NCBI GenBank assembly: GCA_029245065.1
Contig: JAQWQB010000141.1
Coordinates: 1 to 64,000 of the forward strand
Direction of reading: 5' to 3'
Length of the DNA: 64,000 nucleotides
Source of the DNA: Flavobacteriales bacterium
GTDB lineage: Bacteria > Bacteroidota > Bacteroidia > Flavobacteriales_D > Sanyastnellaceae
Part shown: positions 1 to 64,000 of the stretch, piece after piece
How positions within the stretch are numbered: position 1 is the first letter of the stretch
Layout of the letters: the number at the start of each line of letters is the position of its first letter
Position numbers and translations under genes: made by a program
Notes under the pieces: model-generated
Database searches by the model: none
What the model was told of the DNA's origin: nothing
The model's input: only the letters and a program-made list of their open reading frames with translations

Positions 1-3000
1 GTTCCTTCAGCAATATCAGTTACGTTGATGTTCACGTTTGTAGAAGCAGGGTTTGGATACATTCCAAGTTCAGCTTCGATGATGTCTAGACGCTCTGCGT
101 TAGCAGCAACAACAACTGGAGATTCGATCTCACCAGCAATACCAGCAGGGCCGATAATTGAGATTTGATCAACAGCTCCATAAAGTGTAGCAGCTCCGTT
201 AGAGAACTCAGGCTTCACGATACAATCGTAAACAGCACCTTCAACAAGTCCAGCAACATCGCTCAAACGCATGTAACGGTTAGCCGCTCCACGAGAGTGA
301 GTGATAGGAAGTTGAGATCCATCGATGTTTGTGAATTCCCATGTCCAATCAACAACACCACATACGTAAGGAGTAGCAGCGATGTAATCACCTAAGAAGT
401 GAGGCCCGTAGTTAGCAACGTTGTCAGAAGCACGTAGTGCAGCCAACGGCTGAGCGTTCACGATTAGATCACAAGGCTCATCATTTTGAATCTCGATAGA
501 CTCAGCGTTTCCATTTCCATCAGCAAGTGTGAATACAGAGTTGATAGATACGTCATATGAATCATCCCAACCTAGGTCAGCAACGTCAGAAAGTACTACG
601 AACGTGTTCGCACCACCAGCTTGGTATACGAATTCGTCACCAGAAGTCTGAGAAGTGAAAGTGAAGATGTAATCATCAGCACCAACCCAGTCAGCCTTAA
701 ATAGGTCACAAAGATCGTAAGGACCAGAACCATAATCACAACGTGTGTCAGGAATAGACTGAGCACAGATATCGAACAAAGCAGGACCTGTAGTAGGATT
801 CCATGGAGATACACGTACTAGGTACATGTTACCCGCAGTAAGGTCACCAACATTCAAGATTTCTCCTCCGTTAACGAATACTACATCTTCAATAGCGATT
901 GAAGTTTCAGAAGCGTCATAGATTTCGATTACAGCGTCAAAGTCTACAGTGTTAACCTCAAGGCTAACTCCTGATGTCATTGGCATGAAAGAGTACCATA
1001 GATCATTGTCATCAGCGTTGTAAGTAGCGATAGGAGAAGCTACTGTTGCAGCATCCATATCTTCACCTACAAATCCAGAACAAGAACCTAGAGCGTCCAT
1101 TGTAAGGCCATAAGCCAATTCTGGAAGATCGTTGATACAAGGACCAGCGATACAAGTACCATCGTCATCTGTAGCAGCTGGGTCGAAGTTACAAGCAGTA
1201 ATGTCTGTACAACCAAACACTGGACAAGATCCAGTAGCACCAAGATCGATGTAATCAGTACCGAAGCTGGCTCCGTCACCAATTGGAGCTAAATCTAGGT
1301 TCACAGAACCTTGAGAAACACCACCTACGATCATTTCAACTGAAGCACCGTTCCATCCGTCACCGAATCCATCGGTCATATCAATTTGGTAGCATCCGTC
1401 AGCAAGACAAAGTACTACTGTACCGTCAGCACCAGTTCCACTGTATACGATAACACCGCCACCGTCAAGAACGTCGAAAAATACTTCACCTGGGAATCCA
1501 CCTCCATCAACAACAAGGTCAACACAAGTATCAAGACAGCAAGAACCATCGTCAGTTACTGCAGCAGCATCAAAGATACAAGCTGCTGGGTTAGTACACC
1601 CAAGAAGGCAAGCCCCCTCGTCAATAGAATAGTTCAAATCCCATGTACCTGTTGTTCCGAGGTATCCGTCGAACTGTATGAAATACGTCCCAGCTGGAAG
1701 ATCACCACAAGCGATATCAAGCACAGAAAGCAATCCACCAAGAGGATCATCATCGTTACATGCAACTTCGTTGAAAGAAGCATCAAATACAGTCAACTGA
1801 GAATCTGTAGGACCAGAAGGGTTAGACGTAGACAATGAAACTGCTGCATCAGCGGTTGTTGTAAACGTGTACCAAACTGAAGTCTGCTCAACATCACCAC
1901 CGAAGTGACAAGAACCTGCAAGACCTTCGTTTTGACAAGCAGCATTGTTGTCTACTAATTCAACACCTGTTCCAGTGATTGTGATTGCGTTAGCACTCAA
2001 ATCATTTGCTACAGGAAGTACACAAGATCCATCATCCGTATCAGCTGCTGCATCAAAGTTACATGCAAGAGGATCGATACATCCGAATACTGAGCATGTT
2101 GTGTTAATAGAGAACGCTGTAGTTGAAGGTGCTCCTCCAGAAATAGGAGAAACATCTGCACCTGTAAGTGTCCAACCTACTTCACCTGTGAAACCACCGC
2201 CACCAACAACAAGCTCGTAGCATCCGTCAGCAAGACAAAGAATATCTTGACCAACAGCAGTTCCGTCACCAGTTTCAGCACCGTCAAGGTCACCTAAAGC
2301 AACAGAAACAGGAGCCAAAGGATCAGCAACGTCAAAAATCTCATAAAAGTTACCATTCCATCCGTCACCGAATGAATCAGTCATATCAAATGTGATTTCG
2401 TTATCAAGGCAAGAAGCTACAACTGGGTAAGTCAATCCTGAAATCCCCCCAGCATCACCAGGACCTACTTCGAAACCAGTTTCAGTACCAGCTCCAGCAC
2501 ATCCAGCAGTGTGAACATAATCAACACGTCCAGAAACCTGATCACCACCTACGAACATTTGAACGTTGATGTTGAAAGAAAGGTCACCATCTGTTGTGAA
2601 CTGTCCAAGAAGGACACGGTTCATTGCTCCAGAAGGCAAAGAAGATGCAGATGTCGGAAGGGTAAACCAAGCTCCATCGTCCATAATTAAATTTTCACCT
2701 GTTGTGTTCATTGATGGTCCAAAAGGATCAGCAGGTACAGTTGCCGCCTGACCAATGTCAGAAGCTCCTGCAGACAAAGAGTTCTCAGCTCCAATAGTGG
2801 TCCAAGAATCAGCCTCAATGTTTGGGAACACAGCGTAAAATGCAGGGTTAATTCCTTGCGGGTTTACATTACCAAAAGCATCATTGAAGAATGTTGTGGT
2901 AGTAGATACATTTAGCGGATGACAGTCAAGGATAGCGAATACCGCAGTAATCTTATCCGTTGGTGACGTACATTCCGCATACACACGGTAGGTAGTTGTA

Positions 3001-3122
3001 CCTGCAGGTTGAACTGAGAGTGCGTTAGTAAGCGTATACGCTTCTGTTACCACTCCAGTCAACTGAGCCATCGAAAGAAGGCCAGTACAAACTGCCGTTA
3101 GAGTTAATAAGAGTTTTTTCAT
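1..3122 (-). CDS. Giant Cys-repeat surface protein with T9SS type A domain (partial, 3' end outside window)
   Basis: The frame is open from an ATG at 3122 (minus strand) to the left edge, giving at least 1040 residues. It starts with a signal peptide (MKKLLLTLTAVCTGLLSMAQ). Visible modules are three copies of a Cys-rich repeat of the form GCxxPxACxFDxxAxxxDGSC and two DSFGDGWNG/DGFGDGWNG beta-type modules, then PPC-like and Fn3-like stretches. The last residues, starting at YPNPASTNVNINV near position 59, match the opening of a T9SS type A sorting domain, so roughly 60 residues should lie outside the window. A secreted, cell-surface-attached protein is inferred; the binding target is unknown. 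It lies downstream of a related giant gene and is separated from it by a strong terminator hairpin. I saw no -7 promoter box in the 76-base gap, so how it is transcribed is unclear. Confidence 0.85.
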   Translation of the reverse strand, partial: MKKLLLTLTAVCTGLLSMAQLTGVVTEAYTLTNALSVQPAGTTTYRVYAECTSPTDKITAVFAILDCHPLNVSTTTTFFNDAFGNVNPQGINPAFYAVFPNIEADSWTTIGAENSLSAGASDIGQAATVPADPFGPSMNTTGENLIMDDGAWFTLPTSASSLPSGAMNRVLLGQFTTDGDLSFNINVQMFVGGDQVSGRVDYVHTAGCAGAGTETGFEVGPGDAGGISGLTYPVVASCLDNEITFDMTDSFGDGWNGNFYEIFDVADPLAPVSVALGDLDGAETGDGTAVGQDILCLADGCYELVVGGGGFTGEVGWTLTGADVSPISGGAPSTTAFSINTTCSVFGCIDPLACNFDAAADTDDGSCVLPVANDLSANAITITGTGVELVDNNAACQNEGLAGSCHFGGDVEQTSVWYTFTTTADAAVSLSTSNPSGPTDSQLTVFDASFNEVACNDDDPLGGLLSVLDIACGDLPAGTYFIQFDGYLGTTGTWDLNYSIDEGACLLGCTNPAACIFDAAAVTDDGSCCLDTCVDLVVDGGGFPGEVFFDVLDGGGVIVYSGTGADGTVVLCLADGCYQIDMTDGFGDGWNGASVEMIVGGVSQGSVNLDLAPIGDGASFGTDYIDLGATGSCPVFGCTDITACNFDPAATDDDGTCIAGPCINDLPELAYGLTMDALGSCSGFVGEDMDAATVASPIATYNADDNDLWYSFMPMTSGVSLEVNTVDFDAVIEIYDASETSIAIEDVVFVNGGEILNVGDLTAGNMYLVRVSPWNPTTGPALFDICAQSIPDTRCDYGSGPYDLCDLFKADWVGADDYIFTFTSQTSGDEFVYQAGGANTFVVLSDVADLGWDDSYDVSINSVFTLADGNGNAESIEIQNDEPCDLIVNAQPLAALRASDNVANYGPHFLGDYIAATPYVCGVVDWTWEFTNIDGSQLPITHSRGAANRYMRLSDVAGLVEGAVYDCIVKPEFSNGAATLYGAVDQISIIGPAGIAGEIESPVVVAANAERLDIIEAELGMYPNPASTNVNINVTDIAEG

Positions 3123-3150
3123 AGTGCTAGAATATATAGTTAATTAGAAA

Positions 3151-3180
3151 AGAAGCCGGTAACCGGAGTTACCGGCTTCT
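3151..3180 (-). terminator. Intrinsic terminator between the two giant surface-protein genes
   Basis: A perfect 13-bp stem (agaagccggtaac paired with gttaccggcttct) encloses a 4-base loop. Read on the minus strand it lies 19 bases after the stop codon of the 3199-7254 gene and is followed by TTTTCTAATT. This fits Rho-independent termination of that gene. The plus strand also has a T-run after the stem (tttttattt), but no plus-strand gene ends here. Confidence 0.85.
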
Positions 3181-3198
3181 TTTTATTTGGTTACAATT

Positions 3199-6100
3199 TT
3201 AGATACAAGATGATCCGAATGCACCTAGGAACTGAAGAAGGTCAGTTGCGTTGATCAGACCGTCACCGTTCAAGTCCTCAGGACATGGGTTAGCCGTATC
3301 AAACAGACAAGAACCATCATCAATAGATGCTCCAGCTAAAGGATCAAAGTTTGTAGCGTCTGGGTAAGTACATCCAATACAAGAAGCGTACTCACAAGCG
3401 TCACAATCAGCGATGTTTGCTGCAGGATCGAAGTTACAAGCGATTGGCTCAACACATCCTGTTATACAAGCACCAGCTCCAAGAGAGAAGGTGATTTCAC
3501 CAGCTCCTACAGGAGAACCTCCAGAAACGATTCCTTCGTTTGTTCCGAACAAGTTCCAAGAAACTTCACCTGTGAAGCCACCTGCAACAAGTACGATGTA
3601 GTAACATCCATCAGCAAGACAAAGAACGTCAGTACCAGTCGAAAGACCGTCACCTTCTTGTGCTCCGTCAAGATCACCACTAGCTACCAATACGTCATCA
3701 ATCGTGTAGATTTCGTAAAGGTTACCGTTCCATCCGTCACCGAATGAATCAGCCATCTGAACTGTCAAGCAGTTCTCGAAGCAGCAAGATCCGTCTTCAA
3801 TAGTTGCTGTAGCATCGAAGTTACAAGCACCAGCGTCAGTACAACCTGCACAAGTAACGAATTCACAAGAACCGTCTTCATCAGTTGCAGCTGGATCGGA
3901 GTTACAAGCAGTAGCGTCAGTACAACCACAAACAGCAGCTCCAATTGTGAAAGACACAGAGAAGTCACCGATAGCGTTACCACCAGCTGGAGTTCCTTCA
4001 GCAGCAAGAACGTTTCCTAGTTCGTCAACGATGTCGATAGCAGTTTCGAATGCGAATGTAGATCCAGCAACAGTTACTGTATAACATCCATCCTGAAGAC
4101 ATAGTAGATCGAATCCAGACTCAGCACCAGCAAAGTTATCTTCATCTACGAAGAACAATGCATTATCAATTGTGTTAGAAGCGATTACTGTTCCTAGACC
4201 ATCAGTGATAGTGTAAGTACCGTCATCCCATCCGTCACCGAATGAATCATACATGTTAACCTGAACAGGAGTACCTGGTCCACCAGCACAAGTATCAGAG
4301 AAGAAGTCACAAGTACCATCCTCGATGTTTGCAGCTGGATCATAGTTGTAAGCAACTGGGTTAGTACATCCTTCAACAACAACCTCACAAGCGATATCCA
4401 TCACGAATGAACCGTTATCGTCAGTCAATGGATCACCATCAACGTCTTCAGCACCAATGTAGATGTAGTAAGTAGAAACACCGTCACCGACGAATGATAC
4501 AGATACGTCATCTTGATCGAAGAAACCACAAGAACCGAAGTCAGCAGCTTCTGAAGCGAATGTTCCGTCTACTTGATCAACACAAGCAAATGGTCCAGCA
4601 CAATCAGCAGCAGTCCAAACATTGATTTTAGAATCAATTACAGAACCACAAGTAGAGATTGTTACAAGATCAGTTGTTGCAGGCAACGTGTACCATACAC
4701 CAGCTCCTGGAGCAGCGTCACAAGGAAGAAGTGTTGGAGCACCAGTTGCAGTAGAAGCACCTGTTGAACCTACAGTTGAAGAGTTACAAGCTACAGCAAT
4801 CGCACCAGCACACTCATCGTTAGCAGGAGCAGTAGTGTAAAGACAAGTACCATCATCAAGTGTAGCAGTAGCATCATAGTTATCTGCAACAACGTCAGTA
4901 CATCCTAGGAACTCACAGTCAACTGTGAAATCGAAGTCACCACATCCAGCAGGATCAGTAGTGAATACTGAGAAGTAGTAATCAGTGTTAGGAACCAATA
5001 CCAATAAGTCAGAGATGTCACCAGCACACTGGCCAGTTACAAGACAACCTACTTCATCAACAAGTGTACCACAAGCACCAGTGTAAACCATCAAACCAAC
5101 TTCAGAACCAGAGATGTTGTTCAATTCGAAGTTGAATGTATCACAAGTACCAGAGTTGAATGTGTAGAATACATCGTAAGCGGTGTTGAAACCAGCTACG
5201 AAGTTAGGCGCGTCAGAAGGAGAAGCACAACAAAGTGAACCTGTTGCAGCAACACCGTCAAGCATTGGAAGGGCAGCAGCACAATCATCGTTAGCTGGCG
5301 CACCCGTTCCTGGACATGGCTGACAAAGAACATCTAGTGTGAAATCAATACCAGCTCCAGCTCCAAATTCAGAAACAAGGATGAAGTAGTTGTTACCAGT
5401 CTGTGTGTTGAATGCAATCTCAGAAAGAAATCCACAAGCGTCATCGTTAGATCCTACACAAACAAGGTTTGTACAATCAGGAGCTCCAACATAAACGTGG
5501 ATCTTCGTGTCACCACCAGCAGAGTTACAAGTTCCAACGATTACCTGCTCATCAGCAGCAGCGTTGAATTCGTACCATACACCTGGAGAAGATACATCAG
5601 CACCACCACATACAGATCCAATTAGACCTTCGTTGTCAGTAGCAGCAATTGTAGTTCCAGGGATAGAAACTCCACAAGTAATAGGCTCAGCATCACAAAC
5701 GTCGTTGTTTGCTGGAGGACAGATACAAGATCCATCATCAATAGTAGCAGAAGGGTTGTATCCAGCACAAGCAGGATCAATACATCCTTCGATGTCACAT
5801 CCACCAGTGAATCCAAAATCAACTTCAATCGTTCCAGGAGCACCTGAACCGTAATCGTTACCTAGAGCATCAGATAGAGACCATCCGACTTCACCTGGGA
5901 ATGTTCCGTCAGTTACTTGGAAGATATAACATCCAGGAGCAACACATGCAGAAGCAGTACCAACAGTAAAACCGTCTCCTACAGGAGCAGTATCAAGATC
6001 TCCAGAAGCAACTAGACCTCCAAGATCATCAATGATGTTCCATGTAGCACCGTTCCATCCGTCACCGAAAGCATCAGTCATATCAATAAGAGCAAGGATT

Positions 6101-7254
6101 TCACCACCAAGGCAGTTCACACAAGAACCATCATCGATAGTTGCCAATGGATCAAAGTTTGAAGCCAATGGATCAGTACATCCAGCGCATGAAACGAAAT
6201 CACAACCGAAATCAAAATCAGCTAGTGGATCGAAGTTACAAGCCAATGGATCTGTACATCCAGGTGTACATCCAGCACCAATCTGAAGAAGTTCAGAACC
6301 TACAGTCGCGGCATCTCCGCTAGTTGCTGTATCAAGATCACCAGTGATAATTACACCACCAGCATCAGAGAACGTGTATGTTGCACCGTTCCATCCGTCA
6401 CCGAAACTATCAGTCATGTCATACGTGTAACATCCATCAGTAAGACAAAGCTCGAATGTACCAGCTCCACCTGCAGCAACAAGAGCTCCAAGGTCATCTA
6501 TAATTGTCCAACCGATTTCTCCGTCGAACGTTCCACCACCAACTGTATAAGTGATACAGTTATCGAAGCAGCAAGAACCATCATTAGCAGTTACAAGTGC
6601 AGAGAAGTTACAAGCAGCTGGATCATCACATCCAACGCAAGAAAAATCGCACGACCCATCATCCAAAGTTGCTGCACTATCGAAGTTACAAGCACCTGGA
6701 TCTGTACAACCTGCGCATGAGAGGAATTCACATGTCCCGTCATCAACGGTCGCAGATGGATCGAAGTTACAAGCGATAGGGTTTGTGCAACCACCAGCAA
6801 CTGCAGCACAGGCCAATGTCATTTCATATGCACCTTCACCTGCACCGAATCCTCCTACTACTACATAGTAGTCTGTACCAAGAGCAGAAGTGAATTCTAC
6901 CTGAGACTGAAGTCCACCGAAATCGTCATTACCTGTTACACAGGTGTAAGCACCACAAGCTCCAGTGTAAATATAGAGTTTTGTGTCATAATTTGTTCCC
7001 GGGTTTACCGTAGAAACTGTAATTAGGTCACCTGTTCCTGCGAACTGGTACCAGTGAGCTCCACCGGTTCCAATTGTTGTTACACAAGTAGGTCCATCGT
7101 TTACTGAAGCTCCAGTTGTTAGGCCAATTACTGCATCGCCACAAGCGATTGGTAACGCATTGACACACCCGTCCTGAGCGTTCAGATTGCTTGTCCATAG
7201 TGCCATCATGGCTACAAATAGGACTGAAGCAACTTTCGTAAAAGTTTTCATCAT
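3199..7254 (-). CDS. Giant secreted protein with twelve Cys-rich DDGSC repeats, GDGWNG modules and a dockerin-like C-terminus
   Basis: This 1351-residue protein has a signal peptide ending near LWTSNLNAQ. It contains about twelve copies of a roughly 20-residue repeat (GCTDPxACNFDPxATxDDGSC), in which paired Cys residues suggest disulfide-bonded and probably cation-binding loops. Four (M)xDSFGDGWNG-type modules alternate with the repeats, as do several PPC-like domains (for example residues 27-150, with YIYTGACG and GNDDFGG). It ends with DLNGDGLINATDLLQFLGAF and a final SSC, a dockerin/EF-hand-like segment, instead of a recognisable T9SS type A or B domain. Extracellular location is inferred from the signal peptide and Cys content. 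The ligand is unknown. It probably shares an ancestor with the 1-3122 gene. Confidence 0.88.
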   Translation of the reverse strand: MMKTFTKVASVLFVAMMALWTSNLNAQDGCVNALPIACGDAVIGLTTGASVNDGPTCVTTIGTGGAHWYQFAGTGDLITVSTVNPGTNYDTKLYIYTGACGAYTCVTGNDDFGGLQSQVEFTSALGTDYYVVVGGFGAGEGAYEMTLACAAVAGGCTNPIACNFDPSATVDDGTCEFLSCAGCTDPGACNFDSAATLDDGSCDFSCVGCDDPAACNFSALVTANDGSCCFDNCITYTVGGGTFDGEIGWTIIDDLGALVAAGGAGTFELCLTDGCYTYDMTDSFGDGWNGATYTFSDAGGVIITGDLDTATSGDAATVGSELLQIGAGCTPGCTDPLACNFDPLADFDFGCDFVSCAGCTDPLASNFDPLATIDDGSCVNCLGGEILALIDMTDAFGDGWNGATWNIIDDLGGLVASGDLDTAPVGDGFTVGTASACVAPGCYIFQVTDGTFPGEVGWSLSDALGNDYGSGAPGTIEVDFGFTGGCDIEGCIDPACAGYNPSATIDDGSCICPPANNDVCDAEPITCGVSIPGTTIAATDNEGLIGSVCGGADVSSPGVWYEFNAAADEQVIVGTCNSAGGDTKIHVYVGAPDCTNLVCVGSNDDACGFLSEIAFNTQTGNNYFILVSEFGAGAGIDFTLDVLCQPCPGTGAPANDDCAAALPMLDGVAATGSLCCASPSDAPNFVAGFNTAYDVFYTFNSGTCDTFNFELNNISGSEVGLMVYTGACGTLVDEVGCLVTGQCAGDISDLLVLVPNTDYYFSVFTTDPAGCGDFDFTVDCEFLGCTDVVADNYDATATLDDGTCLYTTAPANDECAGAIAVACNSSTVGSTGASTATGAPTLLPCDAAPGAGVWYTLPATTDLVTISTCGSVIDSKINVWTAADCAGPFACVDQVDGTFASEAADFGSCGFFDQDDVSVSFVGDGVSTYYIYIGAEDVDGDPLTDDNGSFVMDIACEVVVEGCTNPVAYNYDPAANIEDGTCDFFSDTCAGGPGTPVQVNMYDSFGDGWDDGTYTITDGLGTVIASNTIDNALFFVDEDNFAGAESGFDLLCLQDGCYTVTVAGSTFAFETAIDIVDELGNVLAAEGTPAGGNAIGDFSVSFTIGAAVCGCTDATACNSDPAATDEDGSCEFVTCAGCTDAGACNFDATATIEDGSCCFENCLTVQMADSFGDGWNGNLYEIYTIDDVLVASGDLDGAQEGDGLSTGTDVLCLADGCYYIVLVAGGFTGEVSWNLFGTNEGIVSGGSPVGAGEITFSLGAGACITGCVEPIACNFDPAANIADCDACEYASCIGCTYPDATNFDPLAGASIDDGSCLFDTANPCPEDLNGDGLINATDLLQFLGAFGSSCI

Positions 7255-7593
7255 CGTTTTGGTTTTGGTTAATTCACATTATTTATTCAGGGTTAGTCCC
7301 CCAGTTGATTCTCGGCTTTCCGAGTCAAATCCTAAGCAATAATGCACTGAAACCCACACAGTCAATTGCCGTGCCAGCTCAACGCAAATCATTTAACTAC
7401 TTGATAAACAGTATTTTATATTCATCCCTTCTCTTAGAAGTTTATCCCATTTCTGGAAAAAACATCTCATTCTGCGACGACTTGGGTGATAAGTTAGGTC
7501 TAATAATGAGAGTATAAGTCACTTTTAGCGTCCTAAATTTATCAAACATTACCTCATACTTCCAAATAAAATTTAAAAATTGCTGATATTTAA
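7255..7593. other. Divergent intergenic region
   Basis: This 339-base stretch separates two divergently transcribed secreted-protein genes and must hold both promoters. I see no perfect TAnnTTTG box on either strand. It is AT-rich towards the right end. One 70-codon open frame (7305-7517) has no recognisable features and is probably not a gene. No RNA structure was recognised. Confidence 0.5.
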
Positions 7594-10557
7594 GTGCTTA
7601 TCTATCATTATTTGCCGTTGGTCGAACGAACATTCATATCGCCTTTCATCCATTCCCCCGCACCTTGCAGGTTGATTTGGTCTGTGATTTTGCTTTTTGC
7701 ACTATTTCAAAGCAATCAATCATTTTCTCAAATCAGTATAAATGAAGTGTGCGCATCGAACAGCGACACCTACTTCGACGAGTATGGTGAAGCAGACGAC
7801 TTGATAGAACTTCATAACACAAGCGATACAACCATTGATCTATCCAACTGGCGAATCGGTAAAAACGAATCGTTTGAAGAAAGCTACCCTCTCCCACCCG
7901 CAGAAGACCTAATACTCGAACCAAACGCCTTTGTAATACTATGGGCTGACAACCAAAGTACACAAGGCCCTTCTCACCTACCCTTCCAACTAAACAATGA
8001 AGGAGACTTTTTGACACTATATAACGACGTAGGCGAAATTATCGACCAACCATACATTCCTCTCCACCATGTCAACAACTCATGGGGAAGAACATCAGAC
8101 AACGAATGGCGAAACTTCGTCACCCCCACCCCACTGGAAGAGAACAACACAGCATCGTTCGATGGAACATTGACACCTCCAATCTTCAACTTCCCTTCTG
8201 GCCTGTACCCCGCGGCAATTGAATTAATCCTATCACACCAGAATACAGATGCACTCCTCCATTACACCCTGGATGGCAGCTCACCCTCTACGGATGACAA
8301 CCTCTTTGACGCCTCCTTGTTGGTTGAAACAAACACCATTATACGGGCAGCGGCTTTCGCACCGAATTTCATCCCAAGCAAGCCCGCCGCTTTCCATTGC
8401 TTACCCGAAGCAACAAACAGCACCCCCATTATTAGCATCACTGCAGACTTCTATGAACTTTTCGGTTTCTTCGGAATCATCAACCAATGGGATAGTCAAG
8501 AAGAGATAGCAGCTTCTTTCAGCTACATCGTTAATGGGAATGCACCGTTTGAAGAAGCCTGCGGATTGGAACTTCACGCACCCGCCCCGCTCGAACAGCA
8601 TGGATTTCGACTTTCAGCCAAATCCATTTACGACAACCCAACATTTGATTATCCTTTCTTCGGTGAAAACCAACCTGCTACGTTCGACCGACTCATCCTT
8701 CGAAATGGCGGAGATGACGCCTTCGAATTAGGAGGGACTTTTTTACGTGATCAAATCATACACGCTGCCTTCGATGAAATTCGCCCGGAACACAGCCACT
8801 CCGCCTCCAAATTGGTTTCAACCTACCTCAATGGTGAATATTGGGGAGTACATCATTTACGAGAACGAATAGATAGCGCTCACATTTCTCATCACTTTGG
8901 ACAGCACGACGTCGACCTTCTTGAAAGATCTGCTCAGTTCTTCGCCACCAGAAATAGCTTGAGCGGCACATGGGAAGACTACGACCTACTTGAAGAGTCT
9001 GTTGTTTCTCTTGATTTGGCTCAAACGGAAAATTTCGAAATGATTTCATCGTGGATGGACCTATCCAATTTCACTGATTACCAATTGCTACAGATTTTCA
9101 TTTCGAACCAAGACTGGTTAAGCAACAACATGAAGTTTTGGAGACCAATTGATGAGTCTGAACCATGGAAATGGGTTCTATGGGACACCGACTGGGGGCT
9201 TGGCATGTGGGGAGAAACATTCCCCGTTGGATCTCCTGACTGGAACGCGCTAGAATTTGCACTCTCTGACTGGGGTGGATGGCTCGAGGATGAAGTGGAA
9301 ACTGAACTTTTACAGAACCTCGTTGAAAATGACACATTCTTGCATGACTTCGTTTCACGCGCAGCAGATCTTCGGAACTCCTCTTTCGAAACGTACCGAT
9401 GGAACGAACGAATAGACAGCGCCCTTGTTGAGTTAAGCGATGTGACAGACGAACATTTTGCCCGGTGGAATATTGATGAATTAGTCTGGGGCGAAGAAGT
9501 TGACACGCTGCGGTCATTCATCACTGAACGTCCAGGAATTTTCTTGGAGCATTTCACACAGCAATTTGAACTCGGCGAAATCAACACCCTAGCACTCAAC
9601 ACTTTCCCGGAGGGTATTGGCGGATTCGAAGTGAACTCCCTTTCCCTTGATAGCTCGGAATGGGCAGGCGACTACTTTGAATTTGTTCCGGTTCGAATCA
9701 AGGCACTTCCTCCGATTGGCTACAATTTTGTAGGCTGGTCAGACGACATGACAATGGAGACCGAACGGATGATTGACCTCTCTTCTGACAGCTCCATTAC
9801 CGTATTATACGAACTCGCAACCATTAATAATGCAGTTCAAATCAACGAAATCATGTACGCTTCTACTGCCAGTGAAGCATGGATTGAACTCAAGAACCTA
9901 AGCCCTGAAAACATTGACCTATTTGGCTTTTCATTGGGTATCGACGAAGAACTTATGGTGTTTACCGACAGCATAACAATTCTTCCGAATGCGTATTTCA
10001 TTGTTTGTGAGAACACCTCATTATTCGACATTGCATATCCCTCATTTACAGGTCAACGTTATGAAATGACCTCACTTGATTTGCCCAACGACCCAACAAC
10101 CCTTCGCCTTATTAATCCATTAAACACATTGATTGACAGCGTTAGGTACACACAGTCTTCGCCCTGGCCATACCAAGCAAACGGCTCGGGAGGTTCAGCA
10201 GAATTCAACGAAGCGGAGACAGAAAATTCTTTGGGAATCAATTGGCATTGTCAGAGCACGGAAGAAGGTACACCAGGAGAACAAAACTCACTTCCGGCTT
10301 CGATCAATGCACCACAAGAATCATCAATTTCCATTGCCCCAAACCCTTTCCAAGATCAACTAATGATTCAACTACCTGTGTTTTATGGTCCTTGCACAAT
10401 TAACATTTACAACATTCAAGGGCAGTTGGTACATTCTGAAATTTCGGGGCAGCATTCGCACCAACAGCTGATACTTTCACATCTGGAGACCGGATGTTAC
10501 ACGTTAACCGTTTCGAACGGCAACGATTCATTTCAACATCTTGTTATAAAGCGATGA
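7594..10557 (+). CDS. CotH-kinase-like surface protein with lamin-tail domains and T9SS type A sorting domain
   Basis: Domain order in this 987-residue reading: hydrophobic signal segment (about 28-46); lamin-tail domain (about 47-160, opening SINEVCASN); chitobiase C-terminal-like segment (about 200-268, HYTLDGSSPS); CotH-like protein kinase core (about 330-575, with NQDWLSNNMKFWR and WKWVLWDTDWGLG near 525); InlB-like repeat (about 672-735); second lamin-tail domain (about 747-850); T9SS type A domain (about 905-987, starting IAPNPFQDQL). CotH proteins are atypical secreted kinases; the substrate here is unknown. The start is uncertain: GTG at 7594 leaves 26 residues before the signal segment and there is no ATG, so TTG at 7672 may be the true start. 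Its stop abuts the stop of the convergent gene at 10558. Confidence 0.85.
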   Translation: MLIYHYLPLVERTFISPFIHSPAPCRLIWSVILLFALFQSNQSFSQISINEVCASNSDTYFDEYGEADDLIELHNTSDTTIDLSNWRIGKNESFEESYPLPPAEDLILEPNAFVILWADNQSTQGPSHLPFQLNNEGDFLTLYNDVGEIIDQPYIPLHHVNNSWGRTSDNEWRNFVTPTPLEENNTASFDGTLTPPIFNFPSGLYPAAIELILSHQNTDALLHYTLDGSSPSTDDNLFDASLLVETNTIIRAAAFAPNFIPSKPAAFHCLPEATNSTPIISITADFYELFGFFGIINQWDSQEEIAASFSYIVNGNAPFEEACGLELHAPAPLEQHGFRLSAKSIYDNPTFDYPFFGENQPATFDRLILRNGGDDAFELGGTFLRDQIIHAAFDEIRPEHSHSASKLVSTYLNGEYWGVHHLRERIDSAHISHHFGQHDVDLLERSAQFFATRNSLSGTWEDYDLLEESVVSLDLAQTENFEMISSWMDLSNFTDYQLLQIFISNQDWLSNNMKFWRPIDESEPWKWVLWDTDWGLGMWGETFPVGSPDWNALEFALSDWGGWLEDEVETELLQNLVENDTFLHDFVSRAADLRNSSFETYRWNERIDSALVELSDVTDEHFARWNIDELVWGEEVDTLRSFITERPGIFLEHFTQQFELGEINTLALNTFPEGIGGFEVNSLSLDSSEWAGDYFEFVPVRIKALPPIGYNFVGWSDDMTMETERMIDLSSDSSITVLYELATINNAVQINEIMYASTASEAWIELKNLSPENIDLFGFSLGIDEELMVFTDSITILPNAYFIVCENTSLFDIAYPSFTGQRYEMTSLDLPNDPTTLRLINPLNTLIDSVRYTQSSPWPYQANGSGGSAEFNEAETENSLGINWHCQSTEEGTPGEQNSLPASINAPQESSISIAPNPFQDQLMIQLPVFYGPCTINIYNIQGQLVHSEISGQHSHQQLILSHLETGCYTLTVSNGNDSFQHLVIKR

Positions 10558-11034
10558 TTACCACATGTCGGCATGCCAGCTTTCAGAAAATGGCACCTTC
10601 CATGATGCCTTGAGCTCTCCAACGTTTTTAGCCAACGTATTGAACACCGCGGTAGCATCGGAGATAATATTCGCTTTTCGCTTCGCCCAGAAATCATGCA
10701 TTTGATCTTCGACCAATTCACCTTCATTCTCCCAGACGATGAGCGTGCGGTTGAAAAAATCCACCTCCATTTCATCTCCTAACTTTTGGATCAAGTGAAC
10801 AGAACTATCAATGGAACATCCAGTTGCTTCTTGTGCATTTTCATCTACACCTAGAATCAACCATCTATTACTGCGCACTTCATAAGCAGCAGACAATTCT
10901 TTCCCATGGGCCTGCCATTGATTAACAAAAGGGGTCATCACCGCGTCTATCTTGCTCAGGTGTTCGCGAGTTAACGGCTTATTCGATTGGTATACCCAAA
11001 TTCGGGCATGATCGGGTAGTGAGTTCAAATTCAT
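10558..11034 (-). CDS. Conserved Bacteroidota protein of unknown function
   Basis: This 158-residue soluble protein matches a family I recognise as widespread in Bacteroidota: it opens with LPDHARIWVYQSNKPLT, followed by the motifs QWQAHGKEL and ATGCSIDSSVHLIQ. Databases often label such proteins 'ABC transporter ATPase', but no Walker A, Walker B or ABC signature motif is visible, so that name is unsupported. The conserved Cys in GCSIDSS could be functional. It is the last gene of the XrtF operon, 20 bases after the XrtF-associated gene, but such genes are also found elsewhere, so a role in sorting is not implied. Stop codons of this and the CotH gene are adjacent. Confidence 0.75.
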   Translation of the reverse strand: MNLNSLPDHARIWVYQSNKPLTREHLSKIDAVMTPFVNQWQAHGKELSAAYEVRSNRWLILGVDENAQEATGCSIDSSVHLIQKLGDEMEVDFFNRTLIVWENEGELVEDQMHDFWAKRKANIISDATAVFNTLAKNVGELKASWKVPFSESWHADMW

Positions 11035-11054
11035 AACGCGAAGGTAAGGAGGAA

Positions 11055-11570
11055 TTAGATGCGGGACCGCAATCTTCCGACTACAAAAAGCACCAGGGCT
11101 GGCATCGGGCTTTGCATGAATCCAAGCACCTTTCGCGCGATGTTATATCCAGGTTCAGGCATGGAAATCAGCTTCCCACCGACTAAGAAGAACCCGGCTA
11201 GGACGAAGCAAATGGCCATCATCCACAGGAGTAACTTGGTGAAAAACGCATCGTCGAAGGCCCACTTGAGGAAGAGGAAGTTGAGCAAGACATTTAGTAC
11301 AATGAACACAACTGCCAAGCCCCACTTGAGCGTTGTTAATTGCGATCTTGAAAAAGAATGCAATGATTCAATGGGATCGTGGCTATAGTAATAATTGAAG
11401 GGAGCATCTATTCGCTTCACATCCAGCCATGCTTTTCTTTCCTCCGGAGACCAGTCATAGAAAGCAGGTTCTGAAGCCGTTTGTTCGAGGTAAAAATTCA
11501 CGTTCACCTTCACCATTTCTTGGGCGAAACCAAGCAGCAGCATGAGCGGAAGTAAGAGCCAGTGTTTCAC
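11055..11570 (-). CDS. Exosortase F system-associated membrane protein
   Basis: A 171-residue membrane protein: an N-terminal hydrophobic helix (about 3-16), a polar extracytoplasmic segment (about 17-80, with FYDWSPEERKAW), then three further hydrophobic helices. Size, topology and position directly after xrtF match the family known as the exosortase F system-associated protein of flavobacteria. Its biochemical role is not established; a partner or accessory subunit of the exosortase is inferred. The start overlaps the xrtF stop by 4 bases (ATGA), suggesting translational coupling. Confidence 0.8.
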   Translation of the reverse strand: MKHWLLLPLMLLLGFAQEMVKVNVNFYLEQTASEPAFYDWSPEERKAWLDVKRIDAPFNYYYSHDPIESLHSFSRSQLTTLKWGLAVVFIVLNVLLNFLFLKWAFDDAFFTKLLLWMMAICFVLAGFFLVGGKLISMPEPGYNIARKVLGFMQSPMPALVLFVVGRLRSRI

Positions 11571-12118
11571 GAAGCAGGTGTTTTAGCAGGCTTCGTTTTT
11601 TGGACTGAAAATTTTTGAACCCAGATGTACCATAGCAAAAACACGAAGGCATATACGATGACCGTAAATGTATAATCGTGGTTGAAGTCGAGCAGGTCAG
11701 GACGGTAATTGACAATAGTAGCAAGAGCAACTACTCGCAGTACATTAATGTAATGAATGGCGACAACGCCTAACGGCATGAACCAAGCCTTGTGTTTCCA
11801 TGGTCCTGGGTAGGCCAACACGAAGATGGAAAAAAGGGCGAACAGTATAATACCGTCACAGGGTGCTCCAATGGTTACTCCGGGAGAGCTGGCAATTCCG
11901 ACATGATTTCTCCAGGTTCCATCATCGAACACCCGAAGTTCGTACCCTAAAATTTCAAGTATTGACTCAGTGCCTTTTACAATTTGATCTACTACCCATT
12001 CGTCTAACGAAGAATGTGGTCGAAGCACAAATTCATACAGAACGTACCAGCCCAAGTAGGCCAAGGCACCAATAATTAGAAAGCTCAGTAAAGGATTATC
12101 CTTGAGCTTCGAAATCAT
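11567..12118 (-). CDS. xrtF: Exosortase family protein XrtF
   Basis: A 183-residue multi-pass membrane protein with the exosortase/archaeosortase catalytic triad visible: Cys87 in GAPCDGI, Arg129 in INVLRV and His148 in FNHDYTF. Exosortases are membrane cysteine proteases/transpeptidases that cut C-terminal sorting signals (PEP-CTERM and relatives) of exported proteins. The length and downstream neighbour fit the flavobacterial XrtF type. The gene overlaps the upstream PID-CTERM-like substrate gene and the downstream associated-protein gene by 4 bases each. The operon is divergent from the polysaccharide locus, as is common for exosortases, which tend to co-occur with exopolysaccharide genes. 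Confidence 0.9.
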   Translation of the reverse strand: MISKLKDNPLLSFLIIGALAYLGWYVLYEFVLRPHSSLDEWVVDQIVKGTESILEILGYELRVFDDGTWRNHVGIASSPGVTIGAPCDGIILFALFSIFVLAYPGPWKHKAWFMPLGVVAIHYINVLRVVALATIVNYRPDLLDFNHDYTFTVIVYAFVFLLWYIWVQKFSVQKTKPAKTPAS

Positions 12119-12336
12119 TCTTCTTTCTTGATTCGGTCGTATGCTTTCTTTCCGCCAAGAGCAATCCCAGCAGCAATCAAGAAGCTTGCACCTCCATCAA
12201 TAGGGCAAACTGGCCCAAATGGTCCGTCACATGGTGTACCACCACTATCTGGGAAGGGAGCATCTTGTCCGAATGCAATCATTGGAAGCACCATCACAGT
12301 GATAAGCGCAACTCTAGCAATCCACTTTCTTAACAT
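12115..12336 (-). CDS. Small PID-CTERM-like sorting substrate of XrtF
   Basis: Starting at ATG 12336 this is a 73-residue protein: signal peptide (about 1-24, ending IAFGQ), a short Pro/Gly/Cys-rich segment with two Cys (residues 36 and 44), then a tripartite C-terminal signal. The signal consists of the motif PIDGG (about 45-49), a hydrophobic helix (SFLIAAGIALGG) and a basic tail (KKAYDRIKKEE). This is the layout of a PEP-CTERM-class sorting signal, here of the PID-CTERM type, and it is encoded directly upstream of xrtF. An ATG at 12360 would add eight residues but overlaps the promoter box at 12358-12365, so 12336 is preferred. The mature part is only about 20 residues, so it may act as a small surface peptide; function unknown. 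Confidence 0.8.
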   Translation of the reverse strand: MLRKWIARVALITVMVLPMIAFGQDAPFPDSGGTPCDGPFGPVCPIDGGASFLIAAGIALGGKKAYDRIKKEE

Positions 12337-12357
12337 GATTAAGGTATTCAGTTTAAG

Positions 12358-12365
12358 CAAAAGTA
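12358..12365 (-). promoter_or_regulatory. Bacteroidota -7 promoter box for the xrtF operon
   Basis: TACTTTTG on the minus strand matches the TAnnTTTG consensus. It lies 21 bases before the preferred ATG at 12336. No clear -33 TTTG was seen. Confidence 0.55.
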
Positions 12366-12425
12366 CGAATTTAACTTTAGGGTTGAATCATTTCCCATAA
12401 ATGGACTTCTAAAGCTCTGCATTGT

Positions 12426-12433
12426 TATATTTG
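12426..12433 (+). promoter_or_regulatory. Bacteroidota -7 promoter box for the polysaccharide locus
   Basis: TATATTTG matches TAnnTTTG and ends 17 bases before the ATG of the Wzc-type gene. This is the likely main promoter of the long plus-strand locus. The xrtF box lies only about 60 bases away on the other strand, so the two could share regulation. Confidence 0.6.
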
Positions 12434-12450
12434 TGCCGTAGACTCACTAT

Positions 12451-14913
12451 ATGGCGCAGAACAAAGCCTCCTTTATTGACCCCGAAGATCTTCGGCCGAT
12501 ATTCAAATTCGTCGGGAAGAACTGGCTAGCACTTATGTTGCTACCCGTGATTACCTTCGTTGTTGCGTACATTGTTACGTACCAAACGCCAGACATTTAT
12601 GCGGCGAAATCAGAGATTCTTCTTCGGTCTCAAGAGACGTATGATTACCAGTCTCAGATTTACAGCAACGTTGGTTATTACACCTTGCTTGCAGATGTCA
12701 CCAACCAACAACGCGTTCTTTCTTCGTACGATATCATTTCGAAATCGCTTACCAAACTTGATTACAACATCTCGTATTATTTGGTAGGTCGACTGAAAAC
12801 GGAGCAGCAAGACAATATTAGCGCGCTGGACATCACTTTTGCGAAAGATAAACTGGGAGAACCAGTTATTCATCCGAGCCTCTTGAATCAGCCCATCAAC
12901 GTAAAAGTGCTTGACCTAGATCGTTTCTCCATCAGCTACGAGCGGATGGGCGAACAAATCACCAAAGAGTACTTGTTTGGTCAACAGATTGAAGAGCCTG
13001 ATTTCACCATGGTCATTAATAAAACTGACCGGATTGACGAGGGCACCATTGAAAATAACAAGGACATCGGGTTCCAATTCCGTGTGCACAGTCATAAATA
13101 CTTGGTCAGCAAGTACAAACGTGCGCTAACCATTGAAAACATTGAATACACTTCCATCTTAAACCTTCAAGTTGAGAACGAAGTTCCCGAGCGTGCCAAG
13201 CGATTCTTGGATACGTTGAGCACCGTTTACATCGACTATACGCAACAGACGCGGATTGACGTCAACGAAAACACGCAACGCTACATTGACAAGCAACTTG
13301 ATGAGCTCGAGTACATTTTGGACTCGTTGGAATACATGCTTCAGTCTTTCCGCGATTCGAACCGCATCCTGGATTTAAGTAAGGAACAAGAAGAGTACTT
13401 TAAAAGCATGGTTGAATTCGATGCTCAAAAAAGAAGACTCGAATTGCAGTTGGAATCCATGAGTACCATGGAAGAGTTCCTTTTACAGAAAGCCAACAAC
13501 GAAGCATTGCCACCGTCGTTCTTCATGTTTGAAGAGGACTACATTCTCCAAGATCAGATCAGCGAGCTTTCTAGCTTGAAGAGAGAACGGATTGTAAAGA
13601 TGCTCAACTACACCGAAGAGAATGGGGAAATCTTGAAATTGGATTCCATCATCAACACGGTGAAGCAGGGGATCTACAAATACACTGTTGATACAAAGGC
13701 CGCCATTCTGAGTAAAATTCGCGACATCAACGCACAAATTGCTCGACTGGAATACAAGTTGAAGCAAATTCCGAAGTCGCAGCGTGATATCTTGGGAATC
13801 GATCGTAAGCTCAAAGTAAACGAGAACCTTTACATCTTCTTGCTAGAGAAGAAGGCCAACACAGTAATCGCTCGTGCTGCGATACTTCCAGAAGCTTCTT
13901 TGGTCGAAGAATCCAGAAACTTAGGGGTCGTCGGGCCGAACAAGCAAAAAACCATTTACCTCGCTGTGGGTATTGGACTAGCGATAGCGGTGGTCATTGG
14001 ATTGATTCGAACTATATTCTTTGAACGAATCGAGAACATCAGAGAAATGAAGTCCATTTCGAAGCTGCCAATTATCGGTGGAATTCCGAACTACACGGAA
14101 ATCAACACCGACCCAATTGCCATTGCTTCAGCACCTCGAAGCAATGTCGCCGAGGCCTTTCGATCCATACGAACCAACCTTCAGTACTTATTACAAGCTG
14201 AAGGGCCAAAGGTTATTTTGGTAACATCCTTGCACCCGGGGGAAGGAAAAACATTTACTTCGTCCAACCTGGCTTCTGTGTTAGCGAAAGCTGGTAAGAA
14301 AGTTATGTTGCTCGATTTCGACATGCACAAGCCGAAGATTCACAAGACCTTTGGGCTTGAAAATGTGGCGGGTGTTTCTACCTACCTGATTGGCAGAACA
14401 GACATTGGTGCGTGTAAGATTCAAACGCAAGTTGAAAACTTAGAAGTGATGACGGCCGGACCCGTTCCACCCAACGCTTCCGAGTTGGTAGTTAGTGAGC
14501 GTGTAAACATGCTTCTTGATGAATTAAAAGCCTCCCATGACTTTATCGTCGTGGATACTCCTCCACTGATGCTCATTAGTGATTCACTTGTACTCATGAA
14601 CCATGTGGACACAGGAATCTACGTGATGAACACCGAAAAAGCATCTAAACAAGGTATCCGTTACTTGGAAGATGTGCTTGGTCAGAATAACCTGACAAAC
14701 GTTTCAGTACTGCTGAATAACATCAAGCAGAAAAAATGGAAGTATTATTACGGTAAATACGCATACCGCTATGGATATGGCTATGGTTACGACTATGGCT
14801 ATGGATATGGTTACGGAAGCGAGCCTAACGCAAAAGGAAAGGCGAAAGCGAAGGACTTGAGAGCTGGATACGGTGCAGAAAACGAAAATCGGAAGCAACG
14901 TAAAAAGCGCTAA
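12451..14913 (+). CDS. Wzc-type polysaccharide co-polymerase with BY-kinase domain
   Basis: This 820-residue inner-membrane protein controls polymerisation and export of surface polysaccharide. It has an N-terminal Wzz-type membrane helix (about 30-50), a long periplasmic coiled-coil region, a second helix (about 503-525) and a cytoplasmic bacterial tyrosine kinase domain. In that domain are Walker A (HPGEGKT, about 595), Walker A' (LLDFDMHK, about 620) and Walker B (FIVVDTPP, about 698). The C-terminus is a tyrosine cluster (about 766-787, with eight Tyr-Gly or Tyr-Asp pairs), the usual autophosphorylation site, followed by a very basic tail. It is the first gene of the locus. No Wza-type outer-membrane exporter lies beside it in this window. 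Confidence 0.92.
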   Translation: MAQNKASFIDPEDLRPIFKFVGKNWLALMLLPVITFVVAYIVTYQTPDIYAAKSEILLRSQETYDYQSQIYSNVGYYTLLADVTNQQRVLSSYDIISKSLTKLDYNISYYLVGRLKTEQQDNISALDITFAKDKLGEPVIHPSLLNQPINVKVLDLDRFSISYERMGEQITKEYLFGQQIEEPDFTMVINKTDRIDEGTIENNKDIGFQFRVHSHKYLVSKYKRALTIENIEYTSILNLQVENEVPERAKRFLDTLSTVYIDYTQQTRIDVNENTQRYIDKQLDELEYILDSLEYMLQSFRDSNRILDLSKEQEEYFKSMVEFDAQKRRLELQLESMSTMEEFLLQKANNEALPPSFFMFEEDYILQDQISELSSLKRERIVKMLNYTEENGEILKLDSIINTVKQGIYKYTVDTKAAILSKIRDINAQIARLEYKLKQIPKSQRDILGIDRKLKVNENLYIFLLEKKANTVIARAAILPEASLVEESRNLGVVGPNKQKTIYLAVGIGLAIAVVIGLIRTIFFERIENIREMKSISKLPIIGGIPNYTEINTDPIAIASAPRSNVAEAFRSIRTNLQYLLQAEGPKVILVTSLHPGEGKTFTSSNLASVLAKAGKKVMLLDFDMHKPKIHKTFGLENVAGVSTYLIGRTDIGACKIQTQVENLEVMTAGPVPPNASELVVSERVNMLLDELKASHDFIVVDTPPLMLISDSLVLMNHVDTGIYVMNTEKASKQGIRYLEDVLGQNNLTNVSVLLNNIKQKKWKYYYGKYAYRYGYGYGYDYGYGYGYGSEPNAKGKAKAKDLRAGYGAENENRKQRKKR
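14770..14817 (+). repeat. Hexanucleotide repeat encoding the Tyr-Gly tail of the Wzc kinase
   Basis: Eight consecutive in-frame copies of TAY-GRN encode YG, YG, YG, YD, then four more YG pairs. The near-identical hexamers could change copy number by slippage in steps of two residues, altering the number of phosphorylatable tyrosines without a frameshift. Confidence 0.85.
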
Positions 14914-14962
14914 GAACGCTCTGTGATCTGGGAAACAGCAGGTATGCCCTAAAACGAACTGA

Positions 14963-15604
14963 ATGGTCTCACTGATCATAACCACTTACAATTACGCTCA
15001 ATATGTGGAACGTGCTATTCGTAGTGCGCTCGAACAAAGCCTCCCTCAGAATCAACTTGAGATCTTGGTGATTAATGACTGCAGTACTGACCGTACGCCA
15101 GACATTCTAGCGAATTACGAAGATGAGGTACGCGTTTACAACTTAGAAGAGAATCTTGGTCTTTCCGGTGCACGAAATTTTGGCATCAAAAAGGCCCGTG
15201 GACAGTTCGTTGTTTTCCTTGATGCAGACGATTACATCCACCGCGATTTATTGAAAACGCAGAAGCTTTTCTTGGACGAGAACAACGCGTTGGACGCAGT
15301 AAGCACAGACTATTATTTGGTTGACGAGCGCGGGCAACATATCAAGCATGTATCTTCTGAAGAAGAGCCAATTGCATGTGGGATCATGTTCCGAAAAGAC
15401 TTCTTGTTCAACATTGGTTTGTATGATGAATCATTTCGCTCAAGAGAGGAAGAAGACCTCCGAATTCGTTGGGTTGAACAATACGGCATTTATAACTTAA
15501 TCCTTCCGCTTTACAGATACCGGATGCATGACCATAACTTGACAAAGAATACTGCAGCCATGGATGAAGGATCAGAAATGCTGCAAAAAAAGCACTCGAA
15601 ATGA
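14963..15604 (+). CDS. Family 2 glycosyltransferase
   Basis: A 213-residue GT-A enzyme: it starts VSLIITTYNYAQYV, has the nucleotide-binding INDCSTD motif and the metal-binding DxD-type motif in FLDADD. The catalytic region around REEEDLRIR follows. It is expected to add one sugar from a nucleotide donor to the lipid-linked repeat unit on the cytoplasmic face; donor and acceptor cannot be told from sequence. It is short for GT2, with no C-terminal extension or membrane helix. The stop overlaps the next start by 4 bases. Confidence 0.85.
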   Translation: MVSLIITTYNYAQYVERAIRSALEQSLPQNQLEILVINDCSTDRTPDILANYEDEVRVYNLEENLGLSGARNFGIKKARGQFVVFLDADDYIHRDLLKTQKLFLDENNALDAVSTDYYLVDERGQHIKHVSSEEEPIACGIMFRKDFLFNIGLYDESFRSREEEDLRIRWVEQYGIYNLILPLYRYRMHDHNLTKNTAAMDEGSEMLQKKHSK

Positions 15605-16137
15605 ATTCTTTCATCAAGGGAACATCTATTTACTTGAGAGCCATTAGTTTGGCTGATGCGTCTGAAGATTATCTGCAGTGGATCAATGATGCTGAGACAA
15701 CCAAAGGCCTCGTTACAGGCACCTTCCCCTCAACAATGGAAGACCTTAAGTCATACCTTACGCACGTTTCGACAGACAGTAAAACCATCATGTTTGCCAT
15801 TTGTCAGAACGACGGGGATCGACATGTAGGCAACATCAAGTTGGATAATTTCGACTGGGTCTCGAGAACCGCTGAATTGGGAATTCTACTTGGTGCGAAA
15901 GACACTTGGGGACAAGGAATTGGAACCGAGTCGTGCCAACTTCTACTTAGCTATGCATTCGAAGAGTTGAACTTGCGAAAAGTGAGTTTAACCGTTTATG
16001 ACAACAACCCAGGAGCGATTCGGCTCTATGAAAAAATAGGTTTCCAAACTGAAGGCAGGTTACGCAAACACATCTTCGCAAATGACGTCTACATCGACAA
16101 ACTTTGGATGGGAATTTTTAAAGAGGAGCTGAAATGA
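15601..16137 (+). CDS. GNAT-family N-acetyltransferase (sugar acylation, PseH/SpsD-like role)
   Basis: A 178-residue GNAT protein of the RimJ type: N-terminal IYLRAISLADA, acetyl-CoA-binding region WGQGIGTE and the late motif NPGAIRLYEKIGF. In nonulosonate and spore-coat sugar clusters (pseudaminic acid PseH, Bacillus SpsD) such enzymes acetylate an amino group on the sugar precursor. Its place directly before a cytidylyltransferase, an aminotransferase and a NeuB-type synthase supports that role here. Translational coupling by ATGA overlaps on both sides. Confidence 0.82.
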   Translation: MNSFIKGTSIYLRAISLADASEDYLQWINDAETTKGLVTGTFPSTMEDLKSYLTHVSTDSKTIMFAICQNDGDRHVGNIKLDNFDWVSRTAELGILLGAKDTWGQGIGTESCQLLLSYAFEELNLRKVSLTVYDNNPGAIRLYEKIGFQTEGRLRKHIFANDVYIDKLWMGIFKEELK

Positions 16138-16889
16138 AATTAGTCATCGTTCAAGCAAGAATGGGCTCAACAAGATTGCCCGGGAAGGTATTGCAAACCA
16201 TTGGCGAACGTACCATATTAGGACATTTACTACACCGTCTTTCACCCTCAACCAAAGTTGATCAATTCATTGTTGCCACTACAGAGAACACAGAAGATGA
16301 CGCCATAGAAAAATGGTGTTCAACGAACAACGTAGCTTGTTTTAGAGGAAGCGATTGGGATGTATTAGAACGTTTTTGGGGCGCCGCGAACAGCTGCAAT
16401 GAAGCACCTGATACCATTGTTCGTATTTGTTGCGACAACCCTCTCCATTCCTACAAAGTATTGGACTTCGTAGTTGCTGAATTTGAAGCCGCAGGTACTG
16501 ATTATTTTTCAAATTCGAACCAAGAACCAGACTACTTGGAAGACGGGTTTGACGTAGAAGTATTTACGTACAACGCTTTGAAAGAAGCAAGGGAAAAAGC
16601 GCGCCTCATGAGTGAGCGTGAACATGTTTGTCCCTACATCAAAAAGCACTTCACTTGCGCTTGGAAAAAAGCGGATCCGAATTATATGTTCAAACTTTCT
16701 GTGGACACCCCTGCAGATTTAAACATCGTAGCTCGTATTTTCGAAGAATTGAAAGCGCATGAGGATTTCAGTATTGAAGAAGTCACTGCTTTGCTGAAAA
16801 GCAAGCCTGAAATCCTCGAATTGAATAAGGAAAGTAAAATCAATAGCGGCTTTAAGAAGTCGCTGGATGAAGATAGAATTGTAAAATGA
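16134..16889 (+). CDS. SpsF-type cytidylyltransferase
   Basis: A 251-residue nucleotidyltransferase starting VIVQARMGSTRLPGKVLQ, the signature of the SpsF branch of acylneuraminate cytidylyltransferases. Further motifs are VRICCDNPLH and SVDTPADLNI. It likely activates a nonulosonic-type acid with CTP to the CMP-sugar. It is a different branch from the NeuA-type enzyme at 28488, so the locus probably activates two acidic sugars. It overlaps both neighbours by 4 bases in a set with a GNAT, class III aminotransferase, SDR and NeuB. Confidence 0.85.
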   Translation: MKLVIVQARMGSTRLPGKVLQTIGERTILGHLLHRLSPSTKVDQFIVATTENTEDDAIEKWCSTNNVACFRGSDWDVLERFWGAANSCNEAPDTIVRICCDNPLHSYKVLDFVVAEFEAAGTDYFSNSNQEPDYLEDGFDVEVFTYNALKEAREKARLMSEREHVCPYIKKHFTCAWKKADPNYMFKLSVDTPADLNIVARIFEELKAHEDFSIEEVTALLKSKPEILELNKESKINSGFKKSLDEDRIVK

Positions 16890-18229
16890 ACAAACCAATC
16901 ACCCTACCTAACGTGACCAATTTTGCGAAAAGCGATGAGCATCGTTCGATGATTCATTCGCTCATTCCAGGTGGCGCGCACACGTATTCAAAAGGAGACG
17001 ATCAATTTCCAGTTCATTCTCCTGCGGCTATTACCCACGCCAAAGGTGTTTACTGCTGGGATCTTGACGGCAACAAATACCTAGACACGCTTATGGGGCT
17101 TACATCGGTTTCGCTAGGCCACGCCTATGAACCAGTATTGGAACGTGTAAAAGAAGAGCTTTCGAGAGGGTCAAACTTCTCTCGTCCGGGAATCATTGAA
17201 CGTGAAATGGCAGAGCGCTTTTTATCGCTCGTTCCTCAACACGACATGATCAAGTACGCCAAAAACGGTTCTGTTGTGACGACCGCTGCCATTAAACTGG
17301 CCAGAGCGCACACAGGACGTAGCATTGTTGCACGAACGGCTGAGCACCCTTTCTATAGTTACGACGATTGGTTCATTGGATCTACTGATTGTGACTTTGG
17401 TGTTCCGCGCGAAGTACAAAACATGACCGTGACGTTTAAGCACAATGACTTGGAAGACCTTGAACGCATGTTCAATGAGTATCCTGGTCAAATTGCTTGC
17501 ATCATTGGCGAGCCAGAAAAATGGCAAGTAATTGAGCCTGATTTCTATGAAAAGGCCATTGCCATTGCTCACAAGCATGGAGCGCTTTGGATCATGGATG
17601 AGATGATCACCGGATTCAAAACAGACTACCCTGGTTCTATTAAGCGATTGAACGCAGAGCCTGACATGGCTACTTGGGGCAAAGGAATTGCAAATGGATT
17701 CTCTTTCTGCGCCTTAACAGGAAAGAAAGAAGTGATGGAGCTTGGTGGTATTCATCGAGAAGGTGAGAAAAAACTATTCCTCGTGAGCACTACACACGGT
17801 GGTGAAACACATGCTATTGCTGCCGGATTGGCAACGATGGATGTCTTCGAGAACAACAATGTTATTGAACACAATCATGCTATTGGTGACCATTTCATCA
17901 AAGGTTTGAATGGTATTTTAGATCGAAGAGGACTTCAAGATTACTTCGACATTACTGGATTCAATTGGAGTGTTGGACTCATCGTGAAGAACGCCCAAAA
18001 GCAGCCTTGCTTGTTCTACCGAACCTTGTTCATGCAAGAAATGATACAACGCGGCGTGCTTTACCAAGGAATTCTGTCTCCTTGTTACTCACACACCATT
18101 GCAGACATTGACTTCATGCTGGCTGCTTTTGACGCCAGTTGTGATGTATTTGAAAAAGCGCTTCAAGATGGGTACGAAAAGTACCTTGTGGGCCCAGAAA
18201 TTAAACCTGTATTTAGAAAGTTCAACTAA
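16886..18229 (+). CDS. Class III (glutamate-1-semialdehyde aminomutase-like) aminotransferase
   Basis: A 447-residue PLP enzyme: PGGAHTYSKG near the N-terminus, the PLP-binding Asp in WIMDEMITGF and the Schiff-base Lys near residue 266 in TWGKGIANG. The family includes HemL, but the position in a sugar operon argues for amination of a keto sugar. Known nonulosonate pathways (PseC, LegC) use DegT-type aminotransferases, so a class III enzyme is unusual here. The SDR encoded next could supply the keto substrate. It starts inside the previous stop (ATGA) and ends in a TAATG overlap with the SDR gene. Confidence 0.85.
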   Translation: MNKPITLPNVTNFAKSDEHRSMIHSLIPGGAHTYSKGDDQFPVHSPAAITHAKGVYCWDLDGNKYLDTLMGLTSVSLGHAYEPVLERVKEELSRGSNFSRPGIIEREMAERFLSLVPQHDMIKYAKNGSVVTTAAIKLARAHTGRSIVARTAEHPFYSYDDWFIGSTDCDFGVPREVQNMTVTFKHNDLEDLERMFNEYPGQIACIIGEPEKWQVIEPDFYEKAIAIAHKHGALWIMDEMITGFKTDYPGSIKRLNAEPDMATWGKGIANGFSFCALTGKKEVMELGGIHREGEKKLFLVSTTHGGETHAIAAGLATMDVFENNNVIEHNHAIGDHFIKGLNGILDRRGLQDYFDITGFNWSVGLIVKNAQKQPCLFYRTLFMQEMIQRGVLYQGILSPCYSHTIADIDFMLAAFDASCDVFEKALQDGYEKYLVGPEIKPVFRKFN

Positions 18230-19053
18230 TGGAACCGAAAAGAACTACCGACCCCACCACCATCAATTTTCGTGAGAAATTCGAGTTGAAGGGCAAGGTC
18301 ATTGTAATCACTGGAGCATGTGGACTTGTTGGCCGCGCTTTTTGCGAAGCTGCTGCACAGTTCGGCGCTCATGTAGTAGCTGTGGACATCCCCCAAGCTG
18401 ACCCGGCTGCTTTCGCCAAGGAATTGGAAGAGAGACATGACAACAAAATGCTCGGTGTTGCCCTGGATGTTGCTTCGAAAGAAGATGTTTCTGCGCTTCT
18501 AGCAAGCACGCTAGACCGCTTTGGCACCATTGATGGCCTCGTGAATGGTCACCAAAACAAAAGCCACCTCATCTTCGAGCCGTTTGAAGACGTTTCTGAA
18601 GACAACTGGGATACCGTGGTGAATATTAACCTAAAAGGTACTTTTCTTACTTGCCAAGTACTGGGAAGCTGGATGGCAAATAACGGCGGTGGAAGTATTA
18701 TTAATATTCCTTCAACCTACAGTGTTGTTGCTCCAAACCAAAATCTTTACAAAGGAACAAGTCTTGGTTGTCCGGCAGCATACAGCGCTTCCAAAGGTGG
18801 AATTGACGCGCTTTCACGTTACTTAGCCTCGTATTGGGCTACAAAAAAAGTACGCGTAAATATGATTACACCACATGGGGTGTGGAACAACCATGAAAAA
18901 CAATTCGAAGACAACTTCGCACGCTTCTCCCCTATGGAACGATTGAGTTACAATCATGAAGTTGCGAGTGCAATGATCTATTTGCTCTCTGACGCATCTA
19001 GCTACGTTACAGGCGACAACATGCTTGTGGAAGGTGGTTGGACCGTATGGTGA
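18229..19053 (+). CDS. Short-chain dehydrogenase/reductase (SDR)
   Basis: A 274-residue classical SDR: the cofactor motif TGACGLVG near residue 30, catalytic Ser in INIPSTYS and the YSASK pair (Tyr185, Lys189). It ends with the usual GDNMLVEGGWTVW. It probably oxidises a hydroxyl to a ketone, or reduces a ketone, on a sugar intermediate, providing or using the substrate of the adjacent aminotransferase. It is not an extended SDR of the PseB/LegB dehydratase type; none of those is encoded nearby. Confidence 0.85.
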   Translation: MEPKRTTDPTTINFREKFELKGKVIVITGACGLVGRAFCEAAAQFGAHVVAVDIPQADPAAFAKELEERHDNKMLGVALDVASKEDVSALLASTLDRFGTIDGLVNGHQNKSHLIFEPFEDVSEDNWDTVVNINLKGTFLTCQVLGSWMANNGGGSIINIPSTYSVVAPNQNLYKGTSLGCPAAYSASKGGIDALSRYLASYWATKKVRVNMITPHGVWNNHEKQFEDNFARFSPMERLSYNHEVASAMIYLLSDASSYVTGDNMLVEGGWTVW

Positions 19054-20117
19054 AAATTGAACACATGAAACTAACAGACTTTTTAGATAATTATGACCCA
19101 CGCGTGCTTACGAGACCGTATGTCATTGCTGAGGCTGGGGTGAACCACGAAGGCTCAATGGATCTTGCAAAAAGACTTATTGACGAAGCCGCGGAAGGTG
19201 GGGCTCACGCCATTAAATTTCAAACGTACAAGGCCGAAACCATTGCGTCAAAAGACTCTCCTTATTACTGGGATATTACCAAAGAGTCTACCCGCAGTCA
19301 GTTCGAACTTTTCAAGAAGTACGACAAATTCTGGAAGGGCGAATACGAGGAACTTGCGAAGTACTGCGAAACGGCAGGAATTGAGTTCATGAGCACTCCG
19401 TTCGATGTGGAATCAGCAAATTTCTTGAATGAAATGATGCCTGTGTTCAAAATATCCTCTTCGGATTTAACGAACCTACCGTTCATTGAGCACATGTGCA
19501 AGTTTGGAAAACCAATGATTCTATCTACTGGTGCTGCCTACCTATGGGAGGTTCAACAGGCGGTTGAAGTCATTGAAAAGCATGGTAACCAACTCTGTTT
19601 GATGCACTGTGTATTGAACTACCCTACTGAAGATCAGAATGCTCATTTGGGCATGATTAAAGACTTGATTCGTCAATTCCCAGACCATGTTCCCGGCTAC
19701 AGTGATCACACGCTACCAAAAGACATGGAAGTCATGAAAATGGCCACCCTTCTTGGAGCTGCAGTCATTGAGAAGCATTTTTCTCACGACAAAACCTTGC
19801 CTGGAAACGACCATTACCACGCCATGGACAAGGAAGACATGAAGCACTTCAACTCGGTAATGGACAAAACATTTGAGCTACTCGGGTCATTCAAGCTTTC
19901 GGCACTACCTAGTGAAGAAAAATCGCGTCAAAATGCGCGTAGAAGCCTTGTTGCAGCACGACAAATCCCAGCTGGAAAAGCCATTGAAAGAGAAGACTTG
20001 ACATGGAAGAGACCAGCCAAAGGAATTAGTCCGAAAGAAATTGAAGTGGTGCTTGGCAAGAAAGCTACACGTACCATCGAAGAAGATGAAATCTTGATGT
20101 GGAATGCCCTCGACTGA
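19047..20117 (+). CDS. neuB: NeuB/SpsE-type nonulosonic acid synthase with SAF domain
   Basis: About 356 residues. The TIM-barrel opens with YVIAEAGVNHEGSMDLA and includes IKFQTYKAE, MSTPFD, ILSTGA, GYSDHT and IEKHFSHDK, all typical of NeuB. The C-terminal SAF (antifreeze-like) domain covers about 295-356. The enzyme condenses phosphoenolpyruvate with an amino-hexose or similar to give a nonulosonic (sialic-like) acid. ATG 19047 overlaps the SDR stop; ATG 19065 is an alternative. The longer reading from TTG 19038 is unlikely. The DUF4910 gene begins 14 bases before its stop. Confidence 0.9.
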   Translation: MVKIEHMKLTDFLDNYDPRVLTRPYVIAEAGVNHEGSMDLAKRLIDEAAEGGAHAIKFQTYKAETIASKDSPYYWDITKESTRSQFELFKKYDKFWKGEYEELAKYCETAGIEFMSTPFDVESANFLNEMMPVFKISSSDLTNLPFIEHMCKFGKPMILSTGAAYLWEVQQAVEVIEKHGNQLCLMHCVLNYPTEDQNAHLGMIKDLIRQFPDHVPGYSDHTLPKDMEVMKMATLLGAAVIEKHFSHDKTLPGNDHYHAMDKEDMKHFNSVMDKTFELLGSFKLSALPSEEKSRQNARRSLVAARQIPAGKAIEREDLTWKRPAKGISPKEIEVVLGKKATRTIEEDEILMWNALD

Positions 20118-21387
20118 GTTAGAAAAAGACCTTGAATCCTATTTTGATCGTCTTTGGCCAATTTGTCGAAGTCTGACGGGTGACGGTGTTCGCGAAACCC
20201 TTGCCATTTTGCAAGAGGTTGTACCTATGGAGCTGTTTTCAGTTGCTAGCGGGTCAACTGTGTTTGACTGGACCGTCCCGAAAGAATGGAACATCAATGA
20301 AGCTTACATTCTAGATCCTTCAGGTCAGAAAATCATCGACTTCAAGGAAAACAACCTGCACGTATTCAGCTATTCCACTCCTGTGAATACTGAACTCACG
20401 TTTGAGGAACTGAACAAACACCTTCGCACCCTACCTGCCATGCCAACGGCAATCCCCTATGTAACCTCTTATTACAGAGAGCAATGGGGCTTCTGTCTTT
20501 CACATGAACAATGGGAATCGCTTCCCCGTGAAGGCAACTACAGGGTGGTTATTGATAGTTCGCTTACGAACGGCGAACTGAATTATGGCGAATGTGTGCT
20601 ACCAGGAGAGACAGACAAGGAAATTTTGTTCTCTACCTATGTTTGTCATCCGAGTATGGCGAACAATGAATTAAGTGGGCCGCTTGCTCAAGCATTTCTT
20701 TACAAGGAAATCGCCAAGCTAAAAAACAGAAAATACACCTACCGTTTTGTCTTTGCCCCTGAGACGATAGGCATCATTGCTTACCTTGATCGCGTGGGAG
20801 ATCAGCTACTGAAAAACCTCGAAGCTGGTTACGTCTTAACTTGTGTTGGAGACCGAGGACCGCTCACCTACAAACGTTCTAAGCAAGGCCAGTCTGTGGC
20901 TGATAGAACCGCAGAGCACGTTCTAAAACACAGTGAAAAAACGCATGAAATAATTGACTTCGCCGTTGGCGGAAGCGATGAACGACAGTACTGCTCTCCA
21001 GGATTCAACCTACCGGTGGGTTCACTCATGCGCACACCGTACCAGCGTTACAAAGAATACCATACCTCGCTGGATAACAAGGAATTTATATCCTTTTCTC
21101 ATTTGGCCGATACGATTTCCACTTACATGGACATTGTAAAGGTGTTTGAATTGAACGAACCCTATGAGAACAAGGTGAAATTTGGAGAACCTCAGCTAGG
21201 GGAACGTGGCTTGTATCCAGACAGTATCAACCCTGATACCGATAGAGAAAACCTCCATAATTTGCTGCACTTTCTCAGTTTCGCTGACGGTCAAACAGAT
21301 TTGATCACTATTGCTGAAGCACGGAATAGGTCTGCCTTGGTTTTTGAAGAGGCCATTAAGAATTGTCAAGCAAAGGGACTCATCTAG
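20104..21387 (+). CDS. DUF4910-type aminopeptidase-like protein in a sugar operon
   Basis: A 427-residue protein with the fold signature of M28-like zinc aminopeptidases carrying a DUF4910/DUF2172 region. Probable metal ligands occur in CHPSMANNELSG (His), FAPETIGII (Glu) and YHTSLD (His). The family recurs in bacterial polysaccharide and flagellar sugar clusters beside NeuB-type genes, where its substrate is unknown; it might hydrolyse an amide on a sugar or remove an amino-acyl group. The N-terminus opens YFDRLWPICRSLTGDGVRET, a family hallmark. The gene directly abuts the flippase gene. Confidence 0.8.
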   Translation: MPSTELEKDLESYFDRLWPICRSLTGDGVRETLAILQEVVPMELFSVASGSTVFDWTVPKEWNINEAYILDPSGQKIIDFKENNLHVFSYSTPVNTELTFEELNKHLRTLPAMPTAIPYVTSYYREQWGFCLSHEQWESLPREGNYRVVIDSSLTNGELNYGECVLPGETDKEILFSTYVCHPSMANNELSGPLAQAFLYKEIAKLKNRKYTYRFVFAPETIGIIAYLDRVGDQLLKNLEAGYVLTCVGDRGPLTYKRSKQGQSVADRTAEHVLKHSEKTHEIIDFAVGGSDERQYCSPGFNLPVGSLMRTPYQRYKEYHTSLDNKEFISFSHLADTISTYMDIVKVFELNEPYENKVKFGEPQLGERGLYPDSINPDTDRENLHNLLHFLSFADGQTDLITIAEARNRSALVFEEAIKNCQAKGLI

Positions 21388-22848
21388 ATGCTGAAGTTCG
21401 TCTTTAAGAATTCACTCTTATACACGTTTGCGAACCAAATCCCGATGTTCGCCAACTTACTACTGTACCCTTTAATCACCGAATTTCTTACCGCATTTGA
21501 CTACTTCGTATTCGGTACCGCAATGGGTTACATGGGGCTGTTTGGCATGTTAGCTGACCTGGGAATGTCGCCGCTTTTTCAAAATGCTTTTTTCAAAAAA
21601 GAGAAGCATTACCGAAAGTTTTGGTCTAGGTACCTCGGGTTCCTCCTGTTGTACAAACTCTTTTACGGAATGGTTGCCGGAACCATGATTTGGCTGGTGT
21701 TTCGAAACGAGCTTCCTTCAGATCGACTGTGGCTCATCATAGGCTTGCTGGTTACACCACTTGTAACGTTCGATTTGACCAGAGGTGTTGGTATGCGCTT
21801 GATGCAGTTCAAGCACAAACACCGAGTGGTTCACTTGTCAACAGCCATTGCAGGAGCGCTAACAGTGGTCACGACCTTTATTACCATTTACATCATGAAG
21901 TTGGGCTACTTAGGCTTCTTCATTTCGAACTTTGTCAGCGTTATTTTTCAGGGAATTTTCTTCGCGTTTGTGATCTATGGAAAGGAGCGTATTCTTCCTA
22001 GTTTTCAGCTGAAGAGAAGGCAGATAAAAGGGTGGCTAAAGATCTCGTTGCCTCTTGTCCCACATAAATTTTCAGACTACCTCCTCACGTCAAGTGACCG
22101 AATTGTCCTCGATCAATATTTGGGCGTTTCCAATGTATCAACGGCTACCGTTGGGATGTACAACGTGGCTTACAATTTCGCCAGTTACTTCAATAGTTTC
22201 AGTGGGCAGGTGAACACCGTTGTTTCTCCTATATATTTCAGTCTTTTCCGCGATAAGAACCCACGTGTTCATCTGATCATTCGTCAGTTCACATTTATCT
22301 GGTTAGCATTCAATTACATTGCAGCAACACTCGCTGGTTTGTGGTCAAAAGAAGTGTTCGCTTTCTTCTTCATGAACAACAATGACGGACTTGAAACGGC
22401 CTACAAATACACGGTCTTTTTATTTATGGCATTTTGCTACCGTCCGCTTTACGTGGCTTCTGTTGAGTTTGTCATTTTCAAAGAAAAGACCATGTCGCTT
22501 TTCAAGATTACGACGGCAGCAGGAATTTTGAATGTTGTCCTGAACCTTGCACTTGTTCCAATTTTCGGGATTGAGGCAGCTATATTCTCCACCTTCTTGT
22601 GCTACATGTACATGGGGGTTTCTGGTCACTTGTTCAAAGACACCAAGCAGTACTTGCCTCTTCCGTACTACCCATTGCTTGTTTTTGCCGGAGTAACATT
22701 GACCGGGTTTTTCGTCTATTATGCCGTTGAATTCCACTGGCTCTACAAGATCGGAATCTCTGCACTCATGGGAATTGGCGCGGTTGTGTACTACTTGAAA
22801 AAAGGGAAGTTCGTAATTCGTGAGATTCAACAAATCAGAGTGAAGTAA
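21388..22848 (+). CDS. Wzx-type polysaccharide flippase
   Basis: A 486-residue integral membrane protein with about 12-14 hydrophobic helices over its whole length and no large soluble domain. The N-terminus (KNSLLYTFANQIPMFANLLL) and overall layout match MOP-family O-antigen and capsule flippases. It would move lipid-linked repeat units to the periplasmic side. It starts immediately after the previous stop. A -7-like promoter box lies just after its stop, so a new transcript may begin there. Confidence 0.88.
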   Translation: MLKFVFKNSLLYTFANQIPMFANLLLYPLITEFLTAFDYFVFGTAMGYMGLFGMLADLGMSPLFQNAFFKKEKHYRKFWSRYLGFLLLYKLFYGMVAGTMIWLVFRNELPSDRLWLIIGLLVTPLVTFDLTRGVGMRLMQFKHKHRVVHLSTAIAGALTVVTTFITIYIMKLGYLGFFISNFVSVIFQGIFFAFVIYGKERILPSFQLKRRQIKGWLKISLPLVPHKFSDYLLTSSDRIVLDQYLGVSNVSTATVGMYNVAYNFASYFNSFSGQVNTVVSPIYFSLFRDKNPRVHLIIRQFTFIWLAFNYIAATLAGLWSKEVFAFFFMNNNDGLETAYKYTVFLFMAFCYRPLYVASVEFVIFKEKTMSLFKITTAAGILNVVLNLALVPIFGIEAAIFSTFLCYMYMGVSGHLFKDTKQYLPLPYYPLLVFAGVTLTGFFVYYAVEFHWLYKIGISALMGIGAVVYYLKKGKFVIREIQQIRVK

Positions 22849-22855
22849 GGATGGT

Positions 22856-22863
22856 TACCTTTG
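22856..22863 (+). promoter_or_regulatory. Internal -7 promoter box after the flippase gene
   Basis: TACCTTTG matches TAnnTTTG. A TTG start at 22861 would lie inside the box, which favours ATG 22891 for the downstream gene. Confidence 0.55.
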
Positions 22864-22890
22864 CACCTTACTAACCACCAGATCGGACTT

Positions 22891-24279
22891 ATGCCTCTTC
22901 TTACATTTAGTCAGCTTCGCGAAGGAATTGACCAACGAATGGATGATCCTGCTATTACGCAGGGGAAGACGCATTGCTTCTACAAGATTTTTCAGCATGC
23001 TTTGACGTATTCGCTAACAGAATCGCATCAGAAGCTTTTAAAAAATAGGCTGCATTGGCCTGTTTTCGCACAGCGTGCTATTTACCGATTGAAATCATTC
23101 AACCATTCTGTCTCACCTTCCAAGATGAAATCCATTTTATTGATGGACGATGGGCGAATAGGAACCGATGAAAACGGAACGGTTAAATCGTATTATTTTG
23201 GTCCGCTGTTGGATGAATTGGGGCGTGACGGAATTAGCATAGCAAGAGACCACAACCACGATTCAGCATTGCCTCGTGAGTATGAACTCAGCGACATTGA
23301 ACTCTTTCGCAGAACTCCCATCGACCCTACAGAGGGGAAAATGCTGGAAGACATTTCCTTCGTGCTCTCAAAAGCCAAAAAGTCGGGAAAGTTCAACGAC
23401 GTCGAAATTGATCACATCTCTTCTGCATTGCACAGTTTTTTTGAGCAATACCACATGTTTTACCAGTGGCTCAAAAACAGTGGTGTAAAGCACCTTCTCA
23501 TGACCAATCATTACCATAGAGAAGGAATCATTGCGGCTGCAAAAGACTTGGGCATCATCTCCTTCGAATTTCAACATGGACTTATTGCAGCACAGGATTT
23601 GTACTACGTTTATGACAACAAGCTAGCCCCATTTGCGGACAAGGCCTTCTTCTGCGATCATTTGGTCGTTTTTGGGGACTATTGGAAAAACGTTCTTTTG
23701 AAGGGTGCTGGTTATGCTCCGGAACAGCTGATTGTAGCGGGAGATTATTCCATTCAGCGGAAAGCTTGGAAGAAGCATTTGAGTGTTGAAAAGGAGAACG
23801 CCATTTTTATTGGTGCGCAGAAAAACATGCCTGAGCATTACATTCGGTACACGAAGCAGCTGCTTTCCATCATTGAAGAAAAGCATCCCGAATGGGAAGT
23901 TTGGGTCAAGCTTCATCCGTATGAGAAAGAGCCAAAAATGTACAATGAATTATTGCGTTCGAAGTACTGCAAACTCTACGGAAATGGCGATGATCTGATG
24001 GCGCTACTCAGTAAATCGAAAATTCAAATTAGCGTTTACAGCACCACTTTCTTTGACGCATTGGGACTGGGAGTTGTGAATTTCTCGTTGCAGAACTACA
24101 CCACAGGAAGTGATTATGCAAAGGCTATGGCTGAAGAAGGAATGGCTGTTCCCTTGCTGTTCGATGAAGATCCAGTAGAAAAATTCGAGCTTCATCAGCA
24201 AGAAAATTTGCTCAATCGGGAAGATGTTTACGGCCCCATTGACTTGTCAAAATTAAAGGCACTTCTTGACTTGAACTAA
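22891..24279 (+). CDS. Putative GT-B transferase with HP and S/T motifs (capsule or sialyltransferase-like)
   Basis: A 462-residue protein without a confident family name. Features: FEFQHGLIAAQDLYY and a later Rossmann-like half with VAGDYSIQRKAW, VWVKLHPYEKE (HP motif) and SVYSTTFFDALGLG (S/T motif). HP plus S/T motifs occur in GT-B enzymes such as bacterial sialyl- and polysialyltransferases and in capsule or CDP-glycerol transferases. In a locus with CMP-sugar genes, transfer of a nonulosonic acid is a reasonable but unproven idea. ATG 22891 is chosen because the promoter box overlaps the upstream TTG. Confidence 0.6.
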   Translation: MPLLTFSQLREGIDQRMDDPAITQGKTHCFYKIFQHALTYSLTESHQKLLKNRLHWPVFAQRAIYRLKSFNHSVSPSKMKSILLMDDGRIGTDENGTVKSYYFGPLLDELGRDGISIARDHNHDSALPREYELSDIELFRRTPIDPTEGKMLEDISFVLSKAKKSGKFNDVEIDHISSALHSFFEQYHMFYQWLKNSGVKHLLMTNHYHREGIIAAAKDLGIISFEFQHGLIAAQDLYYVYDNKLAPFADKAFFCDHLVVFGDYWKNVLLKGAGYAPEQLIVAGDYSIQRKAWKKHLSVEKENAIFIGAQKNMPEHYIRYTKQLLSIIEEKHPEWEVWVKLHPYEKEPKMYNELLRSKYCKLYGNGDDLMALLSKSKIQISVYSTTFFDALGLGVVNFSLQNYTTGSDYAKAMAEEGMAVPLLFDEDPVEKFELHQQENLLNREDVYGPIDLSKLKALLDLN

Positions 24280-24339
24280 TTCGTTTTTCGTAACTTAACG
24301 ACTTGTTACGGGGGGATTTACCTCAAACTGGGAGAAAAC

Positions 24340-26040
24340 ATGCTTAAGAAACTAACTAATCTTCTGGCTCTTTTCTGTGTGATTACGGTATCAGCACAAG
24401 AAGATCCAGCATCAGCAATTGCTATATCATTACAAGATTATTTGCAGATCACCTACGACGGTGTTGCTTGCACATCTACTGCCGGGACTTTAGGTGCAGG
24501 GGATTCTGGAGAAGCAACGTGCATTGGTATCTCTACTGATGATGTTTGGTATTCTTTCACTGCAACAACCCAAGCCGTTAAATTTGAAGGAACCACTTCA
24601 AACTTCGACATGGTGCTTCAGTTAGTAGACGCTGTTACGATGGCTTCCATAGCTTGTCAAAACACGAACGGGGCCAATTCCGGAGAAACGCTTTATTCCA
24701 ACACACTCACTGCTGGAAACAACTATTACTTACGAATCCATTCTTTTGATGGCGCAGGAAGTGGATCATTCGACATTTGCGGTCAATACCTCCCGGCTGC
24801 AGAAGTGAGAACAGGATGGTACCCAACATTTTCTCCAGATCAAGGACTTCCAGGATACCGAATCAATCAGTCAATTAACAGATCAACTTACACTCCATAC
24901 AACGGCCTCATACAAGGAACGCGTTGGCTATTCGTTGATATGGGTACCGGAGATAACTTCATGGCTGAAGTAACAGGGTCGAATGGAATTATCAATCTTA
25001 ATTCCGTTGGCGGACTGTGTTTCAACAAAACGTACGATGTATTCGTTCAGGTTAGAGTAGATGACTACTGGAGTGGATACAGCTTAGAGCGACAAATCTT
25101 CACCGAGGCAGAACCAACAACAGAATTGGAGCCAGCTTACCCAGGTTTGAGCTACAACCTCGACGAAGAAATTAAAGCCCGTTTCGTTGGAACAGGCCAA
25201 AACTTAGAATGGAGACTGACTACCGACAACGGTGAAACAGTAATTTACCACGAGGCAGCAAACTCTACGAGTTACTGCTACTTAGACTTGGTAGAATGCA
25301 TCCGCTACAACCGAATTTACACGGTAGAGATTCGAGCAGAATACTGCGGAATTTGGGGCTCATGGAGTGATCCAGAGTTCATCATCATTAATCCACTTCC
25401 CTACGTGAACCTTCGCCCTGAATACTGCAATACCACGCAGTACGCCGGCGTAACACTTCAGTGTGAATTCCTAGAGGTAGTAGACCAATATGCTTGGCAA
25501 TTGACGCCTGTAGACATTGACGATCCTACCTACACCCCTATTGGCCCAGCGATTGTGACATATAGCGTACAAACAACTGCACTCTACTTGCTTCCTTTGG
25601 GCTTAGAATACGGTACAACTTATCGAGTTGGTGTCAAGCCAATGCTGGGAACAACAGATGCTTGCAATAGTCCGCAAGAAGGAGATTATGGCTACTTCTG
25701 TCACGTAACAATTGGAACTCCAGCTGAGCTTACTGAATGGGATGACGGAACACTTGCCCCTGAAGATAATCCGCTTGGCGAAATGACCGCATTGAGTGTT
25801 TTCCCTAATCCGACGACCACTGGATTCGCTGCCATTCAAATAGGCGACAAAGCATTATCAGGAAACGCGCTTCTTCAAGTGTATGATGTTGCTGGAAAAC
25901 TTATCTCTGAGCAGCAATTTTTCGCAGTAGAAAACGCAAATATCTTGCAGTTCTCAGTTCCTACTGGAACAAAAGGAAATTACATAGTGCGTTTGTCTGG
26001 CGATGGCTATTCTCACACCATGCCCTTACTCGTTAATTAA
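24340..26040 (+). CDS. Secreted protein with PPC-like and Fn3-like domains and T9SS type A sorting domain
   Basis: A 566-residue protein: signal peptide (about 1-19, ending VITVSAQ), PPC-like domain (about 35-150, with DVWYSFTATTQ and YYLRIHSFDGAGSG), three or so beta-rich repeats of about 110 residues (each with a Trp-rich core and Cys pairs), then a type A sorting domain (about 488-566, LSVFPNPTTTGF and LQVYDVAGKLISE). It should be exported by T9SS and attached to the cell surface. Its stop overlaps the stop of the convergent gene within TTAATTAA. It interrupts the polysaccharide gene series, so a link to the polysaccharide is possible but unproven. Confidence 0.85.
   Translation: MLKKLTNLLALFCVITVSAQEDPASAIAISLQDYLQITYDGVACTSTAGTLGAGDSGEATCIGISTDDVWYSFTATTQAVKFEGTTSNFDMVLQLVDAVTMASIACQNTNGANSGETLYSNTLTAGNNYYLRIHSFDGAGSGSFDICGQYLPAAEVRTGWYPTFSPDQGLPGYRINQSINRSTYTPYNGLIQGTRWLFVDMGTGDNFMAEVTGSNGIINLNSVGGLCFNKTYDVFVQVRVDDYWSGYSLERQIFTEAEPTTELEPAYPGLSYNLDEEIKARFVGTGQNLEWRLTTDNGETVIYHEAANSTSYCYLDLVECIRYNRIYTVEIRAEYCGIWGSWSDPEFIIINPLPYVNLRPEYCNTTQYAGVTLQCEFLEVVDQYAWQLTPVDIDDPTYTPIGPAIVTYSVQTTALYLLPLGLEYGTTYRVGVKPMLGTTDACNSPQEGDYGYFCHVTIGTPAELTEWDDGTLAPEDNPLGEMTALSVFPNPTTTGFAAIQIGDKALSGNALLQVYDVAGKLISEQQFFAVENANILQFSVPTGTKGNYIVRLSGDGYSHTMPLLVN
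26033..26040. other. TTAATTAA palindrome supplying both stop codons of convergent genes
   Basis: The 8-base palindrome gives TAA to the plus-strand gene (26038-26040) and TAA to the minus-strand gene (26033-26035 complement). The two coding regions therefore overlap by 8 bases with no room for a terminator between them. Confidence 0.9.
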
Positions 26041-27184
26041 GCAACTGGATTTTCTCTACTTGACGGAAAGAACTTCCGACAATTTCAACTAGAATCAACT
26101 GGGCATCAATTCCATTGAGTGGAATTTGATCTCCTTGGCTTACGTTTCCTTCTTTTAATAGGCTACCGCGCAAATCATAAATCCGGTATTGGATTGCTTC
26201 AGTTTCAACTTCATTGATGAAAGACTTGAGTACGAGGTTCCCGTTAGAAATATGAATTGAAACCTGTTTCTCTTTCACCAATTGGGTAGCTTCTTGAAAA
26301 GTGTTGGCCACCATTACATCATTTTCTTCGGAACAGTTAGAAGTCAACTCTAAACAAGAAACTACTGTTCTTACTTCACCATACCAGGGAACCGCAGCTT
26401 CTAAACAAACCTCATGTGCTCCATTCTCAGCAAATTGAACCAGTGGTTGCGTTTCATAATCTACATCCTGCTCTTCCACTATCCATTCGAATGCTATTTC
26501 TTCAAATCCGTTTTCATCCGTGATATTGATCAACCGAAATTCACAGCCGTCGTTTTCCTTCACCACAAATTCCGTTGTTAAATTCACTTCGGGAATTTCA
26601 AGTTCCACCGTTTTGCACAACACTGAAGTGCATTCATTTCCCTGTGAAATGGCTTGAACTGTCAAACAAACTTCGGGAGAAGTAAGGTCTTCAAAACTCA
26701 TGGAAGCTTGCAAACCGTTGGCTTGCACCCCTTCCGATGTTTCCCATTCTATATTCGTTACTGAGGTGAACGAATTTGTTTCGCAAAGCTCTTGTACAAC
26801 AACTTCACCGTCTCCAGCGTCAATCCATTCAAAGGCTGCTGTTACCGAACACGGAAGCGCAAAGTTGATTACTACCGTCTCACACGATTCTACCATACAA
26901 TTCTCACCATTGACAATGGTTGTTACCGAAAGGCAAACTTCATAGCTTCCCGCATTGTCATAAGTATGCACAGGTTGAGGAATGGCAGACGTTGTTCCAT
27001 CGCCTAAATCCCAGAAGTAGGTAAGCTCTGTTTCAGGCGAAACTGACTCAAAAACGGCTTCAAAAAAGATGGTGTGAGATGTTTGCTCGATGTTAATCAG
27101 CAGGTCATCAACGCATTGGGCCAACAACGAGGAGGAGTTGAGCACCAAGAGAGAGAGGAGAGAGAGCGTTAAGTTGCGGTACAT
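26033..27184 (-). CDS. Secreted PKD-domain protein with divergent T9SS-like C-terminus
   Basis: A 383-residue protein with a signal peptide (ending SSSLLAQ near 23). A PKD domain follows (about 30-108, with YFWDLGDGTTS and HTYDNAGSYEVCL), then two more PKD-like beta domains (VCLTVQAISQGNEC and HEVCLEAAVPWYG). The C-terminal 75 residues (from QVSIHISNGNL; IQYRIYDLRGSLLKEG) resemble a type A sorting domain but lack the usual PNP motif. Surface display is inferred. Its function is unknown. It is the only minus-strand gene inside the polysaccharide locus. Confidence 0.8.
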   Translation of the reverse strand: MYRNLTLSLLSLLVLNSSSLLAQCVDDLLINIEQTSHTIFFEAVFESVSPETELTYFWDLGDGTTSAIPQPVHTYDNAGSYEVCLSVTTIVNGENCMVESCETVVINFALPCSVTAAFEWIDAGDGEVVVQELCETNSFTSVTNIEWETSEGVQANGLQASMSFEDLTSPEVCLTVQAISQGNECTSVLCKTVELEIPEVNLTTEFVVKENDGCEFRLINITDENGFEEIAFEWIVEEQDVDYETQPLVQFAENGAHEVCLEAAVPWYGEVRTVVSCLELTSNCSEENDVMVANTFQEATQLVKEKQVSIHISNGNLVLKSFINEVETEAIQYRIYDLRGSLLKEGNVSQGDQIPLNGIDAQLILVEIVGSSFRQVEKIQLLN

Positions 27185-27373
27185 TTGGTTATTTTATTCT
27201 TTAACGGTACAAATATCCGTCTCTTTACCCTATTAAAACATCACCCTTTAGTATGAGGCAGAAACAAATGTTTATTTGGTAACATTTCGATAAGATTCGG
27301 CAACTGCGAGGTTTTGAATTCCCAATGTTGGAAACTTGGGGCAAAGACCTACAAAACGGCCCTTGGATTTCTG

Positions 27374-27381
27374 CATTTTTG
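27374..27381 (+). promoter_or_regulatory. Possible -7 promoter box (one mismatch)
   Basis: CATTTTTG differs from TAnnTTTG at one position and lies 18 bases before the ATG at 27400, the same spacing as the Wzc-gene promoter. A promoter is needed here because the preceding gene is on the other strand. Confidence 0.35.
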
Positions 27382-27399
27382 TAATGCGACAAACCTTAG

Positions 27400-28491
27400 A
27401 TGAAGCCCTTACATCTCAAAACATTTCTATCCGACGAAGGATTCGGTCACATTGTGCGACAGCGCGCCATTATAGAGGCATTACGCCAACACGTCCCAGA
27501 ACTGTCAATCTTGTTGCAGACAGGCAAGCACATTGATGCTGCGGGCAGACTGATCAAAGGAATAGAAACTACACGCAAATACAACAACATTACCTGGCAC
27601 AAACAGCCCAACGGCTCTCCAGATGTTGACCTGATAAAAATTGAATACGCCCAATACCTCAAAAGATCTGAAGACTTCGTAGAGCAAGAGATGCAGGAAT
27701 GGGGCGACTTCGACTTTGTCATTTCAGACTTTGTTTACGAAGCATTCCCATTGGCGAAAAAACGAGGCGTCCCTTCTTTTGGGGTAGCTCACTTTACCTG
27801 GGATTGGTTCTTCTCAAAACTGTATCCACCGCCCCTTAAAACGGAGGTCATTTACCGCTTCTTTGAGATGGCGAAAATGGCAGATGCTTTGTACTTCCCT
27901 CCTTTCACCCCTGAAGAAATACTTCGTTATTACAAAGTGAATGCCATGGAAGTGCCCTTAATTCTGCGCTCGGAAATCAATCACAAAGATTCTGGGTCCC
28001 ATGATAAATTTAAGATCATGATCATGGATTCAGGTGCAGGAGTGCTTCGTCCTTCTATACTCAAGGCGCTGGACTCTGTTCGTGAGATGGACGATGTACA
28101 ATTCTTCGTCTCATCGAGCATGGAACGAGAGCAAGAGAACATTTCGTTCATAGATAAGAACGAACTTATGGTGGATTACATCAACGAAATGGACTTGGTG
28201 ATTGGGCGAGCTGGTTTCAATACCATTAGCGAATGCATTGGGCTTCGTACCCCGATGCTCCTGATTGGAGAGGCCATGAACCCAGAGATGAATGAGAACA
28301 TCTTAAACCTGAAGAAAGTTGGTCTTGGAACCTTCATTAGCTTGGAAACATTCGAAAACGACCTTCGCCATTACCTCCCACTCTTTAGAAAACACGAATA
28401 CAAATTCATTGCACAAAACATGAAGGACCATGAAATGGCCGTGAACGGTGCTGAAGTAATTGCATTGGATATATTGAACAGAATAGGATGA
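27400..28491 (+). CDS. MurG/PseG-like GT-B protein (sugar-nucleotide hydrolase or glycosyltransferase)
   Basis: A 363-residue protein with an N-terminal half opening KTFLSDEGFGHIVRQRAI, which resembles the glycine-rich loop region of MurG/PseG. Its C-terminal half contains GRAGFNTISECI followed by P(M)LLIGEAMNPEMNEN, the UDP-binding signature of GT28-type proteins. In pseudaminic and legionaminic pathways a GT-B protein (PseG/LegG) removes UDP before the NeuB step. It overlaps the CMP-sugar synthetase gene by 4 bases, which supports a hydrolase role, but a true transferase is equally possible. Confidence 0.65.
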   Translation: MKPLHLKTFLSDEGFGHIVRQRAIIEALRQHVPELSILLQTGKHIDAAGRLIKGIETTRKYNNITWHKQPNGSPDVDLIKIEYAQYLKRSEDFVEQEMQEWGDFDFVISDFVYEAFPLAKKRGVPSFGVAHFTWDWFFSKLYPPPLKTEVIYRFFEMAKMADALYFPPFTPEEILRYYKVNAMEVPLILRSEINHKDSGSHDKFKIMIMDSGAGVLRPSILKALDSVREMDDVQFFVSSSMEREQENISFIDKNELMVDYINEMDLVIGRAGFNTISECIGLRTPMLLIGEAMNPEMNENILNLKKVGLGTFISLETFENDLRHYLPLFRKHEYKFIAQNMKDHEMAVNGAEVIALDILNRIG

Positions 28492-29072
28492 GGACAATTG
28501 CGATCATACCCGCAAGAGGCGGATCGAAACGGTTGAAAGGAAAGAACATCTATCCGTTGTTGGGCAAACCGCTTATGGCGTACACCATTGAGGCGCTTCA
28601 AGAATGTGACTTCATTGATGCGATTTATGTAAGCTCTGATGACGACGAAATTTTAGCCGTTGGTGAACAGTACGGTGCTATTTCGCTCAAACGCCCCGCA
28701 GCTCTTGCCGACGACAAAACGCCAAAGATCGTGGCCATTCGCCAAGCAGTTGAAGACCCTAAAGTGGCCGCAGATGGCGAGGTTGAGAACGTCATTGTAG
28801 CGCAGGCCAATTCCCCAGAACTGACAGCAGATCAATTCAAAAAAGGGTACGATTTAATGGTTCAACATCGTTTATGGGAAATCATGAGTGCAGACGAAAA
28901 TGGTGTTCAAAATGCAGCATTTCGAATTGTGAAACAACACGCACTTTACAACACGTTTCTCAGCGCGCACTGCGGGTTCGTTGTAGCGAATAACATTGAT
29001 GTGCATACCATTGAAGACATTCATTCCTTGGAACAAAATGATGCTTTTGTTCAATTACATTCATCAAAATAG
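28488..29072 (+). CDS. neuA: NeuA/PseF-type CMP-nonulosonate cytidylyltransferase
   Basis: A 194-residue protein with the canonical N-terminus IIPARGGSKRLKGKNIYPL (CTP-binding), the segment VSSDDDEILAVGEQYGA and the late motif IDVHTIEDIHSLE. It should form the CMP-activated form of an acidic nonulosonic sugar. It is shorter than typical NeuA (about 220-230), with a compact middle region. It is one of two CMP-sugar synthetases in the locus (the other, SpsF-type, is at 16134). Confidence 0.85.
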   Translation: MRTIAIIPARGGSKRLKGKNIYPLLGKPLMAYTIEALQECDFIDAIYVSSDDDEILAVGEQYGAISLKRPAALADDKTPKIVAIRQAVEDPKVAADGEVENVIVAQANSPELTADQFKKGYDLMVQHRLWEIMSADENGVQNAAFRIVKQHALYNTFLSAHCGFVVANNIDVHTIEDIHSLEQNDAFVQLHSSK

Positions 29073-29084
29073 GATCGAAAAGAA

Positions 29085-30911
29085 ATGTGCGGAATAGCTG
29101 GGTATATAGGACAACAATCACCCAATGAACAGTGCATTTCAGCTGCACTAACATCGATGTTCCATAGAGGCCCTGATGCGAATGGACATTGCGTACTCGA
29201 AAAAGACAATGGAAATGTATGCCTCTTGCATAGTAGGCTCAGCATCATTGACTTGGACGAGCGTTCCAATCAACCCTTTGAAAAAGGCCCTATCCACCTG
29301 GTCTTCAACGGAGAAATATACAATTACGTTGAACTTCGGCAACAACTCATTTCATTGGGCCATTCATTTCAAACAGATTCTGATACTGAGGTGTTGGTGG
29401 CAAGTTACCTTGAATGGGGAGCGAACTGTACCGACAAATTTGAAGGGATGTGGTCATTTGCGCTGTTCGATCACCGCTCGGAAACCTTGATGCTTTCCAG
29501 AGACCGTTTCGCCGAGAAGCCATTCTACCTGCATCAAACAGACAATGGCCTTTACTTTAGTAGTGAGGTTAAAGCACTGAAAGCACTGGCAGGGAAACGT
29601 TTCAACGTGAACACAGACCATGTCTTACGCTTTGTTGTGAATGGACATAAATCCCTGTACAAAACGGATCAAACTTTTTTTGAAGGGGTCGAAGAACTGC
29701 CGTTTGCTACCAACGCATTTGTGAATTTGCAAGGAAAGCGAAAGGAAGGGAAATACTGGACACCATCTCATCAGCCGAAGCAGATGTCCATGGAGGAAGC
29801 CATAGAGGGCACCCGTGAACGACTCATTGAAAGTGTAAAACTTCGCCTCAGATCTGATGTACCATTGGCCTTTTGTTTGTCTGGAGGTGTAGATAGTGCC
29901 AGTTTGGTCTCAATTGCGGCGAAGGAATTCAACGCAACAGCCCACACATTTTCTATCATAGACAGCGACCACAGGTACGATGAATACGATAACATTCAGG
30001 CTACCATCAAAGACACTGGTTGCGAAAGCACCAAAATCATACTTGAGCCAGGTGAAGAAAACATCACACGACTTGAGTCATTGGTAGACTACCACGATGC
30101 ACCCGTAGCTACTATTTCCTACTTCGTCCACTCCTTTTTATCCGAGCGAATTGCGGAGAATGGATTTAAGATTTCCATTTCGGGAACAGCTGCAGACGAG
30201 CTTTTCACGGGGTATTACGACCACTACAATTTGCACTTGTATGAGATGCGCAACCATCCTTCATTTGCTCGCTTCAAAAAGGAATGGGAAACGTACCCGC
30301 TTCAGTTTGTGCGCCATCCGGACTTCAGAAAATTCGACCTCTATTTCGACGATCCCGCAAAACGAGATCACATTTACTTGAACAACACGGAATTCAGGTC
30401 CATGCTTAAGAAGGACTTCCACGAGCCATTTTCAGAGACAAACTACGCCGACGACTTGTTGCGGAGTAGAATGATGAATGAGTTGTTTCACGAAGTAGTG
30501 CGTGTTATTCTCCACGAAGATGATTTGAACTCAATGAAGTATTCCTTGGAAAATAGAAGTCCGTTTTTAGATCGAAACCTATTCGAATGGGCCTACAGCA
30601 TTCCATCTGAATTGCTCATTAACGAAGGGTACAACAAATACATCCTTCGCCAATCCATGAAAGGGATCTTGAACGACAAAGTTCGTCTCTCTCGTGAGAA
30701 GAAAGGATTTAACGCAAGCATCAATTCGATTTTTGACTTCAATAATCCGAAACACCGATCTTACTTCCTTGATGATTCGCCCATCTTTGACTATTTCGAC
30801 AAAAGCAAAATGGAGGGAATGCTGAACAAGGGAGAGTATCCTAATTCATACAAGAAATTCCTATTTAGCTTTATCAATGCCAAGTTATTCTTGGAACAGC
30901 AAAGCAATTAA
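29085..30911 (+). CDS. asnB: Asparagine synthetase B-like glutamine amidotransferase (copy 1)
   Basis: A 608-residue AsnB homologue. The class II glutaminase domain begins with the catalytic Cys2 (MCGIAGYIG) and has FNGEIYNYVELR. The synthetase domain carries the PP-loop SGGVDSASL near residue 266 and ENRSPFLDRNL late. The homologue turns a carboxylate into a carboxamide with glutamine and ATP. Sitting between neuA and neuB genes, a sugar carboxylate is a more likely target than aspartate. A second AsnB-like protein is encoded at 46451. The two are clearly different sequences. Confidence 0.85.
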   Translation: MCGIAGYIGQQSPNEQCISAALTSMFHRGPDANGHCVLEKDNGNVCLLHSRLSIIDLDERSNQPFEKGPIHLVFNGEIYNYVELRQQLISLGHSFQTDSDTEVLVASYLEWGANCTDKFEGMWSFALFDHRSETLMLSRDRFAEKPFYLHQTDNGLYFSSEVKALKALAGKRFNVNTDHVLRFVVNGHKSLYKTDQTFFEGVEELPFATNAFVNLQGKRKEGKYWTPSHQPKQMSMEEAIEGTRERLIESVKLRLRSDVPLAFCLSGGVDSASLVSIAAKEFNATAHTFSIIDSDHRYDEYDNIQATIKDTGCESTKIILEPGEENITRLESLVDYHDAPVATISYFVHSFLSERIAENGFKISISGTAADELFTGYYDHYNLHLYEMRNHPSFARFKKEWETYPLQFVRHPDFRKFDLYFDDPAKRDHIYLNNTEFRSMLKKDFHEPFSETNYADDLLRSRMMNELFHEVVRVILHEDDLNSMKYSLENRSPFLDRNLFEWAYSIPSELLINEGYNKYILRQSMKGILNDKVRLSREKKGFNASINSIFDFNNPKHRSYFLDDSPIFDYFDKSKMEGMLNKGEYPNSYKKFLFSFINAKLFLEQQSN

Positions 30912-30936
30912 CAACACTTGAAACAACACAACTAGT

Positions 30937-31644
30937 ATGTTTATCATATCAGAAATTTCACCTCAGTTTAGCGGAGATATTGCTACCGCAGAACAAATGA
31001 TCATTCAATCCAAGCTTGGAGGAGCGGAAGCCGTTAAAGTACAGTTGTACGACCCGAAGCAGTTCAACAAGCCAGCAAGTCATGCTATGGAGTTCGAAGA
31101 ACTTAAGCATTTACGTGATTTTGCTGACCACCATGGGATTGCCTTATTCGCCACTCCATTCGCCCCTTCTTTTCTTGATTGGTGTGTGAAACTAGACTTG
31201 AAGTACATGAAAGTGGCAGCGCGTATGCATGTCGGTTTTCCTGAACTTACAAGAGATATCATGAGCTTGAAAAAGCCAACTTTCGTTTCTATTCCTGCAG
31301 ATATGGCGAAGGAAGACCAGGAGAAAATTGAAGTGGTTGATTACGCTACTTACCTCTACTGCGTGGTGAAGTACCCAACACTCGTGGAAGAGTTCGAAAT
31401 GCCCGATTTCAACAATTCTCGTTTTAATGGCGTCTCTGACCACACGCTTGGCAATGCGGCGGCTTTGTTTGCTTCTGCCCATGGCGCAACCTACCTCGAA
31501 AAGCACTTCACGCTGCGTAACTCATTTCAGCGAAGCGGCGAATTGGCTCACTTGTGTTCAATGACACAAGAAGACCTTGCCATGATTAAGAACACTGCAA
31601 CTGAATTTGAGACCTTACGCAAGGTCACAGGAATGAATGGCTAA
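30937..31644 (+). CDS. neuB: Short NeuB-like synthase lacking the SAF domain
   Basis: A 235-residue TIM-barrel protein: it has KVQLYDP, LFATPFAP, NGVSDHTLG and YLEKHFTLRN, all NeuB landmarks. The normal opening AExGxNHNG is altered to SEISPQFSGDI, and the polypeptide ends after the barrel without the C-terminal SAF domain that closes the active site in NeuB dimers. It may use a smaller or different acceptor, or act in a complex. The neighbours are AsnB-like (upstream) and a putative transferase (8-base overlap downstream). Confidence 0.78.
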   Translation: MFIISEISPQFSGDIATAEQMIIQSKLGGAEAVKVQLYDPKQFNKPASHAMEFEELKHLRDFADHHGIALFATPFAPSFLDWCVKLDLKYMKVAARMHVGFPELTRDIMSLKKPTFVSIPADMAKEDQEKIEVVDYATYLYCVVKYPTLVEEFEMPDFNNSRFNGVSDHTLGNAAALFASAHGATYLEKHFTLRNSFQRSGELAHLCSMTQEDLAMIKNTATEFETLRKVTGMNG

Positions 31645-32959
31645 TCCATTACAACAAGCAATTCAAGCCTTTAAGAAGGCAAAGTTAGCGAGTCCGCATT
31701 CATTTGACGGACTCGCTTTCGAATGCATGTCAGCGAACGTAGGCTACCGGTTGAACCAACAAGAAGCCGCAAGCGCTACCATTGGGCTTCGTGTTTTTGT
31801 GCGTACGTTGAAAAAAATAATGGCGGGTGGTGATCCTTACAAGCTCCTTGATGGCGATCAGCACACCGCAATTCTAGAATCCTATTTCGTTTTTGAGGAG
31901 TTGGAATCTACGTATGTTTCTAAACTAAGCGGCACTTCACCAGGGGTGTTTATTTCGAAACACGACTTGCCGAGGCAACTGAAGTCTACCGGTGGTCTTG
32001 TTCGCTATATCTTGTTCGCTATTCCCCTCATTCTGAAAACGTTTTTTTCTTCAGAAAAGAGAGGAAACCACGCTATGCAGCTTGCTTTTGTGGCAGAAAT
32101 TGCCGGACTCACACACCTCATCGAAGAAAAGAAACTGCATCGGTTGTATGACTTCGCCCCGTATTTAATTGATGCGAATTTGGCCTATTTAGCAACCAAA
32201 AAAGAAGGCTTCACTTATTCGAAATTGCCTTCACCCGGGCCGCTTTCTACCCATCATCACATCCTGTTTTGTGATGAACTTATCTTGAGCAGTCCGTACC
32301 AATTTGAAGAAATTAAGCAACTCCCAAACATTCATTATACGCAACTGAAGCAGTGGATTCCAGAATACGGCTTCACGTATATTGATCAGTACATTTCTTT
32401 TAAAGAAGAAGCTCCTCAGCAGACCATTGGTTATTACTCACATGGTGGTTGGTTAAGAAAAGCGCAAGGGCACACTGATGATGGCCTCAACATTCCTGAA
32501 GCAGAGGAACAATTATTAAAAGACCTAGGACTGTTTATTGCATCTAACCCGTCATTTCAACTGATAATTTTTCCGCACCCACGCGAGAAAAAAGAAGAAA
32601 CATGGAAGGACACCGTGCACTTTTATGAGCAGTTTTTCCCCGAGAACCAACGCGTTTCAATCAATGAGCAAGGACTTCAAACTTCCAAGGCCTTTCACCA
32701 CGTAGACATGGCAGTGGCTGCTTTTAGCACCATCTTGTACGAACGTCTTTTTTGCGGGTTCAAAACATTCATTGGCAATTATGGGATGGACCATTTCCCG
32801 ATGGAAAACAGTTCACTTAGTCCAATTTGTTTTGACAACGCGGCCTCACTCTCAGCTTTACTTTCAAAAGCGAGCACGTTGACCAGGGAAGAATATTTCC
32901 AACACTTTCAGTTGAAGGAGTACCATTATTCAGCTTATCCTTATTTTCAACCAGCATGA
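31637..32959 (+). CDS. Putative GT-B sugar transferase with HP motif (unassigned family)
   Basis: A 440-residue protein not recognised with confidence. The C-terminal half has QLIIFPHPREKKEE (HP motif) and AAFSTILYERLF (S/T motif), arranged as in bacterial sialyl/polysialyltransferase-like GT-B enzymes. An internal hydrophobic stretch (YILFAIPLILKTFF, about 116-129) may be a membrane-associating helix. The place directly after a NeuB gene suggests transfer of the corresponding CMP-nonulosonate. It shares the motif pair with the 22891 gene but little obvious overall similarity. Confidence 0.55.
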   Translation: MANPLQQAIQAFKKAKLASPHSFDGLAFECMSANVGYRLNQQEAASATIGLRVFVRTLKKIMAGGDPYKLLDGDQHTAILESYFVFEELESTYVSKLSGTSPGVFISKHDLPRQLKSTGGLVRYILFAIPLILKTFFSSEKRGNHAMQLAFVAEIAGLTHLIEEKKLHRLYDFAPYLIDANLAYLATKKEGFTYSKLPSPGPLSTHHHILFCDELILSSPYQFEEIKQLPNIHYTQLKQWIPEYGFTYIDQYISFKEEAPQQTIGYYSHGGWLRKAQGHTDDGLNIPEAEEQLLKDLGLFIASNPSFQLIIFPHPREKKEETWKDTVHFYEQFFPENQRVSINEQGLQTSKAFHHVDMAVAAFSTILYERLFCGFKTFIGNYGMDHFPMENSSLSPICFDNAASLSALLSKASTLTREEYFQHFQLKEYHYSAYPYFQPA

Positions 32960-33564
32960 TTACAATTATTGATTACGGCCTTGGAAATTTGGCTTCGGTA
33001 AGGAACATGATTAAAAAAGTTGGGGGCGAAGGTCAAATCTCCAAAGACCCCGACGCGATACGAAAAGCTGAAAAGCTCATTCTTCCGGGCGTAGGCGCGT
33101 TCGGTGTTGGAATGAAAAACCTCATTGATTCAGGTCTTCAAGAGGCCATTAAAGAAAACACTGCGCAAGGAACAAAGTTGATGGGCATTTGCTTGGGAGC
33201 GCAACTTCTAACCAATCATAGCGAAGAAAACGACGTCAACGGATTAGGTCTCATAGCAGCTCAGACGAAGAAATTCAACCTAACTGACCCGCAACTGAAG
33301 GTACCTCACATGGGCTGGTTCAATATAGCACTGGATCAAGCAAACCATCCGTTACTACAGAACTTACAAGACAATCCTAGGTATTACTTTGTGCATAGTT
33401 ACTACATGCACTGTGACAATGCAGCGAATCAACTTTGTAGCTGCACGTATGAACATCCTTTTTCAGCCGGTATTGTTCAGGATAACGTGGCAGGTTTTCA
33501 ATTTCACCCTGAAAAAAGCCACGTCTTTGGCATGCGCATTATTGAAAATTTCATCAACTGGTAA
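32956..33564 (+). CDS. hisH: HisH-type glutaminase subunit for sugar amidination
   Basis: A 202-residue class I glutamine amidotransferase: IIDYGLGNLASV at the N-terminus, nucleophile Cys79 in GICLGAQLL and the catalytic His/Glu pair in FQFHPEKS. It releases ammonia from glutamine for a partner HisF. No other histidine-biosynthesis gene is nearby; the downstream gene is a sugar amidotransferase, so this is the specialised HisH2 kind known from the Pseudomonas aeruginosa O5 wbp cluster, not the IGP synthase subunit. It overlaps the previous gene by 4 bases. Confidence 0.88.
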   Translation: MITIIDYGLGNLASVRNMIKKVGGEGQISKDPDAIRKAEKLILPGVGAFGVGMKNLIDSGLQEAIKENTAQGTKLMGICLGAQLLTNHSEENDVNGLGLIAAQTKKFNLTDPQLKVPHMGWFNIALDQANHPLLQNLQDNPRYYFVHSYYMHCDNAANQLCSCTYEHPFSAGIVQDNVAGFQFHPEKSHVFGMRIIENFINW

Positions 33565-33566
33565 TT

Positions 33567-34325
33567 ATGGAAAGAGCTCGTATCATCCCCATCCTGACCA
33601 TTGACCAGCGCAAGTTGGTGAAGACCGTTAAATTCAAAAAACCGAACTACATCGGCGACCCCGTGAATGCCATTAAAATCTTCAATGACAAGATGGTAGA
33701 TGAAATAGTTGTGCTGGACATTACAGCAAGCTCTCAAGGCCGGGAACCGAATTACGACTTGATTTACGAGATGGCATCTGAGTGCTTTTCGCCTCTTGGT
33801 TACGGTGGTGGGATCACCAAATTTGATCAAGCTCAACGCCTCTTTTCACTGGGGGTAGAGAAAGTCATTCTGAACACTTGTTTGAAAACCAATCCTGAGT
33901 TGATTCAACAAATTGCTGACACCTACGGCAATCAAAGTGTGGTCGTCAGCCTTGACGTGAAGAAAAAACTTTTTGGCGGAAGAAAACCACATTTCAAATC
34001 AGGAACAGAATCTATATCCACAGCAATAGTGGCGTTTGCTCAAGAAATGGAAGCCGCAGGAGCAGGAGAAATTGTACTCAACAACATTGACGCTGACGGA
34101 ACTTTCTTAGGATATGACAACGCACTTATCAATGAAGTAGCTCAAAATGTAAGTGTTCCAGTGGTAGCCGCTGGAGGAGCAAGCTCATTCGAAGAAATGT
34201 TCGCTGTCATTGACAAAACAGAAGTGTCTGCAGCCGCTGGTGGAAGCGTCTTTGTCTACAAAGGAAACAACACAAATTCAATTCTCATTTCTTATCCAAC
34301 CCCTGAAGACATTAAAGCCAGATAA
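33567..34325 (+). CDS. hisF: HisF-like ammonia-channel subunit for sugar amidination
   Basis: A 252-residue TIM barrel with VLDITASSQGREPN, PLGYGGGI and DADGTFLGYD, clearly HisF-related. The segment RIIPILTIDQRKLVKTVKF aligns with the HisF opening RIIPCLDVKDGRVVKG, placing Thr11 where the catalytic Asp11 of the cyclase normally stands, while the Asp in VVSLDVKK is kept. Loss of Asp11 fits a protein that keeps the ammonia tunnel but not imidazole-glycerol-phosphate synthesis. It begins 2 bases after hisH and precedes the WbpG-like amidotransferase that would use the ammonia. Confidence 0.88.
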   Translation: MERARIIPILTIDQRKLVKTVKFKKPNYIGDPVNAIKIFNDKMVDEIVVLDITASSQGREPNYDLIYEMASECFSPLGYGGGITKFDQAQRLFSLGVEKVILNTCLKTNPELIQQIADTYGNQSVVVSLDVKKKLFGGRKPHFKSGTESISTAIVAFAQEMEAAGAGEIVLNNIDADGTFLGYDNALINEVAQNVSVPVVAAGGASSFEEMFAVIDKTEVSAAAGGSVFVYKGNNTNSILISYPTPEDIKAR

Positions 34326-34394
34326 ATCAGACTTTACCTACATGGATATTTGTTAGTTTTACCACATGTTTGCACAAGCGACAACCGCACACAG

Positions 34395-35591
34395 ATGACC
34401 ACCACTTCTACTAAAAATAACACTCCCTCAAATGTCAAGGTTTGCACCAAGACAGTAATGGACTCCATTGCTGACCCGAAGATTACCTTTGACGAAAATG
34501 GCGTTTGTAACTACTTCTATCAGTACCAAGATAGAGTGAACAAATTCTTTGTTGGTGGTGAAGAAGGAAAGCGTCAGCTGGACGATGTCTTCAACAAGAT
34601 TAAGGAAGAAGGAAAAGGTAAAAAGTACGACTGCATTACAGGAGTTAGCGGGGGCGTTGATAGTACGTATATGATTTACCTCTGCAAGCAATATGGACTT
34701 CGTCCGCTTGTAATTCACCTAGATAACGGCTGGAATTCAGAAATCGCGAATCAGAACATCAACAACATTATAGACAAATGCGGCTATGACTTGTATACCC
34801 ATGTCATTGATTGGGATGAGTTCAAAGACCTCCAGTTGTCTTTTTTGAAGGCTTCAGTTATCGACCTTGAGCTGACCTCAGATCATGCCATTTTCGCCAT
34901 TATCTATAAGCTTGCCAAAAAGCACAACATCAAGCACTTATTGAGCGGGTTCAACATTACCACAGAAGGTATTTTACCTGAAGCATGGAGATGGTACAAG
35001 TACGACTGGTTGAATATTTCATCTATCCAAAAGCAATTTGGGTCGAAGAAGTTGAAATCGTACCCGCACGTTAGTTTCAATCGAAAGATTTACTTCGATT
35101 TGATCAAAAAAATGCAAACGGTGATGCCGCTGAACTACCTAGATTACAACAAGGAAGAGGCGAAGAAAGTGATCACCGAAGAGCTCGGATGGAGAGACTA
35201 TGGAGGCAAACACTTCGAAAGCATTATCACCCGCTTTTACCAAGGGTATATCCTTCCTGAGAAATTTGGAGTAGACAAACGCAAAGCGCACCTTTCAACC
35301 CTCATCGCTTCTGGGCAAATGACCAGAGAAGAGGCCCTTGAGGAACTCAAGCAACCTATCTACGATGCCAAAATGCTTGCTGAAGACAAGGAGTTCGTTT
35401 TGAAGAAATTTGGTTTCTCTGAAGCTGAATTCGACGCAGTCATGCAAGCCGAAATAAAATCACACGACGCTTACCCGAGTTACATTACCAACCACTACAA
35501 GCGTCATGAACAAATAATGAAAGCCATCTCACCTGCCACACGCCTCGTTAAGAAGGTATTGGGCATTAAACGAGAAAGCAAAACATACTAG
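34395..35591 (+). CDS. N-acetyl sugar amidotransferase (WbpG-like)
   Basis: About 398 residues from ATG 34395. The PP-loop ATP-pyrophosphatase motif GVSGGVDSTYM lies near residue 83-93, followed by PLVIHLDNGWNSE. With HisH/HisF ammonia, this family converts an acetamido group of a nucleotide sugar to an acetamidino group (WbpG in P. aeruginosa O5; PseA in Campylobacter is related). The N-terminal segment CTKTVMDS...GVCNYF keeps only one Cys of each pair usually seen as CxxC...CNxC. The longer TTG 34350 start is less likely because a promoter-like CATGTTTG lies between. Confidence 0.85.
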   Translation: MTTTSTKNNTPSNVKVCTKTVMDSIADPKITFDENGVCNYFYQYQDRVNKFFVGGEEGKRQLDDVFNKIKEEGKGKKYDCITGVSGGVDSTYMIYLCKQYGLRPLVIHLDNGWNSEIANQNINNIIDKCGYDLYTHVIDWDEFKDLQLSFLKASVIDLELTSDHAIFAIIYKLAKKHNIKHLLSGFNITTEGILPEAWRWYKYDWLNISSIQKQFGSKKLKSYPHVSFNRKIYFDLIKKMQTVMPLNYLDYNKEEAKKVITEELGWRDYGGKHFESIITRFYQGYILPEKFGVDKRKAHLSTLIASGQMTREEALEELKQPIYDAKMLAEDKEFVLKKFGFSEAEFDAVMQAEIKSHDAYPSYITNHYKRHEQIMKAISPATRLVKKVLGIKRESKTY

Positions 35592-35593
35592 AT

Positions 35594-36610
35594 ATGAGCA
35601 AGACACGCTTTGCAATTGTTGGATGCGGTAGTATTGGAAAACGCCACATTGCTGTATTGGATGCTGAACCCAAAGCTGAAATTGTTGCCATTTGCGACAA
35701 GGATGAAGATGCCGCCAGAGCTCAATCTGAGTTGTACGATGACCTTCCTTTCTTCACAGACTATGCCACCATGTTGGCAGAGATTGAAGCGGATGTGATT
35801 AACGTGGTTACACCCCATCACTTGCATGCAGAAATGGCCATACAAGCCATGAACGCAGGGTTTGACACATTGGTAGAAAAGCCTATGGCCTTGTCTACGG
35901 AAGACTGCGAGAAAATGAATGCCGCTTCAGAGTCTACAGGCAAACAACTTTGGATTGTGAAGCAGAACAGACACAACGTCCCTGTTAAATTGGCCAAAGA
36001 CGCCATTGACAAAGGCATGTTGGGGCAATTGTTCATGGTGAAATGCGATATTCTTTGGAACAGGTACCAAGGGTATTATGATGATTCGCCTTGGCGCGGA
36101 AACAAAGAATTAGAAGGAGGCGCTTTGTTCACTCAAGCGAGTCACTTCATTGACCTATTGATTTGGTGGTGCGGCGATGTGCTTGAAGCAAAAGGACATG
36201 CAGAAACTCAGAACCACAGCATTGAAACAGAAGACAGCGGAGCAGCTATCTTAAAATTTAAGTCTGGCGCAATTGGCTCTCTGGTTTGGACAACTTGTGT
36301 TTACAACAAGAATTACGAGGGAAGCATTACCATTATTGGCGAAAAAGGCACCATAAAAATTGGCGGAAAGTACCTGAACAAAATTGAGTTTTGGGAAGTA
36401 GAGGGTTACCCTCTTCCGGAAGGAATCGAGTTCAGTGATAAGCCCAATGCGTATGGCAAGTACCAAGGAACAAGCTCCAACCACGACAAAGTGGTGAAGG
36501 CCTTGATTGCCCATTTGCACAAAGACGGAAACGAGACGGTTGATGGATTCGAAGGAATGAAGTCCATTACAGCCATAGAGCACATTTACAACGCAACAAA
36601 GCATGCCTAA
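35594..36610 (+). CDS. Gfo/Idh/MocA-type sugar dehydrogenase (WbpB-like)
   Basis: A 338-residue NAD(P)-dependent oxidoreductase: Rossmann motif VGCGSIGKRHIAVL and the family hallmark VEKPMALS. In the Wbp pathway, WbpB oxidises C3 of UDP-GlcNAc-uronic acid to the 3-keto sugar, which WbpE aminates and WbpD acetylates. The order here, oxidoreductase then LbH acetyltransferase then DegT aminotransferase with overlapping ends, matches wbpB-wbpD-wbpE. It starts 2 bases after the amidotransferase gene. Confidence 0.85.
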   Translation: MSKTRFAIVGCGSIGKRHIAVLDAEPKAEIVAICDKDEDAARAQSELYDDLPFFTDYATMLAEIEADVINVVTPHHLHAEMAIQAMNAGFDTLVEKPMALSTEDCEKMNAASESTGKQLWIVKQNRHNVPVKLAKDAIDKGMLGQLFMVKCDILWNRYQGYYDDSPWRGNKELEGGALFTQASHFIDLLIWWCGDVLEAKGHAETQNHSIETEDSGAAILKFKSGAIGSLVWTTCVYNKNYEGSITIIGEKGTIKIGGKYLNKIEFWEVEGYPLPEGIEFSDKPNAYGKYQGTSSNHDKVVKALIAHLHKDGNETVDGFEGMKSITAIEHIYNATKHA

Positions 36611-37064
36611 TCCCAAGGTATACCAAGCAAGCATAAGAGACGTAGTCTTTGGCGAAGGAGTGACCGTTGTGGAGCCTTCAAACCTATATGAGTGTTCCAT
36701 TGGCAGCGATTCGTTCATTGGCCCATTTGTGGAGATTCAAAAAGGCGTCACCATTGGGAAACGTACGAAAGTTCAATCGCACAGCTTTGTTTGCGAACTT
36801 GTATCCATTGGCGACGACTGCTTTATTGGACACGGCGTTATGTTCATCAATGACCTTTTCAACGAAGGCGGCCCCGCAGGAGGAGATGCCTCAAAGTGGA
36901 AAAAAACGCACATTGGAAACCATGTCTCCATTGGAAGCAACGCAACTATTTTACCAGTAAACATCTGCAATGACGTTGTTATTGGAGCTGGAGCTGTTGT
37001 AACAAAGAACATCACCGAACCGGGCACCTATTACGGAAATCCGGCTAAAAAAAGCACTTCATGA
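36603..37064 (+). CDS. Left-handed beta-helix N-acetyltransferase (WbpD-like)
   Basis: A 153-residue hexapeptide-repeat protein; repeats such as CSIGSDSFIGPFVEIQ, VTIGKRTKV and VSIGSNATILPV build a left-handed beta-helix trimer. A loop insertion (NEGGPAGGDASKW) carries residues typical of sugar N-acyltransferases. It likely acetylates the 3-amino group made by the neighbouring aminotransferase, giving a 2,3-diacetamido uronic acid. Overlaps: 8 bases upstream, 4 bases downstream. Confidence 0.85.
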   Translation: MPNPKVYQASIRDVVFGEGVTVVEPSNLYECSIGSDSFIGPFVEIQKGVTIGKRTKVQSHSFVCELVSIGDDCFIGHGVMFINDLFNEGGPAGGDASKWKKTHIGNHVSIGSNATILPVNICNDVVIGAGAVVTKNITEPGTYYGNPAKKSTS

Positions 37065-38158
37065 ACGTCCCATTTGTAGACCTCAAAGCGCAATACCAGC
37101 GATACAAAAGTGAAATTGATAGTGCGATAGCACAGGTCATTGATCAGACCGCATTCATTAGCGGGAAACACGCAGCAGCGTTTGAAGCTAATTTTTCAGA
37201 CTACACAGGTGTAGCCAACACGGTAGCTTGCGCCAACGGAACCGATTCGTTGGAAATTATTCTCAATGTTTTAGGCGTGGGCCCAGGCGATGAAGTCATT
37301 GTTCCAGCTATTTCATGGATTTCTACTTCAGAGGCCGTTGGCACGAGGGGTGCCACCCCTGTTTTTGTAGACATCGATGAAACATACACCATAGACCCTA
37401 CAAAAATTGAAGCGGCTATTACGCCCAAGACCAGGGGAATTATACCTGTCCACTTGTACGGTTGTCCGGCCAACATGCCCGCTATTATGGCCATTGCCGA
37501 AAAGCATGAACTCTTTGTTTTTGAAGATTGTGCTCAATCGCACGGCGCAGAAATAAATGATCAACGAATTGCCACATTTGGAACGGCGGCCAGCTTCAGC
37601 TTTTACCCCGGTAAGAACCTTGGAGCTTACGGAGACGCTGGTGCCATGGCAACGGATAGCGAAGAAATTGCGACCAAGGCGCGCATGATTGCAAACCACG
37701 GTCAGAAAGCAAAGCATCAGCATTTTATGGAAGGGCGAAATTCACGAATGGACGGAATTCACGCCGCCATTTTGAATGTGAAAATTCCGCACATAGAAAC
37801 ATGGACCGATCAGCGTATTGCTCATGCAAAACGGTATTGTGAATTGATCGATACTTCGAAGTATACCGTTCCTTTCACCCCAGAAAACGCACGTCACGTT
37901 TACCACCTCTTTGTCATTCAAACAGACAAACGAGACGAGGTGATGGCGCACTTAAAAGACAATGATATTCAGTGCGCTATTCATTACCCAACCCCTCTCC
38001 CATTTTTACCTTGCTATGATCATCTAGGGCATCAAGAAGCAGACTTCCCGGTAGCGGCGAACGCTTCAAAACGTATTTTGTCTTTGCCTATCTATCCTGA
38101 AATGACGGAAGATCACATTGCATATGTGGCAGCAACCTTGAACAAGTTCAATGGGTAA
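37061..38158 (+). CDS. DegT/DnrJ/EryC1 sugar aminotransferase (WbpE-like)
   Basis: A 365-residue PLP enzyme: N-terminal PFVDLKAQYQRYKSEI, PLP-phosphate region ANGTDSLEI, FEDCAQSHGA and the Schiff-base Lys near residue 185 in YPGKNLGAYGDAGA. It should aminate the 3-keto sugar made by the WbpB-like enzyme, with glutamate as donor. Fits WbpE by sequence type and by position. It overlaps the next glycosyltransferase gene by 8 bases. Confidence 0.87.
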   Translation: MNVPFVDLKAQYQRYKSEIDSAIAQVIDQTAFISGKHAAAFEANFSDYTGVANTVACANGTDSLEIILNVLGVGPGDEVIVPAISWISTSEAVGTRGATPVFVDIDETYTIDPTKIEAAITPKTRGIIPVHLYGCPANMPAIMAIAEKHELFVFEDCAQSHGAEINDQRIATFGTAASFSFYPGKNLGAYGDAGAMATDSEEIATKARMIANHGQKAKHQHFMEGRNSRMDGIHAAILNVKIPHIETWTDQRIAHAKRYCELIDTSKYTVPFTPENARHVYHLFVIQTDKRDEVMAHLKDNDIQCAIHYPTPLPFLPCYDHLGHQEADFPVAANASKRILSLPIYPEMTEDHIAYVAATLNKFNG

Positions 38159-39395
38159 GAAAATCATTCTGGCATGTTTTGACTTTCCGCCCAATGCAGG
38201 AATTGGCGGAAGACGGTGGGCCAAACTAGCCAAGGGACTGGCCTTGAGCGGTGTTGAAGTTCATGTAATCAAAGCCGCCCCGGTTAAGGGCTATGAGCAT
38301 TCTGGATGGCAAGACGACATCAATTCCGACCTCATCCACATTCATACGCTGGAAAGAACTTACCCAGAAGTGGTTTCACACGGACCAACGAATTTATGGG
38401 GCAAACTCAAGTACCGAAGTGCTATTGCCAAGCTTCAAAAAATTGAAAAAGGAACCATTTACGACGTAGCCATTGGCTGGAAAGACGCATTCCTCAGCGC
38501 CGCAGAACAATTGATTCAGGACGAAGGAATAGAGAATTTGGTTGCCACCGGAGCACCCTTCAACATCTTGTACTACGCTGCGATAGTCAAAGAGCGGAAC
38601 CCAAACATCAACTTACTTGTTGATTACCGCGATCCGTGGTTGACAGCTGAAAATTACGGCATGAAGGACCTTTCCCCAGAACGAATGAAAGCGGAAATAA
38701 CCAAGCAGGAATTGGTTTTCAAGCATGCCGATATGGTGATGTGTCCGAATGAATTCCTCTTGGAGGAAATTCAGCAAACAGGAGTTCAACAAGCGAATTC
38801 ATCGTTCAAATCGCTCCCCCATTTTTTCGACCCAGATGATTTAGATGCTTACCTTCAGCCTACGAATGCATCAGCCAATCAGATTAACCTGGTGTATGGA
38901 GGCGCAATCTATATAGGGCTGGAAGAAACACTGAAATCACTCGCGGACGCCCTCAAGAAATTAAAAGCATCTTCCCCTACTTCCATTGCTAAACTGCGTG
39001 TGACTTTTTATACACCACACCAGCAATTCGCGTCAATTTTCGATGGGTTAGAAGACTATGTGTCCTTCAAACCAACCATAGGAAAAGACTTTTTCACAGA
39101 ACTAAACAAGGCCACAGCAGCCATTATTCTGTTAGCAGAGCACAACAAAAACTACCTCACTACCAAGTTCTTCGAATACCTACCTTTCAAGAAACCATTG
39201 GTTTTTATGGGGGCGAAGGGACACACTTCTTCGTTCATTTCGACCCATAAACTTGGGCACGTCTTGAAAGATGATTTCAGCAATTTAGGCGAGGTATTAG
39301 AACTGCTGGAAGCACCTCTTACTGACAACTCATTTTCACTTGAAAAGTATACGCTTTCAAATCGGGTGGAAGAGCTAAGAGCATTATTGAAATGA
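38151..39395 (+). CDS. GT-B glycosyltransferase (family 4-like)
   Basis: A 414-residue protein: the N-terminus ILACFDFPPNAGIGGRRWAKLAKGL is the acceptor-side loop of GT4-type enzymes. LLVDYRDPWLTAENYG and a C-terminal KFFEYLPFKKPLVFMG (an E-x7-type region) complete the fold. It transfers a sugar in repeat-unit assembly; the donor is not predictable. It directly follows the Wbp-like genes, so the amino-uronic acid is a possible donor. A 4-base overlap leads into another GT4 gene. Confidence 0.78.
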   Translation: MGKKIILACFDFPPNAGIGGRRWAKLAKGLALSGVEVHVIKAAPVKGYEHSGWQDDINSDLIHIHTLERTYPEVVSHGPTNLWGKLKYRSAIAKLQKIEKGTIYDVAIGWKDAFLSAAEQLIQDEGIENLVATGAPFNILYYAAIVKERNPNINLLVDYRDPWLTAENYGMKDLSPERMKAEITKQELVFKHADMVMCPNEFLLEEIQQTGVQQANSSFKSLPHFFDPDDLDAYLQPTNASANQINLVYGGAIYIGLEETLKSLADALKKLKASSPTSIAKLRVTFYTPHQQFASIFDGLEDYVSFKPTIGKDFFTELNKATAAIILLAEHNKNYLTTKFFEYLPFKKPLVFMGAKGHTSSFISTHKLGHVLKDDFSNLGEVLELLEAPLTDNSFSLEKYTLSNRVEELRALLK

Positions 39396-40576
39396 AGATC
39401 ATCTACTTCTCCCCTCACCCCAATTTATTCTTGAATATATCTTCAGGACCGGGGGTGCATATGCGAGAAATGATCAACGCAATGGAAGAGTTAGGCCACG
39501 AAGTCAAACCTGTAATCATGGGTGGAATTGACGCTCAATTCACCTCTTCGGGAAATGACAGTAAAGGTTCTACTTCGCTCAAAGACAAAGCGAAAAAGTT
39601 CATTCCGAACCGCATTTGGTCTACCCTTAAAGATTTTAAACTCACCCGTTTCGATCAACATGCGAAAGACATGCTTCGCAAAGCAGTTGAAGACTTTCAG
39701 CCAGACCTGATTTATGAAAGAGCGAATTTTTCCATGACCAGCGGAGTAGAATTAGCTAGTGAAATGGGGATTCGTCATGTACTCGAAATGAATGCTCCTT
39801 ACCCAGAAGAAAAGGCCATCATGGAAGGGAAAGGACTGCAACACGCTTTTGCAGTAAGGCAAGAAAATGTTCAACTCACGAAAACAGATGTTGTTGTCGT
39901 AGTGTCTACAGCACTTGAAAAATATGTGCTTGATAGAAATCCGTATGCGTTAGTAATTGTTACCCCAAATGCCATCCGTAAGAACTTCAAACCGAATGGA
40001 AAAGGAGTTCAAATTAGAGAAGAACTCTCTATTCCCAAAGAGGCCGTTCTTTTTGGATTCGTTGGTTCAATATTCCCGTATCACGGTGTTGATCGACTCA
40101 TTACAGCTTTTACAAAGGTGAAAGGGAATGCTCAGTTGCTCATTGTGGGTGACGGATACGTCCTGCCTGAATTGAAGCAACAAGCGAACTCTTCGGGCGT
40201 AGCAGACCTTGTGCATTTTACAGGAGGTGTTCCCCATTCAGAAGTTCCTAGTTACTTAGATGCCATGGACGTCACCATTATGGCTACCTCCAATTGGTAT
40301 GGCTCACCGGTTAAAATCTTTGAATACGGCGCGTTGAAAAAAGCCATCATTGCACCAAACGTTGTGCCCGTTCAAGACGTCATGGTTTCCAATGAAGATG
40401 GACTACTTGTTGCCCCTACCGAGACAAGTATTGCCGAAGCCATGAACACCTTGCTAAACGATGCCGAACTAAGGGAAAAACTCGCATCAAATTTCAATGG
40501 CAAAGTGATGGAAAATCACACGTGGGACCAAATGGCTAAAAAAGTTATTTCGGCATTAGAACGAATTAAAAAATGA
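39392..40576 (+). CDS. GT4 family glycosyltransferase
   Basis: A 394-residue retaining GT-B enzyme: FSPHPNLFLNISSGPGVHMREM at the acceptor side, then FVGSIFPYHGVDRLI, LLIVGDGYVLPELKQQ and the nucleotide-sugar motif SPVKIFEYGALKKAIIA. Cytosolic, with possible peripheral membrane contact. The stop is followed by a 74-base gap with a new promoter box, so it may end the preceding transcription unit. Confidence 0.87.
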   Translation: MKIIYFSPHPNLFLNISSGPGVHMREMINAMEELGHEVKPVIMGGIDAQFTSSGNDSKGSTSLKDKAKKFIPNRIWSTLKDFKLTRFDQHAKDMLRKAVEDFQPDLIYERANFSMTSGVELASEMGIRHVLEMNAPYPEEKAIMEGKGLQHAFAVRQENVQLTKTDVVVVVSTALEKYVLDRNPYALVIVTPNAIRKNFKPNGKGVQIREELSIPKEAVLFGFVGSIFPYHGVDRLITAFTKVKGNAQLLIVGDGYVLPELKQQANSSGVADLVHFTGGVPHSEVPSYLDAMDVTIMATSNWYGSPVKIFEYGALKKAIIAPNVVPVQDVMVSNEDGLLVAPTETSIAEAMNTLLNDAELREKLASNFNGKVMENHTWDQMAKKVISALERIKK

Positions 40577-40626
40577 TTGTGAGCATCCCCTCAATACCCA
40601 AAAGTGGGAATGCCCCATAAGAAGTG

Positions 40627-40634
40627 TACATTTG
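40627..40634 (+). promoter_or_regulatory. Internal -7 promoter box
   Basis: TACATTTG matches TAnnTTTG and ends 16 bases before the GTG at 40651. A GTG at 40624 would precede the box, so it is not the likely start. Confidence 0.55.
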
Positions 40635-40650
40635 CGTTAACAGAACCACA

Positions 40651-41805
40651 GTGAAACTAGCTATACTTACAGACGGAATCTTCCCATTTGTCATTGGAGG
40701 AATGCAAAAGCATTCGTTCTATTTGGCTAAATGCCTTGCTCTTCAAGGGGTCGAAGTTACACTTGTACACTGTGTTACTCAAGGCAAGATACCTAGCGAC
40801 GAAGATGTACGGAAGGCCATGGAATTGCCTACGGATGTTCCTCTAGAAGTGATCGGCTTCAAATTCCCGAAGGCGGGCTGGCTACCCGGGCATTACGTTA
40901 AGGAGAACTACGCCTACAGCATAGAAATTTTCCAAGCCCTGAAGGAACGTTGGAATTCATTCGATTTTATTTACGCAAAAGGGTTTTCTGCTTGGCATTT
41001 GATCAACAGAAAGAAAAAGGGAATGAAGCTCCCACCCATTGGCGTTAAATTTCACGGATATGAAATGTTTCAACCGGCTCCTAGTTTTCGAGTTAAAATG
41101 GAACATTATCTGTTGCGAGGGCCAGTGAAATTTAGCAATGACCATGCTGATTATATATTCTCGTACGGTGGGAAAATCTCGTCATTGGTGAACAAGGAAT
41201 TCAAAATGACCCCGAATAAGTTGGTGGAGATTCCTACGGGAATTGAATCATCTTGGTGCTTGGATGACCTCCCGAAGGAAATTAACGACAAACGCACATT
41301 TCTTTTTATAGGTAGATTCGAAAGGAGAAAAGGAGTAGAAGAATTAAATGAAGTGTTGCAATCGCTAGATGCAGACATGGCGTTTGACTTTCACTTCATT
41401 GGTCCCATTCCACCGAGCAAACATATCAAAGACGCTCGCATAACTTACCATGGCAAAATGATGGAGAAAGAGAAGATCCAACATGTCATGGAACAATGCG
41501 ATATTTTAGTCACTCCATCGCATTCTGAGGGCATGCCAAATGTTATTATGGAAGGCATGGCACGCGGACTTGCTGTAATTGCTACTGATGTTGGAGCGGT
41601 GGCTGCACAGGTTGGTAACGAGAATGGTTGGTTAATTCAACCGACTTCTGTGGACGCACTGCGCAATGCAATGATTGAATCGTTAACCTGCGCCCCTGAA
41701 ACCCTACTTTCTAAGCGTCAAGGTGCGTTGAAAAAAGTAAAAGACCACTTCACTTGGGAAGAAGTAGCCAAAGAAACGCTGTTAAAAATAGAAGCACTTG
41801 TCTAA
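40651..41805 (+). CDS. GT4 family glycosyltransferase
   Basis: A 384-residue GT-B enzyme starting at GTG 40651 (KLAILTDGIFPFVIGGMQKH, the Gly-rich acceptor loop). It contains FIGRFERRKGVEEL (donor-side start) and VTPSHSEGMPNVIMEGMARGL, the E-x7-E region of GT4. The donor sugar is unknown. This start is preferred over GTG 40624 because the promoter box lies between them. It overlaps the acyltransferase gene by 8 bases. Confidence 0.87.
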   Translation: MKLAILTDGIFPFVIGGMQKHSFYLAKCLALQGVEVTLVHCVTQGKIPSDEDVRKAMELPTDVPLEVIGFKFPKAGWLPGHYVKENYAYSIEIFQALKERWNSFDFIYAKGFSAWHLINRKKKGMKLPPIGVKFHGYEMFQPAPSFRVKMEHYLLRGPVKFSNDHADYIFSYGGKISSLVNKEFKMTPNKLVEIPTGIESSWCLDDLPKEINDKRTFLFIGRFERRKGVEELNEVLQSLDADMAFDFHFIGPIPPSKHIKDARITYHGKMMEKEKIQHVMEQCDILVTPSHSEGMPNVIMEGMARGLAVIATDVGAVAAQVGNENGWLIQPTSVDALRNAMIESLTCAPETLLSKRQGALKKVKDHFTWEEVAKETLLKIEALV

Positions 41806-43114
41806 GTCAACAAAAAAAAATAGCGTCTACTTCCCTGGCTTAAACGGCCTTCGCTTCTTTGCAGCATTAGCGGTGATTTTCACCCATGTTGAGTTGATGA
41901 AGAAACTCATGAGGAGCGTCTACCCATTCGAACATGGTTGGATTGATCTCTGGGGACCTTGGGTAACTGGTCCAAATGCAGGCCAACCAGTTGTTCCAGA
42001 CTATCCTTTCAAAACCATTATCGAGAGCCCTGTTGTTGAATGGTACCACCCGCTTTTTTCGGAGGCAGGACCGCTTGGCGTTGTCTTCTTCTTCGTACTG
42101 AGTGGATTCTTAATTACTTACCTATTACTTGCCGAGAAAGACCGCCATTGGGAAATCAACATCAAGTCTTTTTACTTGCGTAGAATCTTTAGAATCTGGC
42201 CACTTTACTTTTTCATTTTTGTACTCGGATTTTTAGTACTCCCATTGCTACCAGCATTCTTTGTTCCTTACCAAAGTGCCGTATTTGGCATTAGTCCAGA
42301 CGGAGGAATGATTCCTTCAGATGGAAGTTTTTGGGGGACTTTTCTATGTTACTTATTCATCCTACCCAATCTTGCCAACGCCATCTATGGGTCATTCCCT
42401 GCCATAGGACAAAGTTGGTCTATTGGTGTAGAAGAGCAATTTTACCTTGTTTGGCCGCTCTTGCTTAGACGAACAAAGCGTCCATTCATTGTTATGGTAT
42501 TGTTCTTCTTAATCTTCCTGATTGTTAAGGTCTTTGTAGTACTCGCAGGAGACTTTGTCTCATTTGAGTGGTGGGGTGTCGCGCGAAAATTCTTCGCCAT
42601 GAGTAAGCTAGAATGCATGGCTATGGGCGGAATTGGCGCTTGGATGTTGTACAAAAAGAAAGACGAAATTCTTCGCCTCATTTACCATCCTATTATTCAA
42701 ATTGGCTCCTATTTGAGCATTGTAGGTTTACTTTACTTCACGCCCGCTGTTTTTCAAGACATCATTCACTTGGCTTACGGAACCATATTTTTAATCATCA
42801 TTATAAATGTAAGTTCTAACCCAAAATCATTATTGAAGTTAGAACACAAATGGCTTGATTTTCTTGGAAAAGTATCATTCGGGATATACATGTATCACAT
42901 GATTGTGATTATAGGGCTGCTGCATTTGGTCATGCTTGTGATACCAGCGCAAATGGTCAATGACTGGTGGGTTCAACTTTTGCTTTATTCATCAATCATA
43001 GGTCTGACCATCCTACTTTCGTACCTTTCTTATGAATATTTCGAAAAGCGATTTATTCGTAGAAAAAGCAAGTACACGCGCGTGGTAAGTGGTGAAGACG
43101 CCAAAAAAGGATGA
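41798..43114 (+). CDS. Acyltransferase 3 family O-acetyltransferase (OafA-like)
   Basis: A 438-residue membrane protein with about 10 helices. Family motifs are YFPGLNGLRFFAALAVIFTH (with the active-site His), VFFFVLSGFLITYLLL, FYLRRIFRIWPLYFF and QSWSIGVEEQFYLVWP. Such proteins O-acetylate surface polysaccharides across the inner membrane using acetyl-CoA. TTG 41798 is the only early start in frame that keeps the motif intact; it overlaps the previous stop. It ends with ATGA overlap into the polymerase-like gene. Confidence 0.87.
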   Translation: MSKSTKKNSVYFPGLNGLRFFAALAVIFTHVELMKKLMRSVYPFEHGWIDLWGPWVTGPNAGQPVVPDYPFKTIIESPVVEWYHPLFSEAGPLGVVFFFVLSGFLITYLLLAEKDRHWEINIKSFYLRRIFRIWPLYFFIFVLGFLVLPLLPAFFVPYQSAVFGISPDGGMIPSDGSFWGTFLCYLFILPNLANAIYGSFPAIGQSWSIGVEEQFYLVWPLLLRRTKRPFIVMVLFFLIFLIVKVFVVLAGDFVSFEWWGVARKFFAMSKLECMAMGGIGAWMLYKKKDEILRLIYHPIIQIGSYLSIVGLLYFTPAVFQDIIHLAYGTIFLIIIINVSSNPKSLLKLEHKWLDFLGKVSFGIYMYHMIVIIGLLHLVMLVIPAQMVNDWWVQLLLYSSIIGLTILLSYLSYEYFEKRFIRRKSKYTRVVSGEDAKKG

Positions 43115-44442
43115 ATGAGAATAAATACAGTAGGTTTTTAATTGGGCTGACAATATTTCTCAGCTCTTATATTCTCTTTAGATCTCCATTTGAAGGATAC
43201 ATCACCTACTTGGTAATGGTCATATTCTTCCCTGTGTTCATCTCCAGATACGGAATCCCGAAACTCCCACTTTTGATATTCGCTCCACTACTCGTTTCTG
43301 GGTGGATCAACATTCAAATTGGAGAAAACGAACCGGGGCTATTCTTCAAAATTTTCATTGGGCTCTTTTCTTCTGTTCTATTCTATCGGTATGTCATTGA
43401 GGCATTCAATTTCGACATCAATGACTTATTCCGCCTTTACATTCGAGGCGCGTTGATTGTTTCCGTGATTGGGATCTTTCAAATTTTCAGCTTCTTCATA
43501 GGTTTCGGGCCGGGTTACGATTTTGGATGGTTCCTCAACAAATGGGGTGTAAGTCCCGGTGGGTTGGGAATACGAATGAATTCCATCTTCTCTGAACCAG
43601 CCTACTTCGCCGGAGTAGTTGGTCCGGCATTCTTCGTTGCTATCTACAATCTTCTCATGAAGAAAGAGGCTTACATGACGAAGGCGCAATCCATTGTTAT
43701 TGTAGCGGCCTACTTACTTACGTTTTCATCGCTTGGGATTATCTCTATTTTCGTGGCAGCGCTGTTGCTCCTGCTGAATTATGGTTTCGTTCGCTACGCA
43801 ATATTGGTTGGCCCTCTTCTCTTTTTCGGATACACCTATGCTTATAATAATATTGACGAGTTTCGAGACCGAGTAGACGGAACAGTAACTGCCTTCAGTG
43901 GTGAAGGGCAAATTGACATCAATGAAGTTCACGGCTCCAGTTTCGTACTCTACAACAACTATGTCATAGCAGTTGAGAACTTCAAACGAAACCCTTTCTT
44001 TGGAACTGGACTTGGTTCGCACCCATTGGCTTTTGAAAAATACTCACTGACCAACGCACCCGGGATGATTGACCTTAACTTCAACAAGGCCGATGCCAAT
44101 TCCATGTTACTGCGATTGCTCAGTGAAACGGGGCTGTACGGGGTCATTATCATGCTTAGTTTCGTCATCTACAACATTGTCCCTAGGAACAAATCTGCCA
44201 ACGATACCAATTGGCTGGTTTCCAACGGAATTTTGGTGGTAATCCTTGTGTACCTTATGCGGCAGGGACACTACTTTATCAACGGATTCCCATTTTTCTT
44301 GTGGCTCTATTATTACGTCAGGAAGTACAATGACTGGATGATAGAAAACCCTGAAGAAGCTGCCATTAAAGAAGCTGAAGAAAAGGCAAAACTTGAAGCC
44401 CTTCAAAATAAAGAAGACCCTCATTTACTTCCTTCTCCATGA
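43111..44442 (+). CDS. Wzy-type O-antigen polymerase / O-antigen ligase-family protein
   Basis: A 443-residue protein with about 10-12 hydrophobic helices and a large periplasmic loop (about 255-350) containing NPFFGTGLGSHPLAFEKY. The loop motif SIFSEPAYFAGVVGPAFF and the GTGLGSHP segment are typical of Wzy/WaaL-like proteins. It is expected to polymerise flipped repeat units in the periplasm. The charged C-terminal tail (EEAAIKEAEEKAKLEA) is probably a cytoplasmic helix. Together with the Wzx-type flippase and Wzc it defines a Wzx/Wzy-dependent locus. Confidence 0.83.
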   Translation: MNENKYSRFLIGLTIFLSSYILFRSPFEGYITYLVMVIFFPVFISRYGIPKLPLLIFAPLLVSGWINIQIGENEPGLFFKIFIGLFSSVLFYRYVIEAFNFDINDLFRLYIRGALIVSVIGIFQIFSFFIGFGPGYDFGWFLNKWGVSPGGLGIRMNSIFSEPAYFAGVVGPAFFVAIYNLLMKKEAYMTKAQSIVIVAAYLLTFSSLGIISIFVAALLLLLNYGFVRYAILVGPLLFFGYTYAYNNIDEFRDRVDGTVTAFSGEGQIDINEVHGSSFVLYNNYVIAVENFKRNPFFGTGLGSHPLAFEKYSLTNAPGMIDLNFNKADANSMLLRLLSETGLYGVIIMLSFVIYNIVPRNKSANDTNWLVSNGILVVILVYLMRQGHYFINGFPFFLWLYYYVRKYNDWMIENPEEAAIKEAEEKAKLEALQNKEDPHLLPSP

Positions 44443-45497
44443 AAAAAATTCTCTTCTTGTATACTGAATTGGCCGAGTACGTTCTGGCCTCAATGGAAGC
44501 TACCAAATCGCATAATGTAGCGTTGCACATTGTTCGCTGGCCGGTCAACAAAGAAGCTCCATTCGAATTTAGGAATCTAGAGAATGCCACTATTTACGAC
44601 CGTGATTCATTGACCGATGACGCATTGCTTGAATTAGCCAAGGAAATCAATCCTGATGTAATTCTTACTTCTGGCTGGGTAGATAAGGGCTACTTAAAAG
44701 TGAATAAAGCGTTTTTCAAAAAGTGTCCTACCGTTCTTCTTTTAGACAATCAATATACTGGAGACCTGAAGCAAAAGGTGGCTGCTTTTATTTCCCCATT
44801 TTGGCTGCGAAAAATGTTCTCAAATGCTTGGGTACCAGGCACACCTCAGTTCATTTTCGCCCAAAAACTTGGCTTCCCTGAAGCGTCCATAAAACGCGGA
44901 TTCTATTGCGCAGACACCACACTGTTTGATCAATTCTACACCAGTTATCCAGAACGCAAAACAGCACTTCCAACAAAGTTCATTTATGTGGGGCGCTATG
45001 TAGATTTCAAGGGAATTGAAGAATTATGGTCTGCATTTACACGGTTCAAAACAACATACCCTTCTTGGGAACTCATTTGCATTGGAACTGGAGATCTATT
45101 TGATCAGAAGGTCGAAGCTGAAGGAATTCATCATAGAGGATTCGTACAGCCATCTGACCTCAAAGAGCACTTAAAAGATGCTGGCGTGTTCGTACTTCCC
45201 AGCAGAAAAGAACCATGGGGAGTTGTGGTACACGAAATGGCTGCTGCTGGTTTCCCAATAATTTGCAGCAACACCATTGGTGCGGCATCTCGCTTTCTTG
45301 AAGAAGGTGAAAATGGCTTTATTTTCGAAGCGAACAATGAAGAGTCACTGTACCAAGCCATGGTCAAAATAGCGGCTATCTCTCCAACAGAATTACTTAC
45401 CATGAGTGAAAAAAGCAGGACACTAGCCATGGATTTAACACCAGAAAAATGGGCTAAAACGCTCTTGTCATTCATTCCTAGCACTTCTGCTCAATAG
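44439..45497 (+). CDS. GT4 family glycosyltransferase
   Basis: A 352-residue GT-B enzyme with YVGRYVDFKGIEELWSAF, LICIGTGDLF and the donor-binding region VLPSRKEPWGVVVHEMAAAGF (E-x7-type). The N-terminal half (LFLYTELAEYVLASM) replaces the usual Gly-rich loop. It should be cytosolic. It is coupled to the polymerase gene by a 4-base overlap and followed by a 19-base gap. Confidence 0.83.
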   Translation: MKKILFLYTELAEYVLASMEATKSHNVALHIVRWPVNKEAPFEFRNLENATIYDRDSLTDDALLELAKEINPDVILTSGWVDKGYLKVNKAFFKKCPTVLLLDNQYTGDLKQKVAAFISPFWLRKMFSNAWVPGTPQFIFAQKLGFPEASIKRGFYCADTTLFDQFYTSYPERKTALPTKFIYVGRYVDFKGIEELWSAFTRFKTTYPSWELICIGTGDLFDQKVEAEGIHHRGFVQPSDLKEHLKDAGVFVLPSRKEPWGVVVHEMAAAGFPIICSNTIGAASRFLEEGENGFIFEANNEESLYQAMVKIAAISPTELLTMSEKSRTLAMDLTPEKWAKTLLSFIPSTSAQ

Positions 45498-45516
45498 AAT
45501 ACATTATCTTCGAACT

Positions 45517-46464
45517 ATGCCCAACATTCTTGTCACCGGAGGAGCTGGATTCATTGCAAGTTCATTGGCCGAACGACTCGCCGAAGAACCTTCAAACCAG
45601 ATCGTAATTGTAGATAATTTCGTCACTGGAAACGAACAGAACATCCCCCATTCTCACCATGAGAATATTCGTTTTGTGAAATGTGATGTCAATGACCTTT
45701 CAGATATCTCTGCCATCTTTTTCAGTACTAATTTCGACTACGTATTTCACTACGCAGCGCTCGTTGGAGTGCAACGCACATTGAAAAACCCTGTTCGGGT
45801 AATGAATGACCTGGATGGAATTCGAAACATTTTAAGTCTATCTAAAAATACAGGGGTCAAACGGATTTTCTACTCGTCTTCTTCGGAAGTTTATGGGGAA
45901 CCATTTGAGTCTCCTCAAAATGAGCGTACCACTCCGCTGAATTCAAGGCTTCCTTACGCCATCGTTAAAAATGCTGGCGAAGCTTGGTTAAGGGCCTACC
46001 ATCAAGAGTACGGGCTACCTTACACGATTTTTCGATTCTTCAATACATACGGGCCTAAGCAAAGTAGCGACTTCGTTATTTCAAAATTCATCAAAAAAGC
46101 CTTGCGAAACGAAGACATCACCATCTATGGCGATGGTCTTCAAACACGAACTTTCTGCTACATCAAAGACAACACCAACGCTTGCGCTCAAATTTTCCAA
46201 GAAGGCGCGTATATCAATGATGTAGTGAATATTGGCTCAGACAATGAAATTACCATTCTGGAGTTGGCCAATATCATCATTCGTCTTACAAATAGCAGTT
46301 CAAAAATCGTGCATCTTCCGCCTCTCGAAGAAGGTGACATGACTAGAAGAAAGCCAGATATAGCCAAAATGAAAGGGGTTCTCAAAGAAGAATTGACGTC
46401 GTTAGAAAAAGGATTGTTAAGCGTTGTGGAATGCATAAAACCAACCTTGAATGTGCGGAATTAA
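45517..46464 (+). CDS. NAD-dependent sugar epimerase/dehydratase (extended SDR)
   Basis: A 315-residue extended SDR: ILVTGGAGFIASSLAERL (NAD-binding), YSSSSEVYGEP and the YxxxK pair in PYAIVKNAGE, then FFNTYGPKQ and a C-terminal substrate domain. It acts on a UDP- or dTDP-sugar, as a 4-epimerase, dehydratase or uronate decarboxylase; sequence alone does not decide. It has no TM helices, so it is not a PglF/WbpM-type dehydratase. A 14-base overlap joins it to the second AsnB gene. Confidence 0.83.
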   Translation: MPNILVTGGAGFIASSLAERLAEEPSNQIVIVDNFVTGNEQNIPHSHHENIRFVKCDVNDLSDISAIFFSTNFDYVFHYAALVGVQRTLKNPVRVMNDLDGIRNILSLSKNTGVKRIFYSSSSEVYGEPFESPQNERTTPLNSRLPYAIVKNAGEAWLRAYHQEYGLPYTIFRFFNTYGPKQSSDFVISKFIKKALRNEDITIYGDGLQTRTFCYIKDNTNACAQIFQEGAYINDVVNIGSDNEITILELANIIIRLTNSSSKIVHLPPLEEGDMTRRKPDIAKMKGVLKEELTSLEKGLLSVVECIKPTLNVRN

Positions 46465-48319
46465 CGGCATTGTAGGCCTTCAAGGAATAACGTCTCCTGC
46501 TGATACGGTATCAAAAATGAACACGTTGTTAGCCCACCGAGGACCCGACGCAGACGGAACTTTTGTAAACGAATCGGTTGCCCTGGGCCACCGTAGGTTG
46601 TCAATTATAGATGTCAGTGAAGCAGGAAATCAGCCGTTTCACAGTGCTGATGGCAACTACACCATGGTTTTTAACGGTGAAGTTTACAATTACTTGGAGT
46701 TGAAAGAAGAGCTTTCAGATTTCAATTTCACCACACAAACGGACACGGAAGTTGTTCTTGCCGCCTACATCACGTGGGGCATGGACTTCCTTCAGAAGTT
46801 GAATGGCATGTTCGCTTTTGCCATTTGGGACGAACAAAAGCAACACCTCATCATTGCCCGTGACCGAATTGGAATTAAACCACTTTACTACTATTTCAAA
46901 GAAGGAGGCGCCGTCTTTTCCTCTGAAGTTCGTTCGTTATTGGCAAGTGAATTGGTGCCACGAAAAATGGATCATCATGGCCTCATTGATTACTTAAGGT
47001 ACCAAACGGTTCACACACCCAACACCATGATTGAAGGTGTGAAAATGCTGGAACCCGGACATTACATGATTTTCACAGATAGTGAACTGATCCACCGAAA
47101 GTATTGGGACCCCACTGACATCGCACCTGTTCATGACGATCGTCCAAAAATCTTGACCAACGTAAAAGAGAAACTTCAAACAAGCGTAGAACTACGAATG
47201 CGTGCAGACGTTCCTTACGGCGCTTTTTTGTCAGGTGGGATTGACTCAAGTGCTATTGTTGGACTCATGGCGTCTGTCTCAGATAAACCAGTGAGTACTT
47301 TTTCAGTGACCTTCGATGAAAGTGAATTTTCAGAAGCGGTTTATGCACAAATGATTGCCAAAAAATTCAATACAAAACACACCGAAATTAAGCTCACCCC
47401 ATCAGACTTCTTAGACCTGGTTCCTGCTGCATTGAACGCCATGGACCACCCGAGTGGTGATGGGCCCAATACCTATATTGTAAGTAAGGTCACCAAAGAG
47501 TCTGGTATAACTATGGCCCTTTCAGGCTTAGGAGGCGATGAACTATTTGCTGGTTATTCCATCTTCAAACAAGCGCTGGAGTTATCACAGAAACGCTGGT
47601 TACAAAGCTTCCCAAAGACATTTCGACGTTTGGCTGGAACTGCCCTTACCATTGCCAAGCCGGGCATAGCATCTCGCAAAAAGGCAGCCATCCTAATCCA
47701 AGACTACTTCGACCTAGAATATGTTTATCCTTTCTCACGGTTGGTCTTGGAAGATTCACAAATAAAGTCGCTCCTGAATGATTCGGTGAAGACGCCGAAT
47801 TTCGTACACGGCTACCTCAAAGAAATTTTAGATACGTCCATGCCGGGATTCAATCTTCCTTACTTAAGCAAAGTTTCTGTGGCAGAAATGGGAACCTACA
47901 TGCAGAACGTTCTACTTCGGGATTCCGATCAGATGAGCATGGCGCATGCATTGGAAGTGCGCGTTCCCTTCCTAGATCACAACTTGGTGGAATATGCATT
48001 GGGTGTGAATGATCAACAAAAGTATCCGCATACACCGAAAGAGCTCATGACGGAGGCACTGGGTGACTTGCTTCCAAGAGAAATTATTGACCGTCCGAAA
48101 ATGGGGTTCACCCTACCATGGGAACATTGGATGAAAAACGAATTGAAGTCATTCTGTGAAGACCGAATCACCAAATTAGGACAACGGCCCCGTTTTAATT
48201 CAAAGGGGTTGAACAAACTTTGGAATGCATTTCTGAAGGGGGATAAATTAGTAACCTGGTCAAGAATTTGGCCGCTCGTGGTACTTGAAAATTGGTTGGA
48301 GGAGCATCAAATTGACTAA
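46451..48319 (+). CDS. asnB: Asparagine synthetase B-like glutamine amidotransferase (copy 2)
   Basis: A 622-residue class II amidotransferase: catalytic Cys2 in MCGINGIVG, FNGEVYNYLELK, PP-loop FLSGGIDSSAIVG near residue 260 and ALEVRVPFLDHNLVE. AsnB-type enzymes in O-antigen loci (WbpS type) turn a uronic acid into a uronamide. With the Wbp-like genes at 32956-38158, amidation of a diacetamido-glucuronic acid is a plausible role; ordinary asparagine synthesis cannot be ruled out. It overlaps the epimerase gene by 14 bases. Confidence 0.87.
   Translation: MCGINGIVGLQGITSPADTVSKMNTLLAHRGPDADGTFVNESVALGHRRLSIIDVSEAGNQPFHSADGNYTMVFNGEVYNYLELKEELSDFNFTTQTDTEVVLAAYITWGMDFLQKLNGMFAFAIWDEQKQHLIIARDRIGIKPLYYYFKEGGAVFSSEVRSLLASELVPRKMDHHGLIDYLRYQTVHTPNTMIEGVKMLEPGHYMIFTDSELIHRKYWDPTDIAPVHDDRPKILTNVKEKLQTSVELRMRADVPYGAFLSGGIDSSAIVGLMASVSDKPVSTFSVTFDESEFSEAVYAQMIAKKFNTKHTEIKLTPSDFLDLVPAALNAMDHPSGDGPNTYIVSKVTKESGITMALSGLGGDELFAGYSIFKQALELSQKRWLQSFPKTFRRLAGTALTIAKPGIASRKKAAILIQDYFDLEYVYPFSRLVLEDSQIKSLLNDSVKTPNFVHGYLKEILDTSMPGFNLPYLSKVSVAEMGTYMQNVLLRDSDQMSMAHALEVRVPFLDHNLVEYALGVNDQQKYPHTPKELMTEALGDLLPREIIDRPKMGFTLPWEHWMKNELKSFCEDRITKLGQRPRFNSKGLNKLWNAFLKGDKLVTWSRIWPLVVLENWLEEHQID
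48298..48304 (+). promoter_or_regulatory. Shine-Dalgarno-like site GGAGGAG
   Basis: GGAGGAG inside the end of the AsnB gene lies 7 bases before TTG 48312, ideal SD spacing, and supports that start rather than TTG 48285. Strong SD sites are rare in this window. Confidence 0.5.
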
Positions 48320-49460
48320 CGAAAAAAACATACTCGTGTTTATTGATTGGTATCTGCCAGGTTACAAAGCGGGCGGACCCATTCAATCTATAGCGAACTT
48401 GGTGGGCAAAATGCCCTATCAATTTTGGATTGTCACTTCTTTGTACGATCATGCAACGGACACACCTTATGACGATGTGGAAGAAGCAACGTGGATCAAA
48501 CGTCGGGAAAATGAGCAGATCATGTATTTCGGTGATGGCGGTCCGTCAGGAAAAGCGTTAAAAGCACTGTTGACTGAACGAGAGTATGATGTCATCTACT
48601 TGAACAGTCTTTTCAGCACTACTTACACCTTGAAGCCACTTTGGTCTGCAAAAAAACTAGACCTCACCGATAAACTTATTCTTGCTCCAAGAGGCATGTT
48701 GAAGTCAGGAGCGTTGTCTGTTAAGTCGAAGAAGAAAACCGCTTTTCTCGCAGGGGCGAAAACGATTGGACTTTTCAAAGGCATCATCTGGCATGCTACG
48801 AATGAAGCAGAACAACAGGAGATTAAAAGTTATTTCGGAAAAAACACATCTGTCAAGATTGCGCCGAACCTGCCCCGGAACATTGAAGACAGAAAACACA
48901 CACCGGAGAAGGAGAAAGGCAAACTTCGACTTATTACCGTTGCGCGTGTAAGTCATGAGAAGAACATTCTCGGTGGCATCACTTACTTGCAACAGCTCGA
49001 AAACGCTACTATAGAATGGGAAATTTATGGAACCTTGCAGGATGAGAACTACTTGAAACAATGCCGGGATGAAGCTTCCAAAATTGATCACTTGACAATA
49101 GATTTCAAGGGTGAAATAGAACCAAAAAAAATACCCAAAGCACTCCAAGAAAATCACTTCTTCTACCTTCCAACCCTTGGTGAAAACTACGGACATGCCA
49201 TTGCTGAGTCTTTATTGAACAGCGTTCCGGTTATCATAAGTGACAAAACACCTTGGCAGGGCTTAGAAGAAAAAACGGCCGGATGGGCCTTGCCGTTGAA
49301 AAAAGAGACGTTTCACAACGTATTGAGTGAATGCGCCCATATGGACAATGTTACCTATCAAGAATTTGTTGAAGGGGCGAAAACTACGGGATATAGCATA
49401 TCACATGACCACCAGGCCATCAAGTCAAATAAGCTACTTTTTTCAATTGACCACCTATGA
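48312..49460 (+). CDS. GT4-type glycosyltransferase
   Basis: About 382 residues from TTG 48312. N-terminal WYLPGYKAGGPIQSIANLV is the acceptor-side loop of a subgroup common in Bacteroidota polysaccharide loci. The donor half has ITVARVSHEKNILGGI, YGTLQDENYL and FYLPTLGENYGHAIAESLL. It is likely the transferase acting late in repeat-unit assembly. It overlaps AsnB by 8 bases and the acetyltransferase by 4. Confidence 0.85.
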   Translation: MTNEKNILVFIDWYLPGYKAGGPIQSIANLVGKMPYQFWIVTSLYDHATDTPYDDVEEATWIKRRENEQIMYFGDGGPSGKALKALLTEREYDVIYLNSLFSTTYTLKPLWSAKKLDLTDKLILAPRGMLKSGALSVKSKKKTAFLAGAKTIGLFKGIIWHATNEAEQQEIKSYFGKNTSVKIAPNLPRNIEDRKHTPEKEKGKLRLITVARVSHEKNILGGITYLQQLENATIEWEIYGTLQDENYLKQCRDEASKIDHLTIDFKGEIEPKKIPKALQENHFFYLPTLGENYGHAIAESLLNSVPVIISDKTPWQGLEEKTAGWALPLKKETFHNVLSECAHMDNVTYQEFVEGAKTTGYSISHDHQAIKSNKLLFSIDHL

Positions 49461-50008
49461 GAACAACAGACTTAAGTAAGTTCAACAACGATTGGTTCAA
49501 TCCTGGAAATCCGCTAAAGCGCCTTCTTTGGTACATCACCAATGCCGTTTTCTTCTTGAATCCACTGTTCCCACTATCTTCTATTAAATGCATGATGCTG
49601 CGTCTATTCGGAGCGAAAGTAGGAAGTGGAGTTGTCATCAAGCCGAAAGTAAATATCAAGTACCCATGGAAGCTGAAAATTGGTAACAATACATGGATTG
49701 GCGAAAACGTCTGGATTGATAATTTAGGGGAGGTTTCAATTGGGAAAAATGCTTGTATCTCCCAAGGAGCAATGCTCTTGTGTGGAAATCACGACTATAA
49801 AAAAGAAGCTTTCGACCTCATTGTTGGCAATATAACGCTGGAAGACGGCGTATGGATTGGCGCTCACGCGGTTGTTTGTCCTGGAATAGTTTGCTCATCG
49901 CACGCCCTTCTCTCTGTCAACTCTGTGGCTACCAAAAACTTGGACCCCTATACCATTTACCAAGGAAATCCGGCGCAAGCCGTTCGTAAACGTACCATTG
50001 AAGCATGA
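49457..50008 (+). CDS. WcaF-like LbH O-acetyltransferase
   Basis: A 183-residue left-handed beta-helix acetyltransferase: MLRLFGAKVGSGVVIKPKV, WIGENVWIDNLGEVSIG, LLCGNHDYKKEAFDL (active-site His) and the late NPAQAVRKR. It matches the colanic-acid WcaF/NodL/maltose acetyltransferase group, expected to O-acetylate a sugar or lipid-linked glycan in the cytosol. Coupled by ATGA on both sides. Confidence 0.87.
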   Translation: MRTTDLSKFNNDWFNPGNPLKRLLWYITNAVFFLNPLFPLSSIKCMMLRLFGAKVGSGVVIKPKVNIKYPWKLKIGNNTWIGENVWIDNLGEVSIGKNACISQGAMLLCGNHDYKKEAFDLIVGNITLEDGVWIGAHAVVCPGIVCSSHALLSVNSVATKNLDPYTIYQGNPAQAVRKRTIEA

Positions 50009-50754
50009 AGATTTCAATCATTACCATCGCATACAATAGCGCGGAAACAATTGAAGACACCATTAAGTCTGTCTTGGCCCAAGACTACACCAATCTTGAA
50101 TACATTGTAGTAGATGGCGCTTCGAAGGACAATACCATGGAAATTGTCAATCGTTACAAAGACAAAATTGCCTGCATTCAGAGTGAGCCAGACAACGGCA
50201 TTTACGATGCCATGAACAAAGGGGTAGCGCTAGCCACTGGTGATGTGATAGGCATTTTGAATAGTGACGACTTCTATGCTGACACCAAGGTGGTCTCAGA
50301 AATAGCAGACACCTTCGAAAAATCCAAAGCGGATGCTGTTTACGCGGACCTGACCTATGTAGATCGGTCCAATACTGAAAAAGTTATTCGCTACTGGAAA
50401 GCTGGTGAGTACGAACACGGACAGTTTCTGAAAGGATGGATGCCCCCGCATCCCACTTTCTTCTTGAAATCATCTTGCTACAAATCTCATGGTGTTTATT
50501 CCACGGAATTACGCTCTGCAGCAGACTATGAGCTCATGTTGCGTATGATGCACAAGCACCAAATCTCAGTGGCTTACTTACCACGTGTCATAACCCTCAT
50601 GCGTGAAGGAGGGGAAAGCAATGTTAGCATTAAGAATAGAGTGAGAGCGAATAAGGAGGACCGAAGAGCTTGGAAGATGAATGACTTGAAACCAAACGCA
50701 CTCACCTTGATCCGTAAGCCGCTTTCAAAACTTTCTCAATTTATCAAGAAATAA
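50005..50754 (+). CDS. Family 2 glycosyltransferase (WcaA-like)
   Basis: A 249-residue GT-A enzyme: KISIITIAYNSAETIEDTI, VVDGASKDNT, EPDNGIYDAMNKG and the metal-binding region ILNSDDFY. It resembles colanic-acid WcaE/WcaA-type transferases. The C-terminal basic tail (RKPLSKLSQFIKK) may contact the membrane. It is the last gene of the polysaccharide locus; a bidirectional terminator follows directly. Confidence 0.87.
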   Translation: MKISIITIAYNSAETIEDTIKSVLAQDYTNLEYIVVDGASKDNTMEIVNRYKDKIACIQSEPDNGIYDAMNKGVALATGDVIGILNSDDFYADTKVVSEIADTFEKSKADAVYADLTYVDRSNTEKVIRYWKAGEYEHGQFLKGWMPPHPTFFLKSSCYKSHGVYSTELRSAADYELMLRMMHKHQISVAYLPRVITLMREGGESNVSIKNRVRANKEDRRAWKMNDLKPNALTLIRKPLSKLSQFIKK

Positions 50755-50756
50755 AA

Positions 50757-50782
50757 AAGAGCAACCATATCTAGCTGCTCTT
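50757..50782. terminator. Terminator hairpin between converging genes
   Basis: AAGAGCA (50757-50763) pairs with TGCTCTT (50776-50782) around a 12-base loop, extendable by a G-T and a further pair. The minus strand shows TTTTTTAT after the stem, so it is a good terminator for the 50809-51798 gene. On the plus strand the trailing tract is weak (cttcttat). Confidence 0.7.
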
Positions 50783-50808
50783 CTTATCAAATTCTTTTGG
50801 TGTTCTTC

Positions 50809-51798
50809 TTAGAACTTCGCACGAGATTTACGTGAACCAGTTCTGTTTCTCAACCAGCTGTATTTCTTTCTGTAGAAGTTACTACTTCCGCGAATTACTT
50901 TACCAACCGTGAACTGTGTTGTAACGTAACCGTCATTCTGAGATGGATCTCCACGCTTCGTAGAAAAACCTTCTTGGTATGAGTGGTCATTTACTGAACC
51001 AGAGTTCAATGGATCGTCAATAGCGTCAATAATTGCTTGGTTGGTTTGGCTGCTAAAAGCAACTGCTGCCGCAGCCTCAGCTGGATCAGATAGTCTAGAT
51101 GCAATCAATTCCGGATCTGCATACGTAGTAGACAAATCATCCAAGTAATCTGTGAATGTTGTTCGGTAAGAAATTTCCCATCCTACTCTCCACTCTTTGT
51201 AGAACGTGAAGTAAAGACCAAGTCCTGCAGGGATAGCAAGGCCAAAGGTTCCATATTCTTCTTCTTGTCCTTCTGTTCTCCAACCGCGAAGGTCATACCA
51301 CTCTCCTGCGTCGAAATCATCGTTCGGGTCGAACAAGATTTGACCTTGTGGATTGTGTCTGAAGACAGAAACTCCTCCAAAAATGTACAGCCTAAAATCT
51401 GGGTTGTAGTAGCCTCTTCCGCCCACGTCATTGTCGTAGAAAACGGTGAACTCCCCTTTCAGGCCAAGTTCAAGCATTCTGTTTCGGAAGTTTAAGTTAC
51501 GTGCAACACGCGCTGGATTCGTTGATTCAGCATCGGCATCGTTAATTTGGAGATAATTCAAGTTCAGTTGTAGCGCTAAACGCTTAGACACTTTGTAGCG
51601 TCCGTAACCACCAATGGCTATGTTGGTTTGATTCAAGTGCATATCCCACGGCACGAAATCTCTTCCGATGCCTGCTTGCCCCCCGATATCACCGAGGTAA
51701 TTTGCACCACCAATCTTCAGTCCGTACTCCCATTTGTACTGGGCATCGGCGCTGTAGGCGATAAAAATCAGGATTGCTACGTATAGTAGTCTCTTCAT
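50809..51798 (-). CDS. Outer-membrane beta-barrel protein (DUF6089-like)
   Basis: A 329-residue protein with a signal peptide (ending YSADAQ). Alternating beta-strands follow, starting YKWEYGLKIGGANYLGDIG, a hallmark of the DUF6089 family of Bacteroidota outer-membrane proteins. An acidic, Ala-rich insert (about 230-270) and a basic tail (NRTGSRKSRAKF) are unusual. PorG of the T9SS belongs to a similar fold group, but I cannot assign it. ATG 51798 is preferred over TTG 51804. The promoter box is at 51828. Confidence 0.82.
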   Translation of the reverse strand: MKRLLYVAILIFIAYSADAQYKWEYGLKIGGANYLGDIGGQAGIGRDFVPWDMHLNQTNIAIGGYGRYKVSKRLALQLNLNYLQINDADAESTNPARVARNLNFRNRMLELGLKGEFTVFYDNDVGGRGYYNPDFRLYIFGGVSVFRHNPQGQILFDPNDDFDAGEWYDLRGWRTEGQEEEYGTFGLAIPAGLGLYFTFYKEWRVGWEISYRTTFTDYLDDLSTTYADPELIASRLSDPAEAAAAVAFSSQTNQAIIDAIDDPLNSGSVNDHSYQEGFSTKRGDPSQNDGYVTTQFTVGKVIRGSSNFYRKKYSWLRNRTGSRKSRAKF

Positions 51799-51827
51799 TA
51801 CCAAAGGGTTAAGTTTCGGTTAAAGAG

Positions 51828-51835
51828 CAAAAATA
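51828..51835 (-). promoter_or_regulatory. Bacteroidota -7 promoter box
   Basis: TATTTTTG on the minus strand matches TAnnTTTG and lies 29 bases before the ATG at 51798. Confidence 0.55.
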
Positions 51836-51965
51836 GTGCTTTCAGAGCAGTTTCAAAACTACTTCGTGAATTCTTTCTCAATATTCTCGCTCATTGCAAC
51901 CGTTTCACTGGTTACTTTCGTTGTACGAAACGTACCTACAAATTGTTCTTATTTCTGCTGAATTT

Positions 51966-52916
51966 ATGAATCGTATCACCAACTTATTAAGCATTCAATA
52001 TCCCTTGATTCAAGCCGGAATGGTCTGGTGCTCTGGCTGGGAACTAGCCTCTGAAGTAAGCAAATCAGGCGGCTTGGGAGTTATCGGGTCCGGGTCTATG
52101 TATCCCGAAATCTTGGACGAACACCTTACTAAATGCAAAGCCAGTGGAGCCCAGCAGTTTGCCGTAAACATCCCCCTTCTTTACCCTCAAATTGATGAGC
52201 ACATAAAAACCATCATTAAGCATCGGGTTCCAGTTGTGATATCCAGTGCAGGAAGTCCGAAAAAGTGGACGAAGCAATTGCAAAACGAAGGCATTAAAGT
52301 TCTTCATGTCGTTTCTTCGGCGCTCTTCGCCCTAAAATCACAAGACGCAGGAGTAGACGGAATTATTGCAGAAGGATTTGAAGCTGGCGGGCATAACGGT
52401 AGGGACGAAACCACTACCCTGTGCTTGATTCCAGCCGTGAAGGAACAGATTGAAATCCCTTTGATCGCCGCTGGAGGAATTTCATCCGGAAAATCCATGC
52501 TGGCGGCCATGGTGCTTGGGGCAGAAGGAGTTCAAATAGGAAGTCGTTTTGTTGCAAGCCAAGAATCATCAGCCCATGCCTCCTTTAAACAAGCCGTGAT
52601 TGAGGCAAAAGAAGGCGACACTGAATTATCGCTTAAATCGGTCACGCCAGTTAGACTGCTCAAAAACGAATTCTACGAAGAAGTCAAGAAAGCAACCGAA
52701 TCCGGTGCTTCCGGCGACGAACTCAAAGCATTATTGGGCAAAGGAAGGGCGAAAAAGGGAATGTTCGAAGGAGACCTCGACCAAGGTGAATTGGAAATTG
52801 GACAAATTGCCTCACTACTTCACGAGGTGATTCCAGCGAAAGACATCGTGGCTGAAATCATCAACGAATACAATAACATAGGAGGGAAAAAACTAGGAGG
52901 ATATTTTGATTTCTAA
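51966..52916 (+). CDS. Nitronate monooxygenase / FabK-like flavoprotein
   Basis: A 316-residue FMN TIM-barrel: IQYPLIQAGMVWCSGWELA, VVISSAG, AEGFEAGGHNGRDE (active-site His) and the FMN-phosphate region AAGGISSGKSMLAAMVLGAEG followed by QIGSRFVAS. The family covers nitronate monooxygenase and the enoyl-ACP reductase FabK; the two are hard to separate by eye. ATG 51966 is chosen; TTG 51894 adds 24 residues with no family match. It is a single-gene unit. Confidence 0.82.
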   Translation: MNRITNLLSIQYPLIQAGMVWCSGWELASEVSKSGGLGVIGSGSMYPEILDEHLTKCKASGAQQFAVNIPLLYPQIDEHIKTIIKHRVPVVISSAGSPKKWTKQLQNEGIKVLHVVSSALFALKSQDAGVDGIIAEGFEAGGHNGRDETTTLCLIPAVKEQIEIPLIAAGGISSGKSMLAAMVLGAEGVQIGSRFVASQESSAHASFKQAVIEAKEGDTELSLKSVTPVRLLKNEFYEEVKKATESGASGDELKALLGKGRAKKGMFEGDLDQGELEIGQIASLLHEVIPAKDIVAEIINEYNNIGGKKLGGYFDF

Positions 52917-53027
52917 GGCAACCTTAACCAAACTTTGATGGTCTATTAAATGTAGAGTGTACACCCTTTTCGCTAACATCAGCAGGAAATAGTTTAGGAT
53001 GAAAGTACGTTATCTCTGCGGAAGCAC

Positions 53028-53035
53028 TAATTTTG
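53028..53035 (+). promoter_or_regulatory. -7 promoter box with a very short leader
   Basis: TAATTTTG matches TAnnTTTG and ends only 10 bases before ATG 53046, predicting an mRNA leader of a few bases or none. Confidence 0.55.
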
Positions 53036-53045
53036 TGCCCTGAAA

Positions 53046-55193
53046 ATGCGAAGTATTAAAAATTACATTTTTCTTTTTTGCTTGCTAGCGTTGTCGCTAC
53101 CAAATGCTTTCGGCCAGTTGGACGCTCCTGATTTTGAGTGCATAACGGTCAGCACAGCTGGAGATGTGAACATTACCTGGAGTCAACCAACTGACCCTGC
53201 AAATGAATTCATTAGTTACGAGTTGTTCCAATACAACCCAGGTACCAATACGTCTAACTCAATCGCCGTCATCCCGAATTACAATGCGACGACCTATATC
53301 CCTCCAGGTTTAGACGGAAATGCACAGCCATACTGTTTTTTCTTACAGACCAACTCATTCGACGGTACCAATCAAACTTCATTGCCCAGTGATACCGTTT
53401 GCTCTATGTTTTTGCAGGCACTTCCCGGAATCACCCCAGGCATTGTTGACGTTGCTTGGAACTTCCCTTTTCTCACAACGCTTGGCCAACCGACGAATGG
53501 AACCTACACCATTTTCATGGAATACCCGGCCGGAACCTGGACTGAGGTAGCGAACATTCCGTCAGATCCAGCGCTGAATTTATACCAACATGAAGTAACT
53601 GTTTGCTCTGAACTACTAAATTTTCAAGTAAGGTACTCCGACGGCGGCTTGTGCAATCATTTCTCTAACATCGATGGTGATGTTTTTCAAGACCAACTGG
53701 ACCCTTCAGCCCCTATTTTCACTTCTGTTTCGGTAGATAGTTTAACGAACGACGCCACCTTGGCGTGGGAACCTCCACCACAAGGAGATGTTAGCGGATA
53801 TATCATTTATGAATGCATCCCGGGCATTCCCAACCCTGTTGCCATAGATACCATTTTTGACGGAAGTATCACGGAATGGATTTGGGACGCTACTGTTTTT
53901 GGCGGAACTTCTGAAGCAGATGTCTTCTCTGAAGCATTCAATATTGCAGCATTCGACAGTTGCTTCATTTCAGCTGGAAACCCGGACCCAGGACCGGGTA
54001 ATCTTACATGTACATCAACCATCTTCCTCACTGCCAATGTGAACGCGTGTGAAGACGATGTAAACTTGATTTGGACTCCTTACACAGGATGGGACTCGGG
54101 TGTTTCATTCTATGAAATTTATGCGCAAGAAGAACCCATTCCTTTTTCTGGAGTCTACGAGCCTGCTGAAGTTATCGGCATTGTAAATGGTTCCGAAAAC
54201 ACCTTCGTTCACCAAGATGCTACCCTCGGTTCCTCATACAGGTACAGAGTACGTGCGTACGGAAGCGGAAATGGCTATGAGTCTGCTTCCAACACACGAG
54301 TGGTAACCCTTTTCTACCCTGAAGCTCCTCAAGGTACGTACCTAAGTCATGCCTCAGTTGTGGATGCTTCTACGGTTCAAATTCGTGTGAAATTGGATGC
54401 CACAGTAGGTACACCCCATACGTACATCCTGGAAAAGGAAATGAGTTTTTCAGGGCAATTCGAACCAATTAACAGCCAGCAATCACTAGGGTCAAACGAA
54501 ATCACCTTCTTGGACACCGATGTTGAAACGGGTGAAGTCAGCTACACATATCGAATTCTAGTCGAAAACAGCTGTGGAGATTCCGTTGGCGTTTCGAACA
54601 TTGGAAAAACCATGCTCTTGGGCGGGTTTGCCAACAAAGAACGACTTGTTAACACGATCAATTGGAGCCCTTATGAAGAATGGGACGAAGGGGTGAGCGA
54701 GTACCAAATATTCCGTTCAATTGATGGAGCAAGCTTCCCTGTTCTACTTGATCAACTAAATGGTTCTGAAACCAGTTATGAAGACGATGTCTCAGATCTG
54801 CTTTACACGAAAGGAGAGTTTTGCTACACCATTGTAGCAACTGAGGAAGCAAATGGTATTTCCATCCCTGACGCGGCTGTTTCAAACATCCATTGCATTA
54901 CGCAGGACCCAGTTGTTTGGACACCAAATGCCTTTGTGGTAGACGGCTTCAATAGAATCTTTATTCCTGTTATCTCCTTTGCAGATTTCGACAATTATCA
55001 ATTCGAAGTTTACAGCAGATGGGGAGACATTCTGTTCTCTACAACCGAAATTTCGGAAGGCTGGGATGGTACATCCAATGGAACGCTGTTGCCAGAAGGT
55101 CTTTATGCATACTACATTTACGTAGCAGATGGAGCCGGAAGAATCTACGAAGAACACGGAACCGTGACGATGCTAATCAATGGCATCGATTAA
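53046..55193 (+). CDS. Fn3-domain surface protein with T9SS type B (CHU_C) sorting domain
   Basis: A 715-residue secreted protein: signal peptide (ending LPNAFGQ near 24), then about five fibronectin III-like domains (for example ECITVSTAGDVNITWSQP and VNLIWTPYTGWDSGVS). The C-terminal 85 residues (VVWTPNAFVVDGFNRIFIPV ... YSRWGDILFSTTE) are a gliding-motility-associated type B sorting domain. Type B proteins go out through T9SS and often need a PorP/SprF-type partner encoded nearby; none was seen right here. A structural or adhesive role is inferred. Confidence 0.88.
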   Translation: MRSIKNYIFLFCLLALSLPNAFGQLDAPDFECITVSTAGDVNITWSQPTDPANEFISYELFQYNPGTNTSNSIAVIPNYNATTYIPPGLDGNAQPYCFFLQTNSFDGTNQTSLPSDTVCSMFLQALPGITPGIVDVAWNFPFLTTLGQPTNGTYTIFMEYPAGTWTEVANIPSDPALNLYQHEVTVCSELLNFQVRYSDGGLCNHFSNIDGDVFQDQLDPSAPIFTSVSVDSLTNDATLAWEPPPQGDVSGYIIYECIPGIPNPVAIDTIFDGSITEWIWDATVFGGTSEADVFSEAFNIAAFDSCFISAGNPDPGPGNLTCTSTIFLTANVNACEDDVNLIWTPYTGWDSGVSFYEIYAQEEPIPFSGVYEPAEVIGIVNGSENTFVHQDATLGSSYRYRVRAYGSGNGYESASNTRVVTLFYPEAPQGTYLSHASVVDASTVQIRVKLDATVGTPHTYILEKEMSFSGQFEPINSQQSLGSNEITFLDTDVETGEVSYTYRILVENSCGDSVGVSNIGKTMLLGGFANKERLVNTINWSPYEEWDEGVSEYQIFRSIDGASFPVLLDQLNGSETSYEDDVSDLLYTKGEFCYTIVATEEANGISIPDAAVSNIHCITQDPVVWTPNAFVVDGFNRIFIPVISFADFDNYQFEVYSRWGDILFSTTEISEGWDGTSNGTLLPEGLYAYYIYVADGAGRIYEEHGTVTMLINGID

Positions 55194-56741
<1,548 letters not shown>

Positions 56742-56767
56742 ACTTGCGCTACTAAGCTACATTGTTG

Positions 56768-56775
56768 TACTTTTG
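56768..56775 (+). promoter_or_regulatory. Promoter for the three-gene chaperone operon
   Basis: TACTTTTG matches TAnnTTTG, with a TTG at 56744-56746 placed 21 bases upstream as a possible -33 element. It ends 28 bases before ATG 56804. Confidence 0.6.
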
Positions 56776-56803
56776 CGCTTTACCAAATTAATTGCTTAAT
56801 AAA

Positions 56804-58765
56804 ATGAAATCAATGAATCGTCTATTCACGATCCTTTTTACGTTGTTCATAGGTGTTAGTGCCCTTGCACAAGATAACACGGCTACTGTTCTCACTGTTG
56901 AAGATGAAATGGTAAGCAAAGCTGATTTTGAGAGCATCTTCCGTAAGAACAACCGCGACTCTGTGGTTACACAAGCTTCATTGGATGAATACATGGAGTT
57001 GTTCATCAACTTCAAACTGAAGGTTCGCGCAGCAAAAGAAGAAGGACTTGATACAAGTGCCTCGTTCGTAAGAGAGCTTCAAGGCTACAGAAAGCAACTT
57101 GCTCGTCCGTACCTTATAGACAATGAGCTTTTAGATGAGTTGATCAAAGAAGCACACGATCGTAGCTCAAAAGAAGTGAGAGCTAGCCACATTCTTATTA
57201 AGTGCGATGCGAATGCCACTCCTGAGGACACCTTGAAGGCGTACAACCGTATCAAGGATCTTCGTGACAGAATCGTTGGAGGAGAAGATTTCACTACAGT
57301 AGCTAAAGCGAAAAGAGGCTCAGAAGACCCATCTGTTAGAGACAACGGAGGAGACCTTGGGTACTTCACCTCGTTTCAAATGGTTTATCCGTTCGAGAAT
57401 GCTGCATTCAAAACCCCTGTTGGCGAAGTATCAAACATCATTCGTACACGTTATGGATACCATATTCTAAATGTAGTCGACAAGCGGGATGCCCGTGGAG
57501 AAATCAAAGTGGCGCACATCATGATTCGTCACAAAGATTCGAAAGACCCAAAAGCACGTCAAGAAACAGAGAACAAAGCCAAAGAGATCTACCAAATGAT
57601 CTTGGATGGCAGCGACTTCAGCGAATTAGCTATGCGCTTCTCTCAAGATGCCAGCACCTCTAAAAACGGAGGCGAATTGCCTTGGTTCGGAACAGGGAAA
57701 ATGGTTGAAGAGTTTGAAAATGCGAGTTTCGCCCTTGAAAAAGATGGTCAAATCTCTGAGCCAGTAGAATCATCTTATGGATGGCACATCATCAAAAGGC
57801 TGGAATACCGTGGGGTACCTTCTTTTGAAGAAGTAGAGGCTGACCTTCGCAAGAAAGTAAGTCGTGACTCACGTTCTGAACTGACGAAGCAATCGTTCCT
57901 CAACAAGCTTCGCACCGAATACGGAACAAGCGTCAATGAAAAGCAACTAAAGTGTATTTACAAAGCTGCTGAAGACGACAGTGCGTTCGTAAACGGCAAC
58001 GGAATTGAAGTGAAAAAGCTGAAGAAACTTGAAAAAGAGTTGTTCTCAGTAGACGGAAACGTATACACCGCGCGTAACTTCTACGATTACCTCAATGGCG
58101 CTACAATTCGTAAACGTGACCTTTCAGGAAAGCAAATTGTAGATGAAAAGCTTCAAACGTATTTAGACAAGAAATTGTTGGACTACGAAGACAGCCAGTT
58201 GGAATCAAAATACAACGACTTTAGATTGTTGATGAATGAATACCACGATGGCATCCTGTTGTTCGAATTGACAGATCGTTTGGTTTGGTCGAAGGCTGTA
58301 AAAGATACCGTTGGGCTAGAAAACTACTATGAAGCGAACAAGCAAAACTTCATGTGGAAAGAGCGTGCAAACGGTGTAGTATACACGTGTGCAAACGAGA
58401 AAATTGCGAAGCAATTGAGAAAGATGCTCAAGAAAGGAAAGACAGATTCTGAAATCCTTCAAGAGCTGAACAAAGCTTCTTCTCTCAACCTTAGCGTTGA
58501 AGCAGGTATTTGGGAACGCGGCAAGAACGAAGTGCTCGATACGATCGATTGGAAAGAAGGTCTTTCAGAGAACACTGCTCACAACGGACAAATTGTGGTG
58601 GTCATGTTCAATGAAGTAATGGCACCAACTCCAAAACTCTTGAAAGAAGCAAAGGGAATGATTACCGCTGAGTATCAGAACTACCTAGAGCAAGAGTGGA
58701 TCAAAGAACTACGTGCGAGATACACGTACGAAGTGAACAAGCAAGTTCTCCATTCTATTAAGTAA
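56804..58765 (+). CDS. Periplasmic PpiC/parvulin peptidyl-prolyl isomerase, SurA-like
   Basis: A 653-residue protein with a signal peptide (ending GVSALAQ). It has an N-terminal chaperone region and two tandem rotamase domains: about 122-225 (VRASHILIK, NGGDLGYFT, YGYHILNV) and about 233-332 (VAHIMIRH, NGGELPWFG, YGWHIIKR). A long C-terminal chaperone extension follows. It assists folding of outer-membrane proteins in the periplasm. First gene of an operon of three related proteins. ATG 56804 is preferred over TTG 56792. Confidence 0.88.
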   Translation: MKSMNRLFTILFTLFIGVSALAQDNTATVLTVEDEMVSKADFESIFRKNNRDSVVTQASLDEYMELFINFKLKVRAAKEEGLDTSASFVRELQGYRKQLARPYLIDNELLDELIKEAHDRSSKEVRASHILIKCDANATPEDTLKAYNRIKDLRDRIVGGEDFTTVAKAKRGSEDPSVRDNGGDLGYFTSFQMVYPFENAAFKTPVGEVSNIIRTRYGYHILNVVDKRDARGEIKVAHIMIRHKDSKDPKARQETENKAKEIYQMILDGSDFSELAMRFSQDASTSKNGGELPWFGTGKMVEEFENASFALEKDGQISEPVESSYGWHIIKRLEYRGVPSFEEVEADLRKKVSRDSRSELTKQSFLNKLRTEYGTSVNEKQLKCIYKAAEDDSAFVNGNGIEVKKLKKLEKELFSVDGNVYTARNFYDYLNGATIRKRDLSGKQIVDEKLQTYLDKKLLDYEDSQLESKYNDFRLLMNEYHDGILLFELTDRLVWSKAVKDTVGLENYYEANKQNFMWKERANGVVYTCANEKIAKQLRKMLKKGKTDSEILQELNKASSLNLSVEAGIWERGKNEVLDTIDWKEGLSENTAHNGQIVVVMFNEVMAPTPKLLKEAKGMITAEYQNYLEQEWIKELRARYTYEVNKQVLHSIK

Positions 58766-58770
58766 TTCTT

Positions 58771-59628
58771 GTGCGAAATGGCTGGCTTTTATTCATCGCT
58801 TTTGTTGCGGTGCTCTCATGCACTCAAAAGGCCGAAGCGCCTGTGTTAGATGAAAGCATTGCAGCTATGGCTTATGGAAAACAGCTAAGTTGGGACGAAA
58901 TCTCATCCATCATTCCAAACCAAGCTACCGAAGAAGATAGCGCTGCTCTCGCTGAACGTTTTGTAAACGATTGGCTGAAAGAACAGACCATCTTAAGGCA
59001 AGCAGAACTAAGTTTGAGCGAAGATGAAAAGCGCTTCGACGAAGAGCTTGAGAACTACCGAAAGAACTTACTGACTTTCGCTTATGAGAACCAGTACGTT
59101 CAACAACGGTTGGACACGCTTATTTCAGCCGAAGAAATTCAAGCTTATTACGAGGAAAATCAAGACATTTTCGGACTGAAGGATTACATCGTAAAGGCTA
59201 AATTCTGCATCCTTGAGAGCTCAACGCCCAAGTTGAAGAAATTCAGAAAGCTGTTCGAACGTTCAGAATCTGAAGCACTTGTAGAACTCGAACAGTTCTG
59301 TGTAGACTATGGAGCCTCGTACTACGTAGACGTAGACAACTGGATGTATTTTGAAGAACTCTTGTCGAACGTGCCCATTGAGACGTACAACGTGGAGAGT
59401 TTTCTCAGAAAAAATCCTAAAGTGGAATTCGAAAAGGCAGATAAGCTTTATTTTGTGAGTGTCTTAGACTATAAATTGAAAGACAGCGTTTCTCCATTGG
59501 ACTTGGTCGCCAATCAAATTCGCAGCCTGATACTGAACAGAAGAAAAAAAGAATTGCTTGCCAAGATGCGCGAAGACCTTTACAAAAGCGCTCTTTCAAG
59601 TAAAGAAATTGAAAAACTGTACGAATGA
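58771..59628 (+). CDS. SurA-N-like periplasmic lipoprotein
   Basis: A 285-residue protein starting with GTG; signal peptide with lipobox VAVLSCTQ (Cys near 17), so probably a lipoprotein. The helical body (WLKEQTILRQAELSLSEDE, YYEENQDIFGLKDY) resembles the SurA/PpiC chaperone region without any rotamase motif. It likely works with the PPIases encoded on either side in outer-membrane protein assembly. It starts 5 bases after the previous stop and overlaps the next gene by 4 bases. Confidence 0.75.
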   Translation: MRNGWLLFIAFVAVLSCTQKAEAPVLDESIAAMAYGKQLSWDEISSIIPNQATEEDSAALAERFVNDWLKEQTILRQAELSLSEDEKRFDEELENYRKNLLTFAYENQYVQQRLDTLISAEEIQAYYEENQDIFGLKDYIVKAKFCILESSTPKLKKFRKLFERSESEALVELEQFCVDYGASYYVDVDNWMYFEELLSNVPIETYNVESFLRKNPKVEFEKADKLYFVSVLDYKLKDSVSPLDLVANQIRSLILNRRKKELLAKMREDLYKSALSSKEIEKLYE

Positions 59629-60977
59629 AAAATGCATGCATCGCAGCTCTGCTGTTGCTGTCATCAGGCCTTACCTTCGCCCAAAGTCAAGGAGAAATCA
59701 TTGACCGAATCATTGGGGTTATTGGAGATGAGATTATTCTCCAAAGCGAACTAGAAAACGATCTCATTCAACAGCAAATGAGTGGCGTTGACCTTGACGG
59801 TGGCGCGAAATGTACTTCGTTTGAGCAACTCCTGTTTCAAAATCTATTGCTGAACCAAGCCCGCATTGATAGTTTGTTTATCACTGAAGCGCAGATTCAA
59901 AGCACAATTGATCAACGTTTGGATTACTTCATTAGCTTGTTCGGCTCCGTGGAGGCCTTTGAAACGGAATACGGAAAGAGCATCGCTCAGTGGCGAGATG
60001 ATTTCCATGATCCCATCGAAGAACAGCTGTTAGTGGAACAAATGAGGGGATCCATTGACCAATCTGTTTCGGCCACCCCAAAAGCTGTTCAAGATTATTA
60101 CAACTCCTTCCCTATTGATAGCCTTCCGCTGATAAGCGAGCAAATCAAGTACAGCGTAATTGCCATTCAACCTGAGGCGACGGAAGAAGAAAAAGAGCGC
60201 CTGCTAGTTACGGCTGATTCTGTACGGAAATTGGTGGCCAACAAAGAACTTACCTTTTCAATTGCAGCGTTGCGTTTTTCCAAAGATCCAGGCTCAAAAT
60301 ACAAGGGTGGATTGTACGAAAACGTGCGTAAAGGGATGTTCGTACCAGAATTTGAAGCTGCGGCTTATTCGACGCCTGTCAATGAAATATCACCCGTCTT
60401 CGAAACAGATTTCGGTTATCACTTTCTAATGCCAACTGACATTCGAGGTGAAGTTTATTCTGCTCGTCACGTGCTTTTTAGTCACGACATCGACGAAAAA
60501 GATCTCCAAGTGGCTTACAATTTAGCTGACAGCCTTGCCCTGGCTATTCAAGTAGATAGTTTGACTTTTGAGAAAGCGGCTATAGCTTACTCAACAGATG
60601 AAGAGACGTCTAATCAAGGTGGAAAGGTATCTAACTTCCAACAAGGCGGAATGAAACACAACGTTGATGATCTGGAGAGAGACATCTTCCTTGCTCTGAA
60701 CAACCTCAAGGTCGAAGAAATTTCAGTACCTATCATTAAGGAAGACCCTAGTGGGAATCCGTACTATGTCATCTATCAATTGGACGGACGAATCTCTGCT
60801 CACGTAGCCAACCTTCAAGACGATTACTTGATGTTTAAGCAACAATGTGAAGCAGAAATGAGACAAGCAGCCTTTGAAAAATGGGTTGCGAAACGAATTA
60901 ATTCAACCTACGTAAGACTCAACGACGATTACAAAGACTGTACCTTCGAATTTCCGTGGTTTCCAGCCGGAATGTGA
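59625..60977 (+). CDS. surA: SurA-type periplasmic chaperone/peptidyl-prolyl isomerase
   Basis: A 450-residue protein: signal peptide (ending SGLTFAQ), the SurA N-domain opening IIDRIIGVIGDEIILQSELE, and two parvulin-like domains. The first is about 178-280 (KYKGGLYENVRKGMFVPEF, DFGYHFLMP). The second, about 285-390, is more divergent (ARHVLFSHDIDEKD, NQGGKVSNFQ). It escorts unfolded outer-membrane proteins to the BAM complex. Last gene of the operon. Confidence 0.88.
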   Translation: MKNACIAALLLLSSGLTFAQSQGEIIDRIIGVIGDEIILQSELENDLIQQQMSGVDLDGGAKCTSFEQLLFQNLLLNQARIDSLFITEAQIQSTIDQRLDYFISLFGSVEAFETEYGKSIAQWRDDFHDPIEEQLLVEQMRGSIDQSVSATPKAVQDYYNSFPIDSLPLISEQIKYSVIAIQPEATEEEKERLLVTADSVRKLVANKELTFSIAALRFSKDPGSKYKGGLYENVRKGMFVPEFEAAAYSTPVNEISPVFETDFGYHFLMPTDIRGEVYSARHVLFSHDIDEKDLQVAYNLADSLALAIQVDSLTFEKAAIAYSTDEETSNQGGKVSNFQQGGMKHNVDDLERDIFLALNNLKVEEISVPIIKEDPSGNPYYVIYQLDGRISAHVANLQDDYLMFKQQCEAEMRQAAFEKWVAKRINSTYVRLNDDYKDCTFEFPWFPAGM

Positions 60978-61020
60978 TTGTCAACTTGTTAAACCTACTG
61001 CCCAACGTAATTAAAGAAAA

Positions 61021-61992
61021 ATGGCTCAACCAAATTATAGTTCCGACAAAGAAGCTCTTGATCACCTAAGACAAGAGTATGCGAAGCTTACGACAGAAAT
61101 TTCCAAAGTAATTGTTGGACAGGACGACGTCATTCGAGAAGTAATCATCAGCATCCTTGGGAACGGACACTGCCTACTTGTTGGTGTACCGGGATTGGCC
61201 AAGACCCTTCTTGTAAACACCATTTCTGAAGCGTTAGGACTTTCATTCAACCGAATTCAGTTTACCCCCGATTTGATGCCATCAGACATCGTTGGATCTG
61301 AAATTTTGGATGAAAACAGAAAATTCAAATTTGTCAAGGGACCTCTTTTTTCAAACATCATTTTGGCAGATGAGATCAACCGAACTCCTCCTAAAACGCA
61401 AGCTGCCTTATTGGAAGCCATGCAGGAGAGAGCTGTGACAGCCGCGGGTAGCAGATACCCACTCCCATCTCCTTTCTTCGTTTTGGCAACGCAAAACCCA
61501 ATTGAACAAGAAGGTACTTACCCACTTCCTGAAGCACAGCTTGACCGTTTCATGTTCAATATTTGGGTTGACTACCCAACGTTTGAGGAAGAATTAAACG
61601 TAGTGAAGAACACAACGGGTGGCGTAACTAATAAAGTAAACTCTGTTATTGACGCAGATCAGATCTTGTTCTTCCAGAACTTGATTCGAAAAATGCCGGT
61701 TGCAGACAATGTTGTGGAGTACGCTGTGAAGCTTGTGAGCAAAACACGTCCAGGAAGAGAAATGGCGCCAGAAATGGTGAACAACTTCCTTTCTTGGGGA
61801 GCAGGACCACGTGCTTCTCAATACCTTATCATTGGAGCAAAATGCAATGCCGCACTGAACGGAAAGTATAGCCCAGACATTGAAGACATTCAAGCGGTTG
61901 CTTTGCCAATTCTTCGCCATAGAATTGTACGAAACTACAAGGCCGAAGCGGAAGGATATACCGTTGAGAAAATCATTAAGGAGCTGTTCTAG
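61021..61992 (+). CDS. MoxR-family AAA ATPase
   Basis: A 323-residue AAA+ ATPase: Walker A GVPGLAKT, Walker B ILADEINR, sensor region LATQNPIEQEGTYPLPEAQ and the C-terminal lid. MoxR proteins act as chaperones, often with VWA-domain partners (bat genes in Bacteroidota). No such partner is on the same strand in this window. It overlaps the convergent HTTM gene by 17 bases. Confidence 0.92.
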   Translation: MAQPNYSSDKEALDHLRQEYAKLTTEISKVIVGQDDVIREVIISILGNGHCLLVGVPGLAKTLLVNTISEALGLSFNRIQFTPDLMPSDIVGSEILDENRKFKFVKGPLFSNIILADEINRTPPKTQAALLEAMQERAVTAAGSRYPLPSPFFVLATQNPIEQEGTYPLPEAQLDRFMFNIWVDYPTFEEELNVVKNTTGGVTNKVNSVIDADQILFFQNLIRKMPVADNVVEYAVKLVSKTRPGREMAPEMVNNFLSWGAGPRASQYLIIGAKCNAALNGKYSPDIEDIQAVALPILRHRIVRNYKAEAEGYTVEKIIKELF

Positions 61993-62836
61993 CAAGCCTT
62001 ACCTTTCGAAGTACTTTCTGGCTTAACGCTTCATCAAAGAAGAGTGTATAGCCGAAGATCATGGCAAGCCCAAATTCTGGGAGACGCATTGCTGCGCCTA
62101 TGAAACCATGAAAAGCGATTCCAGCAATAAACAATGGAACACGTGCTTTCTTGAACCAAATTAGTAGGGGAAATGCGAGTTGATAGATCAATCCAAAATA
62201 GTTCGAAATCAACATGAGCCACTTTTGCGAAACCAGCAAATCACGCAGCCATGGCCACGTAAAATGATCCAAGTGCAGCGCATAGTAAACTGAACTTCCT
62301 TCAAGCCACGTTCTTCCGAGTAGTTTGAACATGCCGGCTAGCGCATAGACCATCAAAAACTGTATTCTACAAGCCAGCATCCCCACATTGGTGAGTACAA
62401 TAGAAAACGTGCTTGTGGCTTTTTCGTCGACCCCAATTAAAAAGAAGGCGAACACCTGGTACAGCAAGTACGAACTATTGAAGGCCGGAATGAACGCGTA
62501 ATAGAGCATCCAACCTACTACGAACACAACTACTTTTGGAATCCACTTAAACCAGCCAACAAGACAGCACACCAATGCTGCCATGTACGCAAAATAAGCC
62601 GGCACTGCGTATTCTCTTACGTGGTCAAGGACGTAGGCTATATTGATGCCAACGCTCTGATCGGGGTGGGCACTCATCCCAATGGAATACGGCCCCCAAA
62701 GCATGTCACGAATCGTAAAGAAATAAAGGGCATTCAGAAGCATCCAACTATATGCAGCTATCCGAAACAACCGAGCCGTTGCAGGCGCATTCACCTCTGC
62801 AGACATTTTCGCTATGAACTTATGGAGAAGACTCAT
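61976..62836 (-). CDS. HTTM-domain membrane protein (SdpB / gamma-carboxylase-like)
   Basis: A 286-residue membrane protein with about six hydrophobic helices and the HTTM-type pattern (RIAAYSWMLLNALYFFTIRD, QFLMVYALAGMFKLLGRTWL with a conserved Lys, ALHLDHFTWPW). HTTM domains occur in vitamin K-dependent gamma-carboxylase and in Bacillus SdpB, which helps mature the SdpC toxin. It forms a translationally coupled pair (ATGA) with the DUF5819 gene upstream. Its function in Bacteroidota is not known. Confidence 0.78.
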   Translation of the reverse strand: MSLLHKFIAKMSAEVNAPATARLFRIAAYSWMLLNALYFFTIRDMLWGPYSIGMSAHPDQSVGINIAYVLDHVREYAVPAYFAYMAALVCCLVGWFKWIPKVVVFVVGWMLYYAFIPAFNSSYLLYQVFAFFLIGVDEKATSTFSIVLTNVGMLACRIQFLMVYALAGMFKLLGRTWLEGSSVYYALHLDHFTWPWLRDLLVSQKWLMLISNYFGLIYQLAFPLLIWFKKARVPLFIAGIAFHGFIGAAMRLPEFGLAMIFGYTLFFDEALSQKVLRKVRLARTAP

Positions 62837-63414
62837 TGGTTGAATGTATAAACCGGAAACTCGAAAAATTGTGCTGGCCGTTGTTCGCCCGAATCAAAAG
62901 AAGGTGTGAACACCACGTGCATCCGCAATTGAATGGAGTCTGGCCGTTCTGTAGTGAGCATTTCGTGTCGTCTGACAGCAAAGTAAAGCACACGCATATA
63001 CGGCACATCGTTCACTACCAAGTCATAATTTATGGTCGAGTCTGGATTGAAGGTCAAGTTCTTTTTCATGTCCATGGCCAAGTACATTTGAAGCTTTTGA
63101 GCAACATATGCTAGTCTTGGGTGACTTGAAATTGGGTCGAAGGTTTCTGATTCGCCCCAATCAGACCAGGTACCTTCTTTTGAGTATCGATAATTTAACT
63201 CGTACTGTGTGGCTGGCACATCTGGAGCAAACAACTTCCACCCTTGGTGAAAATAAGGAACCATGTATTGGTTGCGAATAGCCGTCATCCTGTTGGGTGG
63301 ACTATATTCAAGGCTATAGGTCAGCGTGCAGATGAAATGAAACACCAAAAAAGCCATAAGCCCCAGAACAAGGACAGTGGTTGATTTCTTAACGGACGGC
63401 TTTGGAGTAGTCAC
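62833..63414 (-). CDS. DUF5819-like / SdpA-like membrane-anchored protein
   Basis: A 193-residue protein: one N-terminal membrane helix (about 13-33, VLVLGLMAFLVFHFICTL) and an extracytoplasmic domain with the family motif YFHQGWKLFAPDVP, then WSDWGESETFD. This resembles DUF5819 and the Bacillus SdpA protein, both encoded next to HTTM proteins. The pair could form a membrane enzyme acting on an exported peptide or protein; no candidate small precursor gene is seen close by. Confidence 0.75.
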   Translation of the reverse strand: MTTPKPSVKKSTTVLVLGLMAFLVFHFICTLTYSLEYSPPNRMTAIRNQYMVPYFHQGWKLFAPDVPATQYELNYRYSKEGTWSDWGESETFDPISSHPRLAYVAQKLQMYLAMDMKKNLTFNPDSTINYDLVVNDVPYMRVLYFAVRRHEMLTTERPDSIQLRMHVVFTPSFDSGEQRPAQFFEFPVYTFNQ

Positions 63415-63625
63415 AATTCAAAGATGCAAATAGTATTTAGACCATCCACAAAGTTTACCAATACGAGTACAAATCCATTGTGAAAGCCATTGGAATTTTC
63501 CAGAACTTCATGTCAGGGACAGGGGTGCCATCCCTTGGGCGCATCGTATCCTTCTGAGTCAAGGCTTCTTGAGCTACACTCTACTTTTCACTCTCAACTC
63601 AAAACTCACCACTCCAAACTCTCAA

Positions 63626-63653
63626 CTCTTCACTCCAAACTCTTCACTCCAAA
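63626..63653. repeat. Two perfect tandem copies of a 14-base unit
   Basis: CTCTTCACTCCAAA occurs twice head to tail, inside a longer stretch of related ACTC/CAAA words (63580-63665). Confidence 0.8.
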
Positions 63654-63692
63654 CTCAATCCTCAAAATGCTTTTCGCAGAAGAAAGGATTCT

Positions 63693-63700
63693 TACATTTG
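63693..63700 (+). promoter_or_regulatory. -7 promoter box for fahA
   Basis: TACATTTG matches TAnnTTTG and ends 18 bases before ATG 63719. Confidence 0.6.
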
Positions 63701-63718
63701 TGGAAAGCTATTTTCTCT

Positions 63719-64000
63719 ATGATCAGTGCAAATGACCCTTCGTTAACTTCATGGGTTAACGTTCCCTCAAACAGTGATTTCCCAATTCAGAACCTGCCTT
63801 TCGGTGTTTTCAAAACTGCTCAGCTATCCGCAAGAGTTGGTGTTGCCATCGGTGAGCACATTGTTGACTTGAAGTCGTTACATGTGTTGGGATATTTCGA
63901 AAACCTTCCGTTTCGAATTGAAGATTTCGACACTGATACCTTGAACCCTATCATGAAATATGGGAAAAAAGCGACGCGTGATTTACGTAACCGTATTTCC
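63719..64000 (+). CDS. fahA: Fumarylacetoacetase (partial, N-terminal 94 residues)
   Basis: An open frame from ATG 63719 to the right edge. The N-terminus SLTSWVNVPSNSDFPIQNL followed by PFGVFKTAQLSARVGVAIGE and IVDLKSL is the N-terminal domain of fumarylacetoacetase. That enzyme hydrolyses fumarylacetoacetate to fumarate and acetoacetate, the last step of tyrosine degradation. The catalytic domain lies outside the window. Confidence 0.85.
   Translation, partial: MISANDPSLTSWVNVPSNSDFPIQNLPFGVFKTAQLSARVGVAIGEHIVDLKSLHVLGYFENLPFRIEDFDTDTLNPIMKYGKKATRDLRNRIS

Follow-up and report, generated by a model that had tools for sequence, protein, structure and literature searches.

A probable dedicated XrtX/PID-CTERM operon with a 73-residue predicted substrate beside a Wzc-type polysaccharide cluster in a Flavobacteriales genome

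Sorting systems that recognize a C-terminal signal differ in how many proteins they serve. In the XrtA/PEP-CTERM (EpsH) system, as at the locus we examined, an exosortase is encoded by a polysaccharide cluster and its targets carry a three-part C-terminal signal, but a species that encodes any PEP-CTERM protein often encodes twenty or more of them (PMC3237569), whereas the genome studied here contains one target. The rhombosortase/GlyGly-CTERM system includes genomes with a single target that is encoded beside the enzyme (PMC3237569), and our locus shares this arrangement, although rhombosortase is an unrelated rhomboid serine protease that recognizes a different tail motif. XrtF (TIGR04128) of Flavobacterium johnsoniae is an exosortase related to ours, with an adjacent membrane partner in both cases, and that species requires both xrtF and the partner gene to form biofilms and colonize surfaces (PMC10936215). 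The closest described system is XrtX/PID-CTERM (NF046080, NF046081, and NF046082), which is already catalogued in NCBIfam as a widespread system.

Here, we describe an XrtX/PID-CTERM locus within a 64,000-nucleotide stretch of Flavobacteriales DNA, which we refer to in its entirety as the window. The exosortase and the substrate tail pass the cut-offs of their respective models, the partner protein is a relative, and the gene order matches that of most related loci. The window differs from the catalogued system in that its partner protein falls below the cut-off, its paired cysteines are separated by 7 residues rather than the usual 4, no giant type IX secretion system (T9SS) gene is adjacent, and the operon ends in a gene for a 158-residue protein. 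Our literature search, outside of which most subscription journals fell, returned no publication on PID-CTERM, CWPPPC, or PIDGG and none on XrtX as an exosortase, with the matches to XrtX concerning unrelated things. Within the literature searched, the cysteine pair and the linkage to a giant T9SS protein that we report below seem not to have been described before. We consider it probable that the locus is a dedicated XrtX/PID-CTERM operon in which XrtX cuts, and possibly transfers, a small peptide that serves the polysaccharide coat.

Layout of the operon and its surroundings

The operon consists of four genes on the minus strand (10558-12336 in the window's ORF list). The PID-CTERM substrate gene comes first (12115-12336, 73 aa, with its ATG at 12336), followed by xrtX (11567-12118, 183 aa), the partner membrane protein gene, which has a GTG start (11055-11570, 171 aa), and a fourth gene (10558-11034, 158 aa), which encodes a cytosolic protein of unknown function. 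The substrate gene and xrtX overlap by the 4 bp ATGA (12115-12118), xrtX and the partner gene overlap by the 4 bp GTGA (11567-11570), and the fourth gene starts 20 bp past the partner gene's stop. These reading frames and the 4-base overlaps joining the first three were as the initial annotation had described them; its coordinates also took in the 158-aa gene, although its text left that gene unmentioned.

The 158-aa protein belongs to no Pfam or NCBIfam family. Within the window's family (L006, L007, L008, L011, L106, and L113), its gene comes directly after that of the partner protein, and the protein itself is present in 329 of the 395 genomes of the class that made up our sample, far more than hold XrtX. 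We therefore rejected it as a part of the XrtX system and regard the gene as a probable passenger of the operon.

The downstream end of the operon is abutted by a convergent plus-strand gene (7594-10557) for a T9SS-secreted protein with CotH and lamin-tail domains (PF08757, PF00932, and TIGR04183). Farther downstream, on the operon's own strand, the ORF list contains a large secreted protein of 1351 aa (3199-7254) that has no NCBIfam match, and a large protein is also encoded on this side of the operon in L006, L007, L008, and L011.

On the upstream side, a 114-bp intergenic region (12337-12450) separates the operon from a divergent, plus-strand gene for a Wzc-type polysaccharide co-polymerase/tyrosine autokinase (12451-14913), which scores 174 bits against TIGR01007 (cut-off, 108) and heads a polysaccharide cluster. 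The sequence TAnnTTTG is the -7 element of Bacteroidota promoters, and two such boxes stand back to back in this region, TATATTTG on the plus strand (12426-12433) and TACTTTTG on the minus strand (12358-12365), where 0.05 would be expected by chance per 114 bp. They lie 61 bases apart, in agreement with an earlier description of the operon as divergent from wzc with promoter boxes about 60 bases apart. A clear -33 element was not seen in the intergenic region.

The genes after wzc encode a glycosyltransferase, a cytidylyltransferase, an aminotransferase, a NeuB-type synthase, and a flippase-like protein. Two NeuB/PseI-like synthase genes (19038-20117 and 30937-31644), together with separate cytidylyltransferases (16134-16889 and 28488-29072), suggest that the cluster may make two nonulosonic-acid-type sugars. 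The cluster also includes an asparagine-synthase-like gene (29085-30911), whose second-best match is the XrtA/PEP-CTERM amidotransferase model, below that model's cut-off.

The 73-residue PID-CTERM protein

The predicted substrate is built of a putative signal peptide, a short mature region, a PIDGG motif (residues 45-49), a hydrophobic helix, and a basic tail. Its tail scores 38.4 bits against the PID_CTERM model NF046080 (cut-off, 26), and the motif, hydrophobic stretch, and basic end that had been recognized by inspection are present. After a basic-hydrophobic start, a putative signal-peptidase site, judged by eye, falls between AFG and QDAPF. The mature region, QDAPFPDSGGTPCDGPFGPVC, would span 21 residues before the PID motif and include both C36 and C44, close to the earlier estimate of about 20 residues with two cysteines. 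Between the close relatives L006 and L106, the substrate gene has a dN of 0.05 versus a dS of 0.91 (most other pairs are saturated); these rates indicate that the gene is under purifying selection and thus that the small ORF is real.

The match to NF046080 begins at residue 45 (profile position 2), that is, at the motif, so the cysteine pair lies essentially outside the model. Of 71 distinct PID proteins, 58 have a pair, which we define as two cysteines within the 18 residues before the motif; the cysteines of a pair are separated by 3-7 residues. The commonest form is CWPPPC plus one residue followed by P-I/V-D-G-G, and in the 58 proteins with a pair, Pro makes up 39% and Gly 24% of those 18 residues. 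The window's substrate reads CDGPFGPVC-PIDGG and has the longer cysteine spacing of its own family. Proteins lacking the pair (13/71) belong largely, as read from the lists, to multi-PID genomes or to genomes without a strong XrtX. When 28 homologous precursors were aligned, C36, P39, C44, P45, D47, G48, G49, K63, and K64 were invariant.

One alternative is that the small protein is never cut and works as a small subunit in the membrane, or as a regulator, of XrtX or Wzc, with the PID tail serving as its membrane anchor. The protein is tiny, it is encoded with the enzyme, its mature part is too small to fold into a domain, and in the 28-precursor alignment its tail is as conserved as the remainder, all of which would suit such a role. 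However, the tail combines a motif, a helix, and a basic end, as do the signals recognized by sortases, exosortases, and rhombosortases (PMC3237569), and some genomes encode two to five PID proteins in which little beyond the tail is shared. We consider an uncut subunit unlikely. A second alternative is that XrtX matures a diffusible signal or an antibacterial peptide, and the product would indeed be short (about 21-24 residues), cysteine-paired, rich in Pro and Gly, and derived from what looks like a precursor. We find this very improbable, as the CWPPPC core is constant across many families, unlike fast-changing peptide toxins and pheromones, there is usually one PID copy per genome, and the neighbors are Wzc and surface-protein genes, with no immunity-like gene noticed among them.

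XrtX, its partner, and their association with PID tails

The exosortase had been named XrtF in the initial annotation, a name that we reject on the basis of both profile scores and the co-occurrence of PID tails. The enzyme scores 199.2 bits against the XrtX model NF046081 (NCBIfam cut-off, 170), and it falls short of the XrtF model TIGR04128 at 87.2 bits (NCBIfam cut-off, 90); no protein in the window's genome matched TIGR04128 at an E value of 1e-24. The score against XrtF is barely below its cut-off, and XrtF and XrtX are related families such that many XrtX proteins pass the XrtF cut-off too. Yet of the 12 genomes that match XrtF most strongly (>200 bits), just 5 show a PID tail even when the threshold is loose, compared to 115 of 123 strong-XrtX genomes; strong XrtF genomes thus mostly lack PID tails, which favors XrtX as the enzyme cognate to the tail and makes it hardly credible that the system is an XrtF system.

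The enzyme has the Cys/Arg/His triad of exosortases, and C87, R128, and H147 are each identical in 48 of 48 homologues. Cys87 had been numbered correctly at the outset, while the residues given as Arg129 and His148 were off by one. Structure models of XrtX (pLDDT, 93.6) and its partner (pLDDT, 90.1) had no match in a fold search of the PDB at an E value of <0.001 and thus gave no functional lead. A sequence search of solved structures with XrtX likewise found no match, and the solved-structure searches yielded no exosortase-like structure.

The partner protein scores 55.4 bits against NF046082, the XrtX-associated membrane protein model (cut-off, 75), but it aligns with the partner proteins of other XrtX loci and holds the same position, so we regard it as a relative of that family rather than a formal member. 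Its gene directly follows xrtX in most relatives, and G14, K82, and Y142 are invariant in an alignment of 30 partner proteins.

A search of the window's genome found this XrtX to be its sole exosortase, and a whole-genome profile search for further PID-CTERM tails, as had been proposed, found a single tail above the cut-off, with the next match at 11.7 bits. Across the 395 genomes of the class, a PID tail was present in nearly all of the 123 genomes with a strong XrtX (E value up to 1e-40), with exactly one tail in 100 of the 123; the association has a Fisher p value of ~7e-40, which is not corrected for kinship among the genomes, and the pattern extends over many families. In the other 8 strong-XrtX genomes, any PID tail was below the threshold used, and 18 of the 395 genomes had a PID tail without a recognized XrtX-like gene. 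Positions were listed for 65 loci, and at 49 of these the PID gene is the immediate upstream neighbor of xrtX, in the same orientation. Absence of the substrate gene beside the exosortase in close relatives would have weakened the case for a dedicated pair, but adjacency is kept in all six close relatives whose loci were readable, those named above as the window's family. That XrtX sorts many proteins in the window's genome, the tiny one being merely the most recognizable, is exceedingly improbable given that one tail exceeds the cut-off and the runner-up reaches just 11.7 bits, although some other genomes do have 2-5 PID tails.

With one enzyme and one tail in the genome, class-wide co-occurrence, and adjacency, the proposal of a dedicated exosortase/substrate pair is supported, and the window's system is a dedicated sorting system as Haft and Varghese (2011) use the term (PMC3237569). 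The operon had also been called self-contained, and this part of the description goes too far, since the PID gene usually has ties to a giant T9SS protein and to Wzc as well, ties that the window's family shows only in part.

Neighboring genes and a possible role for the peptide

We surveyed the neighborhood at 49 loci. Wzc was encoded within the stretch at 35 of them and was divergent from xrtX in 34 of these 35. At 22 of the 49 loci, the PID gene lies 0-80 bp behind the gene for a giant secreted protein of ~880 to 2350 aa (a contig end truncates one of them to 675 aa); a T9SS type A tail is present in 21 of the 22 giant proteins and a G8 domain in eight. The link between the giant gene and the PID gene is kept even where the PID gene lies away from xrtX (L088, L089, L096, L099, L104, and L111), and we used this as a prediction on a second sample of twenty stretches, chosen mainly for PID genes away from xrtX or for extra copies. 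A giant-protein homologue was immediately upstream of the PID gene in 11 of the 19 recognized cases, one more PID gene lay behind a shorter T9SS protein, and the others had no such neighbor. Since these cases are related by descent, the linkage is conserved synteny, and each case is not independent evidence.

No giant T9SS gene lies upstream of the PID gene in the window or in the six close relatives, so a giant partner is not general. The large proteins encoded downstream in the window were considered for this part and rejected, as they had no match to the body profile of the relatives' giant proteins; partial similarities to the giant family occur elsewhere in the window's genome. T9SS type A tails are common in that genome (132 matches across 3.19 Mb), which gives it a large repertoire of secreted proteins. 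Variations on the arrangement were also seen elsewhere. In two relatives (L129:4030-7295 and L130:1666-4988), the PID gene encodes a PINGG motif and sits immediately before wzc in the same orientation, with xrtX following. In L143, L144, L145, and L146, whose genomes have no strong XrtX match, the PID proteins lack the cysteine pair, yet their genes also follow one for a T9SS-tail or giant protein.

Under the exosortase model, the 73-residue precursor would be exported by Sec and lose its signal peptide, and the C-terminal helix would keep it in the inner membrane. XrtX, through C87, R128, and H147, would then act with its partner to cut at or beside PIDGG on the periplasmic side. The product would be a Pro/Gly-rich peptide of ~21-24 residues, either freed or passed to an acceptor, in which the two cysteines probably close a disulfide loop. 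Our literature search found no report of cleavage for any PID-CTERM protein, and recent work on a cyanobacterial exosortase also calls the outer-membrane crossing of exosortase substrates unclear (PMC12188702).

We infer that the peptide serves the coat made by the divergent Wzc cluster, given Wzc itself, the sugar genes that follow it, and the biofilm defect of F. johnsoniae xrtF mutants. Its most likely role would be that of a linker or assembly element joining the polysaccharide, or its export machine, to surface proteins, and in most relatives the obvious partner would be the giant T9SS-secreted protein whose gene immediately precedes the PID gene. A more specific version, in which XrtX, rather than sorting a protein, attaches a conserved Pro/Gly-rich mini-peptide with a CWPPPC-type loop to a polysaccharide or lipid acceptor and the peptide links the Wzc-dependent coat to the giant T9SS protein, is speculative, and we think it unlikely. 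If true, however, it would connect exosortase sorting with type IX secretion in Bacteroidota.

With one substrate of 73 residues, this operon is about the simplest system in which to follow exosortase cleavage and identify the acceptor. Beyond the window's own family, the link between the peptide gene and the giant T9SS gene suggests that two large surface-display systems of the Bacteroidota may meet.

Follow-up and report, generated by a model that had tools for sequence, protein, structure and literature searches.

A candidate amino-nonulosonate locus with an SDR and a class III aminotransferase in a Flavobacteriales bacterium

Described relatives of the locus

The Kdo8N pathway of Shewanella acts on an octulosonate with an iron-type dehydrogenase, KdnB, and a DegT-type aminotransferase, KdnA. 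As in the route that we propose below, an ulosonic acid is oxidized and then aminated, but the oxidoreductase of our locus is an SDR and its aminotransferase (AT3) is of class III, neither being homologous to its Shewanella counterpart. Aeromonas pse islands carry a class III aminotransferase plus a reductase (PMC7874193), and their group I FGI has the same kinds of genes as our locus, a likeness drawn only from the published description; for the 403-Da glycan of Aeromonas hydrophila AH-1, the literature gave no structure that could fix the product. A Pse-like 8-amino nonulosonate occurs in the LPS of Flexibacter (Tenacibaculum) maritimus (PMC3210612); known from structure alone, it is the product type that pairing AT3 with an SDR or aldo-keto reductase (AKR) would predict. 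DUF4910 proteins have already been noticed beside spsE/spsF, as with CA_C2195 of C. acetobutylicum (PMC4000134), and one of them, Cj1295, is required in C. jejuni for a form of Pse with a variant N-acyl group at C5 (PMC3068675). Our locus resembles these in having DUF4910 near spsE/spsF-type genes, with a putative role in modified nonulosonates, but it has AT3, whereas the published C. acetobutylicum table holds no class III aminotransferase. The gene set had been put forward as undescribed in a preliminary description of this DNA; parts of it are thus in print (PMC4000134, PMC3068675, PMC7874193), while our literature search found no published product for it. The locus is a known kind of system in an undescribed variant.

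The six-gene set and its surroundings

The window, that is, the whole stretch of 64,000 nucleotides that was analyzed, contains six ORFs on the forward strand with the positions and domains first reported for them. A GNAT N-acyltransferase (15601–16137; Pfam Acetyltransf_3, 5e-25) is PseH-like below the cut-off (NCBIfam PseH, 63.9 bits against 93.1). It is followed by an SpsF-type CMP-ulosonate cytidylyltransferase (16134–16889; CTP_transf_3, 1.5e-29; PDB 6oew, 6.8e-32), which also scores weakly with KdsB models, and by AT3 (16886–18229; Aminotran_3), a HemL-like protein with a conserved PLP-lysine motif, TWGKGIANGFS. AT3 belongs to PRK06209 (531.9 bits, NCBIfam cut-off 486) and is not the HemL glutamate-1-semialdehyde aminomutase (TIGR00713, 175.7 bits against 527). 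The classical SDR (18229–19053; adh_short_C2, 2e-47) has Ser162 and Tyr185-xxx-Lys189. It is PRK09186/PtmA-like but below both cut-offs, with 190 bits for PRK09186 and 138.8 bits against 350 for the PtmA flagellin modification SDR (NF050062), and it also scores with 3-oxoacyl-ACP reductases. The NeuB-type ulosonate synthase, likely starting at ATG 19065 and ending at 20117, carries NeuB (PF03102, 1e-73) and SAF (PF08666, 4e-14) domains and equivalents of the Mn-site histidines H215 and H236, which places it in the NeuB superfamily. The last gene (20104–21387) encodes a DUF4910/DUF2172/HTH_47 metallopeptidase-like protein (PF16254, 7e-99; PDB 3k9t, 5e-118), whose zinc-site histidines are kept; the equivalent of Asp195 is Asn across the whole clade (CHPSMANNE), where CA_C2195 has a zinc-ligand Asp (CHPSMCNDN). 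To our knowledge, no reaction has been assigned to DUF4910.

Neighboring genes in the set overlap by 1–14 bases, except for an 11-base gap between the SDR and NeuB genes. The gene order is kept in a genome of the same family (L040) and also at L096 and L100, and therefore the arrangement is not due to chance. Identities between L040 and the window are 77% (SpsF), 78% (AT3), 82% (SDR), 86% (NeuB) and 66% (DUF4910), but only 32% for GNAT. Neighborhood comparison also bore out the suggestion that the set is found in other loci; it recurs in many bacteria. The description of the six genes as coupled holds in that the set is real and recurrent; it is too strong for NeuB, which in relatives is often unlinked from AT3, and for GNAT and DUF4910, which are less constant than SpsF-AT3-SDR.

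A GT-B-fold protein outside any Pfam family (22861–24279, forward; AlphaFold pLDDT 84) is probably a seventh member of the locus: in 13 of 14 loci, a homologue lies no more than three genes away from this NeuB, DUF4910 or AT3. The best PDB matches of its model are GT-B UDP-GlcNAc 2-epimerases, at a TM of about 0.4, and it is a candidate transferase for the sugar. A GT2-type glycosyltransferase (14963–15604, forward; Glycos_transf_2, 8.5e-35) lies directly upstream of the set and holds the same position in most relatives. Also on the forward strand are a Wzx-like flippase (21388–22848; Polysacc_synt, 3e-12) and a Wzc-like chain-length regulator/tyrosine autokinase (12451–14913; TIGR01007, 174 bits, cut-off 108); exosortase X, on the reverse strand (11567–12118; NF046081, 199 bits, cut-off 170), has homologues in 13 analyzed relatives. 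The protein at 27400 was considered as a PseG and rejected, having no BLAST similarity to PseG.

AT3, NeuB and the canonical pathways

No PseB, LegB, PseC, LegC or NeuC is found among the six genes, as had been pointed out, and none exceeds a curated cut-off anywhere in the 98%-complete genome. The best LegC match (TIGR04181) in this genome reaches 203 bits against a cut-off of 420 and the best NeuC/LegG match (TIGR03568) 87 bits against 236; PseC was assessed indirectly: against the LegC model, the genome's three DegT proteins reach 164–203 bits, short of the 207–237 bits that true PseC proteins attain. The refuting case named in advance, a PseB/LegB-type dehydratase elsewhere, was not found in its soluble form (PF02719) genome-wide, but one 625-aa WbpM-like membrane dehydratase, which may yet fill this role, is encoded on another contig; the gene is common, being present in most relatives too, and is unlinked to the locus. 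On these searches, a standard Pse, Leg or Neu pathway scattered over the genome was rejected. None of the three textbook nonulosonate routes accounts for the gene set.

NeuB itself forms an uncharacterized clade of its own in our tree. It is not PseI (TIGR03586, 247 bits against 340; outside the PseI clade) and falls below the Neu cut-off (TIGR03569, 328 bits against 399.65). It retains the equivalent of Arg314, the residue binding the ManNAc acyl group, and has Asp in place of E134. An identity as LegI was rejected because of its separate clade and because, in genome G403, a distinct LegI is encoded in a Leg cluster apart from this NeuB.

The preliminary description had read the SDR/AT3 pair as standing in for canonical steps, and in this form the reading was not supported by comparison. 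AT3 orthologues occur inside complete Pse pathways (PseB, PseC, PseI and PseG over NCBIfam cut-offs at L038 and L039) and in a Leg pathway with LegC, NeuC and NeuB (L036). Therefore, AT3 supplements these routes and does not stand in for them, and other enzymes supply the nitrogens at C5 and C7 and the methyl at C9. In Pse islands with an AKR and a class III aminotransferase (Flavobacterium loci L039 and L061–L065), AT3 belongs to a sister clade of the window AT3 and is likewise accompanied by SpsF, a NeuB-type synthase and one oxidoreductase; the islands differ in having PseB/PseC, PseI and the AKR, none of which is in the window, where an SDR is found instead. The Leg loci L036 and L164 also have an SpsF-type protein, AT3 and an SDR side by side, the SDR of L036 being over the PRK09186 cut-off. 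They differ in their LegC, NeuC, PtmE-like protein and LegI-type NeuB, all absent from the window genome, and their AT3 and NeuB fall in other clades.

Seven Pse-type loci, in Flavobacterium among others, encode an SpsF-AT3 fusion, which places AT3 next to the CMP step. SpsF and AKR are each present in 25 of the 26 Pse-type loci, whereas all 16 window-type loci have SpsF and SDR and none has AKR; there is thus one oxidoreductase per AT3. AT3 was also found together with DUF4910 in a CDP-sugar context where the locus lacks NeuB, SpsF and SDR; its substrate range is therefore wider. At the locus of genus g185, SpsF is absent.

Among the 399 genomes of the window's order, AT3 is found in 29, all with this NeuB, which is present in 43 (Fisher 7e-34; genus level, 1.7e-9), even though the two share a contig in only 9 of the 29. 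The SDR tracks AT3: both occur together in 26 genomes of the order. Where one lacks the other, the genome is in each case an incomplete MAG whose contig is broken, or a different class III aminotransferase occupies the position. Loss of NeuB at loci such as L088, L089 and L093 was considered and rejected, since NeuB lies elsewhere in the same genomes. Eleven genomes of the order have NeuB with neither AT3 nor SDR, which also counts against the pair as a stand-in; these NeuB-only genomes may use another acceptor.

A proposed route and its alternatives

From the gene content, families, conserved residues, co-occurrence, fusions, clades and missing canonical upstream genes that we observed, we infer a route, including the sequence of its steps, the carbon that is aminated, the acceptor, the acyl groups and the final product. 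We propose, with a probability of about 0.5, that the product of the locus is a CMP-activated nonulosonic acid that bears one more amino group than its parent and is destined for a surface glycan linked to exosortase X, the SDR and AT3 carrying out the amination, with C8 favored. NeuB would condense PEP with an N-acyl amino sugar, and SpsF would activate the acid with CTP to give the CMP-nonulosonate. The SDR, proposed as an NAD-dependent sugar dehydrogenase, would oxidize a single hydroxyl, giving a ketone (or aldehyde), the role that the AKR would have in Pse loci; AT3, the proposed aminotransferase on this keto-sugar, would aminate the oxidized carbon before or at the CMP stage. GNAT could then acylate the new amine. 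DUF4910, the proposed acyl remodeling enzyme, may exchange or trim an N-acyl group, in keeping with Cj1295. C8 is favored by analogy with the Pse-type loci, where only the C4 and C8 hydroxyls are left over; the window sugar may keep a free C9 hydroxyl, and C4, C7 or C9 could be used instead. As first suggested, the best reading is that an oxidoreductase and an aminotransferase together aminate an unusual carbon; of the earlier interpretation, the gene set and the missing canonical upstream enzymes also stand.

It is unlikely, though the least so of the alternatives, that AT3 and the SDR act before NeuB to make its acceptor. A WbpM-like dehydratase would supply UDP-4-keto-6-deoxy-GlcNAc, AT3 would serve for LegC at C4 and GNAT for LegH, and a PseG-like hydrolase would free the sugar. 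This would suit the lack of LegC, PseC or NeuC over cut-off, the WbpM-like dehydratase of this genome and most relatives, and a GNAT closest to PseH; a PglF-like dehydratase serves Leg in B. subtilis (PMC7439481), and NeuB of this clade adjoins a PseF-PseG fusion at L161 and L162. However, AT3 orthologues coexist elsewhere with PseC or LegC, the NeuB clade is found without AT3 and SDR, AT3 is fused to a CMP-step rather than an NDP-sugar-step enzyme, and the WbpM-like gene, besides being common, is not linked to the locus. Somewhat less probable still, the SDR and AT3 could produce a small amino- or hydroxy-acid, which GNAT and DUF4910 would then place on the sugar as its N-acyl group. HemL-like class III enzymes use small amino acids, the SDR scores with 3-oxoacyl-ACP reductases, and DUF4910 has ties both with an unusual acyl group, in C. 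jejuni (PMC3068675), and with AT3, in CDP-sugar loci, but the set contains no acyl-activating enzyme or carrier protein, an AKR takes the place of the SDR in Pse loci, and AT3 is fused to a cytidylyltransferase.

We consider it improbable that the product is an ordinary Neu5Ac-like nonulosonate from ManNAc, made with a WecB-type epimerase and a hydrolase, the SDR and AT3 serving an unrelated sugar that shares the locus: three non-hydrolyzing 2-epimerases are encoded in the genome and NeuB retains its ManNAc-site residues, yet AT3 and SDR co-occur with NeuB even when unlinked from it. A Kdo route, with SpsF in place of KdsB and amination at C8 as by KdnB/KdnA, is very improbable. Its oxidize-then-aminate logic had been raised in the preliminary description and the weak KdsB scores of SpsF agree with it, but NeuB accompanies AT3 in 29 of 29 genomes of the order with no AT3/SDR genome lacking it, orthologues lie in Pse and Leg contexts, and the enzyme families differ.

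Returning to the proposed nonulosonate amination, we tentatively suggest a fourth nonulosonate route: a separate NeuB clade would use an acceptor made via neither NeuC, LegBC nor PseBC, and amination at C8 (or C9) by the SDR and the class III aminotransferase, with acyl remodeling by DUF4910, could then give a new amino-nonulosonate in Bacteroidota exosortase-X glycans. A sister module, AKR with the SpsF-AT3 fusion, could give the 8-amino-pseudaminate type. Such a module may account for the 8-amino sugar of Flexibacter maritimus, a structure without linked genes, and if so, genes would be given to a sugar known from structural work alone. Databases still label this class III family as glutamate-1-semialdehyde aminomutase, and sequence-based sialic acid predictors would call this NeuB clade Neu or Leg without support. 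If our proposal is true, one module of oxidoreductase, AT3 and SpsF would explain amino-nonulosonates in several phyla, and product prediction would become possible for many surface-glycan loci.

The six-gene locus and its upstream enzymes

From ORF and domain inspection, the genes for the GNAT protein (15601-16137), SpsF-type cytidylyltransferase (16134-16889), class III aminotransferase (AT3; 16886-18229), SDR (18229-19053), SAF-containing NeuB (19065-20117) and DUF4910 protein (20104-21387) all run in the same direction and overlap or nearly do so, which bears out their earlier description as coupled. A Wzc-like regulator and a GT2 precede them, with an exosortase X gene 3.5 kb upstream (199 bits; cut-off 170). 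They are followed by a Wzx-like flippase and then, at 22861-24279, by a GT-B-fold protein that may be a transferase or an epimerase-like enzyme. Neighbourhood comparison found this order in one same-family genome and several Flavobacteriales. A secreted 566-aa protein (24340-26040), possibly an acceptor or sheath protein, is embedded in the glycan locus. Homologues of 42-61% identity occupy the same position in L100, L040, L096 and L170, and L156 and L157 have weaker homologues.

The preliminary description saw no PseB/LegB-type dehydratase or NeuC in this set, and the observation extends to the whole genome, which is 98.35% complete in 143 contigs: the best match to a LegC-family aminotransferase stayed below the cut-off (203 vs 420 bits), NeuC was not found, the 2-epimerases scoring far below (87 vs 236 bits), and the genome-wide search for a dehydratase gave a single strong Polysacc_synt_2 match, a 625-aa WbpM-like protein on another contig. 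Among 20 module-bearing genomes, this one included, 3 have a LegC that reaches the cut-off, and 3 have a short PseB-like dehydratase.

The window also encodes a second NeuB-like protein of only 235 aa (30937-31644), which has no SAF domain and does not cover the first 50 model positions. It is grouped with a short PseF-like cytidylyltransferase (28488-29072), an MJ1255-family protein (27400-28491) and AsnB (29085-30911). Since this group is present here and also kept in L040/L058 and L108, it points to a further ulosonate pathway within this locus. Further on, HisH, HisF, a WbuX-type amidotransferase, Gfo/Idh, a NeuD-like acetyltransferase and DegT (32956-38158) resemble sets for amidated diamino-uronic acids.

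Coupling of the SDR and aminotransferase

The proposed co-occurrence search was run on 399 genomes of the order: window-type NeuB (at least 60% identity) is found in 43 and AT3 in 29, all within those 43, on one contig with NeuB in only 9. Because related genomes are not independent, the table was made by genus (12/0/6/52, p 1.7e-9). The SDR (at least 70% identity) also occurs in 29 genomes, 26 of them shared with AT3. The exceptions are three genomes with AT3 alone and three with the SDR alone. The former and one of the latter are incomplete MAGs or have matches cut at contig ends; in the other two SDR-only genomes another class III aminotransferase, at 30-31% identity, fills the AT3 slot, and SpsF is missing at that place. 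It lies between GNAT and SDR in two loci of one genus (L156 9914-11245, L157 5033-6364). NeuB stands without AT3 and SDR in 11 genomes, adjoining a PseF-PseG fusion in L161 and L162 and an SpsF in L163. Given the SDR-AT3 co-occurrence and these NeuB-only genomes, the oxidoreductase and the aminotransferase make up, judging from sequence, a single module that is added to NeuB and can be separated from it.

Residues, DUF4910 and the predicted carbon of amination

The window SDR keeps Ser, Tyr and Lys. By the usual rules for SDRs, the acidic residue that follows its second strand (VVAVDIP) points to NAD as the cofactor and, from that, to oxidation. The window NeuB keeps its metal-binding histidines and the counterpart of SiaC Arg314, an arginine that touches the ManNAc acyl group; its acceptor is therefore likely to be an N-acyl compound. 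Position 134 is Asp, not Glu, in all window-clade members compared.

Going by the known structure of Pse, the C5 and C7 amino groups and the C9 methyl are supplied by Pse enzymes, so that an added oxidation and amination in a Pse context would have only C4 or C8 available. Since AT3 is fused to the cytidylyltransferase, as a single SpsF-AT3 protein in seven Pse-context loci, amination would take place next to CMP activation. For the window locus, we infer acceptor, carbon, acyl groups and product throughout. Flexibacter maritimus has a Pse-like sugar, 5-(3-hydroxybutyramido)-7-acetamido-8-amino-3,5,7,8,9-pentadeoxy-manno-nonulosonic acid, its C8 configuration left unspecified (PMC3210612).

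The di-O-methylglyceroyl amide that Pse carries at C5 requires Cj1295 (PMC3068675), a protein placed in the DUF4910 family via its DUF2172 annotation (PMC6321876). The founding member of the family is a zinc protein that lacks the active site of a peptidase (PMC4000134). The zinc-ligand Asp is replaced by Asn in the window clade and is Asp in the CDP context of AT3. The motif divides the family: window-type loci, together with one Pse-type locus (L087), have CHPSMANNELSG, and CDP-type loci have CHPSxxNDNxSG, as does CA_C2195.

Contexts of the aminotransferase

AT3 exceeds the PRK06209 cut-off in 12 of 396 genomes of the phylum, with a lower-scoring relative in 56 more. Its Pse context comprises PseB, PseC, an aldo-keto reductase, SpsF, AT3 and PseI (NCBIfam-verified in L038 and L039); its Leg context (L036) has LegC, NeuC, NeuB, a NeuD-type acetyltransferase and an SDR that passes the PRK09186 cut-off; the window context has GT2, GNAT, SpsF, AT3 and SDR, with NeuB and DUF4910 next or absent; and the CDP context has a C-methyltransferase-like protein, DUF4910 and a glucose-1-phosphate-cytidylyltransferase-like protein, with NeuB absent at the locus. 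CDP-type loci with AT3 and DUF4910 (L033, L034, L116, L123, L125, L128-L139) span cyanobacteria, Chloroflexota, Alphaproteobacteria and Planctomycetes; L034 additionally has a PIG-L deacetylase. Because these labels are BLAST assignments against reference proteins from the same loci, of which those for the C-methyltransferase and the glucose-1-phosphate cytidylyltransferase were named by eye from sequence, single labels may be mistaken; the overall pattern, as read from these comparisons, holds. In a quick, midpoint-rooted tree of AT3, the window clade is sister to the Pse clade, with the Leg and CDP types outside.

A more distant class III aminotransferase, below the cut-off, accompanies a two-part transketolase, an SDR, a KdsC/KDN-9-phosphate-phosphatase-like protein and a SAF-less NeuB. 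This cluster, which also includes SpsF, is widespread in Bacteroidota (L045, L047, L048, L049, L052 and other low-scoring genomes), and we know of no product for it.

Of the "undescribed nonulosonate pathway" first proposed, the gene set and its undescribed status stand. The pathway is not of a wholly new kind: it varies nonulosonate biosynthesis by a tailoring module that is seen in several contexts.
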